Origin: Ectocarpus siliculosus
Taxonomy: Eukaryota > Sar > Phaeophyceae > Ectocarpales > Ectocarpaceae
Assembly: GCA_000310025.1 (NCBI GenBank)
Contig: FN649733.1
Location: 764,747-828,746 of the forward strand
Length of the DNA stretch: 64,000 nt
Direction of reading: 5' to 3'
Shown: positions 1-64,000 of the stretch, piece by piece
How the letters are laid out: each line of letters opens with the position of its first letter
Numbering within the stretch: position 1 is the first letter of the stretch
Program-made: the position numbers and the translations under genes
The notes under the pieces: generated by a model
What the model saw: only the letters and a program-made list of their open reading frames with translations
What the model was told of the DNA's origin: nothing
Database searches by the model: none

Positions 1-3000
1 TGTTTTTTTTTATTTGTTATCCCCCCCCCCCCCCCCCCCCGACACACACACACCTTCTTGGGCTTCTTGAACTTGGCCATCTCTTCCGTCGTGTAGTACT
101 CCGAGGCGTCTTTCACGTCCACCTTCAGGCTCTCCAAAACCTTCTTCTTCTCCCCCTCCTCCCCTCCCTCCGCCGCTGCCGCATCACGGGCCGTACCGCC
201 CTGGCCGAGGGTAAGCCTGGGCCCTTCCTTCTTAGCCTCATCGTAGTGGGAAAGCACCTGTGGACAGGATAGACAGTTTCATCTCGTGCGGGTAAGAGTA
301 GCAGCAAGCTTAACACGTTTCATTAGGGTTGATTTCACACCCCAAATTCTTTGGTCATGCATGTAGCCATCCGCTTATATGTGCTTTTCCCCCAAACCTT
401 AAAAACTACAATGAACATTACGTAAACAACATTGGTCAATGCGAGCCTTGACACGTGGCTCTTTGATTTTTCTCGCTCCTCGGCTGCACTATGCGAAAAA
501 ACAATCGTTCGTGACCTTGAAAATCGCCACCCGTTCCCAACGTACGTAACTATTGGCGCTATCTCCTGCACACCACCTACTACTATGTCATGCAGGCTCA
601 AGCTCTCTAGCATAGTACAGAGTACAGGGACAAAAAAGAAAAGAGTGAAAAAAAAGGAATGACTTCGATCACCCGCTGTGCACCTATTCCAGTGCATGGC
701 TTCTGATTAGTGTGATCAATCACCTTCCGCTCAGCGCCGGGCCCGATCTCGCCCTCAAACTCTTCGTCGTCGTAGGCCTGATAAGCGCCTCGCTTCGCGC
801 GAATAGCTTCCTTGTCCAGCTCCTTTCGGCGCTGCGAGGGAAAAAAAAAAAATGAAGGGAAAAAAAAAAGTTGCCGTCAGAAAAACCAACGACAAGAGCT
901 ATTGCTAGAAGTAAAGTAGGAATACGCGAAGCCCTTCACAGGTACAGGCTGACACGGCAAAAAAAACGTTTCGTCCGCTGTTGCCCAAATCCCCTCCCTG
1001 CAACGTTAGTGCTGGTTCTTTTCACAAGGTCGAGGAATGGATTTCATTGGTCACCACCTAACTGGAACGGAAAAAAAGTCAAAGCCGCAAAAATTGTGTT
1101 ACGACTCGTAAAACAGCAGCGACACATATACATACGACAACAGCAGCAAACGTCAGGTTTAGTGTACCTCGGCCTCTTTCATGTGAACGTTCTCCAGCTC
1201 GTCTTCATCGTCCTTCAGCCCCGTCACACGCCCGTGCTCGTCCTCGTCCAGCAGCCCCTGATCCTTCAGGGTGAGGATGACGGAGTCGCCAGCCTCGAAC
1301 GACGCCGCCCCGTGCGTCACCTTCCGATTTTTTCGGATCAGTGGTACGCACAACAACCAAACGTTGAAAGTTGAAACAGGCTGTTGACGCCAGTATTAGA
1401 TGGTATGCACCACAACCATTGTTAAAAACAGGCTGTTGACAGCAGTTTACAACGTGTTTTTTTTCTTCTTTCTTTTTCGTCCCTTCCGTATTTTTGAATC
1501 AGTGGTATGCACAGCAACCAAACGCTGACTTCCAGTATAAATGGCATGTACAACAGCCAAACGTTGATTGACAGTATAAATGGTATGCACAAACAGCAAG
1601 CGTTGAAACAGGCTGTTCACAGCAGCAGCGTATGTCTGCATTTACTTTCTTTCTTTCTTTTTCTCATCAATTCTAGGCGCCAGGTGGGGTCGCACAGGAG
1701 GAGAAATTGTCCACCTCACCTCAGTACACAACGGCCGTGATGCCACAGCAGTTGTTTGCATAGGTTTGGGTGTTTGATCTTGGGCACGACGTGTCAGTGA
1801 GAGTGAGGTTGGGGTTATTATCAGCAAGGACTTAACATAGCACTTTTGTCCATGCTCTGGTCGAAATAAACTAAACCAAAGTCATGCAAAAGAAACAAAA
1901 GCGCGCATGGTCGACACGAGTCAGTCGCGTAACCCCGTCATATGATGCCACACACACGTGGTAAACACCAACACCAACGACAACAGCAACGAGGCAGCGG
2001 CCAAAACACGGCATGAGACAATCAGCCCAGACTAGACAGGGCGAGAGCTGCCGTGGCCGATAGAGAGCTCACATGAGTATCAAACACACGCACGTCACAC
2101 ACGTACCTTTAGCCCCGCCAAGTTTTCGGCCCCGTACGCCGCCTTCCTTCTCCCGTCTCCGTCCCCGCCGCCGTTGGCAAGTTCCATCTCTTGCTCCTCT
2201 AGGATTCTTTTCGACACAAAAGTACGAAACGAGAGAAGGGGTAAAAGTCAATGCACAAAATATTCAATCCTCTTTTTCTCTTTTCGACACGTACGTACGA
2301 GAAGAGGGAAGGGCGGTCAAGGGGTCAATGCACAAACTCTCTTGCTAATCCTCAACTGCAGCGAGCAGAAGGTGCACATTTGGGAGGTTAGGAATACGGG
2401 TCTGTACGTAAAGAGCCCCCCTTCACCAATTGAGGATTCAACTTCCCCAACGCCGTCCAAGCCCGCTCTCTCTTCAATCTGCGTGGCCATTAACGCACCT
2501 TTCGCGTTGCCTTGCCAACAAGCGCTCCTCTTCCATCGCCACCGCCTTCTTCCTGCTGCGGTTCACCCAATCAGCAGCGCTAACCACCTCCTCGTCTCCC
2601 GGCTTCACCTCGCCGAGGGTGTCCCCCTGACACAAGTAGAAAAAAAAAGCCATAAAAAAAACCGATGGGGTGACGTCGTTCTGACATTTTTTGGACGGGG
2701 GGAGGGGGGGTGAAGTTTGCTATGCAGTCTCAAAGCAGGAGAGTTTTATCTGCATCGGATTTCTCCCTGGGCATCAAAAGCAGCAGCCATTCCGATGAAA
2801 CCAAGATAAAGGGGAAACGTGTGAAACGGATTCACGCACCTTTAACTTTTCGTTGAGCTGCCGCTTGGTCCTGGCCTTCTGCAAACGCGTTTCTAGCTCC
2901 TTGAGCTCCCTGGCCTGCTCCTCCTCCTCTCTCTTCAGCCGCATGTTTTCGACCGCGATCTGAAACCATAGATCGAATGGAGAAAAAAAAAAGGCGGTTG

Positions 3001-5778
3001 TAGAAATTAAGCCACCGTTGCCTTTAGACCAAACAAGTGGACCAGGAATAGACAACGGGTTGGGTAACTTGGGAACAACTTTAGCAAGCACGTAACGAGA
3101 GCCTCACGGCGAGAGCTACATTAAGGAATGCTCGGCTTTGGTCAATAGTACTCAAAGAGCACCAGGTCGAGCCTGGCCTTGGGTGTCGACACCAGCTATC
3201 CCGTCGTTTGCTTTTTGTCGACCGAATTTTCAAAACCAGGACAGCGGCACCGTAACTACCCTCGCCCGTAGTGATACGAAGACATACACACACACAAATT
3301 GATATTTACCCTCAGACTGCTGTACCCTTTTTCGTCCAACCTCTTCCGCGACCCCCCCTGACGGGGGAGTCCGATGACTAGAAAGCATGCGCGCGTTTTT
3401 CATCAAGTGTACGTAACGCTGGCCAAGTGCCATTCGTCAGCCAATCAGCGTGTTCGATGCTTCACAAAGATACACACAACGCAGATCTCAAGAAGCCAAC
3501 TTCAGGACTAAACACCTCCCCCCCCAAAAGTTGTGGCCCTAATTAATTCAACCCGGCATTGCAGTCTTACCTCTTCCTCTGTCGGCTTCCCGGAAGCGCT
3601 ACCCCCGACGTTCAGCGGCTTCAGCCCCAGCATGGCGCGCACACGGTTCGTCTCTTCCACAGACATGCTGCACACAACAACGACAAGCGTCGACGGGCGT
3701 GTGAACCTCGTCAGGGTTACGCCAATAGAAATGTGGATCACTTGCTCAGTTTCTAATTTCGCAAGGTTGCAATTTTGTTTCTTAAATCGTCAAACAGTGA
3801 CGTGTTGGACGACTAACGGAACATCCAAGAGGATTGGCGTTGTTTTCACGGCTGCTGTAGGGATGGGAGAATCAACAGGAATATGCAAGAGTTGCGTTCG
3901 TTACTTTTTACCTCGTCACCGCTGTTGCTGGGTGGCCAGAGGCAGCAGAAAACGCACCTGATCTCTCCCTTGTTCTCCTCCGTGTTGGGCTTGATCTTTT
4001 CCACGTCCACAACCTTGGGAGGCGATTCCGACCGGTTGCGGCCGTACCCCCCCCCACCGCCGTACTCCTCATCGTCGTCGTAGCCCATGTTGACCTTGTT
4101 GCGGGATTCCTGTCACGTTTGTTGGACGTGCGCCGTATGTCGTGGCCCGTTCAGAATATTGGTAGACCTAAGTGAATAACTTTCGTTCCGCCCGCAATTA
4201 GGAAGTTTGACAGGCTCCATGTACGGAGGCTGGGGATTGTCGCGAAAAATAACTCAGGTTGGTTCTGACACATCTCTCAGCATGGCACACCCCAGCATAT
4301 CAAATTGCAGGAGCCAATAACTCGACAGCCTATGAGGCCAAATCAGGAAACTGAGCCTCCGTCCAAGAAATAGCGCCTCGTCTTCGCTGGGGTTGGGTAT
4401 CATGGATGCATACATGCGTACGACCATTATTATTCGGCTTGGGAAGGCCGGCTTCGACCACATGTGCTACGGAGGTAGTTATCTCTCTCTTGATACCAAA
4501 GGTATGCGATGGCTCTTTAAAGACCGGTTGTTCCACAGCCAACAGGCTGCCAATCCCGACAAGTGCTGTATGGTTTCGGAAACATCCAATCGAGAGCTTT
4601 CCGTGGCACGGGTCGGTCGGCTTCTTGCTTGCACCCTCTTGGTCGTGAGCCAAATCGATCTTCTTTTTATTATTTTCTTAATAGGACACAATGAATCCAT
4701 CTCTATCTACGGAAAAGAGTCTAAAATAGACTAGAAACGAAGAAATAGCGTCAGCGGAAGCTGCGATACCTGTATTTCTACGATTTCCCGCGCAGCATTC
4801 AGCGATATCTCCCCTGTGGTTAAACCTCGATACAACGTAGCACACCTGTGCGTTCCCCCGCCTTCTACGGGTGCAGCTACCAGTCTAGGTGGCGGTCTCG
4901 CGGTTGGTTCGGGAAACAACTGCACAAAAAGCCGGACAGCTTCTTCGAACGGCGGTGCTATGTGTAGGTGCTACGTACCTACCGCTGCGGCTTGCTAAAT
5001 CGACCACGGGACGTTCGTCGTTCTTGAGAACCTTCCCGAAAGCAGTCAAGTTTCAAACTGCTGGGGTTGTACTCTGATCTGCCGGTTGCGCGGCCAAGAT
5101 AAGATGCAACATGTAACATACGCACGCCAACAGGCCGAATCAAGTGTACGCAGCTTGCTGCCGACGGAGCGCCTAGGACACCCTGAGCAGCGCTCTCGCG
5201 CTATATTGTAGTCCACCGTAGGCGCACGGCTCATCGGATGTGGGTAGCAGCGAGAGATCCCGGGACTTGTGTGCGCTACGACGGCGGTGCTGTGCTGCAT
5301 CGCACAATAAATAAATCATTAACATGCTAACTAGGCGAACAACATCGGCTGCTCCGACCGCGTCTACTGCAAACGCAACGCAACGCCAGAGTTTGAACCC
5401 ACCATTGTTAACATCAGCGGCGATACCGACTTGTGTCGGGTACGGCAGTAGTCTAGAACACGCAGCGCAGCGGATGTGTAGGGCACAACTTCTGTAGTCT
5501 GGATGCCAGGCGTGTCATACCTTTCTCTTGCTGCTCCCGCCCTCTCGGTCCTGCGCCCCGCGATCACGGCTACTGTCTCGGTCATGCCTCCCGTGCTTTC
5601 GGCTACTGTCCCTGTCTCTGTCCCTGTCCCTGTCCCTGTCTCTCCCCCCCCTGTCGTCGTCCTTGTTGCTGCGATCCCTCCCGCCGTACCCTCTCTCCCC
5701 ACGCCCGCCTCCATCCCGCTCTCTGCTGCTACCACGCTCATCTCGGCTGCTGTAGCGATCCTTGTCACCTCGGCCCAT
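1..5778 (-). CDS. SART1: SART1 / Snu66 tri-snRNP protein (3' end off window)
   Basis: Nine exons on the minus strand with matching phases: 5521-5778, 3958-4109, 3571-3667, 2840-2959, 2499-2626, 2107-2206, 1168-1320, 724-831 and 54-257 (440 codons so far). The donor at 53-52 shows that more exons lie to the left. SART1/Snu66 is a U4/U6.U5 tri-snRNP component needed for spliceosome activation in the nucleus. Exon 1 encodes an Arg/Asp/Ser-rich head with an RD run, as in animal SART1. Exon 3 gives MSVEETNRVRAMLGLKPL, matching the family's SIEETNKLRAKLGLKPL. Exon 7 gives DSVILTLKDQGLLDE, matching MILTLKDKGVL. The last visible exon ends ASEYYTTEEMAKFKKPKK, the family's C-terminal signature. The start at 5778 was chosen because the RD-rich head begins there; an open frame continues upstream to a Met at 5979 but without family-like sequence. 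Exon 6 uses a weak acceptor (AAAG just before 2206) that is required by phase. Confidence 0.93.
1333..1632. repeat. Degenerate minisatellite in SART1 intron
   Basis: Four to six imperfect units share the words GGTATGCACAACAACCAAACG and AACAGGCTGTTGACAGCAG-like stretches with changing spacing. It lies in the intron between the exons at 1168-1320 and 2107-2206, starting about 12 bp outside the acceptor of the former. No coding potential is seen. Confidence 0.7.
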
Positions 5779-6022
5779 CGTTTCCGACCAGATGCGATCG
5801 AGATCACAGCGACAGGTGGCTGTGCTTGCTCTCCCTCTTGCTTGTGGGGTGCTTCGTCCTGGCTCTGCACAGCAGTACAGGGCTGAGGGGTTTCCTTCTA
5901 CGGTGCCCCCGACACAAGTACCTACGATCCTTGCATATACGGTGCCCCTGCCTATTTGATGGCTGGTGATCGGCGCCACCGCACACCACCGGGGCTGTTA
6001 CCACCGTCCTCTATCTTCAGCC
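5779..6022. promoter_or_regulatory. Shared SART1/RPL9 divergent promoter region
   Basis: Only 244 bp separate the SART1 start codon (minus) from the RPL9 start codon (plus), so the space must hold both 5' UTRs and promoters. No clear TATA box is seen. A pyrimidine-rich stretch ending CTTCAG lies directly before the RPL9 ATG. It could be a TOP-like leader or the 3' splice site of a 5'-UTR intron; the sequence cannot decide between them. Confidence 0.55.
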
Positions 6023-9000
6023 ATGAAGACCCTGTTAGCCACGCGCTATGTGACCATCCCCGAGGGCGTCACCATCGACGTGAAGTCCCGCGTCGTGACC
6101 GTCACGGGACCCCGGGGAGAGCTGGTGCAGAGCTTCAAGCACCTCAACCTCGACTTGCAAAAGTCGGGCAAGAACAAGCTGCGCGTGGACCTCTGGTTCG
6201 GCAACCGCAAGCAGGTGCGCGCGCGTGTGGGTGTGTATGTGGGGAGGTGGCGCGGTATTGTCGTGGGATTACCTAGCACTCCCGCTACGACCGGGTGGGT
6301 GCTGTATGTTATTGCTGCGTCCAACTCTCTATTGGTTGGGGGAGTTTTGAACGGATGCACCACATTGGGTTGCGAAAGGCGAGGACGGAGCGACAGCAAT
6401 GGGCGAGGATTGATGGGCCGCCGGCATTGCGCACACGCTCGCCCCATCCTCTCAACTTTGACCGGAACTACCATATGATTGCTGGAAAATTGGTTTCTGG
6501 GAAATTGGTAGTCCTACCTGACCATTGCTGTTTTGTGTGGGCCGCGTGTGCACAAGGACTGCTGCTGCTGCTGTTCTCCTCGCGCAAGGGTTTGCGCAAA
6601 AAACGTAAACCCCCCTATTTTCTTCCGTATCTGAGATATTACACGCAGTCCGTCAAGCGATCCGCAAGGATTGCTAGCGGTCAAACCATGTGCAGCATGC
6701 CGTGATGTTGTGCACGGTCGCGCATCCCTAGAATGGCCTAGAATAGACATAACGGTACAGCAGTCCATGACAGCCCAAACTCATCTGATGGGGAAAATGT
6801 CGCCACCGCTATGAAGATGTACTGCTGTAGTGAAGTCATCGTATTCCTGGCCATCATTACCTGCGCGTGCTCTCGTGTCACCAGTCGATATTCTGCTGTA
6901 CGCAGACAGTCTGCGTCAAAGGTCGAGGGCCTCGCGAGGGCTACTGCTATGGTTGTGAAAACTATATTAAGCAGCTCTCTCATTTCGCCAGAGGAAAAAT
7001 CTGTGAACACTCTTTACAGCGGACGATTTTTGTTTTAGCCTGTTGCCGACACTCCCCACTGCCCAAGCGCAGTCTCCAAACCGACCTTTTCTTGGACAGC
7101 AAACAAGCGCCGCCGCCCAATGACTCCGCTGTGTTCCAATTCGTCCACGAAATCGTTTCTCTTTGGCACGGATAGACGCAAATACCCAAGAAATACCTAT
7201 CGCAGCTTACTTCGCGGGGGTACCAACGCTTCGTGGTCCCGTCCGGTCATAAACCATGCCCAACGTATCGTGGATGTTCGCACTGCCATGAAGATGCTTC
7301 GTTGCGTTGATGCGACAGAGTACGAACAGAGAGCGATGCGTGCAAACAAAGCTCTCGACGAGACATTCTCAAAACCACACCGTTCTCGGCGTTGGCAACC
7401 CGTGGGTCCTATTAGTAGAGCAGTCGAGCCATGAAAGTCTGTCTTTGGAAGAGGTTGCGACGATTCTCTCCCACTTTCACGGCACACCCAGAACCACCAC
7501 ATGTGCTGCGACGAATAACGTACCTGAAGGTAGTGCCCGTACGGTTGTTGTTTTGCGTCTGATTAGCGAGACCCAACTCCATCTTTTAACTCTGAAATGT
7601 ACCGGTGGGCATCAAAGTGTTCGTCCCTGTGCTCCGCGACAGCTCATTGCACACGGACACGATGAGATGCGATGCACATGTATCGTGCCAAGGCAATTCA
7701 ATGGCGGCATCATCAAATTGCACTCGTAGGTGTACCTGCGCATGTCGTATCGACCGTTTTCCTCTGCTGAAAACGCCGGAGGCATGTTTGCAACTTGACG
7801 CCCTACACGTCCCTCTTTCTCTTTCCTGTCTTGACCTGCTATTCCCCCGTTTGCCTTGCCCCCCCACTCTTGCGTGACGCCTGCTAAATACCAACTCATC
7901 TCCCCTCTCTGTGGTGACGCGGCAGCTTGCCTGCATCCGCACCATCTGCTCGCACGTCGAGAACATGATCACCGGTGTCACCAAGGGCTACTTGTACAAG
8001 ATGCGCTTCTGTTACGCTCACTTCCCCATCAACGTGTCCATCACGGGAAAGACCGTCGAGATCCGCAACTTCCTCGGCGAGAAGCGCGTTCGCAGGTGTG
8101 TAACGTCTACAGTACGTCTCTGTTTTTGGACAATACGGTTGTAAATTTGCGTGAAAAGTACCACGGAACAGGCCATCTTTCCGTTGGAGATATCTCCGGG
8201 AGCTATTTCGTCTGAAAATTTGGTGATATTCCCGATGGTTTTGCCGTCGCTCGCAGCGGTGTTGCGATTCCCTCTACCCGCCCAATAACCCTTGTTGCTT
8301 GTTTGCGCAGGGGAATCGGCTATTGCATGGGTCTCACTCTGGTTTATACTCCGTGCTTGTTTTTATGATGATGCCCATGGGCAGATCTTTTGCCGTTTGC
8401 CGACCCCGCCACCCGACACTGTCATGTTTTCGGCACTCGAGAAGTGTTGCTGGAACCCTTTGGGGCGATTTTGAATGTTGTTTTTGCGGCGTGTTTCGAT
8501 GTCGTTGCAGGGTGGAGCTGGCCCCTGGTGTGGACTACGTACGTACCTCGGACGTTAAGGACCAGATCGAGCTCAGCGGCAACGACATCCAGGCCGTTTC
8601 CATGACCGGTAAGCCTTCGTCCGTGGTTTCATCATCCATTCATACACTGGAAAACTGCCTCTGTGCAAGAAAAGATCGGGAGAAACACATAGTTGCTTGA
8701 GTTGTCCGAAGTGTTTCGGCTTCTGCATGCATTCGAACCGTTTACGTCCCGGCCGAGATGGACGACAATGCCTTGTTGATCTTGTGAGTTTGGCGCAGGA
8801 GGGTAGCACGCGTGCGCGTTTGATGCCACGCCGTGGGTATAAATTTCAAATTTCAAGTAGAGGGGTACAGCTGGCCTATCCTGGCCCGCTCCCAGGCGTA
8901 CTCTTCTCACGTGGGAACGGTCGTGTTGTGGTCGAGTGAGGACAAGGAGGGCGAAGGTTTGTGGAGAGAGGTTGGATAAGATCAAGACGGCTCGGCTTAG

Positions 9001-10130
9001 CTGTATTGAGCCAAGTTGGGACTACTTGTACTGTCTTTCCTGGAAATATAGTGTAGGTAGTAAATATCTTTCGGTTGCGTATGCGGCATTTGATGGGTTC
9101 ACCGGGCCGGCACGTCTGCAGTGGTTGCTGGTCGGGAGTGTTCCCGAACGCCTGGTGTTTTGCTGATGTCTGGCGAATCTCCCGTTGGCGGAGTGTTGTG
9201 GTGTGTTGTGTTTGCCCGAGCAGGGCGTGTTGGGCCTGTCTCGCTGTCGACGACGAACGATCTTTGACCTTTCGCGGCGATGGATACTCGGAAAGTGTGC
9301 GTGTAGACTAGTTAAAGGCATCAAGAAGGCATGCCGTTTGCTGGTCTGACCCACAAAGGCTGTGCAATGTCAGTGTCAGAGCAGCTGACGATCGTTGCCG
9401 AGAGGGTCGTGCGGTAGATGCTGCTGTGCTTGACGAAGCCGAGCTCGTCGGCGGCGTGATGTTGCTGAGTTTACACTATCGGTCATTGCTGGTTCACGAG
9501 CTGGGGTTAACGGTCTTTCGCAGAAACTCTACTCACGAGCAGTATCCTGCATTACTGTAGCACTCAAGTGGTGATGATGCAGGGTGCGTGTTGCAACGTT
9601 AGACGTTCTCAACCTCGATCTTGGTCTCATTTTCGGTCAAGAAAGGCGTAGGCAAAAGGAATCTTGTTCGGCGCTTTGCCCACCGCGCATCATGCGGTCA
9701 CCTGTACCTCAGAACGTGCCGAACGCTGAGAAATTTGTCCGGGGACTACTGTAGTTCGCTCTGTAGCATGCAGAAGAGTGGTTTCGTCTCCCTGGCTTTG
9801 CCTTGCTTCGTGAACACCGCTGGTGTGCTTCCAGCCATGGCATGACATGAGATTCCGTACATGATCGAAGTCGCCTTATATGTTGTGTTTTAACATCCTA
9901 CCCCGATGTCTTGTGTCTACACGACTGCTTGATCACCCCCCCCGCCCCCTTCCCGTGCCCGCGCTCAAAATCTGACAAACTTTTATCGCGGCTTGAACTG
10001 TCGCCTGTCTCGTGTCACAGCGGCGCGCATCCAGCAGTCGACGTCGGTGAAGCGGAAGGATATCCGTAAGTTCCTTGACGGTATCTACGTGAGCGAGAAG
10101 CTCAACATCGTCCAGGAGGATGAGGGCTAA
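6023..10130 (+). CDS. RPL9: 60S ribosomal protein L9 (uL6)
   Basis: Four exons with matching phases: 6023-6214, 7926-8095, 8511-8608 and 10021-10130, giving 189 residues (about 190 in other eukaryotes). uL6 sits at the base of the stalk of the large ribosomal subunit near the sarcin-ricin loop. The protein begins [16 protein letters not shown] and carries the two uL6 folds: VTGPRGEL and [18 protein letters not shown] in the first half, [15 protein letters not shown] across the middle, and a C-terminal [12 protein letters not shown] block that closely matches animal L9. The stop is TAA at 10128-10130. Introns 1 (1711 bp) and 3 (1412 bp) are long for a ribosomal-protein gene. I looked for snoRNA boxes in them and found none convincing. 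The gene is convergent with ABCE1 downstream and divergent from SART1 upstream. Confidence 0.96.
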
Positions 10131-11498
10131 GCCAAACCAAGAGACGCGGGAGAGAACGAACGCCGAGCTAACCTCTTGCAACTCCCCTCGTGGATGAACA
10201 GGGAAGCTTTTGCTTTCAACAGGCGGCTTGTGTGGATTATGCGGGAAGAACAAGGGTGTTGGTGGTCGCCACGTCGAGACACTCCTGTCTTGAGGAGTGC
10301 TTGGCGGCGGCGTGTTCTTTCGTCCCTCGCCGGATGGGCGCGTTGCGTTTCTTTCGAGCGCGGTTAGTTTCGATTGGAAGGTTTAGGCTTTTCGCGAAGG
10401 TCTGCCCTTGTTACCGAGGACGGTGGTGAAAAAAAAAACAAAAAAAACTCGTCTTGCGCTTACGCTTGTGTGTGAGCCCGTGATTGTCGTGCTTGTCGAA
10501 CACTTTATCAAAACCCAGTCTTGCATGGAGCGCGTTCCACGCGATCACTGGGCACACCAACCAGCACGTTTATTTGGTGAACACTTAACGATACCCAGCC
10601 TCGCAATCGCGATCGACATTGCTACCACAGGCGCCAGCACGTGTTGACTACACATTAGCCGAGAGTTGTTTACCGCAAAAATTGCCAAGGAACAATCTGA
10701 CAATCGCCATTGGGTACCCACCTCCCCCTCCTCCTACCTTCGGGTTCACCTCATAGATAGTGCAAAACTTGACGTCGCTGTCATCCTGCTTTCACCTGCG
10801 GAGTCCGGAACTAAAGCCTTGGCATGGTGTACCAGTGATTACCGACCACATAAACCGCTCGAGATTGCTTTGCTCATCATATCGACGAACTGCTATATGG
10901 AGAGTCGTCAGCGCGGGAGCGACGAGATGTTTTTTTTTTCGTTTCTCTTTATTCTGGGAGATGGGGACGCGATTCTTATCTTTTCCGCCAAACATGCCAA
11001 AATGGGCTTCAAAGGCTAGTCCACATGGGGCAAAGACGGGCGGCCAAGAGTTGAGCGATGGCATTGCTTATTCTTACGCCGCCAACGGCGAACGACCGAA
11101 AGCAATGCTTACTACCGTAGTGTACGGCATGTCAGCATGCATGTCACTGCTGTGAGCCCCATGGCATGATGCTGATCCGTGATTCAAAATTTCATTTTGC
11201 GCGTGACTACTGTAGTCCGCGGAGCCCCACACCACGCTTCATATCTTTGCCAACGCGCCCCTTGGATACGCCACATAGAAATCATGGGAGGATCACCCTT
11301 CGATATTACTACCTGCGAGTCGTGACTACTTTTACCAAGAAAAACAAAAACTCAGCTGCAAAAAATGATGTAAAATCGACACGAGAACGGTCGATTATAG
11401 CCCTCTTCCCTCGAGGCTTAACGGCATGGGGAAGGAAATGTGTTGTGTGACAGGAAACAACGTCCTGATCAGTCCCCGATCAATACAAATCGAATCAA
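10131..11498. other. Convergent intergenic space RPL9/ABCE1
   Basis: This 1.37 kb lies between two convergent stop codons and probably holds both 3' UTRs. There is an A-rich run near 10430-10447. No further gene, tRNA or transposon signature is visible. Confidence 0.6.
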
Positions 11499-14400
11499 TC
11501 AATCTGTCGCGTCCATGAAGAAGAAGTTTCCGCTGGCCTTCTGTTCCCGGTCCTTGACGCTGTCGAGCTTGTTGATTCGGGGTCTGAAGTTGGTGGGGTC
11601 TCTTCGGAAGGTGATCCGCAGTAGGTCCAAGAACGTGTTCATGCCCGAAAGCAACCCCTGCGGAGAATGCGCGGTCGTCTGAAGGTAACAAAAACAGACG
11701 CAGGCAGTGGAGTGGAGCGTTAACTCGTGGCGCCAACATCACAACGTAAGGTGGAGCAGTGGCGGGGAGGGGATTCAACCGTTGCTTGCATACGCTTTCT
11801 ACGTCTTGTGACCGTTGACGACTCATCCCTCTCAAGACAAACCACCCCTCCTGCGACAGAATAGACACCACCACAGGCGCTCCTAGGTTGCTGCCAAATT
11901 CCACAGGCAAAAACGTTATTTTCTTGCTTTCGGGGCTTTTACAGCAGTGGCGACAAAACATGCAGACACGGCGAAATACGAACACATGCTGACCAAAAAC
12001 GCAAGCCCGGAAACTACTTGAAAATGAGAACAAAGTCCTTGCGACCAGGACGAGCATGTAGCATCGAAGGTCCTGCGTCTATCGCACCACTACCAGTAGT
12101 CACCACAGTCCTGGATGTGGACACGAATGTGGCAACGACATGTAGACCCGTGTACGGTAACTTGCCTCGATACCGGGCTCTCCGTCATAGACGATAACTC
12201 TATCCGCCAGGTAGGTGGCCATAATGAAGTCGTGCTCCACGACGAACGCCGTCTTCTTAGCGTGCAGCACGAACCGCTTGATCAGCTTGGCGCAAGAAAT
12301 GCGCTGGGACACAGAAATGGAGGGAGGTAAGGAGAGGTATGTAGGGAGAGAGAGGGGGGGGGGGAGACAAAGACAGAGCGAGAGATATGGACGCAGAAAT
12401 GGATTGAGAGGTGGACGGATAGATCGACAGACCGTGACAGAGTCATGAAACGTTGACAAGCGGGAGACAGTAGTGGAAGAAGCATCAACACAGGAGACAG
12501 GGGGAGACAGTAGTGGAAGAAGCATCAACACAGGAGACAGGGCGGGTGCAATACCGTACCGGCCAGCAGAACAAGCAACTGAAAATACCAGGCTCAGGCT
12601 GAATTCCCCAAGCAGGTTGGAATAGGGTTGAGTGTGGCACTCGCAGCTTCATTCACACTCTCTTTGTTTTCGAAAAATCTCCGCCCCACGTTTGCCTACA
12701 ACCGCATGTTTCAACGAGCTGCTGGCCGCTGTATACGGGAGATCACCAACACCCGACACGCCACGTGTGTGCATACCGTAGGTGGCACAAGACATCACAC
12801 CCCCTGGACCGATTTTCGACGCTCGCTCACTCCGCGACGAAGATGACGCAAAATGAAGCGATACGACTTCGGAAAGATCTCGACGAGACGCTTCCAACGT
12901 TACCATTTTCGGCACCGCCACTGCTTCTGCAAGATCGGCCCAGGGGGTGTGCTATCTTGCGTCACATCACCTACGGTAAACCTTGAGGGCGACGAACACA
13001 AAAAAACGTGAAACAAAAGAAGGCACCTATGCATGCAATGATATAACCTTGCTGCGCTGGGTACTACTTTACCTGCTCAGAGTCGAGGTAGGCGGAGGGC
13101 TCGTCGATGAGGTAGATGTCGGCCGGCTTCCCGAGCGAGAGCGCAATGGCCACGCGCTGCAGCTCACCCCCCGACAGGTTCTGGACCTCGTTGTCGATTA
13201 TGTCGCTGATGCTCAGAGGCTTCATCACGTCCGTCACGAACTGCACAGGGCGACGTGATCATTTTAGACGAAAGTTTTTTTTACAAAGGGGTGTGCGTGA
13301 GTCAAGTCTATTTGAGGAAGAGAAGGTGGGTGGGACTACTGGACCAGAACTTGAACGGCAAAGGGGGGCTCTGTGCGGGAAACACGTTCAGCCCCCGCCC
13401 AGTCCAGGATCAGGATTTATGTGCAATTCCCCTAGGCATTTCACAGAACACGTCGGCTAGCTCATGACAGCGGAAATTCGTCGGTTCGACCTGAGAACCT
13501 GGACGAAAGGAAGTACTGGAAGACACATATCAAGGCGACTTATCATGCGCAGTGGTAACAACCACAACGACAACAACAACGACAACAACCTGTTTTTGAT
13601 GTCCGTGGCTCAAACGAAAACACCTCGCAGAGAAAATGGCGGTTAAGGGGGGGAGGGGGGGGGAGACATAGACACGGTACCCCCCTCGGCCCTCGCAGTC
13701 TCCTAGGGAAAACACGCCTCACTACATATGGCCGCGAGCGAATCCGTCGTGTGCATCTATTTATCTACCTGCGGGTGGATGTAGGCGTCTCGGATGCGCT
13801 TGTGCAGCAGTTGCCTCACGGTGCCCTCGAAGCGCGGGCTGATCTTCTGCGGCTTGTAGGACACGTTCAGGTTCGGCGCGCCCAGCTGATACAGCAACCG
13901 TCCACACGTCGCGGGCAAGTCGAAGACAAAAAAGTCAAACCGCAGTCAATCATTTCAGTGGCGGGATAGCAGCGCGGCGGTGCGGGTGCAGTGTTGAGAG
14001 TCGTCAGTCACAGCCAAGCCTTTCCGGCGCGGTCACAACAGCAGTGGCATTGATGAAATGATGGAGCCAGGACTGGGGAGCGAACACCGAGCGTGTGGGG
14101 GGCGAGTCGTGCATCCACAATCGGACACGAGCGCATCTGAGAGCAGCCCCAAAGTAATTGGTACAGCAGTAGAGACTGTTAGATTAGCTTCAACAGCAGT
14201 GGTACAGTTGTTCGCCCCTGCACGAATCAACGGGAGCGGCGAATGTGTCGTGAGACTACACGTTCTTGAATCTTGCGAAGGGATCGGAGGCGCCAATTGC
14301 GAGCCAGAACTAGGGCTGGCAAGAAAGGCTGGGGTGGTAACGGCAACGTGCATCATCATTTCCACGTCTTTCTTCTCTCCAGAGTAGGTACTATACACAG

Positions 14401-17400
14401 CCCGCTGCGGCAGGTTCCACCACGAATCAGAAACAAGAAAAAACTAACAGGAATTACAAAAATAAACATGCATGGCCAGCCGGTCGCCGCGGCAGTCTGG
14501 TTGGCATCCTCGAAGACCTTGTAGTGGCCAGGATCAGGGGTTCGAATCCAGGCGAAAGCGAGCATTTTCGTGCAAACTGAGGTTTTCTCTCGCTTCCGTT
14601 CCTGGCCTGGGTGGAAAGCGCCAGGTCATGTGTTCGGAGGGAAGAGAGTGCTACACTGTTCTCGCATTAAAAATCGAAGGCAAAGTACCGCAGGTGGGTG
14701 GATAGGGGGCCTCAGGGAGAGGAACCCTTCTGTGTGACCACGGGTTTGAGTAGACGGCACAAGTGCTGTGAGCGCTGATTTGAAGTGAAGACAAAAAGAG
14801 AAAAAATAAAGAATCGTAAATCTCACCGAATCCGCCAGCTCCTGGTCTCCGGCTGCCTCCGCTTCCATCTGTTCGTCGCTCTTCAACAGTCCCGCAAGCA
14901 TGCGGATGAACGTTGTCTTGCCGGTACCGTTCTCACCTGTCACGGCAAAGGTGCGGTGCTAGGTTGTTGCTGCTGTTGCCTTGGTTGGTGGTATATTTTG
15001 TTGTGGTTTCTTCGTGGTTGTTGCTGGGTGACGTTGTTGTTGTTGGTGTTGTCAATGTTGTCCGTAGATTTGAGTTCTGTAGGATGGACTATCGTCCTGA
15101 CGTCTCGGCATCACCAGCATGCACTCAACGCTGATTTTCTGTAAGCAACACAGGCGACCAATCACGCGCTCAACACACGTGGGCGAAAACACCCTCACGT
15201 GCAACATATATGAGTACAACTGGGAGTTACAGAACCAAAACATTGAACAAAATATGACGACCAACATTGTGCGAACACAGTTAAAGGTTTCCTCGCACAC
15301 CCTTTGACTTTCTGTGGTATCATCTGAACGGTAAGTCTCTGTTTATTGTATGTACATAACTTTCTAAAAAGACACAAGGAAAGACGTATGCTACACCGCG
15401 AAAGACGGAACCTCGACAGCAACCAACGTGCACTTACCGAGCAAAACCAGGATCTCCGAGTCCGCGAACTGCCCTTCCTCGACGTGCAGCTTGAACTGCT
15501 TGCCGGTCTTGGAACGCATGGTCTTGGTCATGCTCGGGTAGGTGTAGATGAGGTTCGTGTTGCCGTTGGCGAGCACCTCTTCCGCTGACATCGTCATCTA
15601 TTCGCGTTTTGGAGCGAAAGGTATGGAGGGGGGGGGGGGTAAAAGCAGTCAGACAGGAACAAGGCAAAGAACGTGGAAGAAAGACTAGGGAGAGGGGCAG
15701 AGACACGGGCCGAACACAAACACATTTTCAGCCGGAGGAGGGACCACTGCTGTGTTGTATCAAGAACGACCGTGTAACAAAAGCGCCTCATACATAGGTG
15801 AAGCAGGGTGTACGTTTGACGTGTATCATCGGTGAGGACTAAGGCCGTCTGTAGAAATTCTCAAGCTTTAGCTTCAGTCTCATCGTTCGATATCCGTGGA
15901 AGTTTCATTCGCATGCCCCACCCCTTGCCCGACCGGGTCTAAAATACTGATCTCGAGCTACAGCAGTGCAAATCTCGTGGCGCCTCGAGTATGGTTCGGT
16001 GTGGAATCGCAAATCATGAGCCGTCCCCGAGTTTGGGCAGCTTCCGCCTACTGTGGCCGGCAAGAGTCGGCCTTGACTGTTCCTTGCCTGTTTCGCCATG
16101 GAAGCGGCCGGTTGAACAGCGAAAGAGGGTCCTGCATGCTTCGCGCCACATCCTTTTTTGTTTGCGTTTGTTCTTGAGTGACCATTGTACACATGCGGCT
16201 GCTGCTGCGGTTGCTGCTGTTATGCTCGGAATGTGCTGCAATGGTCGTGAGGTTATCGTAGTCAGGTTTGACAACAGTCTGCTCGTTCGTGTAGCGGTAG
16301 AGCGGTGCGCATCTATCGCGACGGCAAGCGCGTTGAGATACTTGTTCGTCCGTCGTGCTTCTAGTCTACACAGACAGATAGTCGTCTTCTTCTTTGTTGA
16401 CTTCATAGCAGAAAAGAAAGCCTCCACCAACTTATCTCCACAGCAGTTAGTTCGGAAACAACGACTATTTTTCTATTGTCGTGTTTGTTGTTGCTGAGCG
16501 CAAATCGGATGTCGCCGTTCGTTACACGTGTTCAAGCCTGCGGTGGGCCAGAGGGATGAGAGTGAGTGTCTTCTCGAGAGTTCATGCCTTGTCTTCTCGA
16601 GTCTCTATTATTCCTTTAGTCTACCTCTCTCTCTTTCTCTCTGTCGCATTTTCGCCGGTTAGGGTCCCAGTAACATCGAACGTCAATGGCAATCGTTTCG
16701 CATCTTGCTGAGTAGGAGGCTATCCGTGTACCCGGCTGCTGCATGTGCGGCCGTGGGCGCCGCCTCTTTCCGTCAAGCAATGCGCATGGCCCCCACGCTT
16801 CGCCGCACATGCAGTGCTATGCGACAGCTTCCAGCGGTTCAGATCGGCGACGGTGTTTTTTCGCCGGTGGGGCCCAGAACAACGCGAACCGCGACTGTTT
16901 CATTGTTTTGGGGCCCCCCACTCACCCACCCATGAATTTCAGCAGTTTTCGTTGGGGCGTGTTTTTCTTGTCATCATGTCCATGATGTGGGGCCCCGAGC
17001 GAGTATGGTTCGGTAGGGAATCGCAAACCATGACCCCTCCCCGAGTTTGAGCATCAGCTTCGGCCTCCTGTGAAGGACAAGAAGACCGGAAATTGTCTCG
17101 CCATCCAAACAACAGTTGGCCAGCTGAAAAAAAGAGGTTCCGGTCCGCCGAAGATTTCGATCTTTGTGTTTCCTTGCCGACTAATATTGTAGGCTACAGC
17201 AGTGCAAATCTCACGGCGCCTAAAGTACGGTTCCGTAGGGAATTGCAAATCACGACCCCTGCCCGACTTTGGGTAGCTTCCACCTCCTGCGGCGGATAAG
17301 ACCGACGTCAAACCCTAGATTTTGTTTGTCTCTGTCGCCATGGCGCCATCCACGAACAGCAGTTGGAGAGCCACAAAGAGGGCCCGCTTCGTTACCAAGA

Positions 17401-20400
17401 AAACAGGTTTTTTTTTCGATTCTTCTACAGGTGGATATGATGCTACCATGTATCGGGTATAGCTGTGGTTGAGCTTGAGGGATAGGGTCTACGGCAGGAT
17501 ATTCTATGCGAGGAGTTAACGCCTTCCTCGCGTAACGATGCGCATCTCCCACGGCAAGCAGAATGAAGTACGTCATCATGATGTTCTTTCTTGTGACTAC
17601 AAGTTCAAGTTCTCCCGGGCGTTATTGTTCTTGCCGAGAGAAAGAGATTAAACTTCTACTATACTACGTACCAGGCCGTGTAGTACCCGGCTACTGCATG
17701 TGAGGTAGTGGGTGCTGCCCCTGCTGTTTGCTGCGGTACATGGAAAGATTCCGGTGGGTCAGAGCGGCAAGGGGGCCTAGTTTCTTCACTTGTTTCTTAG
17801 CTCTGTTCTCCTCTACTTCTGTGTTTCCTGTCGCTGGCGGTCTCTCTTTTTTTATCGCCCTTCGTTCTTGCTTGCAATAAACTGTGACGATGTGAACTGG
17901 CTGAGTCTGACTGTTTCTTAGGGTCCCCCGCTTACCAACAACCCACCTGTCGGTATGATTCGTGATCTCCAATATTTTCAGCAGTAGTTGTCTGCTACAG
18001 GACATGCGCTACTTCTGCTGCGTCCATGGGTGGGTGCAACAGAAGAGCCCCGGGGACTGGTGGCCTTCTGACCTGATCGCAGAGAGAGGTTCCTGCCACT
18101 ACCACAACACGACTCTTTATTAAATGTCCATGACGGGGAACGAACGCGTACTACGCCTCTTCTCTTTTCTTTTTTCCCTCTCTCCCGTCCGGTTCTTTCG
18201 TTTCGGAGAGAAAACCTAATGTGAAAAGCGCATCTTCTGGGGTCCGCATTCATTTTTGTCCCGGATTTTTCTTTCCCAGCGTGCGGAAGTGCGCGTTTGG
18301 GTGTGGTCTCCTTTCCATCCGGGTGTGTTCGTGCGTACACTACAGTACATGTACGTAAACGAAAGAAACAGATCAGCGAGAAGGTTTGCGGCATTCTCGA
18401 AAGCATGGAGTCCCTCGCCACAAAAAACAAAAAAGTGCATCATGCGCATGGATGGGCGTAGTGACAAGTGCCGGTCGAAGACGGACGACGGTTTTTTCGG
18501 GTGCGCGTGAGGTCGACTCTAATATTCTTTCGTTTTTTTTGCTTTTTTGTTCAGTCTGTGGCTACTACCTCGCATAGCGTATTGAGGCGAGCGGAGGGTC
18601 CTAGACTAATCTGTCGTTGACTTGCGGACCCTTCTTCGGGTCCATTTTATTTTCGTACAACTTTTTTTGGGTAAGTTAGCCTGTGACCACGGCGGGAATC
18701 GACCGCGTCAAGTGTAAGACTATCATACACAGTAGTACGGACAGACGAAGAAGGTATTGGGTAGAGAGAACAGAACGACGGTTTGGTAATTAATTGTGAA
18801 GACAACAACAACGAACTGACTGCTGGGTTCGTCCATGGATAGTTTTTGCAGTACTTATGTATTAGTGTATAAAACGACTTCTTCATGGATGGGTAAGGAA
18901 AGGTTTCAATTCAACTACTACAGTAACTTACTGGAGTATGGAGGGTGCTCCTTATTCTTATGCATGTACATGCAGTAGGTGACATAATATATCGCATCAT
19001 CAATATTCACAGTTAATAATGTTAGTCCACGACGACGAGGATGTCAAACGATAGGTTTGTATCGGAAAGCTGTCGGTGCCAACGCCGCCCGGCCACGCCA
19101 CGTTTTCTGCTGTGGAGTAATCGAGCTTTGAAAATTAAAAATTGTTCAGGGGGTGTGATATCTTACGTCATCTACTCTGTGTACAGAACTCTTTGTCGTG
19201 CTCGGTGGGTGAGCGTGCCGCGGTGTGCGCCCTCGACTTTATTAACCGCTAAACAACTGAATGGCTTCAGACAGACAACGCGACGATACTCGTCGAGGTG
19301 CTATCACAATCAAATGACACCAAAAGGCGAGACAATCAAACCACAACGGCAATAACAGTGACAACGACTACCACCACGATGATGGCAATAACGACGATAA
19401 CAACAACAACAACAACAGTACCTTGAAGTCCAGGGTGACGTCGCGGAACCTAAGGTTCTCGGTGGGCACGAACCCGGCGAGGAAGATGTTGATCCCCTCG
19501 CGCACGCTGAAAGGCATGGTCACCACCCCGTACGCGGAGGGGGTTCCGTAGAGGCAGCAGATGAAGTCCGACAGGTAGTCCAGGACAGCGAGATCGTGCT
19601 CCACCACCAGGACGTAACGCTTGGCTGTTTCATTTCGATTTTGATGGAGAGGGGGGGGGTGGGGGGGGGGGTACGTAGCGTGTGGCGGGGTGGGGTGTCA
19701 GTGGAGCATGAGAGAGAGTAGTGGGGGAAGAGAGAGGGCACAAAGCAAGGGACAAACTACATGTCTGAGCGATGATGTGCGTGATAATTTCCCCAGCCTC
19801 GACTGTCAAAGCTGTCCTCAACATCTTCGGCCGTGAATCAAATCATCTTCCGTCCTGGTTGTCGCCACAACTTGTCAGCACGTGGAAGAAGCTCTGTCGG
19901 GCACCAATCAGCGAAAGGCGCTAAAAAATGCCACCTTGATGAGGTGGTATTATACCACAACGGTGTTGCGCAAGCATTGGAGGAGGCGTTTCTCTGAAAC
20001 TCTCAAGCGTTTCGTCGGTGGCGCTCGTCCAAAACCAAAACCAATCAAGCGGTAGTATAGTAGGTCAGTTGCCAACCATGCCAACACCCTCTTGTCCGCG
20101 TCAAGTTTCCTGGATCATGGCCGCCGGCTTTTCCTGCATCCCTTCGATCGCACCCTTTGCGTAGAACCCTCCGACTCATCACCACGACCAGCGAAAGATC
20201 AGGACTCGCTCGCTCACCCACCCGTACACTCTGTGCCCATACACTCATTCATCGCCACCAATTTCTTCATTCGCGCCACGAAAAAAACAGAAAACTGTAG
20301 GGAAAACACCCAACACTCGTTGTTTTTCACTCGTTGTTTTTCGTGCTCGAGAACGACAGAAAAGCAAAACCTTCCGTTCACGGTGTGCACCAGCAAGCCA

Positions 20401-23400
20401 TACTCGTCTCCGGCAACATGCACACCATACCCTTCTCAAGAGCCGTAGGGGAAACATCAATCAGCCAATCAGCGCTCTCTGCTCACCCCCGTCATCCCCG
20501 GAGAGGATATTCCGGATCGTAGCCGCGGCCTTAAGCCTCTGCTTCACGTCCAGGTAGGACGACGGTTCGTCGAACATGTACACGTCCGCCTGAAAAAACA
20601 AAACAAGTGGAGAAAAAAATACCAAGTGAACAAAAAGATTTGGAAGAAACGGTTCTCATTCTTTAGTGAAGAAAAGCAAGAAAAGAAGCCAACCACATAC
20701 ACAAACATCCAGACAAGGGAAAATGTAAGAGCACCGCGGAAATGTATTCTTCAGTACACTGTTCGACAAGCTGGAACTATTCACGCCGAAACTGTTGTTG
20801 CTATTCTGTCAACAAATAGCGGTGACATACCATGTTGTACGGAGCTGCTGTGGACGTGCTCTACATAGCGGCCACAAGAATGTTTACTTCAGCAATCATT
20901 ATTTTCCCTTGTTGTGTGCCGTCATCATCGCCATCTGCCCGATCAAGGGTTGATGCTCAATTGCTCTACATGGCCCTCCATCCAAAATGACTTGGGAAAG
21001 GGATGGGTACAGCAAACATCGTCATTTCGGCCTAGATTTCCAACACGCCAACAAGCTGCCTTCGAAACAGGCAGCGAGATTCAGTATCCTAACCATAGAG
21101 CCACATCGCTGCGTAGATTGCTCTCCGTTGCCCCACTCGAGAACCACAACAAGAGTCCTAACAGCGTCGATCTCCTCCCCCCAACAAGTTCCGTATATCT
21201 GGCCTTGTTCCGCAATCACGCCGTGAAATATTATGGTGAACCCGGAAGCCTTACCGCAAACAATGCTTGGGGTTACGTCGAGGACGCAGCTGGCCCCAAC
21301 AACATACGGAAAACTCCGGAAAAAGACAACTCCCGGCAGTCGACCCAAGGAGATCAATCCGTGCGAGGGCAGAGACAAAAGAGTAGCCGTTAGCAACAAG
21401 GGTCATCTACGTTCCGGGCTTTCTCCACCACATCTGCGTAGATACTGTACAACCTTTCCTACATACCTTCTGAACCGCCACAACGCCAATGGCGAACCGC
21501 TGCAGCTCTCCTCCAGACAGCACTCCCACATCACGGTCCAACACGTGCGTTAGGTCCATCTGCCATTGATTACATCGACGCCCGGCGAGCGGTGGGGAGG
21601 GGGGGGGGGTCAGTGGATTGGGGGGGCGGGGGCGGGGGTTATTCATGTTTTGTAGGCCTTAGTTGTTAGACCATTGACCACGCGTCCTCGAGAGGATGGA
21701 GCACACTTTGCCAAAGGTGGCTCGAAATCGTTTTCCTTATCCTATCCACGTATCGGCGGGGTGAGGTGAGGGATTCTTGTGGCGTCATACCTCAACAATC
21801 GGGGAATCCGCGTGAAACTCCAACGCAGGCGCGAGCAGGGGAATACCCATGAAAAGGGAACACGAACATGCATGCTCTCGTGACCAATACCCATGGCTTC
21901 TTTAAGGCTCAAGATGGTACCACGGCTAGTGCAAGAGTGGGATGTACGTGGTTGGCGCGCCGATACCGTAGAGAGAGAGGGCACAGCACGTGAACGTTTC
22001 ATGGTTCTTGCTACGGTGAGACGGACGCCTTTTCATTGGTCCGGTGGTTGGCACGGCGGACGTCACTAAAATCAACACCAAAACTACGCGCACACGTGTA
22101 AAAGCTTCGTCACACAACGGCAGTGGTCCAGTTGGTTAACTCGTACACTCCAGGTCGTGGGTTCGAATATCTCCAGAGGGTGAAAAAAACTCGAAAGTCT
22201 AGACGTGAAAAGCACGAACTGGTCGTATCAATCCCTACAACCAAGAGGGACCACTGCATCCATCCTTCTCGCTTCGAAGAGAAGCACGGCACGAGGAAAT
22301 GATGGCAAAACAAGAGAAAAAAATTCCCGCGTTCCGCCTTCTTTCTCCCCCGGCGGGTACGTCAAACACGGCATACCGACAGGCGCAGACAGGCAACCAC
22401 AAACAAAAGAGACGGGAAGAAACACACAGAGCACGTCACCAGCACCTCTTCTAGGACCCGATCCATGGTGCCGAGCTGGTTCTTGGAGGTGAATATCTCG
22501 CCGACCTTCCCCTTCACCGCCTTCGGGATGTGGTCCACGTACTGCGGCTTGATGATGGCCTTGAGGTTGTCCTCGAGGATCCTTGTGAAGTAGTTCTGCA
22601 GCTCGGACCCCCGGAAGTGCTGGAGGATCTCCTGCCAGTCCGGAGGGCTCTCGAACCGACCAAGGTTGGGCTTCAGCTTTCCCGCCAGGATCTTGAGAGC
22701 CGTTGACTTGCCGATACCGTTGGTCCCCACGAGGCCAAGGACCTGCCCACGTCGTGGTTGTGTGTTGTTGCAGGCAGGGGGCACCAATATGCTTCTATGT
22801 GTACTGCCAAAAACCAAAAACCAATAAATACTGCCAAAACCAAAAACCAACAACCAATGATAAATAAAAAAAACTCACACATACACATTATTGGGCTCTG
22901 TTGCACATGCGTTCTGAATGAGCGAAACTATAGATGGATGGGGGCCAAAGCATCACGCCAGACTATGCGCAAGGTTTGGGAAACAAGATAAAAAAATGAG
23001 CCCCTTTCGCTAACAAAGACGTACGTAAAGAAAACGTAGGGGGGGGCGTTGCGTCTTGCGTGGCAGGTTTCGTAGGGGGTGGGGGGGGAACAATAACAAG
23101 CAGACTATACTTTTTGGTCGCCTCGTTATTGCATGCAGCTGTCGCGCTGCGCTCCAACTGGAGAGAGCCTGCGAGCAACACTTGTCAAGACACACACACA
23201 TCCGCAAGCACACGCCTACATACACAAGATACACCATGAAAACAAAATACCTACAAACCGCATGGTTGGTTTCTCTCCGAGAGTTGCCCGAACGCCGCAA
23301 TTTCAGGTGGGTTTTGCACAAGAACCACACACCCGTGGCGGCGTTCTGCGCACGCGCGGCCGTCACACCTGTCCGGGTCTCGGCATCGGAAGCCTGTGAA

Positions 23401-25146
23401 GCTTGAAGCTGTTGGGGCCGTACCGGTGCGTCGTCTGCGACTCCAGGTTCTTGGGCAGATTGATGATGGAGATGGCCGCGAAGGGGCACTGTTTTCGCCA
23501 CACGACGCGGAAAAACAAGCAGCGAATTCACACGCAAGCGTGTCGTGCACATGACCCCGTGAGTCAGGAAAAGCGGGTGGACGCACGACGCAATTGTACG
23601 TCGTGTGCAAACCCGACCTAGACGGCTTTTAAGGCGCGACCCGCCCATGTTGTCTTCATCCAAAATCATGATGAAATGCCTCAAAAGGCGCTATTATATA
23701 ATAGGATTGATAACCTTCTCACCTTCATTTTACTTTGGCTCGAGCTTAGGTAATGCGGAGATGCATTACTTCAATTGTTGTGCTATGCAACCTTACCCTT
23801 CCACCGACAACTTGTACGATCCATAACCGCTTCCATGGCTCACAGATGCATGCACATCACATCTTCTTCACACCTAGGGATACTATGCGACAGATGCACA
23901 GCAGCTGTCTTTCCCAGGGTGTCAAAAATTTAGATGTGATGCGCTTGCTCAACTCCACACCCAGCTTACACCTCCATGCCCACCTTGATGATAAATACAT
24001 CAATCCGGGATTAACATAGAAATCGTTCATCGCAGCTCCACGTCTCGTCACCTTCTTGACGCAGATACCACAACCGATGCACAGCGACTCCGAGATGTAA
24101 ACGATGGGGCTACTCTTCTCCACCTCCATGCACAGCTTCCCCATACGCACAACCGGGCATGACTTCTTGCACTCCTGTCAACGAGCGGCGGCGGGAAGAA
24201 ACGGAGATCAGCGATGGCATGGAGGATACATCGGCATCGTCGTCATTGTTTCCGTTGTCCAACAGACAAAGGTGAAACGGCAAAAGGGTGTCGAAAAGAT
24301 CGTCTGTGGGGGACACGATCGCGGCCTTGGAGGGGAAACAGCACAGGTCAGAGATGCGGGATTCAACCAATCGCGTCCCTCGTGGGGATATGCATTAAAG
24401 AGCCGTCCTTCAAACAAAGAGCTCGACGCCGTGGCTGCTGTTTATCCAAGAATACCCCTTTTGGTATAAGAAAAAAACAGAAAATTCTTCCTGCCGTAAG
24501 AGCCTCCGCAAAGTACAAACCAAGACCATGTTCAAGAAACCTAAATATGGTTACACCTACATATGACGCGATGTTGCCGCCGTTAGCCTATTGTACAACA
24601 GCAGGTTTTGGTTGTGCTGCGTGCCGATAAGTGACCTACATACGGCAAGCTGCATCGATCGACTTGTCCAGATCAGCATCTCATCTAGAGGCAGAGTGTC
24701 AGAAATGCCAATCACAGTGGCTTTGGAAAGCTCTCGGCGATATCTTACCAAACACGTTTGTTTGCCGCTCGATGCTCATGCTCTCTTTTCGCCGCCAAAA
24801 TACACGCACGGTGAATCGGCCCACAGCGGGGCGGGAGAGATACACACAACGTCCCTATTGGGGACTGCCTAATAACAAAAAGGACCAGGCAAGGGGCACG
24901 CAGACCCAAACCCAACCCCAGTTTAGTCGATTCTAACTTACCCAATACCATGTTACCTTGAATACCCTGCGTAGACAACTGCTATTGGGAAGTACTTTAC
25001 AGCAGCATCACGCCGCCGTATCGCGCCGCCGTCGGAATGAGTGCGACCATGCATATGTGTACCTGCTTGCACTTCTTGGGCTTGCATTTGTCTTTGTTGA
25101 CGATGGCTATCCGCGTCAGGTCGGCCGACTCATCCTTGCGCGGCAT
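11499..25146 (-). CDS. ABCE1: ABCE1 / RLI1 ribosome-recycling Fe-S ATPase
   Basis: Thirteen exons with consistent phases: 25063-25146, 24052-24174, 23369-23488, 22446-22742, 21467-21559, 20487-20589, 19422-19624, 15438-15597, 14827-14936, 13769-13885, 13073-13240, 12166-12303 and 11499-11678 (631 residues; about 600 in animals and yeast). ABCE1 splits terminated ribosomes in the cytosol and acts in initiation. The N-terminus has the two 4Fe-4S sets, C-x4-C-x3-C-x3-C and [11 protein letters not shown], all eight Cys present. NBD1 has [26 protein letters not shown] and an H-loop in VVEHD. NBD2 has [29 protein letters not shown] and VVEHDF. The C-terminus ITFRRDP...[11 protein letters not shown] is family-typical. 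The start at 25146 was chosen because [11 protein letters not shown] follows after 11 residues. The intron after 12166 has a GC donor (AG|GCAAGT). The 22446 exon end is one of two in-phase donors, the other being 6 bp further downstream. The intron 15598-19421 is unusually long. Confidence 0.96.
12461..12540. repeat. Two-copy 40-bp tandem repeat
   Basis: The units 12461-12500 and 12501-12540 differ at one base near the start. They lie in the ABCE1 intron between exons 12166-12303 and 13073-13240, next to a purine-rich GAGAGA stretch. Confidence 0.85.
14482..14816 (+). mobile_element. tRNA-derived SINE, copy 1 (full head and body)
   Basis: The element starts GGTCGCCGCGG and has a pol III A-box-like GCAGTCTGGTTGGCATCC and a B-box GGTTCGAATCC about 50 bp later. 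A body follows containing AAAGTACCGCAGG and CTTCTGTGTGACC, and it ends GAAGTGAAGACAAAAAG with an A-rich tail. The body is shared with 32152-32325 and, reversed, with 61290-61597. It lies antisense in an ABCE1 intron, and its tail ends about 10 bp from the donor at 14826-14825. Confidence 0.75.
15950..17990. repeat. Diverged direct duplication in long ABCE1 intron
   Basis: Blocks near 15955-16110 (CAGCAGTGCAAATCTC, then ATGGTTCGGT and AATCGCAAATCATGA) recur near 17000-17110 and 17190-17340. A second set near 16725-16980 (CCCGGCTGCTGCATGTG and TTTCAGCAG) recurs near 17685-17990. The order is kept, so an element of about 0.8-1 kb appears to be present twice in the same orientation, with an extra partial copy. 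No coding sequence was recognised. This may be a non-autonomous transposon. Confidence 0.55.
19400..19418. repeat. (AAC)n microsatellite beside ABCE1 donor
   Basis: The AAC repeat ends 3 bp from the GT donor of the exon 19422-19624. Read on the gene strand, the intron therefore opens with a GTT array. Confidence 0.8.
21048..21116 (-). repeat. tRNA-like fragment (SINE head or tRNA pseudogene)
   Basis: On the minus strand an A-box-like GGCTCTATGGTTAGGATAC is followed by a hairpin with a 7-bp stem, GCTGCCT/AGGCAGC, and a loop GTTTCGA like a T-arm. The layout recalls tRNA-Glu heads of SINEs, but acceptor-stem pairing is not clear, so a functional tRNA is unlikely. It lies in the ABCE1 intron 20590-21466. 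Confidence 0.35.
21597..21716 (-). mobile_element. LINE 3'-end fragment with oligo-C end
   Basis: Read on the minus strand it contains GCTCCATCCTCTCGAGGACG then GTGGTCAATGGTCTAA, as in the copy at 30861-30951, and runs into C-rich tracts. It lies in the ABCE1 intron 21560-22445. Confidence 0.55.
22120..22195 (+). mobile_element. tRNA-like SINE head
   Basis: GGCAGTGGTCCAGTTGGTTA is an A-box-like start, and GGGTTCGAATATCTCC about 35 bp later fits a B-box. No closed cloverleaf could be drawn. The following 110 bp do not clearly match the body of the SINE at 14482. It lies in the ABCE1 intron 21560-22445. Confidence 0.45.
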
Positions 25147-26256
25147 GGCGTTACTATGACAGGAGAGCGAGAGACAGACAGACAGACAGACAAGCATGCA
25201 GGAGCGGACCGCAACACTGAAATCAAGAGGTGTCAAGCGTATCGACTAATGAAGCAATGTACACAGCCATTTCCAATATGCACAGACCAAATGCGAATTC
25301 GTGACAATGCGTGCTATCAGTGGGCTAACGCCACTACACAACAGCACTCGAACCAGCACCGCGGCTTTTGGCTCAATGATGGTCTCAAGCATCATGCCTC
25401 ATATGCCTCATACGGCGGCGCATGGTGGTTTCATCGATCACGCACCATCAAGACTTGGTCTACACCCCGACATACAAAAGGACATCTATCAACGAAAATA
25501 AAATCGAACACTGGAGGATCCGACAACTTGTCCGGTCTACCGACTATGTGGAACAGTGCTCGTCTCGCGCTTGTTGGGTCGTCGGGAAATCGACCCACAG
25601 CTGTGCTACTGCAGGGCGAACAACTAGACATCGTATTTGTAATAAGAAGTGAGAGTGCAATCATGCCGCGTGAGATGCGCACCAACAAGCTTGAGCACAC
25701 GAGCGAAGAGCAAATCCTCCATGGGTGCGAAATAAAGCTCATTGAACTGAAACGGAGCCTCATTCCCATGCGTTCCCCAGCAGGGCGTGGGGGTAGACTT
25801 CCCGTACGGAGTGCCATAGGCGGACGCATGCGAGCAACACACAGGCCCTACGAACCATTAGCTTTAGTTCGGAGGTGGTGCTTACTACGTTGCAAGACAC
25901 AGTCCACTGCACGCACTCAACACCCGACTGGGTTTCACGCTAACCTCACTCGCAAGACTAACAACAGCAGTCTGTATCACCTGGTTTTGCGCTCTCTCGC
26001 GCAGTAACAGCAGAAGCCGGTGTTGCCGGTAGCCTCAGTTGTTGTTGTTTCCGACAAGGATCTCCGCGGACGGGAATATTCATCGCCGGAGTGCACACTG
26101 CGAGGAGGCGTCGCCTAGGAGGGGACGCTGTTCACAGTTTTTTCACTAAATTTTAGAGAAGACACCAAGATGCCACAAACGTGTTGTTGTTGGCGTCCTC
26201 ATCAGCAGCAGCCTGAACCTCCCTCCTGTTTGAGGCGATTCACCCACCGGGGCACG
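25147..26256. promoter_or_regulatory. Divergent ABCE1/eIF2A intergenic region
   Basis: This 1.11 kb lies between the start codons of ABCE1 (minus) and eIF2A (plus), so it should hold both promoters and 5' UTRs. A (GACA)n stretch at about 25171-25190 lies in the likely ABCE1 leader. A long plus-strand open frame crosses this space but also runs antisense through ABCE1 exon 1, and I do not regard it as coding. No defined promoter box was recognised. Confidence 0.5.
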
Positions 26257-29200
26257 ATGGCAGAAGATAATATTGCTGCAAAAGCTTCTGCCTCAGAGGA
26301 GGCGCCGCCTCCGAAGATTCTGCTGCGGCGGCCAGGAACGCTCGAGCTCTTTGGAGGGCCGTCCAAAGAGGACGGCGCGGACAGGCCGGCTGACCTACGG
26401 ATAGAGGGAGACGGCTTCCCCGAGGTGGATGCTTCCTCCACGGAGTGGTCAAAGTGAGTGCCCGGTTTGCTTCAGCGGGGGGGGGGGAGGGTTTCTTTGC
26501 TGTTGCAGCCAGTGTTTTGGCAAGAAAGAGGTGTGATTTTGCTGTCAGCGGCAAACATGCCGCTTTTATCGGTGTTCCGCCGTCGGCTGTACCGGGACCT
26601 ACGCCAAACCCTGCTGTCAAAGTACACGTGAAGACCATGGTGTTCACTGCTGCACCGCTAGTCTTCCAGGCCAAAGAAGACGTACACGTACTTGCCCTTC
26701 ACCGCAACTGCCCATGAAAGCCAACTTTTTTTTAACGCGCGTGAACCTTGAACCCCATCCCTTGCTCCGCTCTCCGGTCGACTACTTAGTCTCGCGCAAG
26801 GTGTCTCTCAAACGCGTAGGCACTCCGCCCGGGGTGCATGTGTATTGTGTGCACTTCCTCCCCTGCCAATGGTGTATTCACGGCTGCGCCGATTTCCGTC
26901 CCGCTATCGTCATGGCCTTGTTGCAGAGACGGGCGCTTCTTGGCGGCGGTGTGCTCTACCGGAGTCCAGGTCGTCGATATGACAACCAAAACTGTGGTGA
27001 GAGGGACATGTTCCGTGGGGATGGTGATGGTGGTGGTATCGGTGTTTGTGTCGGTGCCATAATAGATGCTGTTTGCCTGTGCCCCCCACGATGTTTCTTC
27101 TAAAAAAGTGGTCTCGAGGGAGGTTTTGTGGGGGTTCGTCGGCGTTGCTGAGTTTGAAGTTGGACGGTTACCGTAAGGGTGCGATGTCACTGGATGCGCT
27201 TGTTACATTTGCCTGTACGCTTTGCCTGTTGCAGTCAAAGAACAGGAGCAGGGTGGTCTACGGAACTCAGGCCCTCTGTGCCGTTCAGTATCCTCACATA
27301 AAGCCCCGTCATAAGCTGCACCAAGAAGCTAGTGTACGTAATTAAAGTGATACGCGGTTCATGTGACGGACACTGAGGGCTTCTGCTCAAGTCGAACGAA
27401 ATTGATTCGCCTGAACATCACGACGGCAACCAACTCCAAATGCACCGCGAACCCATGCAGGTGGCAAGCGTTGATGCTCCCGGCGCGCGAGCCGTCCACT
27501 TCTCTCCCCTGGGGACGTACCTGTTGACATGGCAGCCGCCGAGCAAATCGGTGGACGGGGAACGGCCGCCGGGAAACCTGGTAGTGTGGAGCACGGCGTC
27601 GTGGTCGGAGGAACTCAGGTGTGTGAAATATTTTGCTGCCGCTGCTGTTTTTTTTTTTTTTTGTGGATTTTCCGCTGTGTTGCGTGCGTGTGCGTTTAAC
27701 CAATTATTTTTTTTTGGTGGGTTTTCCCCGTCCTGCGTATTGCGTGTTCGTCGTGAATTGGCGTCGTCAGTGTCTTGATTGCCCGTGCCTTACCTTCTGT
27801 GCGTGTGTATCTTGGGTTGGCATCGGTGTCTTGATTGATTCCTTTGTGTTGCCTTTCAGGCGTGTGTATGCCCCCCCCCCTCCACCCCCCACTGAACCTC
27901 GTGCGCACGCACCGCCCTGCCTAGATATTTCTACGTTTTTTTGTGCTTGCTTGCGCGGCAATGCTGTTGGTGCTACGATAGGAGCGCTTGGTCTACTAGC
28001 ATTAGTATCTGCGTCAAGAACGGCTCCCAAGCACCTTGAGTCAATCCTAGGCCGGCTTATGTTTGCATGGCTTTTCGTTCCAAAACACATGAAGTAAGGC
28101 GCCCCTCTCGTTGCTCCTGCCGCCACTTTGTATCCTGCACTCTTGTTTCGGCCTCAAGCCCAGCCTACGAATCTCGCCGTCGTATATATGTATGCCGTTG
28201 GTTCATCTCTTCTTGCCGCTTATGCCGTTGTTGATTGTGTGAATGCGTAGGGTGTCCCAGAAACAGCTGCGCAGGTCGGCGTGGCCCAGCCTCCAATGGA
28301 GCAGCGACGAGGTCATCGCCGCAAGAGGGCTGGACAACGACATCCAGGCGAGGGGCTCGCTGCCGATAATCCCTGACTGAATGTGCCGCTGTGTGTGAAG
28401 CTCTCCTCTACCTTGCCCAAACAGCCATCCTCGTTTTTAGATGTTTTTGATGCAAGCTATCCCTGCCAGCAATGGCTGACTGAATGCGCCTTTCGAAAGT
28501 GTGTGAAAGCAGCCCGCCGCTACCATGTCCCAATAGCCATCCTCGCGTTGATGTTTTTGGCGCCGTGTTTTTAACAGATCTACCACGGACAGCACTTCGA
28601 CCAGGGCGTCGTGGCCCGAGTCCCCTGCCCCAAGCTCGCCGGCTTCAGCCTCGCACCGGGGACGGCTCCGTACAGGTCAGACATCTTGTACATACGGCCG
28701 CTGTTGGCACGTCGCAGCTGCTCACCGCCCTTGGCTCAGCTCGGTTGCAAACGATTGCGCGTGTCGACACTTGGGAAGAAAACACGTTGCGAGGTTAAAA
28801 CGCAAAACTCATGCCAAGCCTGTTTTATCCTGTCGGAAACAAGTTGACGTGCTTCTGCGTGATGCTGTTGGCGTGCGCAAAGGAGGCTCCCACGGATTTC
28901 AGTTCACGGCTGTGATCTGAGCCGCAATGCCGTTGACGTCGGTCCGCGACTTCTCAACGAGCTGACGATTTTTCTTCTTGCAAAACCCACCGCTCCATCG
29001 GTCCGTTTTCCCCATATGACAGGCTAGCGACGTTCGTGCCCGAGCTGAAGGGCAAGCCGGGCAAGATCTCGCTATGGTCTTACCCGGTGTCGGACACGCC
29101 TATCGCCTCTAGGAGCTCCTTCCGCGCGCAGGTGATGAGGTCGGAGAGACGAGTTGATGGTGCTCGGACACATCTGTGGAAGCAGGAACTTTTTTACAAG

Positions 29201-32200
29201 CTGGCATGTGTTGGTGCACACAGCAGTAGATGGCTGTTTCGCTCTCTTTTCGGTTTCGGTCAAGTGAGTTCCCCTGCTGGGACCTTTGGGGTCGTGAAAC
29301 TGAGCTTGGTGTTTGCGTGCTCCGCCCTCTCTGAGTACCCTCACCGAAATACAACCCCCAATCTCCCGATGACACAAACGTGCGCTCGCTCGAGCAGGAG
29401 GCGTCCTTCAAGTGGAGTCCCGACGGTCGAGCGGTGCTGTGCCTCACGAGCACCGACGTAGACGCGACGGGCAAGGTGCGCCTCGAACAACTCGCACGCC
29501 TACTACGACTTTCTTCATGTGAACAATATTATGTATCGGCGTAGGAAATGTGCGTGTGTGAACCACCACGTGGAACCATGGCGCTTCGCCGGTTTTGGTT
29601 GAGTATTCCGCGCCATGCACGTTGGTGCAAACGACTAAACTGCTATTTCTGGTTGAGTTTTCCGCGCAATGCACGTTGGCGCGAACAGTTAGACCGCGCA
29701 TCCATCTGGTTGACTATTCCGTTCAATGCCCGTACTCTTGAAACTGTACTCATGCCCCTCCCCCCCTCTCTCTCCAACTTGACAGTCATACTACGGGTCT
29801 ACGGGCCTGTTTCTCATGCACGCCGACGGGCAGTTCGACTGCGCGATCGCCCCCGCCAAGGAGGGGACTGTGCAGGACGTCCAATGGGGGCCCGGCGGAT
29901 CGAACAAGGGCAACAAGTTCGTGGTCATCGCGGGGAGCATGCCTTCCACGTCCACGCTCTACAACATCAAGGTGCGCGGTGGTGGTGTTCTGGAACGACG
30001 CGTGTGTGTGTTAGCATCGACCGCGCTAGCCGGCTGACCAACGAAAATAATTCAGTCTTTTGTAGCGGGATAAAAGGTGAGTACTTTGATGTCTTGGTTC
30101 ATGTTGTCGTGCATTCTTGCCTGTTGTGTGTATCGTGCTAGAGATGATGGTTTTTCTTGTTTCGAGTGTGTGTGTGGTGATGCGTTGTGTGGATTGGAGA
30201 GGTTTAGCCCTGGCACCCGCGCATCCAGGCATTGGAAGAAGAGCTACCCCTTGAAATGAGTATCTTCGTGTCGTCTGTCTGCCTGTCTTTGCGTCTGTCT
30301 TTCTTTGCCTCAACCCCCCCGCTCTCATCGCTCTGGGTCCCGGCATTGTAGGGATGCGAGATCAACGGTCTAACGACTTCCGCATGTGTGTACATGAGTT
30401 CACCTCGCTCTTCCACCTGTTACCGTTTCTCTTGCTACCTTTGTCATCAGGGGGAGCCAACGTTCGAGTTCGGTAGTGCACACCGCAACACTATCAGCTG
30501 GAGCCCGCACGGCCGCTTTCTCTTGCTGGCAGGTGACGAGTGCTGTTGTACGCGGTTGGTTTCCTGTAGGGCACCGCATGTATGATGTGATGTCGGTCAA
30601 AGCTTCATTTTCTAGCCTTGGCGACTATTCAAGCTGCATCCGGTGGGTGGCCTGCCTCTTCGCGACAATGATGTACCACAATTGTAGCCCCCACAACAAC
30701 CGTTAATAAACGCCCCCGTGAGACCCTCACCGTGCATCATTTGATTTGCGTCACTGCTAACGCGCACACGCCGTCGTGTAGCGCAAGCGCTCGCAAACAC
30801 ACTTCGCCGTGACTTCGTTTCAAGCCGTCGACTTCTGCCCCACCCCCCCCCCCGATCGGTCCTGTGGGAACAATGCTCCATCCTCTCGAGGACGCGTGGT
30901 CAATGGTCTAAAGGCATGCAAAACATAAGAGTACGCCCCCCCCCCCCCTTCGTTCGCAACCCCCGCGAGCGAACCGCTCGCATTCGCTTCCTAACCCTTT
31001 CTCTCCAAACCCCTCCGGTATCCACGCACTTGGGAAACGATCTCAACCCTTTCACTGCCGACCGACATGTGTTGTGTTGAAACGTTGGCAGTAGCCCCCC
31101 TTCTGCTCTGCCGCTCACCGGCGCTGGAGGCCTCAGACACCGTTCTTTTCACCTGCAATTCACGCACCTGAGGCGTATTTTTCTTGTTGTTGCTCCTCTT
31201 CTTGTTCGCGAGGAAAGGCCTGGGCAACTTGGCGGGCGAGATGGATTTCTGGGACGTGAACCGCAAGAAGGTCATGGGTTCCACTTCCAGCCACTGCGCG
31301 GTGGCCTACGGGTGGAGCCCGGACAGCCGCTGGTTCCTCACGGCAACGTGCGCCCCACGTATGAATGTGGACAACGATGTGAAGGTAGGCATGCGTGTGA
31401 GGGGAGGGGGGTGTACTCATAGTCGTGCATACCGTAGTCGTTGGACCATTGGCCTCGTATCCCTACAATACAAAGCCGGGACGGAGCACGCCGGCGGCGG
31501 GGGGGGGGGTGCTCTCTTTCATGTAAACACATGCCGTAGTCGTTGGACCGTTGACCTCGCATCCAATGCCTTGAGGGGGTGACATGCCGGATTTTCGCCG
31601 GCTCAGGCTACGTTTCACAAGCATGAACCAGAAGTTGGTCATCGTCCTTGCGTTTGAGGACGGGGGGGGCTGTCGTCGCCTCTCTTGGGTTTCCTAGAAA
31701 AGACTTTGGCGCAAGCTGGCTGTGGGGGTTTAGCGTAGTGTTGGCCTCGGGCCATATGGGTTTCTCGTGGAATGGTACCACAGGCGATCTGGGCTTTTTG
31801 GCATTGCTTCCTTGTTCTTTTTTTTTTTTTGTGGCTAGAGTCAGGAACGGGACAAGGTTAGTTATGTGCGGCGGCGTTTGCCCGGTGATGTTGTCTTGCA
31901 TGGTCTGCGGTTCGCATGTTTGAGGTCGACTGGTGATGGGTAATGAATGAGGCAAGAGGAAAGTGGGTGTGTTAAGTTTCTGTCCGCGAATGTCTAAATT
32001 ACGTCGACGGCGTTGCTTCATTCACAGTAATCTCGAGGGAGGGAGAAAGGAGGGACGGTCAAGTGGGGTACTGCAATAGTACTCAGTACTTTTATTCACC
32101 ATAGAGAAGGATCGATTACTTTTAACAGTATCCAATTACCGTAAAAAACAGAGGGAAGAGAGTGCTGAACTCTTCTCGCGTTCAAAATCGTAGGCACAAA

Positions 32201-35200
32201 GTACCGCAGGAGGGGAGCATAGAGAGGGGCTCTTCTGTGTGACCACGGGTTGGAGTAAACGGCACTATAATAATGCTGTGAGCGCTGATTTGAAGTGAAG
32301 ACAAAAAACAAAAAACAAAAAAAATGCCGTAAAACAAACATGCAGGTGTTCCGCTACGACGGTTCCGGTCCGGTAGTGAAGAAAGAGGTGGAGGTCCTCT
32401 GGGATGCGGTCTGGCAGCCGGCCGCGCAGGGGGTGTACCCGGACAGACCGGCTTCTCCCGGCCGTAAGGGTCCAACGGCAGCAGACGCCGCGGCTGGTGA
32501 GAAAAACAAACGACGAGGCGTTTCTACGATTTTGTTTTTGCGGAGGTGTTTGTCGGACAATGTGCGTACGTAACACGTTTTGGTCGGACGGCCGTGCAAT
32601 TGCCGTCGGACGGCCGTACAATTACCGTTCCCGTGGAATTCCCGCGGGAAAAGTACCGCGGGAGAATTCCCGAGAGAAGCCTTGGAAAATACCTTTTTTT
32701 CTCCCAAGGTGTTCAAGTTTGAGCGGTATTGCCGTCACTGATGAACAACCATACAATGTTTTTTTTTGTGGAGAGATGCCGCAGGCCAAATTGTCGTTCG
32801 CGTCGTTTTTTTTGTTCCGGTCGAGGACCCACGTTGATTCAACCAGAGCACGTTATTCAAGTGCGAGCGATAGCTGTCACCGAAGGCATACATTCTTTGT
32901 GTGGGATTTTGGTGAAGATATGTATGCGGCACATCTGTTGTTGTTCGCTTTTTTTTTTTTGTTCAGGACGAGGACCCACGTTCGGGGAGAAGGCGGCTGT
33001 TTACCGCTCGCCGGGCTCTACCGGGTCACTGGCGGCCCTCATGAGGGCGGAGCGGGGTGTAGACAAGGCCGGGGCGGGTGGCAAGAAGGTGAGGTGCAAT
33101 GCTCGATTCTCCTAGATGGCGGCCTTTTGGTGGTTGTTATTGTGTACGTGCGTTTTTGTTTCTGTTGGTTACTTCTCTCTCTCTCTCTCACTCTCTTTCT
33201 GTTTCTCTATCTGTCTGTCTTTCTGTCTGTCTCAGTAGTTGTCCCTTTCTCAGTTGTACTATCTTTCGGTCGTTGTCCGTCTCTGTCTCTCTTTCCCTTC
33301 TATCCCTCTCTCACTCGCTCTCTTTGGGCAATGCTCTTGTTGTCCGTCTTGTGCTTAGATCCCTCTTCCTTCAGCCGTGTCTCATGTCTGTTATATCTCT
33401 TGCCCGCTCATCAACGTGCCCAATGGCCAACTCATTGGCGGCTTTTACGATACCATCTGTTTTAGTTCAATCGCAACACGGAGAAGATCGGTAGTACCCT
33501 CTCCCGTCTCACCCCCGACTGCTGCAGTTGGACGTAGGAATCACGATGTGTCCACCACCGCCTATACGTGCACGTACATAGTGCTAATTCATGCAGGAAC
33601 GACCCCGACGTTTTCGTTTCCGCACACACACACCTACCTGGTATGTCCGTGACCGGTTCTCTCAACCTTGCCCAATATTGAAAGACGTTTTCGTGCTTTT
33701 GCTCCGCGATTGGTGCCATCTTCTCGTTGTGTATTCGTGCACGCGCGGGCGCACGACACGACATGGCACGGCAACGCCAAAAAAAAACATAGGTCGGTCG
33801 CGTGGACGCGGCAAGGGCTAGCGGGACGTACATCCCGGGGATGGCACCACCGGAGGCGAACAAGCCCTCCAAGAATGCCAAGAAACAGGTACAATACCGC
33901 GTGTTTGGGTGCACATGCCGAGGAGCAGGAAACAGAAAAAGCGTTTGAGATCGTTGCGGTAAGGGTAAGGATTTGCTGTTCTCCGTGGAGGTGACGTTTG
34001 AGATGGGCGTGTCTCCCCCAACGCTCGTCGAGGATGGCCCCCGCTGTTCACGTGTCATGCTCTAGGAAGATTTATGGTGGCATTTGTTTCGCCTTCGGAA
34101 GTATTGATTCCAGTTTATTCTACCGTGACGTTGTGGGTGTTTGGAGGGTCATGGATGAAGGGCACGGCCGCGCCGGCAGATGTAGATTCAAGGAGACATG
34201 TCTCTAACGAGACCGATAGAAGAAAGGTATTTTGGTCTTGTTGTTGCCTCGGTAGCAGTCTGGAATTCGGCCAAGGTGGCGTGTCGCTGCCGCGTCTATT
34301 TATCTAATAATTCACATGTTGCAGCAGCAAATGCAATGCCGGTACATCTCCCCCGCTTACGGAAGTGTACCCCCCCCCCCCCCCCCTTGCCTCTACCCGG
34401 CTGCGTATACCAGGAAGCGAAGAGGCGCGCGAAGGAGAAAGCGGAGGCGCAAAAGCAGGTAGAAGCCATCCTCGCGGTTGCCGCCGGGGGCGACGCGGAC
34501 GGGGGGGAGGGAGGGGGCGGGGGCGGGGAGGCGGTTGCAGCGGCGGCGGTAGACCCGGCGAAGCGAGCGAAGGCGTTGTCGAAGAAGCTCAAGAAGCTGG
34601 AGACTGTCAAGGCTAAGAAGGAGGCTGGGGAGGCCATCAACGCGGTAGGTTGATTTGGGCTGTGTTTTTTTTTTTGTTCTGTGGGTATGTAGACGAGTGA
34701 TGTAGAAAACTTGAGGGTGATCAACGGCGTTTGAGAAACCGTTGTCGAAAACGGCAATTTTGCGTTTCTCTGGGGAGGTACAAACGTCTGTCAAGGTGTG
34801 TCATGGATTACGTAAGTTTGCCTTGTTGTGCTCCGTTCTTGTAGTTTTGACTTACCTCCTTGTGAGTGCGTACATCCTTGTGTCGCCAACAACAGAACAC
34901 AAGAACTCGGCACGCTCACGGATTCACTGCTGCCGCAATATCACGCGTTAGTTTTTTTTGCAAGCACGTTGTCGTACATACGGTATTCAAAGATGGAGTA
35001 GAATTGTAAAACCCAACCCAATCGGCTAAATGGACTTCGGGACAGAGCAGGAGTCCTCGTCCAATCCAACACTTGAAAAATGAAAATTAATAGTCCGCGG
35101 TTTAGAGACTGAGCGAACCCTGATTTAGGCATCATGGCATGTTTCTCGTCCCTCGGTCTGCAGTTGCTTTCGTTGATAGTGGCTACCCGCTTTTTGGCCC

Positions 35201-35474
35201 ACGGCCGGTCCCTCGACGATTGCCTCTCGTTTGTGACAACTTGCCGAGGACAGAGGTGAAATCCGACTCGCCTGTTGGTCACGTGGTTGTTGTTGGGCTT
35301 GGAACTCTTGGCCAATCGTTATCCTTAGCTGCATGTTGTCCGTCAAACCGTCCACTGCTTGTTGCCGTTGCCGTTGCGTGTGTCTGCTTGCTGTCATCAC
35401 AATGGCAGGATCAAAGCGCTCTGTTGGATTCGGAGGCGGGGCTTCGGCAAGAGCTTGCGTCGCTGCAGCTGTGA
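26257..35474 (+). CDS. EIF2A: Translation initiation factor eIF2A
   Basis: Fifteen exons with matching phases: 26257-26453, 26927-26996, 27461-27618, 28251-28347, 28578-28675, 29023-29131, 29398-29475, 29786-29971, 30451-30532, 31218-31384, 32346-32496, 32967-33088, 33793-33888, 34414-34644 and 35409-35474 (635 residues; 585 in human). eIF2A is a monomeric, cytosolic Met-tRNA-binding factor distinct from eIF2. The N-terminal part is a WD-type beta-propeller: SKDGRFLAAVCSTGVQVVD, FSPLGTYLLTWQPP, LTSTDVDATGKSYYG, SPHGRFLLLAGLGNLAGEM and FLTATCAPRMNVDND follow human eIF2A in order. The C-terminal exons are Lys/Glu-rich (EAKRRAKEKAEAQKQ, KKLKKLE) with a Gly/Ala insertion. The intron after 28347 needs a GC donor, because the frame stops before any GT. 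The intron ending at 32345 has a SINE A-tail where a pyrimidine tract should be. An upstream in-frame ATG at 26170 would add 29 residues; 26257 is preferred but not proven. Confidence 0.94.
28374..28560. repeat. Imperfect tandem duplication in eIF2A intron 4
   Basis: Two units of about 105 bp begin CTGACTGAATG (28374 and 28479) and end CAGCCATCCTCG/TAGCCATCCTCG followed by GATGTTTTT. They fill most of the short intron 28348-28577, which has the GC donor. Confidence 0.7.
29598..29730. repeat. Three-unit minisatellite in eIF2A intron
   Basis: The core TGGTTGAGTATTCCGCGCCA then ATGCACGTTGG recurs near 29598, 29652 and 29708 with increasing divergence. It lies between exons 29398-29475 and 29786-29971. 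Confidence 0.7.
30861..30951 (+). mobile_element. LINE 3'-end fragment with oligo-C tail
   Basis: It shares GCTCC, GACGCGTGGTCAATGGTC and AGAGTACGCCCCC with the longer LINE remnant at 44813-45182 and ends in a C14-type tract. It lies in the eIF2A intron 30533-31217. Confidence 0.6.
31399..31580 (-). mobile_element. Two adjacent LINE 3'-end fragments
   Basis: On the minus strand the first (31399-31493) reads GTGCTCCGTCCCGGC, then CCAATGGTCCAACGACTACG, then GAGTACACCCCCC. The second (31494-31580) is a shorter relative, also with a G-run at its left edge. Both lie in the eIF2A intron 31385-32345. Confidence 0.6.
32152..32325 (+). mobile_element. SINE copy 2 (5'-truncated)
   Basis: It matches the body and tail of the SINE at 14482-14816: GGGAAGAGAGTGCT, AAAGTACCGCAGGAGG, CTTCTGTGTGACCACGGGTT, GCGCTGATTTGAAGTGAAG and then A-rich sequence. 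The tRNA-like head is missing, as expected for 5' truncation. Its tail ends 20 bp before the 3' splice site of eIF2A exon 32346-32496. Confidence 0.8.
33173..33240. repeat. CT/CTGT microsatellite
   Basis: A (CT)n run passes into (CTGT)n in the eIF2A intron 33089-33792. It is low-complexity sequence with no gene. Confidence 0.85.
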
Positions 35475-37137
35475 TTGTTCGTGCCTAGATTGCAGCTACA
35501 TGCGCGTCAATCGAGATCGACGACATCACCACCTCCTCCGTAGATGATCCGAGAGCCGGGTGTGTCCCCCGAAGAGCGAAGGTCGAAGTCGAATCTCCGT
35601 AGATTTCTGTAGAAGATGATCGATGGCGTTGTGTGTCATGAAAAAACGATGTAGTTGAAAGCGATAGAAAAGGTCCTTCGGGACTCTGTGCATTCTTATG
35701 TGCTTTTTAAAATGCGGCGGGATTGTTGGGAGTGGCAGCTTTCGGACCTTGGGGGCTCTGTGCTTAAGAAAGTGCGGCGAGATTGTTGCAAGTGTCATTA
35801 CCCCAGCTGCTGCTGACTCTGCCGAAGTAAAAAACCCTATTTTATCTTCCGGAGTGCGTGTCTGCGGCATAACTCGCCAACGACGAACCCCATCCTGCGT
35901 CCGCGAACGCGCTTTTCTTCGCGTGCAGCAGTAGCTTGTTTTTCCCACATGTTCTTGTGTCTCCCAAGGCCTCGACGCCCATGTTTTTTCCTACCTTCGG
36001 AGAGGCTTCCCGTGAAGAGGGGCGGATGGCGTTCGTTGAGTCCTCACTACGACGAGGCAGAAACGATTTTCGAACGATTTCATACGCGGCAAAGTAGTAC
36101 TGAGTAGCCCGCGGATTGACCTCCCTTGCTACCGCCCGTGCAGGTATCATTTGCGTGGTTGTTGTGCTATGCAAAGGTGGGGTTTACTCGAGAGAGGCAC
36201 TCGCGGTCGCGTTCGTTGCCCTGATGTTGTGGCCTGGTTGGGGATAAGGTTCAGGAGGGTGCATTCTGACCTGATGCCCGATAATGCACATGTTGTCCCC
36301 CCTTTTTTTGGTCTCGTGCTGTCATCGTAGAAGTAGCGATGCTGGCGCTGCAACCCTGGGATTTGACGTGGCGTTAGCTCCCCAGTAGAACGATCAAGGG
36401 CGTGGGGAGAAAGCAAAGATATATGAGGTTTGTCTTCGCCTTGTTGAACGAAACTCATCTTCCTTCCAGTCGAACAACTATGCATACTGCCAGTGGTAAT
36501 AAACTTGTACAGCAGCAGTACGTAGAGCTTTCAACGTATCGTCTTTCACCACGTGTATGGGCCGTTCTCGTATTTCTCTTTGGGGAGTGTTGAAACTCTT
36601 AACTCTCATGTACAGTTGCAAACACTACACGTACGTGTTGTTTCGCCGGCAGCGTGACGCTTGCCTATACAGTATTCAACACGAAAGCCAACGCGTACAT
36701 CCTTACAGATCAAGTCACCGAAGATGCCTGCACACCCCAACAGAACGGCACCCCTGGTGTGATACGTGTTTTCCTACAAAGGAGTTATTGAACGCCACAA
36801 ATGGTATCACGGGGGGTGGTTGTTATCTTGCGTGGAATACGATAATACAGTAGTTAGTTGGGCAGGTGGTTTTTGGGTCAGGGTACGAACAAACAGCGCT
36901 CGAGCGTTCTGGCGCGACATCCACTTGACCTAATCCAGAGGTATATGGTCTTGTTGCAACATACATACTGCAGGCATATAGACACTTACTTGTGGCGCAG
37001 CGCGCAGAACTCCTCTGAGACGCCTTGTGCCAATGGGGTTTCCGCACATACGTAGGCGTTGCACCCAAAGATCGACCCAGTCGGCGGCCGTTGGGAAGAA
37101 TCGCAGGATCCATCTGCCTCTCTCTGCTCTCGTGGTG
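35475..37137. other. Intergenic space eIF2A to dual glycosyltransferase
   Basis: This 1.66 kb lies between tandem plus-strand genes. The left part should be the eIF2A 3' UTR. The right part should hold the promoter and leader of the next gene, and an unrecognised 5' exon there is possible. No conserved protein segment, tRNA or full transposon is visible. Confidence 0.5.
35672..35794. repeat. 72-bp imperfect tandem duplication
   Basis: GGTCCTTCGGGACTCTGTGC at 35672 recurs as GGACCTTGGGGGCTCTGTGC at 35744. The following TGCGGCG and GATTGTTG words are also repeated. It lies just after the eIF2A stop, probably in its 3' UTR. Confidence 0.7.
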
Positions 37138-40100
37138 ATGACGAAGCGTTGGGAGAGCGCAGAACCATGCAGTTACCGGCAGCGTGATGTTTGGCAATAC
37201 ATCTTTGCCACAACGGTGCTGATTCTTTCGGCAATCGCTCGTCATGGGGTGCTGCAGTCACCAGCAGTCGGAACCATCTTATTGCTGGGTACCACCGCGG
37301 CAGTAGAGACAGCAGCAGGGTTGGCGTCCACAGGGCACGGTGGCGGGGATCCAGGAGTAGGTCCATGGGCTGCTGCAAGCGACAGCGACAGAGACGAGCC
37401 TATGAGAGCGGGTTTCGATGATGTTGGGTACGCGGAGATTTTGGCACGCGTTCCAGAACGAGACCTTCCGGCGTACCAGGCGCTGTATCGCGCCGTTGAG
37501 TTCCATGTGAGACGATGGCGTCTCCGCACACGCGACGAAGGCACAGCATGTTCCTGGGCTTGCACGTCTTGATAGCACGTAGTGTTGCACCAACTTTGTC
37601 CACGCAGCAATAATCTGGTTTCGTGTCTTGGTGTGAGCGGTCCAATGCACTTTTGTTCCGGCATGTTTCCCCGCACCGTACATATAGTACACCAGATTCA
37701 ACATACCGTGTAGCCCACGCTGCACATGCGCATCAAAGCATACGGTACCTGTCAACTAAGCGTTATTCCACGACCTGTTCGTCTGATACTCTCTCCGGCA
37801 CAAAAACTGAAGGATCGTGGAGAAATCGACGCAGCGATCTCCCAATATCGTGTGGCAATAAACATGACGAACGACCTGGCATCCGCGTGGTTGAACTTGG
37901 GGCTGGCCCTCGCCATGCTCGACCGTGAGGATGAAGCTATCGACGCCTACAAGGTACTGTTTGGCCGCCGAGTGTGTTGAAGATGGCATGTGTACGGGCT
38001 TTGGTAGGATCCTCACGTATTTGGTAGGATCCTCACGTACTACTCCAGTACCCTCTCACGTGTGTGCCTTATACCTTACGATGCTGGTTTGTGTCTCGCG
38101 ATTCGACAGCACACACACGCACCACCACACACAGTGAGTGGGAGGTTTCGTTGGGATCAACAATCAGTGCTTCATCGACACATAGCAAACACAGCGCTGC
38201 GGTTGTTTACCACAAAGAGCAAGTACTAAGTCACACACTAGGCCACGGCCTGACCAAACACCCAAGCATGTATACACCCTCTTTACACAACCATAGTCTA
38301 TGGGCCTTGTGCACAACGCAAACCACGGTCCACGTGCACCGTCATGATGGAGGTTACATTGATTGATTGGCGATAACAAGGGTGCAATAGTTTTCTTGAT
38401 TGAATGGACGCAGGTGGGACGTATTATGAACCAGAAATGTGCTTCCGCGCTCCCGACATGTCAGGGTGAAGTCGGGCTGTCGGCCTTGAAACGAGAGCGA
38501 AAACAGCCATTTGCTGCCTGCCTTTACGAAATATTATGTACAGCATGGTGGTGGTGTCGTGGTTCGCGATGACCCACCGACAAGCAAACTAAAAAACCCG
38601 AAGCTCGCAATTTTTACCACTCTGCCCGGAATTCTGTTGTCAGCAAACAACATCCACCTGACGATTCGCTAGAAATACGTCTCTCACCAATCGATCGACG
38701 CCTAGGAGGTGACTGATGGATTTATCCTTCCGTTGGGCACAACGTCTTACCCCTCCCCAACGCCCTAATGCTTGGGACATCCATGTTGACCCAGGTTGTT
38801 ATCAAGCTACCAAACGCGTTGCCCATTGAGGTAGCTTCGGCGTACTGCAACCACGGGCACTTGGTGCAAACGCGCGCAGGAGAAGACTATGCTCTACTCG
38901 CAGAAGGGATTTCACTGTTCCAAAGGCACGTTTATCGCATACATACTTATGATTCTCTCTGCTTGAGTCAACCAACTATTGTTGTCGCCCAACCGTAATA
39001 AGTTGTGCATTCAGAGACAATCTGCGATCGGGCAACAAGTTCTCGTTTTTTCAAGGGCGGGCTACTTGATTTGAGTGGCCCACTACCGACACACCCGACA
39101 ACATTTCTGTATTGATTTCTGGCAGATATCTCATGACAATTCAAGCGTAGGCTTGCGTTCCTACACCAGCCCAATTCAAGCTCGCTGTTACCATCACAGT
39201 GATTGAGGTGTGCACCCAAAATATCAACTCTTGAATCCCAACTCACACCAGAGGTGGCTAACTGCTTCAGCAACATGCAGCATCACCGTCTCACGTCGAC
39301 AAGTGAAGTCACACCACCCGGATTTGCTCCTTCCTTGTGTGCAGGGGTCTCGAGAGGGTACCGGACCACTCAACCTGCTTGTATAACTTCGGCCTTGGAA
39401 TGGAAAAGGTGAGGAACGTGAATGGGAGGTAGCCAGAAGGGGCGTCCCGTACCTGAAGATGTATGCATATGGACACCGGGTGAAAATGTGACAACATGGT
39501 TCGATTCGTACCACCTTCGTTGATATTATTGTTACAGGCGTTTCCCTAGTCGTTCAGGCATGCATGTAGTATCGACGATAACGATAGCCTTCTCACGACG
39601 ACGACAAGAACAAGAACAACAACAACAACAACACGTGATCACTTAGTCCATACGCATTCTAAATTGAGTACTCACGTTCCACGAACTACAGCTCGGCCGA
39701 TACCCGGAAGCGAAGAACCTGTACACCCGAGCCGTGGGTTTGGACCCCTTCATGGGAAACGCCCACCTCAATCTAGGAAATATCGCCTTTCGGCAGGCCA
39801 ACTGGACGGAAGGGATACTTTGCTATGAAAGGTGGGCACGTGTTTTGACGTCTCTGCTGTTATACTTCTTGATCAAGTAATGGACGGTGTACGACGCTTG
39901 TCCCTATAGCGAGACTACAGGATTTCGCCAAGATTGCACCATCTCCTGCTACGTGGCGTACAACTTGCTTTGGATGCCCCCATGTTGGTGCTATTGCTTG
40001 TCACGTCGGTGAGAGAGTATGCCACGTATTGCATCACTTCGTGTTGCTCTGTTGCGCTCGTTTCCTTCGCATGACGACGCTGTGTGATTTGCTAGATGTT

Positions 40101-43100
40101 GCTGTTGATGTTGATGTTGGTACTGGTGTAAGTAGCGGTCATGGTTAGTGAGGGATAGTTGTGATGATTATTGTAATGTTGCTCATGTTTGCGGTTGTTG
40201 CCAACTTCATCACCGGTCATTGAACCGCAACACCTCCTTCATCACATGTTGTTATTTTTGTTGTTGTTCTGAACGGGACATACGACTTTACAGAGCGCAC
40301 CAGAGCCCGGACGCAGACCAGCGCCTGCTCACGGTTAGCAGCTTCATGCTCGGACAGGTATGAAGCCGACCGTCAACGCCAATTCTGTGCTCCTTCATCC
40401 CATTCAGCTTGCTTGAGAAGCGTTTTTCAAACAATCGAATCGTGATAAATCCCAACAAAATACTCTCATGCAGTCCAAGACATCGTTGATTTCCGCGAAG
40501 GACAGGCGCGCATCCACTGCAATCAAGGAGTCGGGCTACCGCACTCATCTGTCTGTAACACTGTAGCGCACGTCTCGGCTGGGTGTAGACTAAGGTAAAT
40601 AAACACAAGGTGGAGTCGCGAATACAGGACATTTCGCGGTGAACGTCTCCGGCGCTTCTCCTGTACGTTCAGGACGCATCTGTTGACCCACCAAAAGCAG
40701 AGGCGGTAGTCGCATCCCCACCTTGGTGGTGATCTTGGGAGAAGAGCACAACAGGACACGAGATCTTCTTCTAGATGTCCCGCACACCATCAGCCCGGTT
40801 TCTGGGAAGATAACACAGAAGCACCTCTTCCCCTCGATTGACGTGGCAGAATCAGTGATGATTGTACCAACCCCGGTTTGGTCCCTAACCCCGAATGACT
40901 TGCTTTTGGGGACCGAAAATTGGCGAATCAAGCAAGAGAAAAATAAGAGGAAGGAAAGACCACGCGCCAGTCAAAAATATTTCCATAGAAAAGCACCCTT
41001 GAACATGAGCGCCGTACATCGTGGCTGTCGAACTTGCTCGAGGTATAGCTGCATCGTCACGGCATCGGGAACGTACGGAAGGCCGTCGAGTACTACAAGA
41101 GGTCGTACGACACCGACAACACCTACAAGGATGCCCTCTGCGCCATCCTCCAGGTGAGCTCAGAATCTGAAATTGCTGCATCCCCGCTTGATCTGGGTCG
41201 AAATCGTTAACCTCTCTACGGCCAGCGATCCACACGAACAACCCACGAGTCGTTGTTCCCATCGTCAAAGACGAGCAAGCCGAGAACACGGATCAGTCAA
41301 GCAAAACCGTGAGAGTCGGGCACCAGATCTCAAAATGCACGCGCACAGGAAGTGTCCCATCACGAAGTGAACCGGATGTGCGAGTAAGCTGAAACGAAAC
41401 TACGGCAATATTTCTGTACGTTTGCTTTCCATCCATTTGCCCCAAGTCTCTTCGATCGCTTTGCCTGTGGGAAGGGTGGGAGTCCCTCGAGCCCCGGGTA
41501 GCGTCTGCCATCATGGATCAAGTTTCGTCGGGCAAGGAGCCCGGGCCCCAGTCCCCCTACGAGACGCGCTTGACAGGTGAAGAAATGGTTAAGCTTAACA
41601 CCTTGCAAAACCCACATGTTCCAACTCCTTGGCCGCGCACCACACATTGTACATACGCTCCGCTACCATGCAGTTCGAGAGTTGGCGGCGGGGGGGTGGG
41701 TGGCGACCCTAATCGACGTGTTGTGTAGTTTTTCTTTCGGAACACAAGCTGGACACGCATCCGCACAAGGGAAAGACGCAGCCCGTGGTGGTCTATCCGA
41801 CCAGGCAGGTAGTGCGCCAAACGAAAATCACCTTGAGGTGACCGGTGAGTCGCGGGAAGGAACGGGAAGCGGAATCAACTTACCAATATGTCCCAAGAAC
41901 CGCTCGCAAGGCCGATTTCTGCACCTTAACCTCACGTTTTCGTACCGTCGACACTTTCGAAGGGCTTGACTACAACCCGCTGTGGGACTAAACCTAGACT
42001 ATTTTTGTTGTTTGAAACCAATCCAGCCAGCATCAAACTTGTCTCGTATTTTGATTTCAAACAAACGCGCCACAAAACACGATTAAAAAACAGGAGAACT
42101 CAAGCCATCCCAGCACCTGGGGTTGGCCCGGCTGGCGTCGCAGCAATTCGACCGTGTCGAGCGTCTGCCCCTTCCGGAGGACCACACACGGAGGCTCTCC
42201 TTCCGACAGGGAGAAGCATTGGGACAAGGGCGCGGGCTCCAGCAAGACTCGATCAGCTTCGACGAGTGGCTGAGAAGGCAGGGCATCGAGGCAGGTGACG
42301 GCAACGGAGAGGAGGCGGGGCCGCGTGGGGGTGCGTCGGTGAGAAGGCGCGCGGCAGCAGGAGGCGGGCTCGTGGTGGCGTACTGGAGCTACGACTACCG
42401 CGACCATGCTATGGGACACCTGACCAGAGGGCTGTTCTGTAGCCACCAGGTAAAGAAGAGGTTCGGCCCGTTGGAACGGCGCGGGCTAGCGCCCCGCCAC
42501 GAACTCCTCGAAGAGATGGTTAGCCTCCCGATTGTCCCTCTTGCGGGGGAGAATCATTATTTTAAACACCACCAAAGACGTTTGAGACCCATCGGTGAAG
42601 CCTGTTGTGGCGCGTACCTTGTATATTTGACACCGGTGTGCTTCGTGCCGTCAGCCAAACCGGATACGAAAAAGTGTCCTTTGTCCGAAGGGTTAGCAGA
42701 ATGCGTATTGCGTTCAAAGCTGGAATTAGTGGTTTTCTCCGCGCCTCTTTTGGTGGCGTGTTTTGTGGTAAGCGTGACAGTTGATGTTTTTCGCCCACCA
42801 CGGATGTAGAAGATCGGGGTCTGAACGGAACCGAAAAAGAGGAGGGAGACAGACAGGGGCAGGCGACGAGGGGACGCAGATCGGTTATTTTTGGAAGCTC
42901 AGTTTTTTTCCTGATCACATGTCGTGGTATCTATCAATCCCACACGAAACCTTGTACCACGTTTTTCTTTGGTCGATCCAGTTGGTTCGTCCGGAAGCCG
43001 GAGGTACTGGGAAATGCTGAGAACTGTATTAATAACGACAAACAATGAATCAATGTACAATCCGTTTCCTTGGTGGTACTTGGTTGCACAGGCCCACAAT

Positions 43101-46100
43101 CGAGTATTCGCTGTGGCCGCTTCGTACGGACACGACGACGGGAGCCCCGTGCGTCGCAGCGCAGAGAACTGCGCAGGAAAATTCCTGGATGTTTCTTTGG
43201 CAGGACACGCGGAGTCCGCCAAGGCAGTAGCGGCCGAGCGGCCCGAGATCTTTGTCGACCTCATGGGACACACGACGGGAGCGAGGTGGGTTGAACGTCA
43301 GGTGGCGTGCCTTCGTGACTCATAAACCGGTTGAGAGTTGATGTATCGGGTCACAACTACACCTTGCTGGCGGAACTAACTCCTCAAGAAGAACCGCCGT
43401 GAATGAGATAATAAGTGTACCACTAAAGAGTAACCGTTAGTGCAAGAGACGTTCCGCAAAGGAGATACACCAAGAAGGAGTTATTGCCACAAAGAAGAAT
43501 CATACGCAGTACAATCTACCCTATCGCTTCCCATGTGTTACAATGTTTCGTGTCCATGTGTTTGGTACAGGCCCGGCATTCCGGCCCTGAAGCCGGCTCC
43601 AGTGGTGGCGAGTTACCTAGGATTTCCCGGAACGGTAGGAGCTGAGTACACCGACTACACCATCGCTGACAGGGTGAGACAATAAACATCGTCCTGGCTC
43701 GTTGTTGTCCACTTCGTCTGAGAAACTGAGAATCAGCGTGGTAAATGTGTCTTCCGTTTGTTGTCGTCTTTTCGTCTATTCTTGATATGGTGGTGTTGTA
43801 TTTGCTGTAATTTTTTGCAGCCGACCAACACTGATGACCTCCATACGCATACAACCTGCTTGTTTCCTTCAGACGACCGTCCCGCCCGAGCTGGCAAACG
43901 TCGGGTTCTCAGAAAAAATGGTCTACCTTCCCCACAGCTACCAGGTCAACAACTACAACGTGTCGTACGGTTTTTGCCCCGGGGGGGAAGGTCTTGGAGA
44001 ATGCCAGGCTTCCGTCAGGCAAGATTTTTGGCCCGTGTAGTCCATTGAATCGTCTGGTACACATGCGAGCGTCACCATAGTAAGCAGATTTACTAGGTAG
44101 CGCCGGCAAGCAGCAACGCGATCGAGCGCAGTTGACCGGGCGGAGTAGCACGCGTAGCTCCCGTATGCATACTCTGGCCAGAGAAGCACGCGCCATTTGC
44201 ACGGCCGAGAAGCACACGCAGCTCCCCCACCAAGCATGACTACCGCAGTTCGAGGTAGACCTTAGCGAATGGAGGCCAGCTTGAACCAGGTTTGGCAGAC
44301 ATTTTGCTGGGCAGGCAAGCAAAGAGCAGCAGTTGCGCAGTGGAGTTCCACTTTCATGTCAGAGTCAACAAGAGAGCATCGGAAACACACACCAACACGA
44401 ACGACAGCGGCACGGCGCTGAAATTGATTGTTCGTACCACGATAAGCACTTGAACGGGCGTTCTGGATGTTTGCCACGCACTGCCCGATAGTCCCCCCCT
44501 CCCATCATCACGTTCCTAGGAAACGCTTCGATGAACGACCTTTCGCCAAACGGCGTCGTCTCACACTACCCCACGTCCCGATCGGGCGATGCAACCCCAA
44601 ACGTTTTCTTTCACCAGGAAATCAAGAGGGCTAGATGGCTTCCTGGACCCTTGGGGGGGAAGAGGGCCGGTCTTATGCAACTATAACAGCATCCACAAGA
44701 TGGAACCCGAGTCCTTCACAGTCTTCATGAACATTCATCAAAAGGTGTCCGCCATGCAAAGTCGATCCCCCTGCAAAAGTAAGCACCGAAGATGCCCCCC
44801 CCCCCCCCCGCACATGTGACAAATCGGAGGAGAGTAGACCCCACATAGTTGGGGAGTGTGAGTTGTACAGGAAGGAAAGAGAGGATCTCGAGGAGGAAAT
44901 GAGACAGAGAGGGTGTGACATGGACAAGTTTGGTACATTAGACAACAGCGAAAAAACGATCGCGATAATTGGGGATAGATGGTGGGCACAAGAGGCCCTA
45001 GAGGACGGGGATAAGATGTGCAAGAATTTTTTTATGTAGTTTGTGGCAGAAACGTAAAGAGCTCCCAAATGTTGGTGGTGTCTCTAGTAGGGGTAGGAAC
45101 GGTGCTCCGTCTCGAAAGGGACGCGTGGTCAATGGTCAAATGACTACGGCAAGCAACAAATGAGTACGCCCCCCCCCCCCCCGACCACCTTATACACTGT
45201 CTCCCTCCCTAATCCACAAAAAACATCCCTATACCCCNNNNNNNNNNNNNNNNNNNNNNNNNNNNNNNNNNNNNNNNNNNNNNNNNNNNNNNNNNNNNNN
45301 NNNNNNNNNNNNNNNNNNNNNNNNNNNNNNNNNNNNNAAAAAAAAAACCAGGAAAGCCCCCCCCCCCCCCCCCGCCCATGGGAAAAATGGGGGGGGGGGA
45401 GCCCCCACATATTTGGGGGTTTTGATTTTTCCAGAAAGAAAAAAGAGGTTTTGGGGGGGAAAAAAAAAAAGAGGGGGGGTAAAATGAAAAATTTTGTTAC
45501 TTTAAAAAAAAGGAAAAAAAAATTCGGAAAAATTGGGGAAAAAGGGGGGGCCCAAGGGCCCCTAGAGGGGGGGGAAAAAATGGCCAAAAATTTTTTTTTT
45601 TTTTTTGGGGGAAAAAAAAAAAAGGTCCCCAAATTTTGGGGGGTTTTTTTTTGGGGGGGGGAAGGGGGTCCCTTTTCAAAAGGGGGGGGGGGTAAAGGTT
45701 AAAAAGATTCCGCCAACCAAAAAAAGGGTCCCCCCCCCCCCCCCCCCCCCCCCACCTCCCACGGTGTGTTTGTTCGGCTACAGCAAAACAGTATCACCTG
45801 GGATCGTGGTGACGATTTGTTTTGTCCGGCGTTCGTACCGCTTTGTTGCGAATGCCAACCTCGACAATGGGGTAAAGAAGGGCGATGGGTTTCATACGGG
45901 AGGGAGGGATATCGCTTACTCCATGTCGAGTTTCGTGTCCTTGGAAGTAGCAGAACTGACGTCTCTTCAACCCGTGGCATCCTCCACGAACCGACCGTGC
46001 CTGCGATACGAATCAGCGTCGACCACGAGCCTAGAACAAAGTGATTTCGTTTCGGACGGCGGGAACCCACGATGGTTCGAGTTAAGCGCCTGCTCGAGCG

Positions 46101-49100
46101 ATAGCACACGCTAAGTTTTCCGGCCCCAGAAGGAGACAACATATTGACTTGATGATATTTCCGGGCTCACACCACACGCCGGGTGGGGATGGATCGAATG
46201 TGTGCTCCAAGCTGTATGTCACTAGCCACCACCCAACAATGCTGTTTAGACTACCGTCTAACACCACATCCACACCCGTCATCCGACTCAAGCAGCACAT
46301 CGATCGTTAACACCGCATCCTACTCGTCAGAGTCCCCGGAAGCGTCTTGTTACTGCTAGGCTCTACACGCGACCCAGAAGATGGCGTGGAGGTCAACCTT
46401 AAGGCGGAGGCGGCTGCGATGGGTGTGCACCCGGATAGAATAAGGCTCGACGAATTGCTGACACGACAAGAACACGTCTGGGTAAGGAGATCCAGAGATG
46501 TACAGGCAAACGCAAACTGATTTGTGACTTCTAGACTTTTTCATAAGTCCCCTTAAACCGCTCGCTCTTGGGATTGGTCTAGTTTTGGGTTGAAAATCAG
46601 CAACGGTGGTTCGTGCTTCAAGTCATTCGATCTCTCCTCTCGCCCTGTCCTCTTTCTGTCAAATCCTTCCCGTTGATGCCCCCTGCGATGCAACGCGAAG
46701 CGCGTCAGCGGCTCTTGCGACCTGTTTGTCGACAGCTTTGTTTACGGCGCGCACACCACCGCGGCAGACGCTCTTTGGGCAGGATTGCCACTCCTCACGC
46801 TGAGAGGCTACGGCGTAGGTGAGCCAATACCGCCTAGTACGCGTTGCGACGAAAGAACGCGTAAAATGAACCTGAGCAGGGTAGCTGGATAGAACACTTG
46901 TAAGAATACGAGTTATCGCATACCCCCTAGACCTCATTCAAAGCTCGATTGGTCCATAACTAGGTGGGTGAGAAAACTTGACCGATGTGTGCAAACAAGG
47001 AAAGCAAGCTCTCGACGAGGTGTTTCCAAGACCACTCTTCCAGGCGTAGGTGTCCGCTTGCTTGTGGGGTCATTGAGCTGTGAAAGCCGGCCTTGGGGGG
47101 GGGGGTGTACTCATAGTCGTGCATGCCGTAGTCGTTTGACCATTGACCTCGCATCCCTACAAAGCCGGGACGGAGCACGCCGGGTTCTCACCGGACCAGG
47201 CTCTCACATCACCAAGCGCGAAGCGCCGTGAGGTATTTGGCGAGTCGCATGAAGGGTGAGCTGCATCCTGCTAAGGGTGTTCGGCATCTTGTGCTTACTT
47301 CCTTGCGTACGGATGACAGCTACGTATGACTTAATTTTTTTTTTGGTGCTTTCACTTCCAGAGACAGTTGTAAGCACTGTGTAACTGCCTCGAGGAAGCT
47401 TGACCATTTTAACACAACGTGGTGGGATCATCCCCCGTTGCGGGGAGGGAGGTTTCTCGACCCCCCACAACATGATCTACTCGACCACCATTATGGCTAC
47501 CCCCAAAAAAAAAAACAGAGGTAAAAAAAAAAGACGGTAACCTGGTTGCCGAGTTCACGAAGTGAATTGGCTTTTTTTACAACGTCGTTCCCAATGGACG
47601 AAAACCCAATCCCGATGGCAAACACGGAGTGGGGGGCTTGTTTTACAAGGTGGTTGCCAATGGAGGAAAACCCAAACCCCGATGGCAAACCCCGGGGGGG
47701 GGGGGGGGGATGATTCGCACTTTTACGATACTCATCGGTCGGAGAGATGTCTCTCAATGAACACCGAGAATGGTTTGTCCACAAACTGTGGTCCTCTTTT
47801 TATGTAACCTAGATCAGCAGGAGAACGTATGCACGTTGTACACATGTTGTCACCGTTTATTGGACGGCGTTCACCTACGAACGGCCTCATCGCCGCGACA
47901 TGGTCGAATTTGAACTACTCAGGGATGAAACAAGTTGGTGCCCCCCCCTCTTCCCCCCCTTTGGTGTTCCGCCGCAAGAGGGATGCATGTCAACGGTCAA
48001 AAGACGATACCCCTCCCCCTCATTCAGTCTCCTCCGCTGGTTTCCTTTTGCCACCTCGTCTACTTGCAGACGACACGCCGGCAGGGCAGATGTCAGGCCG
48101 CGTCGGCACGTCCCTACTCTCGGCGTTAGGCTTAGACGAGCTTTCATTTCACAGCGTCAAAGACCTCGAGAACGCGGCGGTGGCGTTGGTGCAGTCTCCG
48201 GGGAGGCTGGCAACCCTGAGGAAAAGGTCAGAACAAGTGGTAGCACGCCTTGGGGGGTGCTGCAAATGCTGTTCACTTCGTACTTCGTTGTTTCAGGCCA
48301 CGATCCTTGTTGTTCGTGCTCAACACTCATGAAACATGCTGAACATTTCTGGTCATGTCGCGCTTGTTGTTTTTAAGAATAGACGCGGCCGCTTGCGGCG
48401 GCACATCTGGCATCACTCTCTGAGAGGGGGTAAGCAGCGGCATCATACCGCGAAAACAAACGCCATGCTCGCGTGCTTTGGTTTGGCCGCCCGGTTGTCG
48501 AATTTCTTCGCCGACGACGAGATTGCGGTCCGCACAGAACCCAACATAGATTTCACGCCGCGTCACAAGTTTCGCACCTCCCCCCCCCTAGTAGGCTAGT
48601 GCAACCGGAAGCAGATTGCAACCGTCAAACTCCGGTAACCTCTTTGCGTCTTGTAAACCTCATCGATGCTTGTCAATGCATTGCGCCGTTCCAGGCTCCT
48701 GTCGAGGGCGATGAACAGCCCCCTCTTCGATACACGCCTCACCACGAGAAACCTGGAGAGGGCATACGAGGCCATGTGGGAGCAGAGGGAGTTGGGGCTA
48801 CCACCCAGCCACATAGGTAACCGCAGTCTGCTTCAATCGTACGTAACACCATTTTGAAGTAGGTTATTGTGTGAGCTGCACATGCAAGCGGCCCCCCAAC
48901 CCCCGACCCCGTCTGAAAGAGGATGCATGGCGTTCCCGACACCAAACAAATCAGGGCCGCATGCATAGGAGACGAATACGTGTCCAATCCACCCGCCCAC
49001 TCTCGTCCAGAGAAAGCATGTGACGTTCGCTGGAAGACAAACGGGAGGAGAGAGGAACAGCATCCGATCCTCCCATCCCCCTTCTACTGTCTTGATGCTT

Positions 49101-52100
49101 AGTGCACCTCTTACAAGACAACCCCCCCGCCGCCGCCCCCCAACCCTTCTCCGGCCGCAGTGGTGGACCCGACGCAGGGCGCTTTGCCCCCCTTACGGCT
49201 ACCATTCGACGAGGATGATGATTCTCTACCAAGCGGCAGCAGCCGTGGTGCACCGTGGAACAGGGGGATCAACGACGCAGGGGACCAGGTGACTACAGCG
49301 GCCAAGGGTATGGTCGCACGCGCGGTGGAGGCGGCGATGGTGTGGGTGGAGACGGGGACCACGGAGGGTGTCGAGGACGCGCTAACGGCCACGGGCAGGC
49401 TGCTGGCTGGCGACCCACTGAGCGCTCAAGCTTTGCACATGAGGGGGGTTGCTCTGCACTTCCTGGGGAGGTGGGCCTCGCGCGCTTCGCGAACCGGTGG
49501 TGTGCTTGTACTGCCGCGCTGTTTTTCCGCGATTTTTAAACCCTGGATGCAACAACCAATCTTGTACTTCATAACGTCCTACTACGAAGAGTGCGATAGG
49601 CAAATGGATGGGGTGGTGCGCTCTGTGTAGGAAACACACTTTGTGATTCTCCCGTCTACACGTCCCTTGAGCGACGAGCGAAACAAGGGATTCGACCCGC
49701 TTCTCCTACCGGCATAACGCTTCAGCCTACTGTTTTGATGACATCAGTTAATGATTCCCCCCAAAAGTGTGGAAGAGGGTCTAAAAACGAATAGCGTTGA
49801 ACGAACGCATGCCATCAGTCGCATAACAAGTGCACTTCTGTTAAACTGCGTATCACCAACATCTTATGGGGCGAAGACAACATGAACAAGTTGTGCTTTC
49901 TGTGAAGGTGCCAATTACGTGCGTCTCACGGCTTGGATACGCCGTTTGCTTCATGATTCATAACAGGAGTACGGAAGGAGTCGTTTTCATGGAGAGAGCG
50001 GCCTTGTTGGCCACATCAGGGAAACTTAAGGAGCCAGGCCTCGACGTTGCGATGCTGTGGAGAAATCTGGATGCAGCCCAGCATGGTAAGAGGAATCAGA
50101 AATAATACGGAAATCGGGAGGGGGAGGGAAAGAAAGTACAACAACGACGGGTGGTTTCGTTCCAGCAGTGTGTCACGAGTAGGTGCCCCAACGTGCCATA
50201 GTCGTCGTCTTTCTCTCACCGGCGTTTGGGGAGGACGGAAGGCGATCTCGTAGCAAACACGAGACACAAAATGGTCCACGCAGTGCCTGTAGTGTGGTCG
50301 TCCAAGGGCAATCACCTTCTGGTCGCAAGCGCGATCTACAAACCCCCTCTTATTATTTGGAGAAATCCTTGCGGCAAGCACGTGGTGAAAGGGCAGCGCG
50401 CCAGAATATCTCTGTTTGAAAGGGCGGATCGTGGTTGCTCGGACGTCAAGCCAAAGCACCAACTGAGTACACCCAACGCTCCCCCGCACCATCACCACTT
50501 TCCTCGCCCGCCGACCCCCGTCAGCAATAGCCGAAGGAGACGGCCTGTCCTTTCCCCCCGAGACGACCAACGCGCCTTTCCTCAAAGGCTTGGCCGTGAG
50601 TCCTTCTCGCCTACCAACACCCCTGCTCATCGTCCTGAGACGCTACTGGAGAAGGGGCGACCACACCGCGTGTGCCGGCGCCTTCTGGAAGCACTGGCCG
50701 GGGTTGCGCCGGCATCTGCCCGGTGGGGCAGTCGAGAGCGCCGGCGAACGACGCGAGCACGACCCTCCCCCGGGGGGTGACGAAGAACGCGGCTTTGGGG
50801 ATGGGTGGGCGTGGGAGGCGTGGCACGGGGAGGATGCCGACGAGGTGGCAGGAATCCTGGAGGCTGCGGCGTCGTGCTTCGTGGGACTCGGGAGGTCCGT
50901 GGTTTGAACTTTTACTCGTTCATGTAGTGGGGGGAGGGGGGCGGGGGGGTGGCTTTTGGGGGCAGGGAGTACACGCGTGTGTTTGCTTGTGTTTAATTTT
51001 CGAGGATTCGCGACTCTTTGCATCCTAATCAAGGCGAATTTTTGCACGAGTCACGCTTTCCAGTGAAATACACGATGAGTCTTAAACGTTGGTTGTGTTG
51101 TCGGCGCTTTTACAGCTGTTCTTCAACCAGTGCACCACTGGTGTAGTGGTCAAGTACAATATTCGGTCCAGCATTGCGGCGGGCGGTGTGCAGTTGTGCT
51201 TGAGTGAATTGTCGAGCGACGGCCTACCTCTGTATCACCGTACAACCCCGCTAGCTCGCTGCCTGTAATGATGATCCTCGTGAACAAACACCTACTTGCG
51301 TTACGCTCTCCAAAGGCTGGAGGAGGCGTGGAGGGCGTGGAAGCTTGCCTCCGAGACACAGCCAGGTGAGGCGACAGCGGCAACCAGTTTCAGGATGAAA
51401 ACAGAAAGAGACACGGTTTAGATGCTGTGGATTTTCTGTTTTTGCGGCTGGCCTTTTTTGAAGAGATTCGATGGTCGTTTGCAGAGTCACAGTAGTACTG
51501 TGCTAGACATAGTGTTCCTCTTTCCCTGGTCCTTTTCCACTCCTCCCCCTTGCATATAGTGGCGGCCACAACAATTAAGAATATGGCGCAACGTCGTAAG
51601 CGAGAGGGCAGTGCATCAAACAGATAGAAACGTAAAAAGACGCTCGGGACTAATTTCGAAAAGCTGAACACATTGTCGCTCCTCGTCTGAAGGGGCGTGT
51701 GGTCAAAGTTCCGATGAATCCCAGGGGAAGCCAACAAGTGAGTAACCCCCACCTTTCCCTCTTACTTGTACTCAGGCAACCAAGAGTTCCCCCTTCGGTA
51801 CGCGGCCTGCCTCAGCAGCGCCGGACACGTCGAGAGGGCTCACCGCGAGCTCAACAGAGCCGTCAGGGCACTCAACTATGCCTGGTTTCATGAAGAAGGG
51901 GGTTCAGTCGTGCCCAGATTACCTCGCCCACGGAGGGGGGCTGACGGTGGGTACGATAGAGTCGCTTGCGCGGGGGGATGGGGGGGCGTGTGTACTCATA
52001 GTCGTGCATGCCGTAGTCGTTTGACCATTGACCTCGCATGCCTACAAAGCCGGGAGGGAGCACGCTGAGTTCTCACTGGACCAGGCTCTCACATCACCAA

Positions 52101-55100
52101 GCGCGAAGCGCCGTGAGGTATTGGGCGACTCGCATGAAGGGTGCGCAGCATCCTGCAAAGGGTGTTCGGCATCTTGTGCTTACTCCCTTGCGTACGGATG
52201 ACAGCTGCGAATCACTTAATTTACTTTCGGGTGATTTCACTACCAGAGACAGTTGTGGGCACTGTGTAGCTGCCTCGAGGGTGCTTGCCCAATTCAACAC
52301 AACGTGGTGCGATCATCCCCTTTGCGCGGAGTGAGGGTTCTCGACCCCGCACAACATGCCTTGCTCGCTGTGTCGGCTACCACCAGCACTGTGTGACACG
52401 AGAAAATTCCGTTGTCGATTCACGGTCGGAGGTAAACACCGCTGAATCCCCGTCCTGTACATGACTATAGGCAAGCAAGAGAGCCCACCCTTTCTTTTCC
52501 TCGGGGCAACGCACCCACACAAACACTACAGGCCAACCCCTTCCCTTGGTGGTGGCGTTCTACTGCTTCGAGTACGGCAACGCCTGGTTTCCCAACTGGG
52601 GCCCTTCAAGTCTCGGGCAGGGGTTAGGGGGTTCCGAGGAGGTGGTAATCCACTTGTCGCGAGAGCTGGCGAAGCTCGGGTTCTGGGTGGAAGTCTACGC
52701 GGACCCTATCGGGAACGATGTCGGGAGAGATCGCGGGTTCGAAGGGGCGGAGGACGGGGGCGCGGGGGGGGTGGTTTGGTACCCGTACAAGGCGTTCGAT
52801 GTGTCTCGCCCCCCCGACGTGTTCGTCGCGTGGAGGTGAGTTGGAGTCGAGATTAGCTGAACTGCAGCGAAGCCAGGGACGGGCAGAGAGATAACATGGA
52901 TTTGCTTCCCCTGGACAACGAGAGCCGATGGTCCATGCCGATTCATGGTCATAGCCATATACTGTAAATACGCAGGAGGAGTTTTTGCTATGGCCTTGTT
53001 TGTGACTACGAACGAAATTTCGGGATAAGCTGATGTGTGAAGATAACAGATTGAAAATATAACCGTTCACCGGGACAGAGCGCCCCGACTTTATTGGGGA
53101 GATCATTGCTTTCGATCATGCCTTCCTGCCTTCAGCCTTCATGCATTATTTCTAACATCTGCCAGGCGGGAAGATCTGCACTTCAGAAATGATTGCCTCC
53201 ACGACGACGGCAACACTGCTGTGGTGGGCCATGGGCGGAACAGATAGATAGGGCAGGCTTTCGGCGTACCTTCTTTGCATTTTCTTGGCATACCACTTGA
53301 CCCCTTTTGAGAATAGTGCTCGTTCCTGCCAAAAATTTCCGTCAACAATACTTCTGTAATTTTCCAACCCTGATCAGTGGTTTAGTCCCCATGCTCTCTC
53401 CAGCTTTTTTCAACTGATTGCGCAGTCTAAGAAACTTTCAGACCCTTTTCTGACAAACGCGACAGCACCAGTGTTTTACGATGATTGACCCATTGAAACC
53501 ATGCATGGGATCAAGAATGCAGCGGGTCGGGCACCCCCATTTGTCTCACACGTCACAAACTCGTAACACGACAGGTATCAAGTGAGCCTACACCTTGCGG
53601 AGGGCAGTGGCCGCCGGTTCCTCTGGCTGCAGGTGAGCTGAAAGACAAACCGCAAGCTACACAATTAGAAAAAAGCTTCTTCTTCATGCCTTTAATGCAT
53701 CTGGTGTCTGGGTGAGGGGATGAAAATCAAACGTATGGTAGTTACGAAGTAAACTGAGTCAAAGAGCAGCGGAGAGAACGCGCATGGCGTGCAATTAAGC
53801 ACACCAACCCGTATGCACCGTGCGGATGTTCGGCGCTGCAAAATGTCTGGTTTGACTGAATAGGTGGCCTTAATTATTGCTTGGTTGTCTCTTTACTATC
53901 TATCTATTTCTGTCTCTTGGTTCCTCGCCGTCCCTTCTATTGCATTTATTACGATGTATACCCTGCTTTCAAGTTAAAAACGTGAGATAAAACGCTGGAT
54001 CACGTGCTTCTGTCTGGAAACCCCCGGGCAGACCCCAGTGTGTAGACGGTCTCATTGCATTCCCTTGTGAAGAAATTCACTTCCACCGACGCTACAATTC
54101 CAAGGATACCCCCGTGTTCCTGCATCAATTGCTCGCTGGTCGCCGCAAAAGTTCACTTGCTCTGGTACTGGGCTTACTGTAGTTCAACCTGTATCCGGCG
54201 CGCGTCAGGAATGCCCCAAATCATCAGCTATGTAGAGTCGGCTTTCGAACGAGGTCCATAGGGTGGAAATGTGGCCGACGGTGGGTTCCAACTTTAACCG
54301 GTGCCAAAGGGTAACGTGGTGAAGCACGACACTGCACTCAAGAAGAACTTGTTAACCGCGCTCACGCCACAAAACTGCTGAATCAGATCTTAGTGTTTCT
54401 GATCGTGACGTTGGAGATGAGCGTTTTAAGGAGATTCTGGCACGAAACGGTCGTAAAGCAATCAATGTTGACTATGACGCCCGCACGTAGGATGTACTGG
54501 AAGATCCGTTATCCACGGGCTTCGCGGACAACCTGGACGGTGTTTTCTGCCCCAGCCTGTACCACGTCAGCGTGATCCAGCCGGAAGCTTTGCGGTCTCT
54601 TGGCCGCGTGGTAAGACCAGTCTCCGCCTTCCGTGTGTTGTTGCTGCCGCCTACCCGCTCTTGCATACCATTCAAGGAAAGAACACGTATTATTTAGCAC
54701 ATACGCAAACCCAACGCGACGCTATAGGCCGTTGGGCTATGCCCGCGAGAGTTCGGATCTCTTCGTCGACGCCAATATGGAGCCCTTAACTCCGGGTGCG
54801 CTGAGAGTCCGGCGAGTGGTGGCTGTGACCTGCCACTTGAGGCTGGCTATTTCCTTCGCTGCTATAGGGCGAGGGATTCCAAGTGTGACCGAGCGAACTC
54901 AGTCAAGCTAGCGTGGTGCGGAGAGTGGGCGAGCCTTGGTGGACTCATTTTCCCGGCCTGCTAGATATTCATCAACCATTCGCAGCTCTTGGGAAGCACC
55001 ACGATCTATTTTCACAGATTCATCAGATACTACCCTTTGTGTACATGTGTCAGTACTTCCTGAATCTCCGCATCCTGGCCTCCACGTGTTGTGCCTTTTG

Positions 55101-58100
55101 TTTTTGTTGTCCAGACTTTGCCGATCGATGCAACCAACCAATCATTTGACCGTCTCTTGCCTGTTGATCAATAATATTGTCAACAGGTTTCGCTTCGGAT
55201 GGATGTATCTGTCCGCAGCCCCCCCCCCTTCCCATTTCCCCAACTTTTGTACCCTCCACCCGTTTGTTTCGTTCTCTGGACACATTCCAGCGCCCCAGAC
55301 ATGTCTCTAGACTAATATTCCATCACATATTCCAAGTGCTTTGCCCCCCTCCCTCTTTCTCTCTGGACAGCTGCCCAACGGGATCGATTCCAGGATCTTC
55401 TCAGACGGTGACAACAGCCCAGATCTCTTCGTGTACGGGAGTGCGCCCAACAGAGGCCTAAGCGGGGGTGAGAGGCCAGCTGCATGAGCGCGCAGAAAGC
55501 CTTGTTACAGACACACTTTACGCATCGTGCATCGTCGTCTTGAGCTGGTCGATGCAGCATATCTCATCTTGGTTCTGCCCGCTCCATTTTTTGGGAGTTC
55601 TCGCAATCTTTCTGGACGTGTCGATAATTTCGTGCACGAGCCTCATTTCGGAGAAATAGGCCTGAGGCCACAACGATCCATGTGTTGTCCGTGGTCTAAC
55701 ACGATGCATGAAAGTGCAGAGCAAGAGTCCACAACAACGGCATGTGTTGCAAAGACAAGAACGAGAATATCCTGAAGACAAACAACAACAACAACAACAA
55801 TGACAACTCGTACGTGTTGGCTGAGAGAAACATATGCCAGACGATCACATTTTCGCGCATATCTATGTACCTCGCAACCGGTAAACAACCCATGCTTTCT
55901 ACACCGCACGTATCTTTCGTCATCAACGAACGGTGCCCCGCAAATTTCAAATTTCGTTCCCCTCGCCCTCTGCTCGAAGCCGTATGTATATCATTATCTC
56001 TCTTGCTTCTGCAGCTAGCCCCTTCTTTTTTCACGCTCCTTTCACTTTCCCGCGGTACGCCTCTCGTACCTTGTGTTTTCCCTGCCCCCCCCCCCCCCTC
56101 CCCCGCACGATCGATGTCCTACGGCGGTTGTCGCATGCAGTGTTGTTGATGTGGCCATACATCCGAAGCCAAATACCCACAGCAACCTTGGAGGTGAGAG
56201 TGGTAAACACCGTCTGACGTGATACCCTGAATGATTTTTTCTCCGAGACAACTAAATAGCAGCAAGCGTCACAGGAGAAAACCAATACATGGAGTTGCTT
56301 CATGGGGGCGAAAACTTTAGAGAATGCAGCGCTGACGAAAACTTATGAGAATGCGGTGCTGACGGGTTTGGAACACCAGGGCGGTTCGGGACATGTATCC
56401 ACCACATGGTGGACGTTTCGAGCATCGGAGGTCGCCCCCGGTGTCTGACGGAGTCTTGACATTCTTTGGAACTGCAGAGTAGGTGTAAGGGGTAAATTCC
56501 GTGCTAGAACTCCCTTGAACAACAAGTAAGTGTGTGTGTCGTAGCCACTTTTGGGGTCGTATGGGTGGAACGTACTGGGCCAAATAGACGAAGTTTATTG
56601 AATTTTGTCCTGCATTTTGTGCTAACAACGTGATTCAGAGGTCGTTGTTCTGACTTTCGTATCAGTCAAGCCTCCACTAGTTATTTAAGAGCACATGTGC
56701 ATATGTATATGCAAACCCTTCATCGCTACAAGGTAAACCTCTTGAAGAGTGTGGCAACAACAGGTTTTTCTTAGCGAGCCGCTTTGGGTCGCAAGAACGC
56801 TGTCACGACGAGGTTCCAATTCCGGCTTCACCAACTACTACATGGACTGCACACACAGATGCACACTCGCTCTCTCTTAGTACTTCTTTTGTCCAGGATT
56901 GATGCGATCTACCCTTTACTGGCGTTCTTGCCAACCTTGTTGCGCTTTAACGCCACACGAAACCCCCCATGTCCAACGGCAGATTATGCATCTTCTTCTC
57001 TGGAAACAAACTGAAATACTAAATCGGAGTCAATAATAATTCAGGTATACTATGGCTTCAGCGACAACTTTATGGAGTGGGCGAAGACCAATGTGAATGG
57101 TGTTGATGAGTGGGTGGCGGGCATGAAGCGCCTTCTGGACCAAGAGGGTATCCTCTATATGGGTGAGTGGATTTTCTTGTCGAAAGTAGAGGTCAAGATC
57201 GACGAGGAGGCGTGATAACCACACACTTTTAAGCACGGTTGACATATGCGTCGTGCGTCAACATCAACTTCCTGTGGTACCTAAATCGTTGCAACTAGCG
57301 TGAAAACGTCAAGAACACGTGCGCTGTAGGTAATTCCGATCGTTCAGCCAAGGACCGCGACAAGAAGGAACAAACAGGATTCCCTAAAAATAGTGTGCTT
57401 TGTTCTCTCGTGGCGTCTCACCCGCACTGGCCGATGGGTTGGCTGGCAGGAATGGTCGACCACCAAACGCTTCACGACGCGTACGCCCGGGCGGGATTCG
57501 TGCTCTACCCAACGTCCTTTCCAGGTGAGCTATGTCCCGTAGTTTGTTCAGGACGAATAGATCCAGATAACAACCAAATTTGTGGTTCAAACAAGTGCAC
57601 GCCCACAGCTCAAGCAAGGGAGTGCACGGTTCCCTCAGCGATTTTACGGTAGGTGGCCAAGGCAATCAACAAGTGAATGCCCACCCCCCACCCCCCCATT
57701 CGACTCCCATCTCGCGTTTTACAGAGACGGGGTGCGTGTCTCTCATTAAGGCCATGGCGATGGGGTCCATCCCGATCACGAGTCGATTCCCGACATCCAC
57801 CCTTCCGGAGTTGACAAACCAGTGGGACATGGGACCCCCCGAGGCCCTGGCCAGCCACCATTTGGTAAGAACCTAGATATGCATAGTTTGGTCCGATACT
57901 GTCATTTTCTCGGTTGATCTGGTGTGCTTCCATCAAATGCCATCCACATGTAGCACAGATGCGCAGAACGGTCTGGAACATGCACCTGGTCTTTGCCATA
58001 CTTCGTCACGGCCTACGTTCCACTTCCACCAGCAGTACCTTTGCAACTGCTGCTTCAAAACCGCTCCATCAAAATTACGCCTGCAAGCGCTTGAACAACT

Positions 58101-58743
58101 CAACACTGCATACAGAACTCTACCAACCGGTTGGTTGTTGCAGTCAGAATGTCCCCGATGTCGTTCCACCCAGTAAAAAGCACCAATAACCTCCAAAACA
58201 CCAACCGTCAGCCTTCGGTATCTCGTACAGTACATCGTGAGGTAGGTCCTCATCGTGGGGTATTGTCCCCTCCCCCGCCTATGCTCTTACTGTGAAACCC
58301 CTCTTGGATGCCATCTTGTTGCTTCCCGTAAACAGCTACCAGAGCATGACATGCCTTGGTTGGAAAGCTGGGCCAGGGCAGTCGTGCACGCTTCCAAGAC
58401 CGATACCTCGGAACGAATACGCCAAAGGGGGGCACCAAAAGCAGGCACCCGATCGGAAATCCCCGGAACGGATGCTAGCGAAAGGGGTGCCAGAAAACAC
58501 ACCAAAGGGGCGACTGCTCACGATGGTGACCGGGAACACGACGCCTCGCAAGGCTTTGAAAGTGTTGTCGGTCAAGGACAACGTGGTCGCTTTGGATGCG
58601 TGCAGGACCGGCGGGAAGATATGAAGGCCGCCGTTAGAGAGCGGTACGCCTTCAGCTCGACGGCAAAGCTTTGGGCGAGGGAGATGACGGGGGAGAGCGC
58701 CGACGATCGGCCTCAGGGGGGTACTCTCCTGTTGAATTCATAG
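37138..58743 (+). CDS. TPR-GT41-TPR-GT4 dual glycosyltransferase
   Basis: Thirty-one exons whose phases join into one frame of about 1641 codons: 37138-37506, 37813-37953, 38795-38925, 39345-39408, 39692-39831, 40294-40357, 41049-41153, 41447-41576, 42094-42449, 43092-43285, 43571-43673, 43873-43964, 44618-44778, 46333-46481, 46701-46818, 48070-48226, 48695-48816, 49161-49470, 49967-50085, 50588-50894, 51316-51365, 51776-51946, 52532-52835, 53575-53632, 54491-54610, 55371-55467, 56141-56193, 57045-57162, 57450-57524, 57725-57864 and 58336-58743. Order: hydrophobic N-terminus, TPRs (about 125-340), GT41 O-GlcNAc-transferase domain (465-865), TPR-like region (900-1184), GT4-type domain (1190-1590). 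No stop or start separates the two enzymes; LPPSHI runs straight into VVDPTQG across a phase-1 intron. Weak points: the start codon, the 43964/44618 junction, and the end of exon 13 (the family alignment favours 44744, phase favours 44778). The donor at 38926 is GC. Confidence 0.82.
38001..38040. repeat. 20-bp perfect tandem duplication
   Basis: TTGGTAGGATCCTCACGTA is present twice in a row at 38001 and 38021, in the intron 37954-38794. Confidence 0.9.
39611..39633. repeat. (AAC)n microsatellite
   Basis: A short AAC array in the intron 39409-39691. Similar arrays occur at 13556-13590, 19400-19418 and 55779-55801. Confidence 0.8.
44813..45182 (+). mobile_element. LINE 3' end (RT C-terminal tail, oligo-C end)
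   Basis: Plus-strand frame from 44813: a Cys-starting tail with RPHIVGECELYRKEREDLEE, then KFGTLDNSEKTIAIIGDRWW, ending in a stop near 45039. This is the acidic C-terminal tail that follows reverse transcriptase in many non-LTR elements. A shifted frame then reads NVGGVSSRGRNGAPSRKG and VVNGQMTTASNK, so the copy is broken near its end. It terminates GAGTACG followed by about 15 C. It sits in an intron of the glycosyltransferase gene and is truncated at its 5' side. Confidence 0.65.
45183..45752. other. Assembly gap (100 N) with degraded flanks
   Basis: The N run is 45238-45337. The right flank (45338-45752) is a homopolymer-smeared version of 44775-45182: the order of landmarks such as CCCCACATA, GGCCCTAGAGG and the final C-run is kept while most bases are collapsed into runs. 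The left flank past the C-tract (45183-45237) resembles a smeared version of the good sequence after 45752. This looks like poor reads through a poly-C tract from both sides rather than real DNA. Confidence 0.75.
47095..47474 (-). mobile_element. Oligo-C-ended element, long copy A
   Basis: Read on the minus strand it runs from CATGTTGTGGGGGGTCGAG to GGTCAAACGACTACGGCATG, GAGTACACCCCC. It is close to 51972-52358 over its whole length of about 380 bp, and its last 90 bp match the LINE ends in this window. It lies in the glycosyltransferase intron 46819-48069. Confidence 0.7.
49161..51946 (+). other. Middle TPR-like linker of the dual enzyme
   Basis: Exons 18-22 link the two catalytic parts. 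TPR-like helices are seen in ALTATGRLLAGDPLSAQALH and MRGVALHFLGR, in FVGLGRLEEAWRAWKLASET, and in RYAACLSSAGHVERAHRELN followed by RAVR. Between them is a Pro/Arg/Glu-rich stretch with no clear fold. The donor after 51946 (G|gtgggt) was picked because it is the one that keeps phase with the next exon. Confidence 0.65.
51972..52358 (-). mobile_element. Oligo-C-ended element, long copy B
   Basis: It pairs with 47095-47474 in the same orientation inside the same gene. Both share CCTCACGGCGCTTCGCGCTT and CTCTGGTAGTGAAATCAC-type blocks. It lies in the intron 51947-52531 and starts 25 bp after the exon end. Confidence 0.7.
52532..58743 (+). other. GT4-type glycosyltransferase domain
   Basis: Exons 23-31 encode a GT-B fold of GT4 type. 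The N-lobe has LVVAFYCFEYGNAWFPN, then LGGSEEVVIHLSRELAKLGF with WVEVYADP, VFVAWRYQVSLHLAEG and FCPSLYHVSV. The C-lobe has LPNGIDSRIF, APNRGLSGVLLMWPYIRSQI, VYYGF, GGMVDHQTLHDAYARAGFVL with YPTSFP, and ETGCVSLIKAMAMGSIPITS. The C-terminus ends with AVRERYAFSSTAKLWAREM, the usual terminal helix. GT4 enzymes transfer sugars from nucleotide donors with retention; the donor and acceptor cannot be told from sequence. In the EX7E motif the first Glu is present (ETGC) but the second position is Lys. Confidence 0.85.
55779..55801. repeat. (AAC)n microsatellite
   Basis: Seven AAC units in the intron 55468-56140. Confidence 0.85.
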
Positions 58744-59574
58744 CCTAAGGACTGCCCTAGGGCTACATCTATTTCAGTGCAAGTTTCAGCGGGGAGCGCT
58801 TGAGATATTTTCAGCTAAAGGCTAGCGACGGTGTGATCAATGGATTTCGACCGTATCGCCGGTTTCGTTATCTCCCCCACCTGCTGACAAGTGCAATAAT
58901 GTGCCGTTTTCACTTCACGAACATTCCGTGTGCTAGCCGACTGACAAAACAAAGTGTCACATACCAGTTGAGGGAGCTGAAAAACCGGATGCAACCGCCT
59001 CAAGGTGTGGTGTGTTTTCGAGGTTGTCTTCGTACGTACGCGATGAGTGGTGTAAGTAGAAGCTAGCAAACCATGCTGTTGACCGGCTTCGTTGTTGCCA
59101 TCGTTTTCTTGATTTGTCTGCACCCTAAATATCGCTGCTCCGGTGACTGCGTGTATGCCTAAAGTTATGATAGGCTCCTATTCGCCTCATCCGTACTCTC
59201 GATTGACGGGTACCGCTACGCGATATCTGAGACACACGTAGCAAATCAACAGAGCAGAGGACATAAGAGAAAAAAAGGCCACGATTTCTTCCAAATAATC
59301 AGCAAACAGCGACCTATCTATCCCCATGCAAAAACCTTCGACTACAGCCAGAACGGCCGCTCGTTTCTACGTACTGAACTGAAAAACACCACCACTTGTC
59401 GCCGTAGGCATTACTCACTTCAACCAATAAAAACACCCGAACAACTACAAAAATTAGCCACAAACTAAACGCTGAACAATTATTTCTTAAAAATGATGAA
59501 CTGGCACACAATTCCAAGGAATTCAGGCACGAAGAGATATAAAACCCTCTCTCGAACAAAGGTCACGTCTGTCT
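58744..59574. other. Convergent intergenic space
   Basis: These 831 bp lie between the glycosyltransferase stop (plus) and the NAA38-like stop (minus). They probably hold both 3' UTRs. Nothing else was recognised. Confidence 0.6.
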
Positions 59575-61912
59575 CTACTTTGGCCGTACGTCACCCCCCA
59601 ATCTCTCCACGCGAACGAGGTGCTTGCCCGGGATCATGACGACACCCAAGTGCCTCTGCTGGGCCCCCGGTTGCTGTCCCGCTGATGATGACGTGCTACT
59701 AGAATCGGCGTTGTCCGCATCGTTTCCCACCGACCCCTCATCCCCATCCTGCACGTCGTTAACGCGGCCGCCGCTGCCTGCTGTTGGTTCTGCTGGCGCT
59801 GTGCCGGTTTCCACGGCGTCGGCTAGGATGAAGTTGGTCAGCCGATCCATGCACTATACGTGTTTGGTGTTCGCGTGCCACAGAAGTGGCCGTGTTCGAT
59901 GTCGAGGACCATTGGTGTTGGTTGTGGCGTTGCCGCCATTGGAAGGTATTGCCGATAGACAAAGTTTGGCGAAGCGAGCGGGGTAACAGCGACCGGCGGT
60001 TAGATAAGGCGGGCGGCAGACCAGCGCGAACCAAGTCATTCATTTCGTTCTCGCTCTCTCTTCATCCCGTCACACACAGCAACTTCATCGATATCAGGCA
60101 ATCATGAAGCCATGTGTTGTGCCTTCCCTACCAGTGTCTCCACCGATCCTCGCGTACGGGCCTTATTGTATCACGCGGTTGTTCTCGGTTGTTGGCGAGA
60201 CGTCCGCGCAAAACGGGCTGGGGCTAACGGAGAGAGAGAGCCTTCGGATACTAATTGCTCGTCGTCTCGCGGCAAGCTAGACAGACGGACATGATAAGAA
60301 AACAAACCAGACAGACTAGCACCGCCTAAAATCTTACCTGCAGCGTACCCTGTACCACCCTCCCGTCGGAAAGCGTAGTCCTCAGCTGGCTGGGGAAGAA
60401 CAAGGCAGCGACAAAGACAAGGTCCGCGAAAGAGCACACGGAGCGAGAGGGAGAGAAATTTGAAGCCGAGGTTCAGGCCAGTAGTTGTATATGGCAGTCC
60501 ACTGAACCTGACAGCTTCAATAGCCCAACGTCATAAAAGAGCGTGTTGGGCTGTGGTACTCTCTACTGTGTACATACTGCGACAGACCGACAGCCACAGT
60601 GTAACGGCTGGACGCACCAACGCTCAAAGGCGATCGCTCTGTGTACACGGAAACAGCCCGCAACAACCAATCCCTGAGCCGGTGGTGGGCGAGAGCTCTA
60701 CCGCAGAGACCATACGCTGATTAGTGCCACAGTACACGAACGGCCGCGTTTCGTAAACCCTGCATCTGTCACTCTGTATTACCAAAAACGTTTGCCAAGC
60801 TCCCGAGGTAAAACCAAGACTTGGCACCATCGTGCCTGCAGCATCAGGGAGCGCATCCAAGTTTGCCATCCTTTAGTGCCACCCCCTGCGTGACCCGCCC
60901 CAGCCACGCTGTTTGTCTGGAGCCTCGAGTGGGACGCAAAGAGTGCGCTCACGGCCTACGGGGGGCTATGTAGGATCCATCAGTATGTGGTTTTGCAGTG
61001 TGGCGGCGGAGGCGTCCGCCCTACTCTCTGTTGCATTTCCTCTGTCGTGCACTGCTGTGGAGTGTCCCCATGCCACAAACGATTCAAGGTTGTGGTCAAA
61101 TACTTTGTTCGTGTTTTCCGATGACATATCAGGCGTGACCGGCGACGGTTTGAATGTACTGGTATGCTTGTTTTTTTGTTTGTTTTCGTCCTATTTATTA
61201 TGGCGACAGTCCCCATTTTTCGTGGTGAGACGTGTCCTACATTTTTCAGCATATGTAGAGTACTACACTTTTCAGTGTATCTTTTCGTACAACTACAACC
61301 ATCCAGGGTCACACAGGAGGGGGTAAACACCAGGGCTTTTTTCTTCTTTTTATTTTTGTTCATGCCCCACCTTCCTCCTGCGGTGCGTGCTGAATTTTAT
61401 TTTTATCGCGAGAAGGGTCCAGCCGTCCCTTGCCCTCATCAACGGTGCTTACGTCGAAGTTTGGTACTCACGAAAGCCTTTTCAGCTATATTTCGCTTTC
61501 AACCGCAAAGTTTGTCATTTTTTCACCCCATGGGGTTTCGACCTCACGACCTCTGCGACTAGCGGTTTCGAAGTACCACTAGACCACCGGGGCGACCGGC
61601 TTGTATGGACAAGATCGGAGTGTAGTCTACGCCGAATATCACCCCCCTATTTGAAAACACTGAAATATTAATAGTCAATATCTTCGGCGGTATATGCACA
61701 TAAAATTACAACCAACATCGTCAAACGCACCCACGAAAAAAGGGCTTGGTGTCACAGGCCGTCCACTAGACTACTGTACGTATCCATCTTGTGTGTTGAG
61801 TGCTGAGGGGGCTGAAGGTTTACCTGCCAAGCATTGCGTACACGGCGTCCTTAGCGTTCGACGGCGGTTGCACGGGTGCTTCACCAACGCTTTGCTCCCC
61901 GCTTTCCGCCAT
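59575..61912 (-). CDS. NAA38: NAA38/LSMD1-like LSM-domain protein
   Basis: Three exons with matching phases: 61824-61912, 60338-60389 and 59575-59853 (139 residues; 125 in human NAA38). NAA38 is an auxiliary subunit of NatC, which acetylates N-termini of nascent chains at the ribosome. Exon 1 gives AVYAMLG before the LSM fold, like LEALLNK of human NAA38. Exon 2 gives QLRTTLSDGRVVQGTLQ (Sm1: T-DGR---G). Exon 3 starts CMDRLTNFILADAVE and ends RHLGVVMIPGKHLVRVE, matching VLGLAMVPGHHIVSIE. Between Sm1 and Sm2 sits a loop of about 45 residues rich in Asp, Gly and Ser. Another LSM family member is possible, but the VMIPGKHLVRVE ending favours NAA38. Exon 1 was preferred over a candidate ATG exon at 60783-60869 because only it fits the phase and gives Gln-Leu-Arg before the Sm1 strand. 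Confidence 0.8.
61290..61597 (-). mobile_element. SINE copy 3 with tRNA-like head
   Basis: On the minus strand it opens GGTCGCCCCGGTGGTCTAGT (A-box-like) with a B-box GAGGTCGAAACCCC about 40 bp on. A body follows with CTTCTCGCGATAAAAAT, GCACCGCAGGAGG and CTCCTGTGTGACCC, recalling copies 1 and 2. It lies in intron 1 of the NAA38-like gene. The far edge near 61290 is approximate. Confidence 0.6.
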
Positions 61913-62285
61913 TGTATCGATTAACACCTCCTCCTGGCTGTGTTGTACCCTGTGCACACACACCTCCAGTAAAGTATAGCAGATGCAGTGGAGTGGATGC
62001 AGTGGGCTTATCGGCCATGTGCGGCGGTGTAGTGGCAAGTAGTGGCGGCGAGGGGGCACGCGGCTGGCGGTCCTTTACCAGCGTGGGTATGACGGGTCTT
62101 CTGCGCTGACTCTTTTCTGTTGCCTGCGCCGCAGCTGCGCGTACTGTAGGACAAGACTTGTTTTATAGCTGACGAGAGGACTGGTACACCCTTACGCAGG
62201 AGGGAAGACCGGTGGGGGGGGTTGCGAACAGGGTTTGCGTTAACGACGAGGTTTAACGTTTTTCTTAAAGGGGCTTGCGGAAAGA
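61913..62285. promoter_or_regulatory. Divergent NAA38-like/VPS11 promoter region
   Basis: 373 bp separate the start codons of two divergent genes and must contain both promoters. No box with a clear identity was seen. Confidence 0.5.
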
Positions 62286-64000
62286 ATGTCACGGCAAGTG
62301 CAATGGCGCAGGTTTGCGTTCTTCGACAAGGAGACCGTCGCCGAAGACGTTGCCACCGAGATTGGCGCTGAAGTGTCCTGTATGCACACGGCGGGAGGCA
62401 GGCTTTATCTCGGTGAGCTTGGTTGTGGTACAGCAGTATTTTTGGGGGCTGTGGCGGAGATCGCTCTACTGGATCGGTGTTCTGTAAGCAGTGCTGTAGG
62501 TGTTGAGCTGCAACCGTCAAACTGAGTCCCATCGCGCAGGCTACTGCTGTAGGGGTTGTCCGTCCCCACAGCAGGAGTGTTGGTTACCGGGATGAACTCG
62601 GTGGTGCTTTGGTCTGCACGTTCGCTATAATCTGCTTCCACGGCCATACTTGTTCAGCACAGCAAACGGGTAGCAGCAGACTACCAAAGGCATGGTATGT
62701 ACGTAGATTGCACGTAAACTTGCTGTAGACTAGTTTGTAGCAAGGGGTTTCGAGGTTTGCTGAAGGTTTACGTCTCCTTGCATTTGTTGACTCCCGTGAC
62801 CTGCCGTGTTGTTTAGTTATCCTACCTGATTTGCTTGGTGCCGTTGTCGCTGATCGCCGACACAGCTCAGAGCTTGTAGTATCGCAGCTGGCCCAAAGTT
62901 CTGATACGCTCTATTAGGCACATGAGCCGGCATCCCCTTGATCGCTCTGCGGTGCCCCTCCACTAGTCCGCCGAGGGTAACAAATGAAAAGCGAATCTCT
63001 GCTGTATCTCCCAAAACAGGCGACGCAGCCGGAAAAGTAACCATTTCCGACAGCAACCTCAGCGGCAAGATTCAGCGCCAGGCGTACTCCGGGCCGATCC
63101 TGGCGCTCGCGCTCGCCCCCGACGGCGTCCCCCCGGGGTCCGCGACAGCCCGAGCTGCGGCTCCCCTGCCCTCAAACCTTCCCTCTTCGTCCGGAACCAA
63201 CAGCAGTACCGCCGCAAGCAACAAAACCAGCAGGAAATACGGCGTGGTCGTTACACTTGGGGACGACTCCGTGAACCCTCCCCCGCAGGCGGAGGCCGGG
63301 GGGGCAGGAGGGGTTGGGGCAGGAAACGGTCGGTCCCCCTGCGTGCTAAAGTTTTGGGCGGGTGCGGACATGGGGTTGTGCATCCGCGCGGTGGACGTTG
63401 CGGCGCAAATGCCGGACGGGCAGCATCAGAGATGGGCTTCCTCCGGAGGCGGGGCGGGGGGGGCGCGGGCAAGACTCCCTCGGTTGACGGCGTTCGCGAT
63501 CACGCCCGACGCATCTCAGGCAAGCCAGCAGAGCACCCACGTTTTTGGTTTTGTGCTTGTTTCGTTCGCTCGTTGGGGGGGGGATGCTCGTTATCAACGT
63601 GGATGTTATCCTTTTCGCCCCTCACCGTTCCTTCGTTTATGTTGGGTAAGGGGTAAGCGGGGTGTCGGATAGCTGGAGGTATTGGACAAGCAGTCATGTT
63701 TTGGTAAAATTTTTGTTTTTGTGCGTTCTGGAGATTCGTTCGCCAAAATGCAAACGCCTCGTCAACCCTCGCCGAATGAGAAGCCAAGTGTCAAGCCTCA
63801 AATGCTCGAAAGTCAAGATGCATGCATACATAGCTGGGACATATGGTACGTATGTATGTGTCTCAAGCCCGAGAGCTCGAACGCCGCTTCCGCCATCGAT
63901 GCTGCCCGCTATGGGTTAAGGAAGAGGAGGCAACGTCCACCGCGCAGGATACGACGTCAGTTAATTTCAGGCCCCAAGTCTACCTCCGCTCTCGTTCTCT
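62286..64000 (+). CDS. VPS11: VPS11, HOPS/CORVET subunit (5' part)
   Basis: Two exons are in the window: 62286-62412 and 63020-63519 (about 208 codons); the gene continues to the right. VPS11 is a core subunit of the HOPS and CORVET tethers at endosomes and the lysosome or vacuole. The start MSRQVQWRRFAFFDKETVAE matches LQWRRFVFFDKELVKE of animal VPS11. Exon 2 continues the propeller: GKVTISDSN, YGVVVTLGDD, VLKFWAGAD and LPRLTAFAITPDASQ align with GQIWFLPRS, ILASVGEDE, LVKIWNLEK and VVSCLTVHE. Two low-complexity insertions (Ala/Ser/Pro-rich near residues 80-110 and Gly-rich) enlarge the loops. The frame runs on after 63519, but family alignment and a strong CAG|GCAAGC make a GC donor likely there. 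Sequence after 63519 is read as intron. Confidence 0.88.

Follow-up and report, generated by a model that had tools for sequence, protein, structure and literature searches.

Does the locus at positions 37138-58743 of this stretch of Ectocarpus siliculosus DNA encode two glycosyltransferases on a single chain, or have two neighbouring genes been joined by the gene model? Within the window (the whole stretch of 64,000 nucleotides that was analysed), 31 exons on the + strand join into one spliced open frame of 1,650 aa with no internal stop. This agrees with the initial annotation, with the qualification that the boundaries of exons 12-14, which lie next to a 100-N assembly gap, are uncertain. 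The predicted domain order is a hydrophobic N-terminus, TPRs, GT41, a weak second TPR region, and a GT4-like domain, distributed over the exons as follows:

37138..37506, + strand: exon 1, the N-terminus with a hydrophobic stretch at aa 21-56
37813..41153, + strand: exons 2-7, the first TPR array (TPR_2, E 6.2e-18; TPR_16, E 2.5e-16)
41447..48816, + strand: exons 8-17, the GT41 catalytic domain (aa 339-853), final residues LPPSHI
44747..46330, + strand: intron 13, containing the 100-N gap, both ends uncertain
49161..51946, + strand: exons 18-22, the second, degenerate TPR-like region
52532..57864, + strand: exons 23-30, the GT4-like domain, of putative GT-B fold
58336..58743, + strand: exon 31, the C-terminal tail, with the stop at 58741-58743

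The modelled frame has the highest coding score of the three frames in all 31 exons, 30 of which were also in the training set. The score of exon 1 is about zero or below zero up to about codon 54, and the true protein start may lie elsewhere than in this model. In this exon hydropathy rises above 1.5 in the windows at aa 21 and 38, and the hydrophobic stretch is a possible membrane anchor or targeting signal. Exon 3 requires a GC donor (38925|gcacgt), and exon 31 scores just 0.05 bits per codon. Within intron 13 its sequence recurs as a second copy smeared by homopolymers; when GC donors are allowed, there are 25 in-frame alternatives for the junction of exons 12 and 13, and 10 for that of exons 13 and 14. 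No second copy of the gene was found in the window, since none of 31 tblastn matches fell outside 37000-58800. The flanks (32200-37151 and 58800-63751), translated in six frames, gave no Pfam match at E 0.001, and ribosomal L6 was the only Pfam result among the 10 of 111 longer open stretches tried elsewhere in the window.

The first half had been read as a TPR/O-GlcNAc-transferase domain, and this identification is secure: the TPR array lies N-terminal to a GT41 domain that matches PF13844 at 189 bits (E 1.5e-55) against a cut-off of 25 bits in a Pfam profile search of the spliced protein. Seven positions, named after human OGT, are taken here to be catalytic or UDP-binding (H498, K842, H901, H920-T921-T922 and D925), and all are occupied by the expected residues in the window protein. 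The identical residue is found at H498, K842, H901, H920, T921, T922 and D925 in 20, 21, 20, 14, 18, 21 and 12 of the 21 aligned rows, respectively. Searched against PDB sequences, the domain matches OGT chains (best E 1.5e-48). A SPINDLY-type O-fucosyltransferase was rejected as the nearest GT41 structure, with SPY chains at 77 bits versus up to 169 for OGT. Bacterial GT41s score higher again, at 192-235 bits among the 15 rows listed, a rough ordering because query and database differ; the listed Azospirillum GT41 rows are 37.5-41.5% identical to a 383-aa query. In common with OGT and bacterial TPR-GT41 proteins, the algal protein has an N-terminal TPR array, a complete GT41 and the conserved His/Lys/HTT/Asp positions. 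Unlike OGT, it bears an N-terminal hydrophobic segment and continues past GT41 into a linker, TPR-like repeats and another glycosyltransferase; OGT chains in the PDB stop about 3-17 residues past the match, while SPINDLY chains extend for 64-96. The parts of a study of brown-algal GT41 that bear on this describe a lineage with about ten GT41 genes per genome, some of whose products were modelled as favouring UDP-sugars (PMC11468063).

The second half was initially described as another TPR-like stretch followed by a full GT4-type enzyme. The repeats are indeed TPR-like but weak, with TPR_19 at E 2e-4 and TPR_17 at E 1.9e-3, each below the cut-off. In the same profile search that placed GT41 well over its cut-off, the GT4 profiles fell under their curated cut-offs (PF13439, 22.3 against 28.5 bits; PF13692, 18.6 against 27; PF00534, 13.5 against 26.4), and for this reason the domain is called GT4-like here. 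It has no match among PDB sequences at E 0.001, and single-protein searches of viral contigs returned no close relative of either half. The GT4-like assignment stands by way of a viral relative, L085 (IMG/VR), which is 37% identical over 309 columns. The structural model of L085, a relative folded in place of the window protein, is a confident GT-B fold (pLDDT 90) whose best PDB matches are sucrose-phosphate synthase, PimA and glycogen synthase. L085 itself passes no GT4 cut-off (24.9 against 27 bits); another viral relative, L001, passes two (PF00534, 41.8 against 26.4; PF13692, 37.6 against 27). The EX7E motif of the algal domain reads ETGCVSLIK, so that Lys replaces the second Glu (E-x7-K). 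Lys is also present at this position in L001, L086, L128, L014, L005 and L085, and therefore looks like a subfamily trait rather than decay. A regular expression caught K in 6 of 81 relatives; it missed the K of L085, which was found separately.

These properties bear on what a fused chain could do. On the proposed reading, a protein would bind to the first TPR array and receive from GT41 an initial sugar, donated by a UDP-sugar, on Ser/Thr. The GT4-like domain would then extend that glycan by a further sugar or, alternatively, act on a different site, one held by the degenerate TPR region. Well-studied OGTs add one sugar, in the cytosol and nucleus. There is a substantial chance, if somewhat short of even, that a fused chain is made and does not work in two steps, one domain being inert or acting on another substrate; the GT4-like half might, for example, be a regulator, a scaffold, or a lipid or polysaccharide glycosyltransferase. 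This would be compatible with the fusion. The altered EX7E motif and the weak family scores of the GT4-like domain point this way, and a shared substrate is without direct evidence; on the other hand, the near relatives with the same Lys, the GT-B fold of L085 and the presence of the GT41 catalytic positions speak against this alternative.

Whether there is a fused chain at all depends on the junction between the halves, where three features matter:

48817..49160, + strand: intron 17 (the junction), 344 bp, phase 1, linking GT41 to the second half
48855..48857, + strand: TGA that ends the GT41 frame if intron 17 is retained
49161..49309, + strand: exon 18 linker, coding-like and acidic in places, preceding the first in-frame ATG (49310)

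The phase-1 splice that the initial annotation placed at the exit from GT41 is present, and the join 48816|49161 is in frame. The donor (TAG|GTAACC) is weak, ranking 26th of 30, and the acceptor is average, at 14th of 30. Since 15 of 48 nearby GT-AG donor and acceptor pairs also keep the frame, an open join is weak evidence and was dropped as the main argument for a fusion. The same figures suit a different reading, in which a TPR-GT41 gene and a TPR-GT4 gene are neighbours on the same strand and the join is an artefact of the gene model. The first gene would then stop at TGA 48855-48857 or close with a different 3' exon, and the second would start no later than exon 18. Termination at this TGA would be ordinary for a GT41: the unspliced tail runs 13 residues past LPPSHI (16 past LPP), and an Azospirillum GT41 ORF stops 12 residues past its LPP. 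In an Azospirillum plasmid, moreover, a TPR-GT41 ORF adjoins a GT4 ORF. ATG 49310 sits just ahead of the first TPR-like repeat of the second region, and ATGs at 48711 and 48774 (in exon 17) and 48666 (just upstream) precede donor 48816 and could start a separate transcript through it.

Against two genes stands the exon 18 linker. Its 49 codons score 0.24 bits per codon and are coding-like in one frame alone, which makes a separate start at ATG 49310 unlikely. That score was reached by none of 1,784 overlapping leave-one-out intron windows, nor by any of the 148 GC-rich ones, and lies at the 46th percentile of 442 exon windows. The onset of coding is not sharp, as 60-nt windows straddling the acceptor score 0.06-0.10 in the exon 18 frame. 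The unspliced GT41 tail scores as intron-like (-0.26, over 12 codons only). With acceptor 49161 assumed, none of the five candidate first exons with an ATG and a phase-1 donor in 48855-49160 has a good donor: their donors score -6.5 to 2.1, compared with 4.3 for the junction donor and 3.6-12.2 for 26 accepted donors. Two genes would also leave only 306 nt for a 3' end, a promoter and a first exon. At 344 bp, the separation of the two halves has the size of an intron, the median of the model's introns being 470; the Ectocarpus medians given in the relevant part of PMC12477816 are 524 bp for autosomal introns and 1,302 bp for intergenic regions. One gene is thus favoured over two, because the linker looks coding and no candidate for a separate first exon is credible; the halves are probably fused, and two neighbouring genes appear rather unlikely. 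It is less likely still that both outcomes occur, with intron 17 spliced in some transcripts and retained in others, giving a GT41 that ends at 48857. The sequence allows either ending, and its weak donor would fit such alternative transcripts.

A fused chain of two glycosyltransferases would not be unique in kind, judging from bacterial and viral precedents. GT41 and GT4 occur on one chain in three bacterial ORFs, only one of which, L067, has the algal order (TPR-GT41-GT4); L056 and L029 are GT4-TPR-GT41, the TPRs of L029 being recognised by eye only. In L067, unlike the algal protein, the two enzymes are not separated by a second set of TPRs, and the GT4 domains of all three belong to another clade. 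Such chains are apparently rare: in the rows listed from 299 genomes no gene other than that of the query spans both domains, and the same holds for 118 genomes; none of 99 matching plasmid records covers 80% of L067; and among the 40 GT41-bearing ORFs in the loci checked, this GT4 is found only in three copies of the L067 gene. Viral proteins also carry two glycosyltransferases per chain, 54 of 89 GT4-bearing viral ORFs also matching GT2. Examples are L001 (Podoviridae sp. ctKR88, UOF78238.1) and L085, whose GT4-like domains fall in one clade with the algal one and likewise have Lys in EX7E; they differ in being intronless and in having GT2 rather than GT41 as the first enzyme. L001 has TPR matches between its two domains, whereas L085 shows GT2 and GT4 with no TPR match at E 0.001.

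In a GT4 tree, built by a quick method with a midpoint root and no eukaryotic rows, the algal domain clusters with the viral type, apart from the GT4s fused to bacterial GT41. This disfavours common descent with the bacterial fusions and suggests that GT41 probably acquired the TPR-GT4 module independently of them. No such fusion was named in the open-access literature searched. Fusions of sugar-pathway enzymes have been reported in brown algae: in the sections of PMC6418280 concerned, FK-GFPP of Cladosiphon and Nemacystus likewise unites two such enzymes and is supported by mRNA, but its enzymes are of other families and serve nucleotide-sugar synthesis, with no glycosyl transfer.

On balance, we consider it reasonably likely that a single brown-algal gene encodes one chain with a hydrophobic segment, TPRs, GT41, a linker, degenerate TPRs and a viral-type GT4-like domain. 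The bacterial and viral chains make such a protein plausible, by analogy, and are silent on a shared substrate or the order of action. A membrane-anchored two-step synthase, whose GT41 would initiate O-glycosylation of a protein held by the TPRs and whose viral-type GT4 would lengthen the glycan, the whole assembled independently of the bacterial fusions, is a much more tentative proposal and on present grounds an unlikely one. O-GlcNAc-type modification is regarded as one sugar, unextended. If the proposal is true, the coupling of GT41 to an extending enzyme would provide a route to longer protein glycans in a multicellular lineage. Chains of two glycosyltransferases, found in viruses, in bacteria and probably here in a eukaryote, point to a modular solution reached several times.

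Within the region examined for the gene model (36500-60000), the 31 exons at 37138-58743 on the forward strand were confirmed to join without a stop, and they encode 1,650 residues closed by one terminal stop. The product divides as follows (aa, protein residues).

aa 1-338: TPRs (Pfam, TPR_2 6.2e-18)
aa 339-853: GT41 (Pfam, 189 bits; cut-off 25)
aa 854-1194: weak TPR signals (Pfam best 2e-4, below the cut-off)
aa 1195-1650: weak GT4 signals (Pfam best 22.3 bits against a cut-off of 28.5)

The initial annotation read this chain as TPR-GT41 followed by TPR-GT4; in the domain search the TPR array and a strong GT41 were recovered, whereas the second TPR region and GT4 stayed below the Pfam cut-offs. 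A PDB search with the GT41 part at E 0.001 yields 19 distinct sequences, the best being the O-glycosyltransferase 5a01 (1.5e-48), followed by human-type OGT chains (about 7e-48) and SPINDLY (about 1e-20). At this threshold the GT4 part has no sequence match in PDB. Its best relative is L085, a viral sequence from IMG/VR (37% identity over 309 columns). A structure model of L085, built from 40 aligned sequences (mean pLDDT 90), matches GT-B enzymes, among them sucrose-phosphate synthase, PimA and glycogen synthase, with TM-scores of 0.60-0.67. Near the N-terminus of the window protein there are two hydrophobic windows, which could serve as a membrane anchor. Exon 1 has a weak coding score over its first ~54 codons, so the protein start is uncertain.

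The 30 introns have a median of 470 bp and a mean of 555 bp, and the GC content of the window is 53%. These values fit those of brown algae: the literature gives a median of 524 bp for Ectocarpus autosomal introns (PMC12477816), and means of 530-740 bp with a GC content of 54-56% for three species (PMC6418280). The exon 3 donor is a non-canonical GC, and junctions 12/13 and 13/14 are not settled, having 25 and 10 in-frame alternatives, respectively, with GC donors counted. Intron 13 contains a 100-N gap flanked by two versions of one stretch (44795-45094 and 45359-45658); the second, 71% alike with homopolymer-smeared bases, is an apparent assembly artefact. Translation of the good copy gives a stretch resembling, in our reading, the C-terminal end of a non-LTR reverse transcriptase. 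Introns 15 (47094-47393) and 22 (51979-52278) share a repeat of 300 bases, 92% identical and probably a transposable element. Elsewhere in the window, an open stretch at 5960-6475 encodes the N-terminal part of cytosolic ribosomal protein uL6/L9.

The fusion depends on intron 17 (48817-49160), which joins GT41 to the second half. Around this junction 15 of 48 site pairs (4 donors x 12 acceptors) are in frame, and thus the open frame alone is not to be relied on as evidence for the join. Scored with position weights taken from the model's own introns, the donor ranks 26th and the acceptor 14th of 30; 9.6% of 1,019 GT and 10.1% of 839 AG decoys score as well. The first in-frame ATG of exon 18 lies at 49310, after 49 codons. 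With codon weights derived from the other exons, these codons score 0.24 bits per codon in frame, and -0.03 and -0.16 in the other frames. No intron window reaches this value (0/1,784 open; 0/148 with GC of at least 0.58, leave-one-out, introns 13 and 17 omitted), although the null windows are not independent tests because they overlap and all come from this one gene. Ranked among 442 exon windows, the value falls on the 46th percentile. The same open frame just before exon 18 (49103-49160) scores -0.18; windows of 60 nt that span the acceptor reach 0.06-0.10, which means that the coding signal does not set in sharply. Open windows elsewhere in 48855-49160 range from -0.64 to 0.26. That interval also holds five candidates for a separate first exon (ATG plus phase-1 donor), with donors scoring -6.5 to 2.1, compared with 4.3 for the junction donor and 3.6-12.2 for 26 accepted donors (the junction donor and three doubtful ones left aside). 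A separate start might instead lie at an ATG in or just before exon 17 (48666, 48711 or 48774), a possibility that employs the same donor at 48816. On balance, splicing onto exon 17 is the simplest account of exon 18, and a single fused gene is the likely arrangement.

The window GT41 has the His of DHAMGHL, the Lys of NSIHK, the His of QEHVW, and the HTT and Asp of AHTTAAD, positions that presumably correspond to the catalytic ones of human OGT. At these seven positions, in order, the same residue occurs in 20, 21, 20, 14, 18, 21 and 12 of 21 aligned rows. The EX7E motif of the GT4 half reads E-x7-K. Among 81 relatives caught by a regular expression, the second position is E in 75 and K in six; five of the latter (L001, a GT2-plus-GT4 ORF of Podoviridae sp. 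ctKR88, and L086, L128, L014 and L005) are within the 20 best-scoring ORFs. L085, which the expression did not catch, also has K.

GT4-domain relatives were drawn from scans of genome contigs (best 80 of 213) and viral sequences (65). Among viral GT4-bearing ORFs, 54 of 89 also match the GT2 domain of L001 (as domain presence, with order and TPRs checked in part of the ORFs), and none of the 89 matches GT41. Bacterial ORFs match GT2 in 14 of 87 cases and GT41 in three. Bacterial layouts with both GT41 and GT4 are listed below.

L067: TPR-GT41-GT4, 997 aa
L056: GT4-TPR-GT41-DUF4915, 1,435 aa
L029: GT4-TPR-GT41, 1,103 aa (TPRs by eye)

The cyanobacterial L056 (1732-6036) carries a complete DUF4915 domain (E 1.2e-140) beside its GT4, TPR and GT41. 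In the phylum of L067, 164 of 299 genomes gave a match (as a rule, two candidates scored per genome), and among the matches listed only the query's own spans both domains. All 118 genomes of the L029 phylum gave a match, full coverage again being confined to the query's own among those listed. None of 99 matching plasmid records covers 80% of L067. Long bacterial frames of 2,279-3,781 aa have two GT41 matches each, placed on one frame by equal frame length, contig and strand (G107:C92, 3,781 aa; G131:C153, 3,213 aa; G147:C483; G119:C379; G087:C141); these are apparently tandem TPR-GT41 units. On an Azospirillum plasmid (L003), a GT4-bearing ORF and a TPR-GT41 ORF are convergent and slightly overlapping (4797-8657, 8626-10554), an unfused counterpart of the pair of enzymes.

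In a quick, midpoint-rooted tree of 58 GT4 domains, containing no eukaryotic rows, the window GT4 groups with L085 (SH-aLRT 95) within a mostly viral set of 14 rows (98). The GT4 domains of L067, L056 and L029 fall in another part of the tree, beside two rows from Azospirillum (99). These placements support, but do not prove, that the window fusion was assembled independently of the bacterial ones. GT41, GT4 and the layout of two glycosyltransferases per chain already occur in prokaryotic and viral sequences. The literature searched, mostly at the level of listings, yielded no naming of a viral-type GT4 behind GT41 in an intron-rich eukaryotic gene.

GT41 enzymes are inverting: with a protein held in the TPR superhelix, they attach the sugar of a nucleotide-sugar donor to a side chain of that protein. 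The GT-B transferases of family GT4 are of the retaining type. According to PMC11468063, brown algae have about ten GT41 genes per genome, none near plant O-fucosyltransferases, and the donor sites of some are modelled as favouring UDP-sugars. The domains and the open frame are what has been demonstrated; the substrate, the order of action and the localisation of the chain are inferred. Most likely, GT41 would place a first sugar, and the GT4-like half would then make a second transfer to the same or a nearby acceptor.
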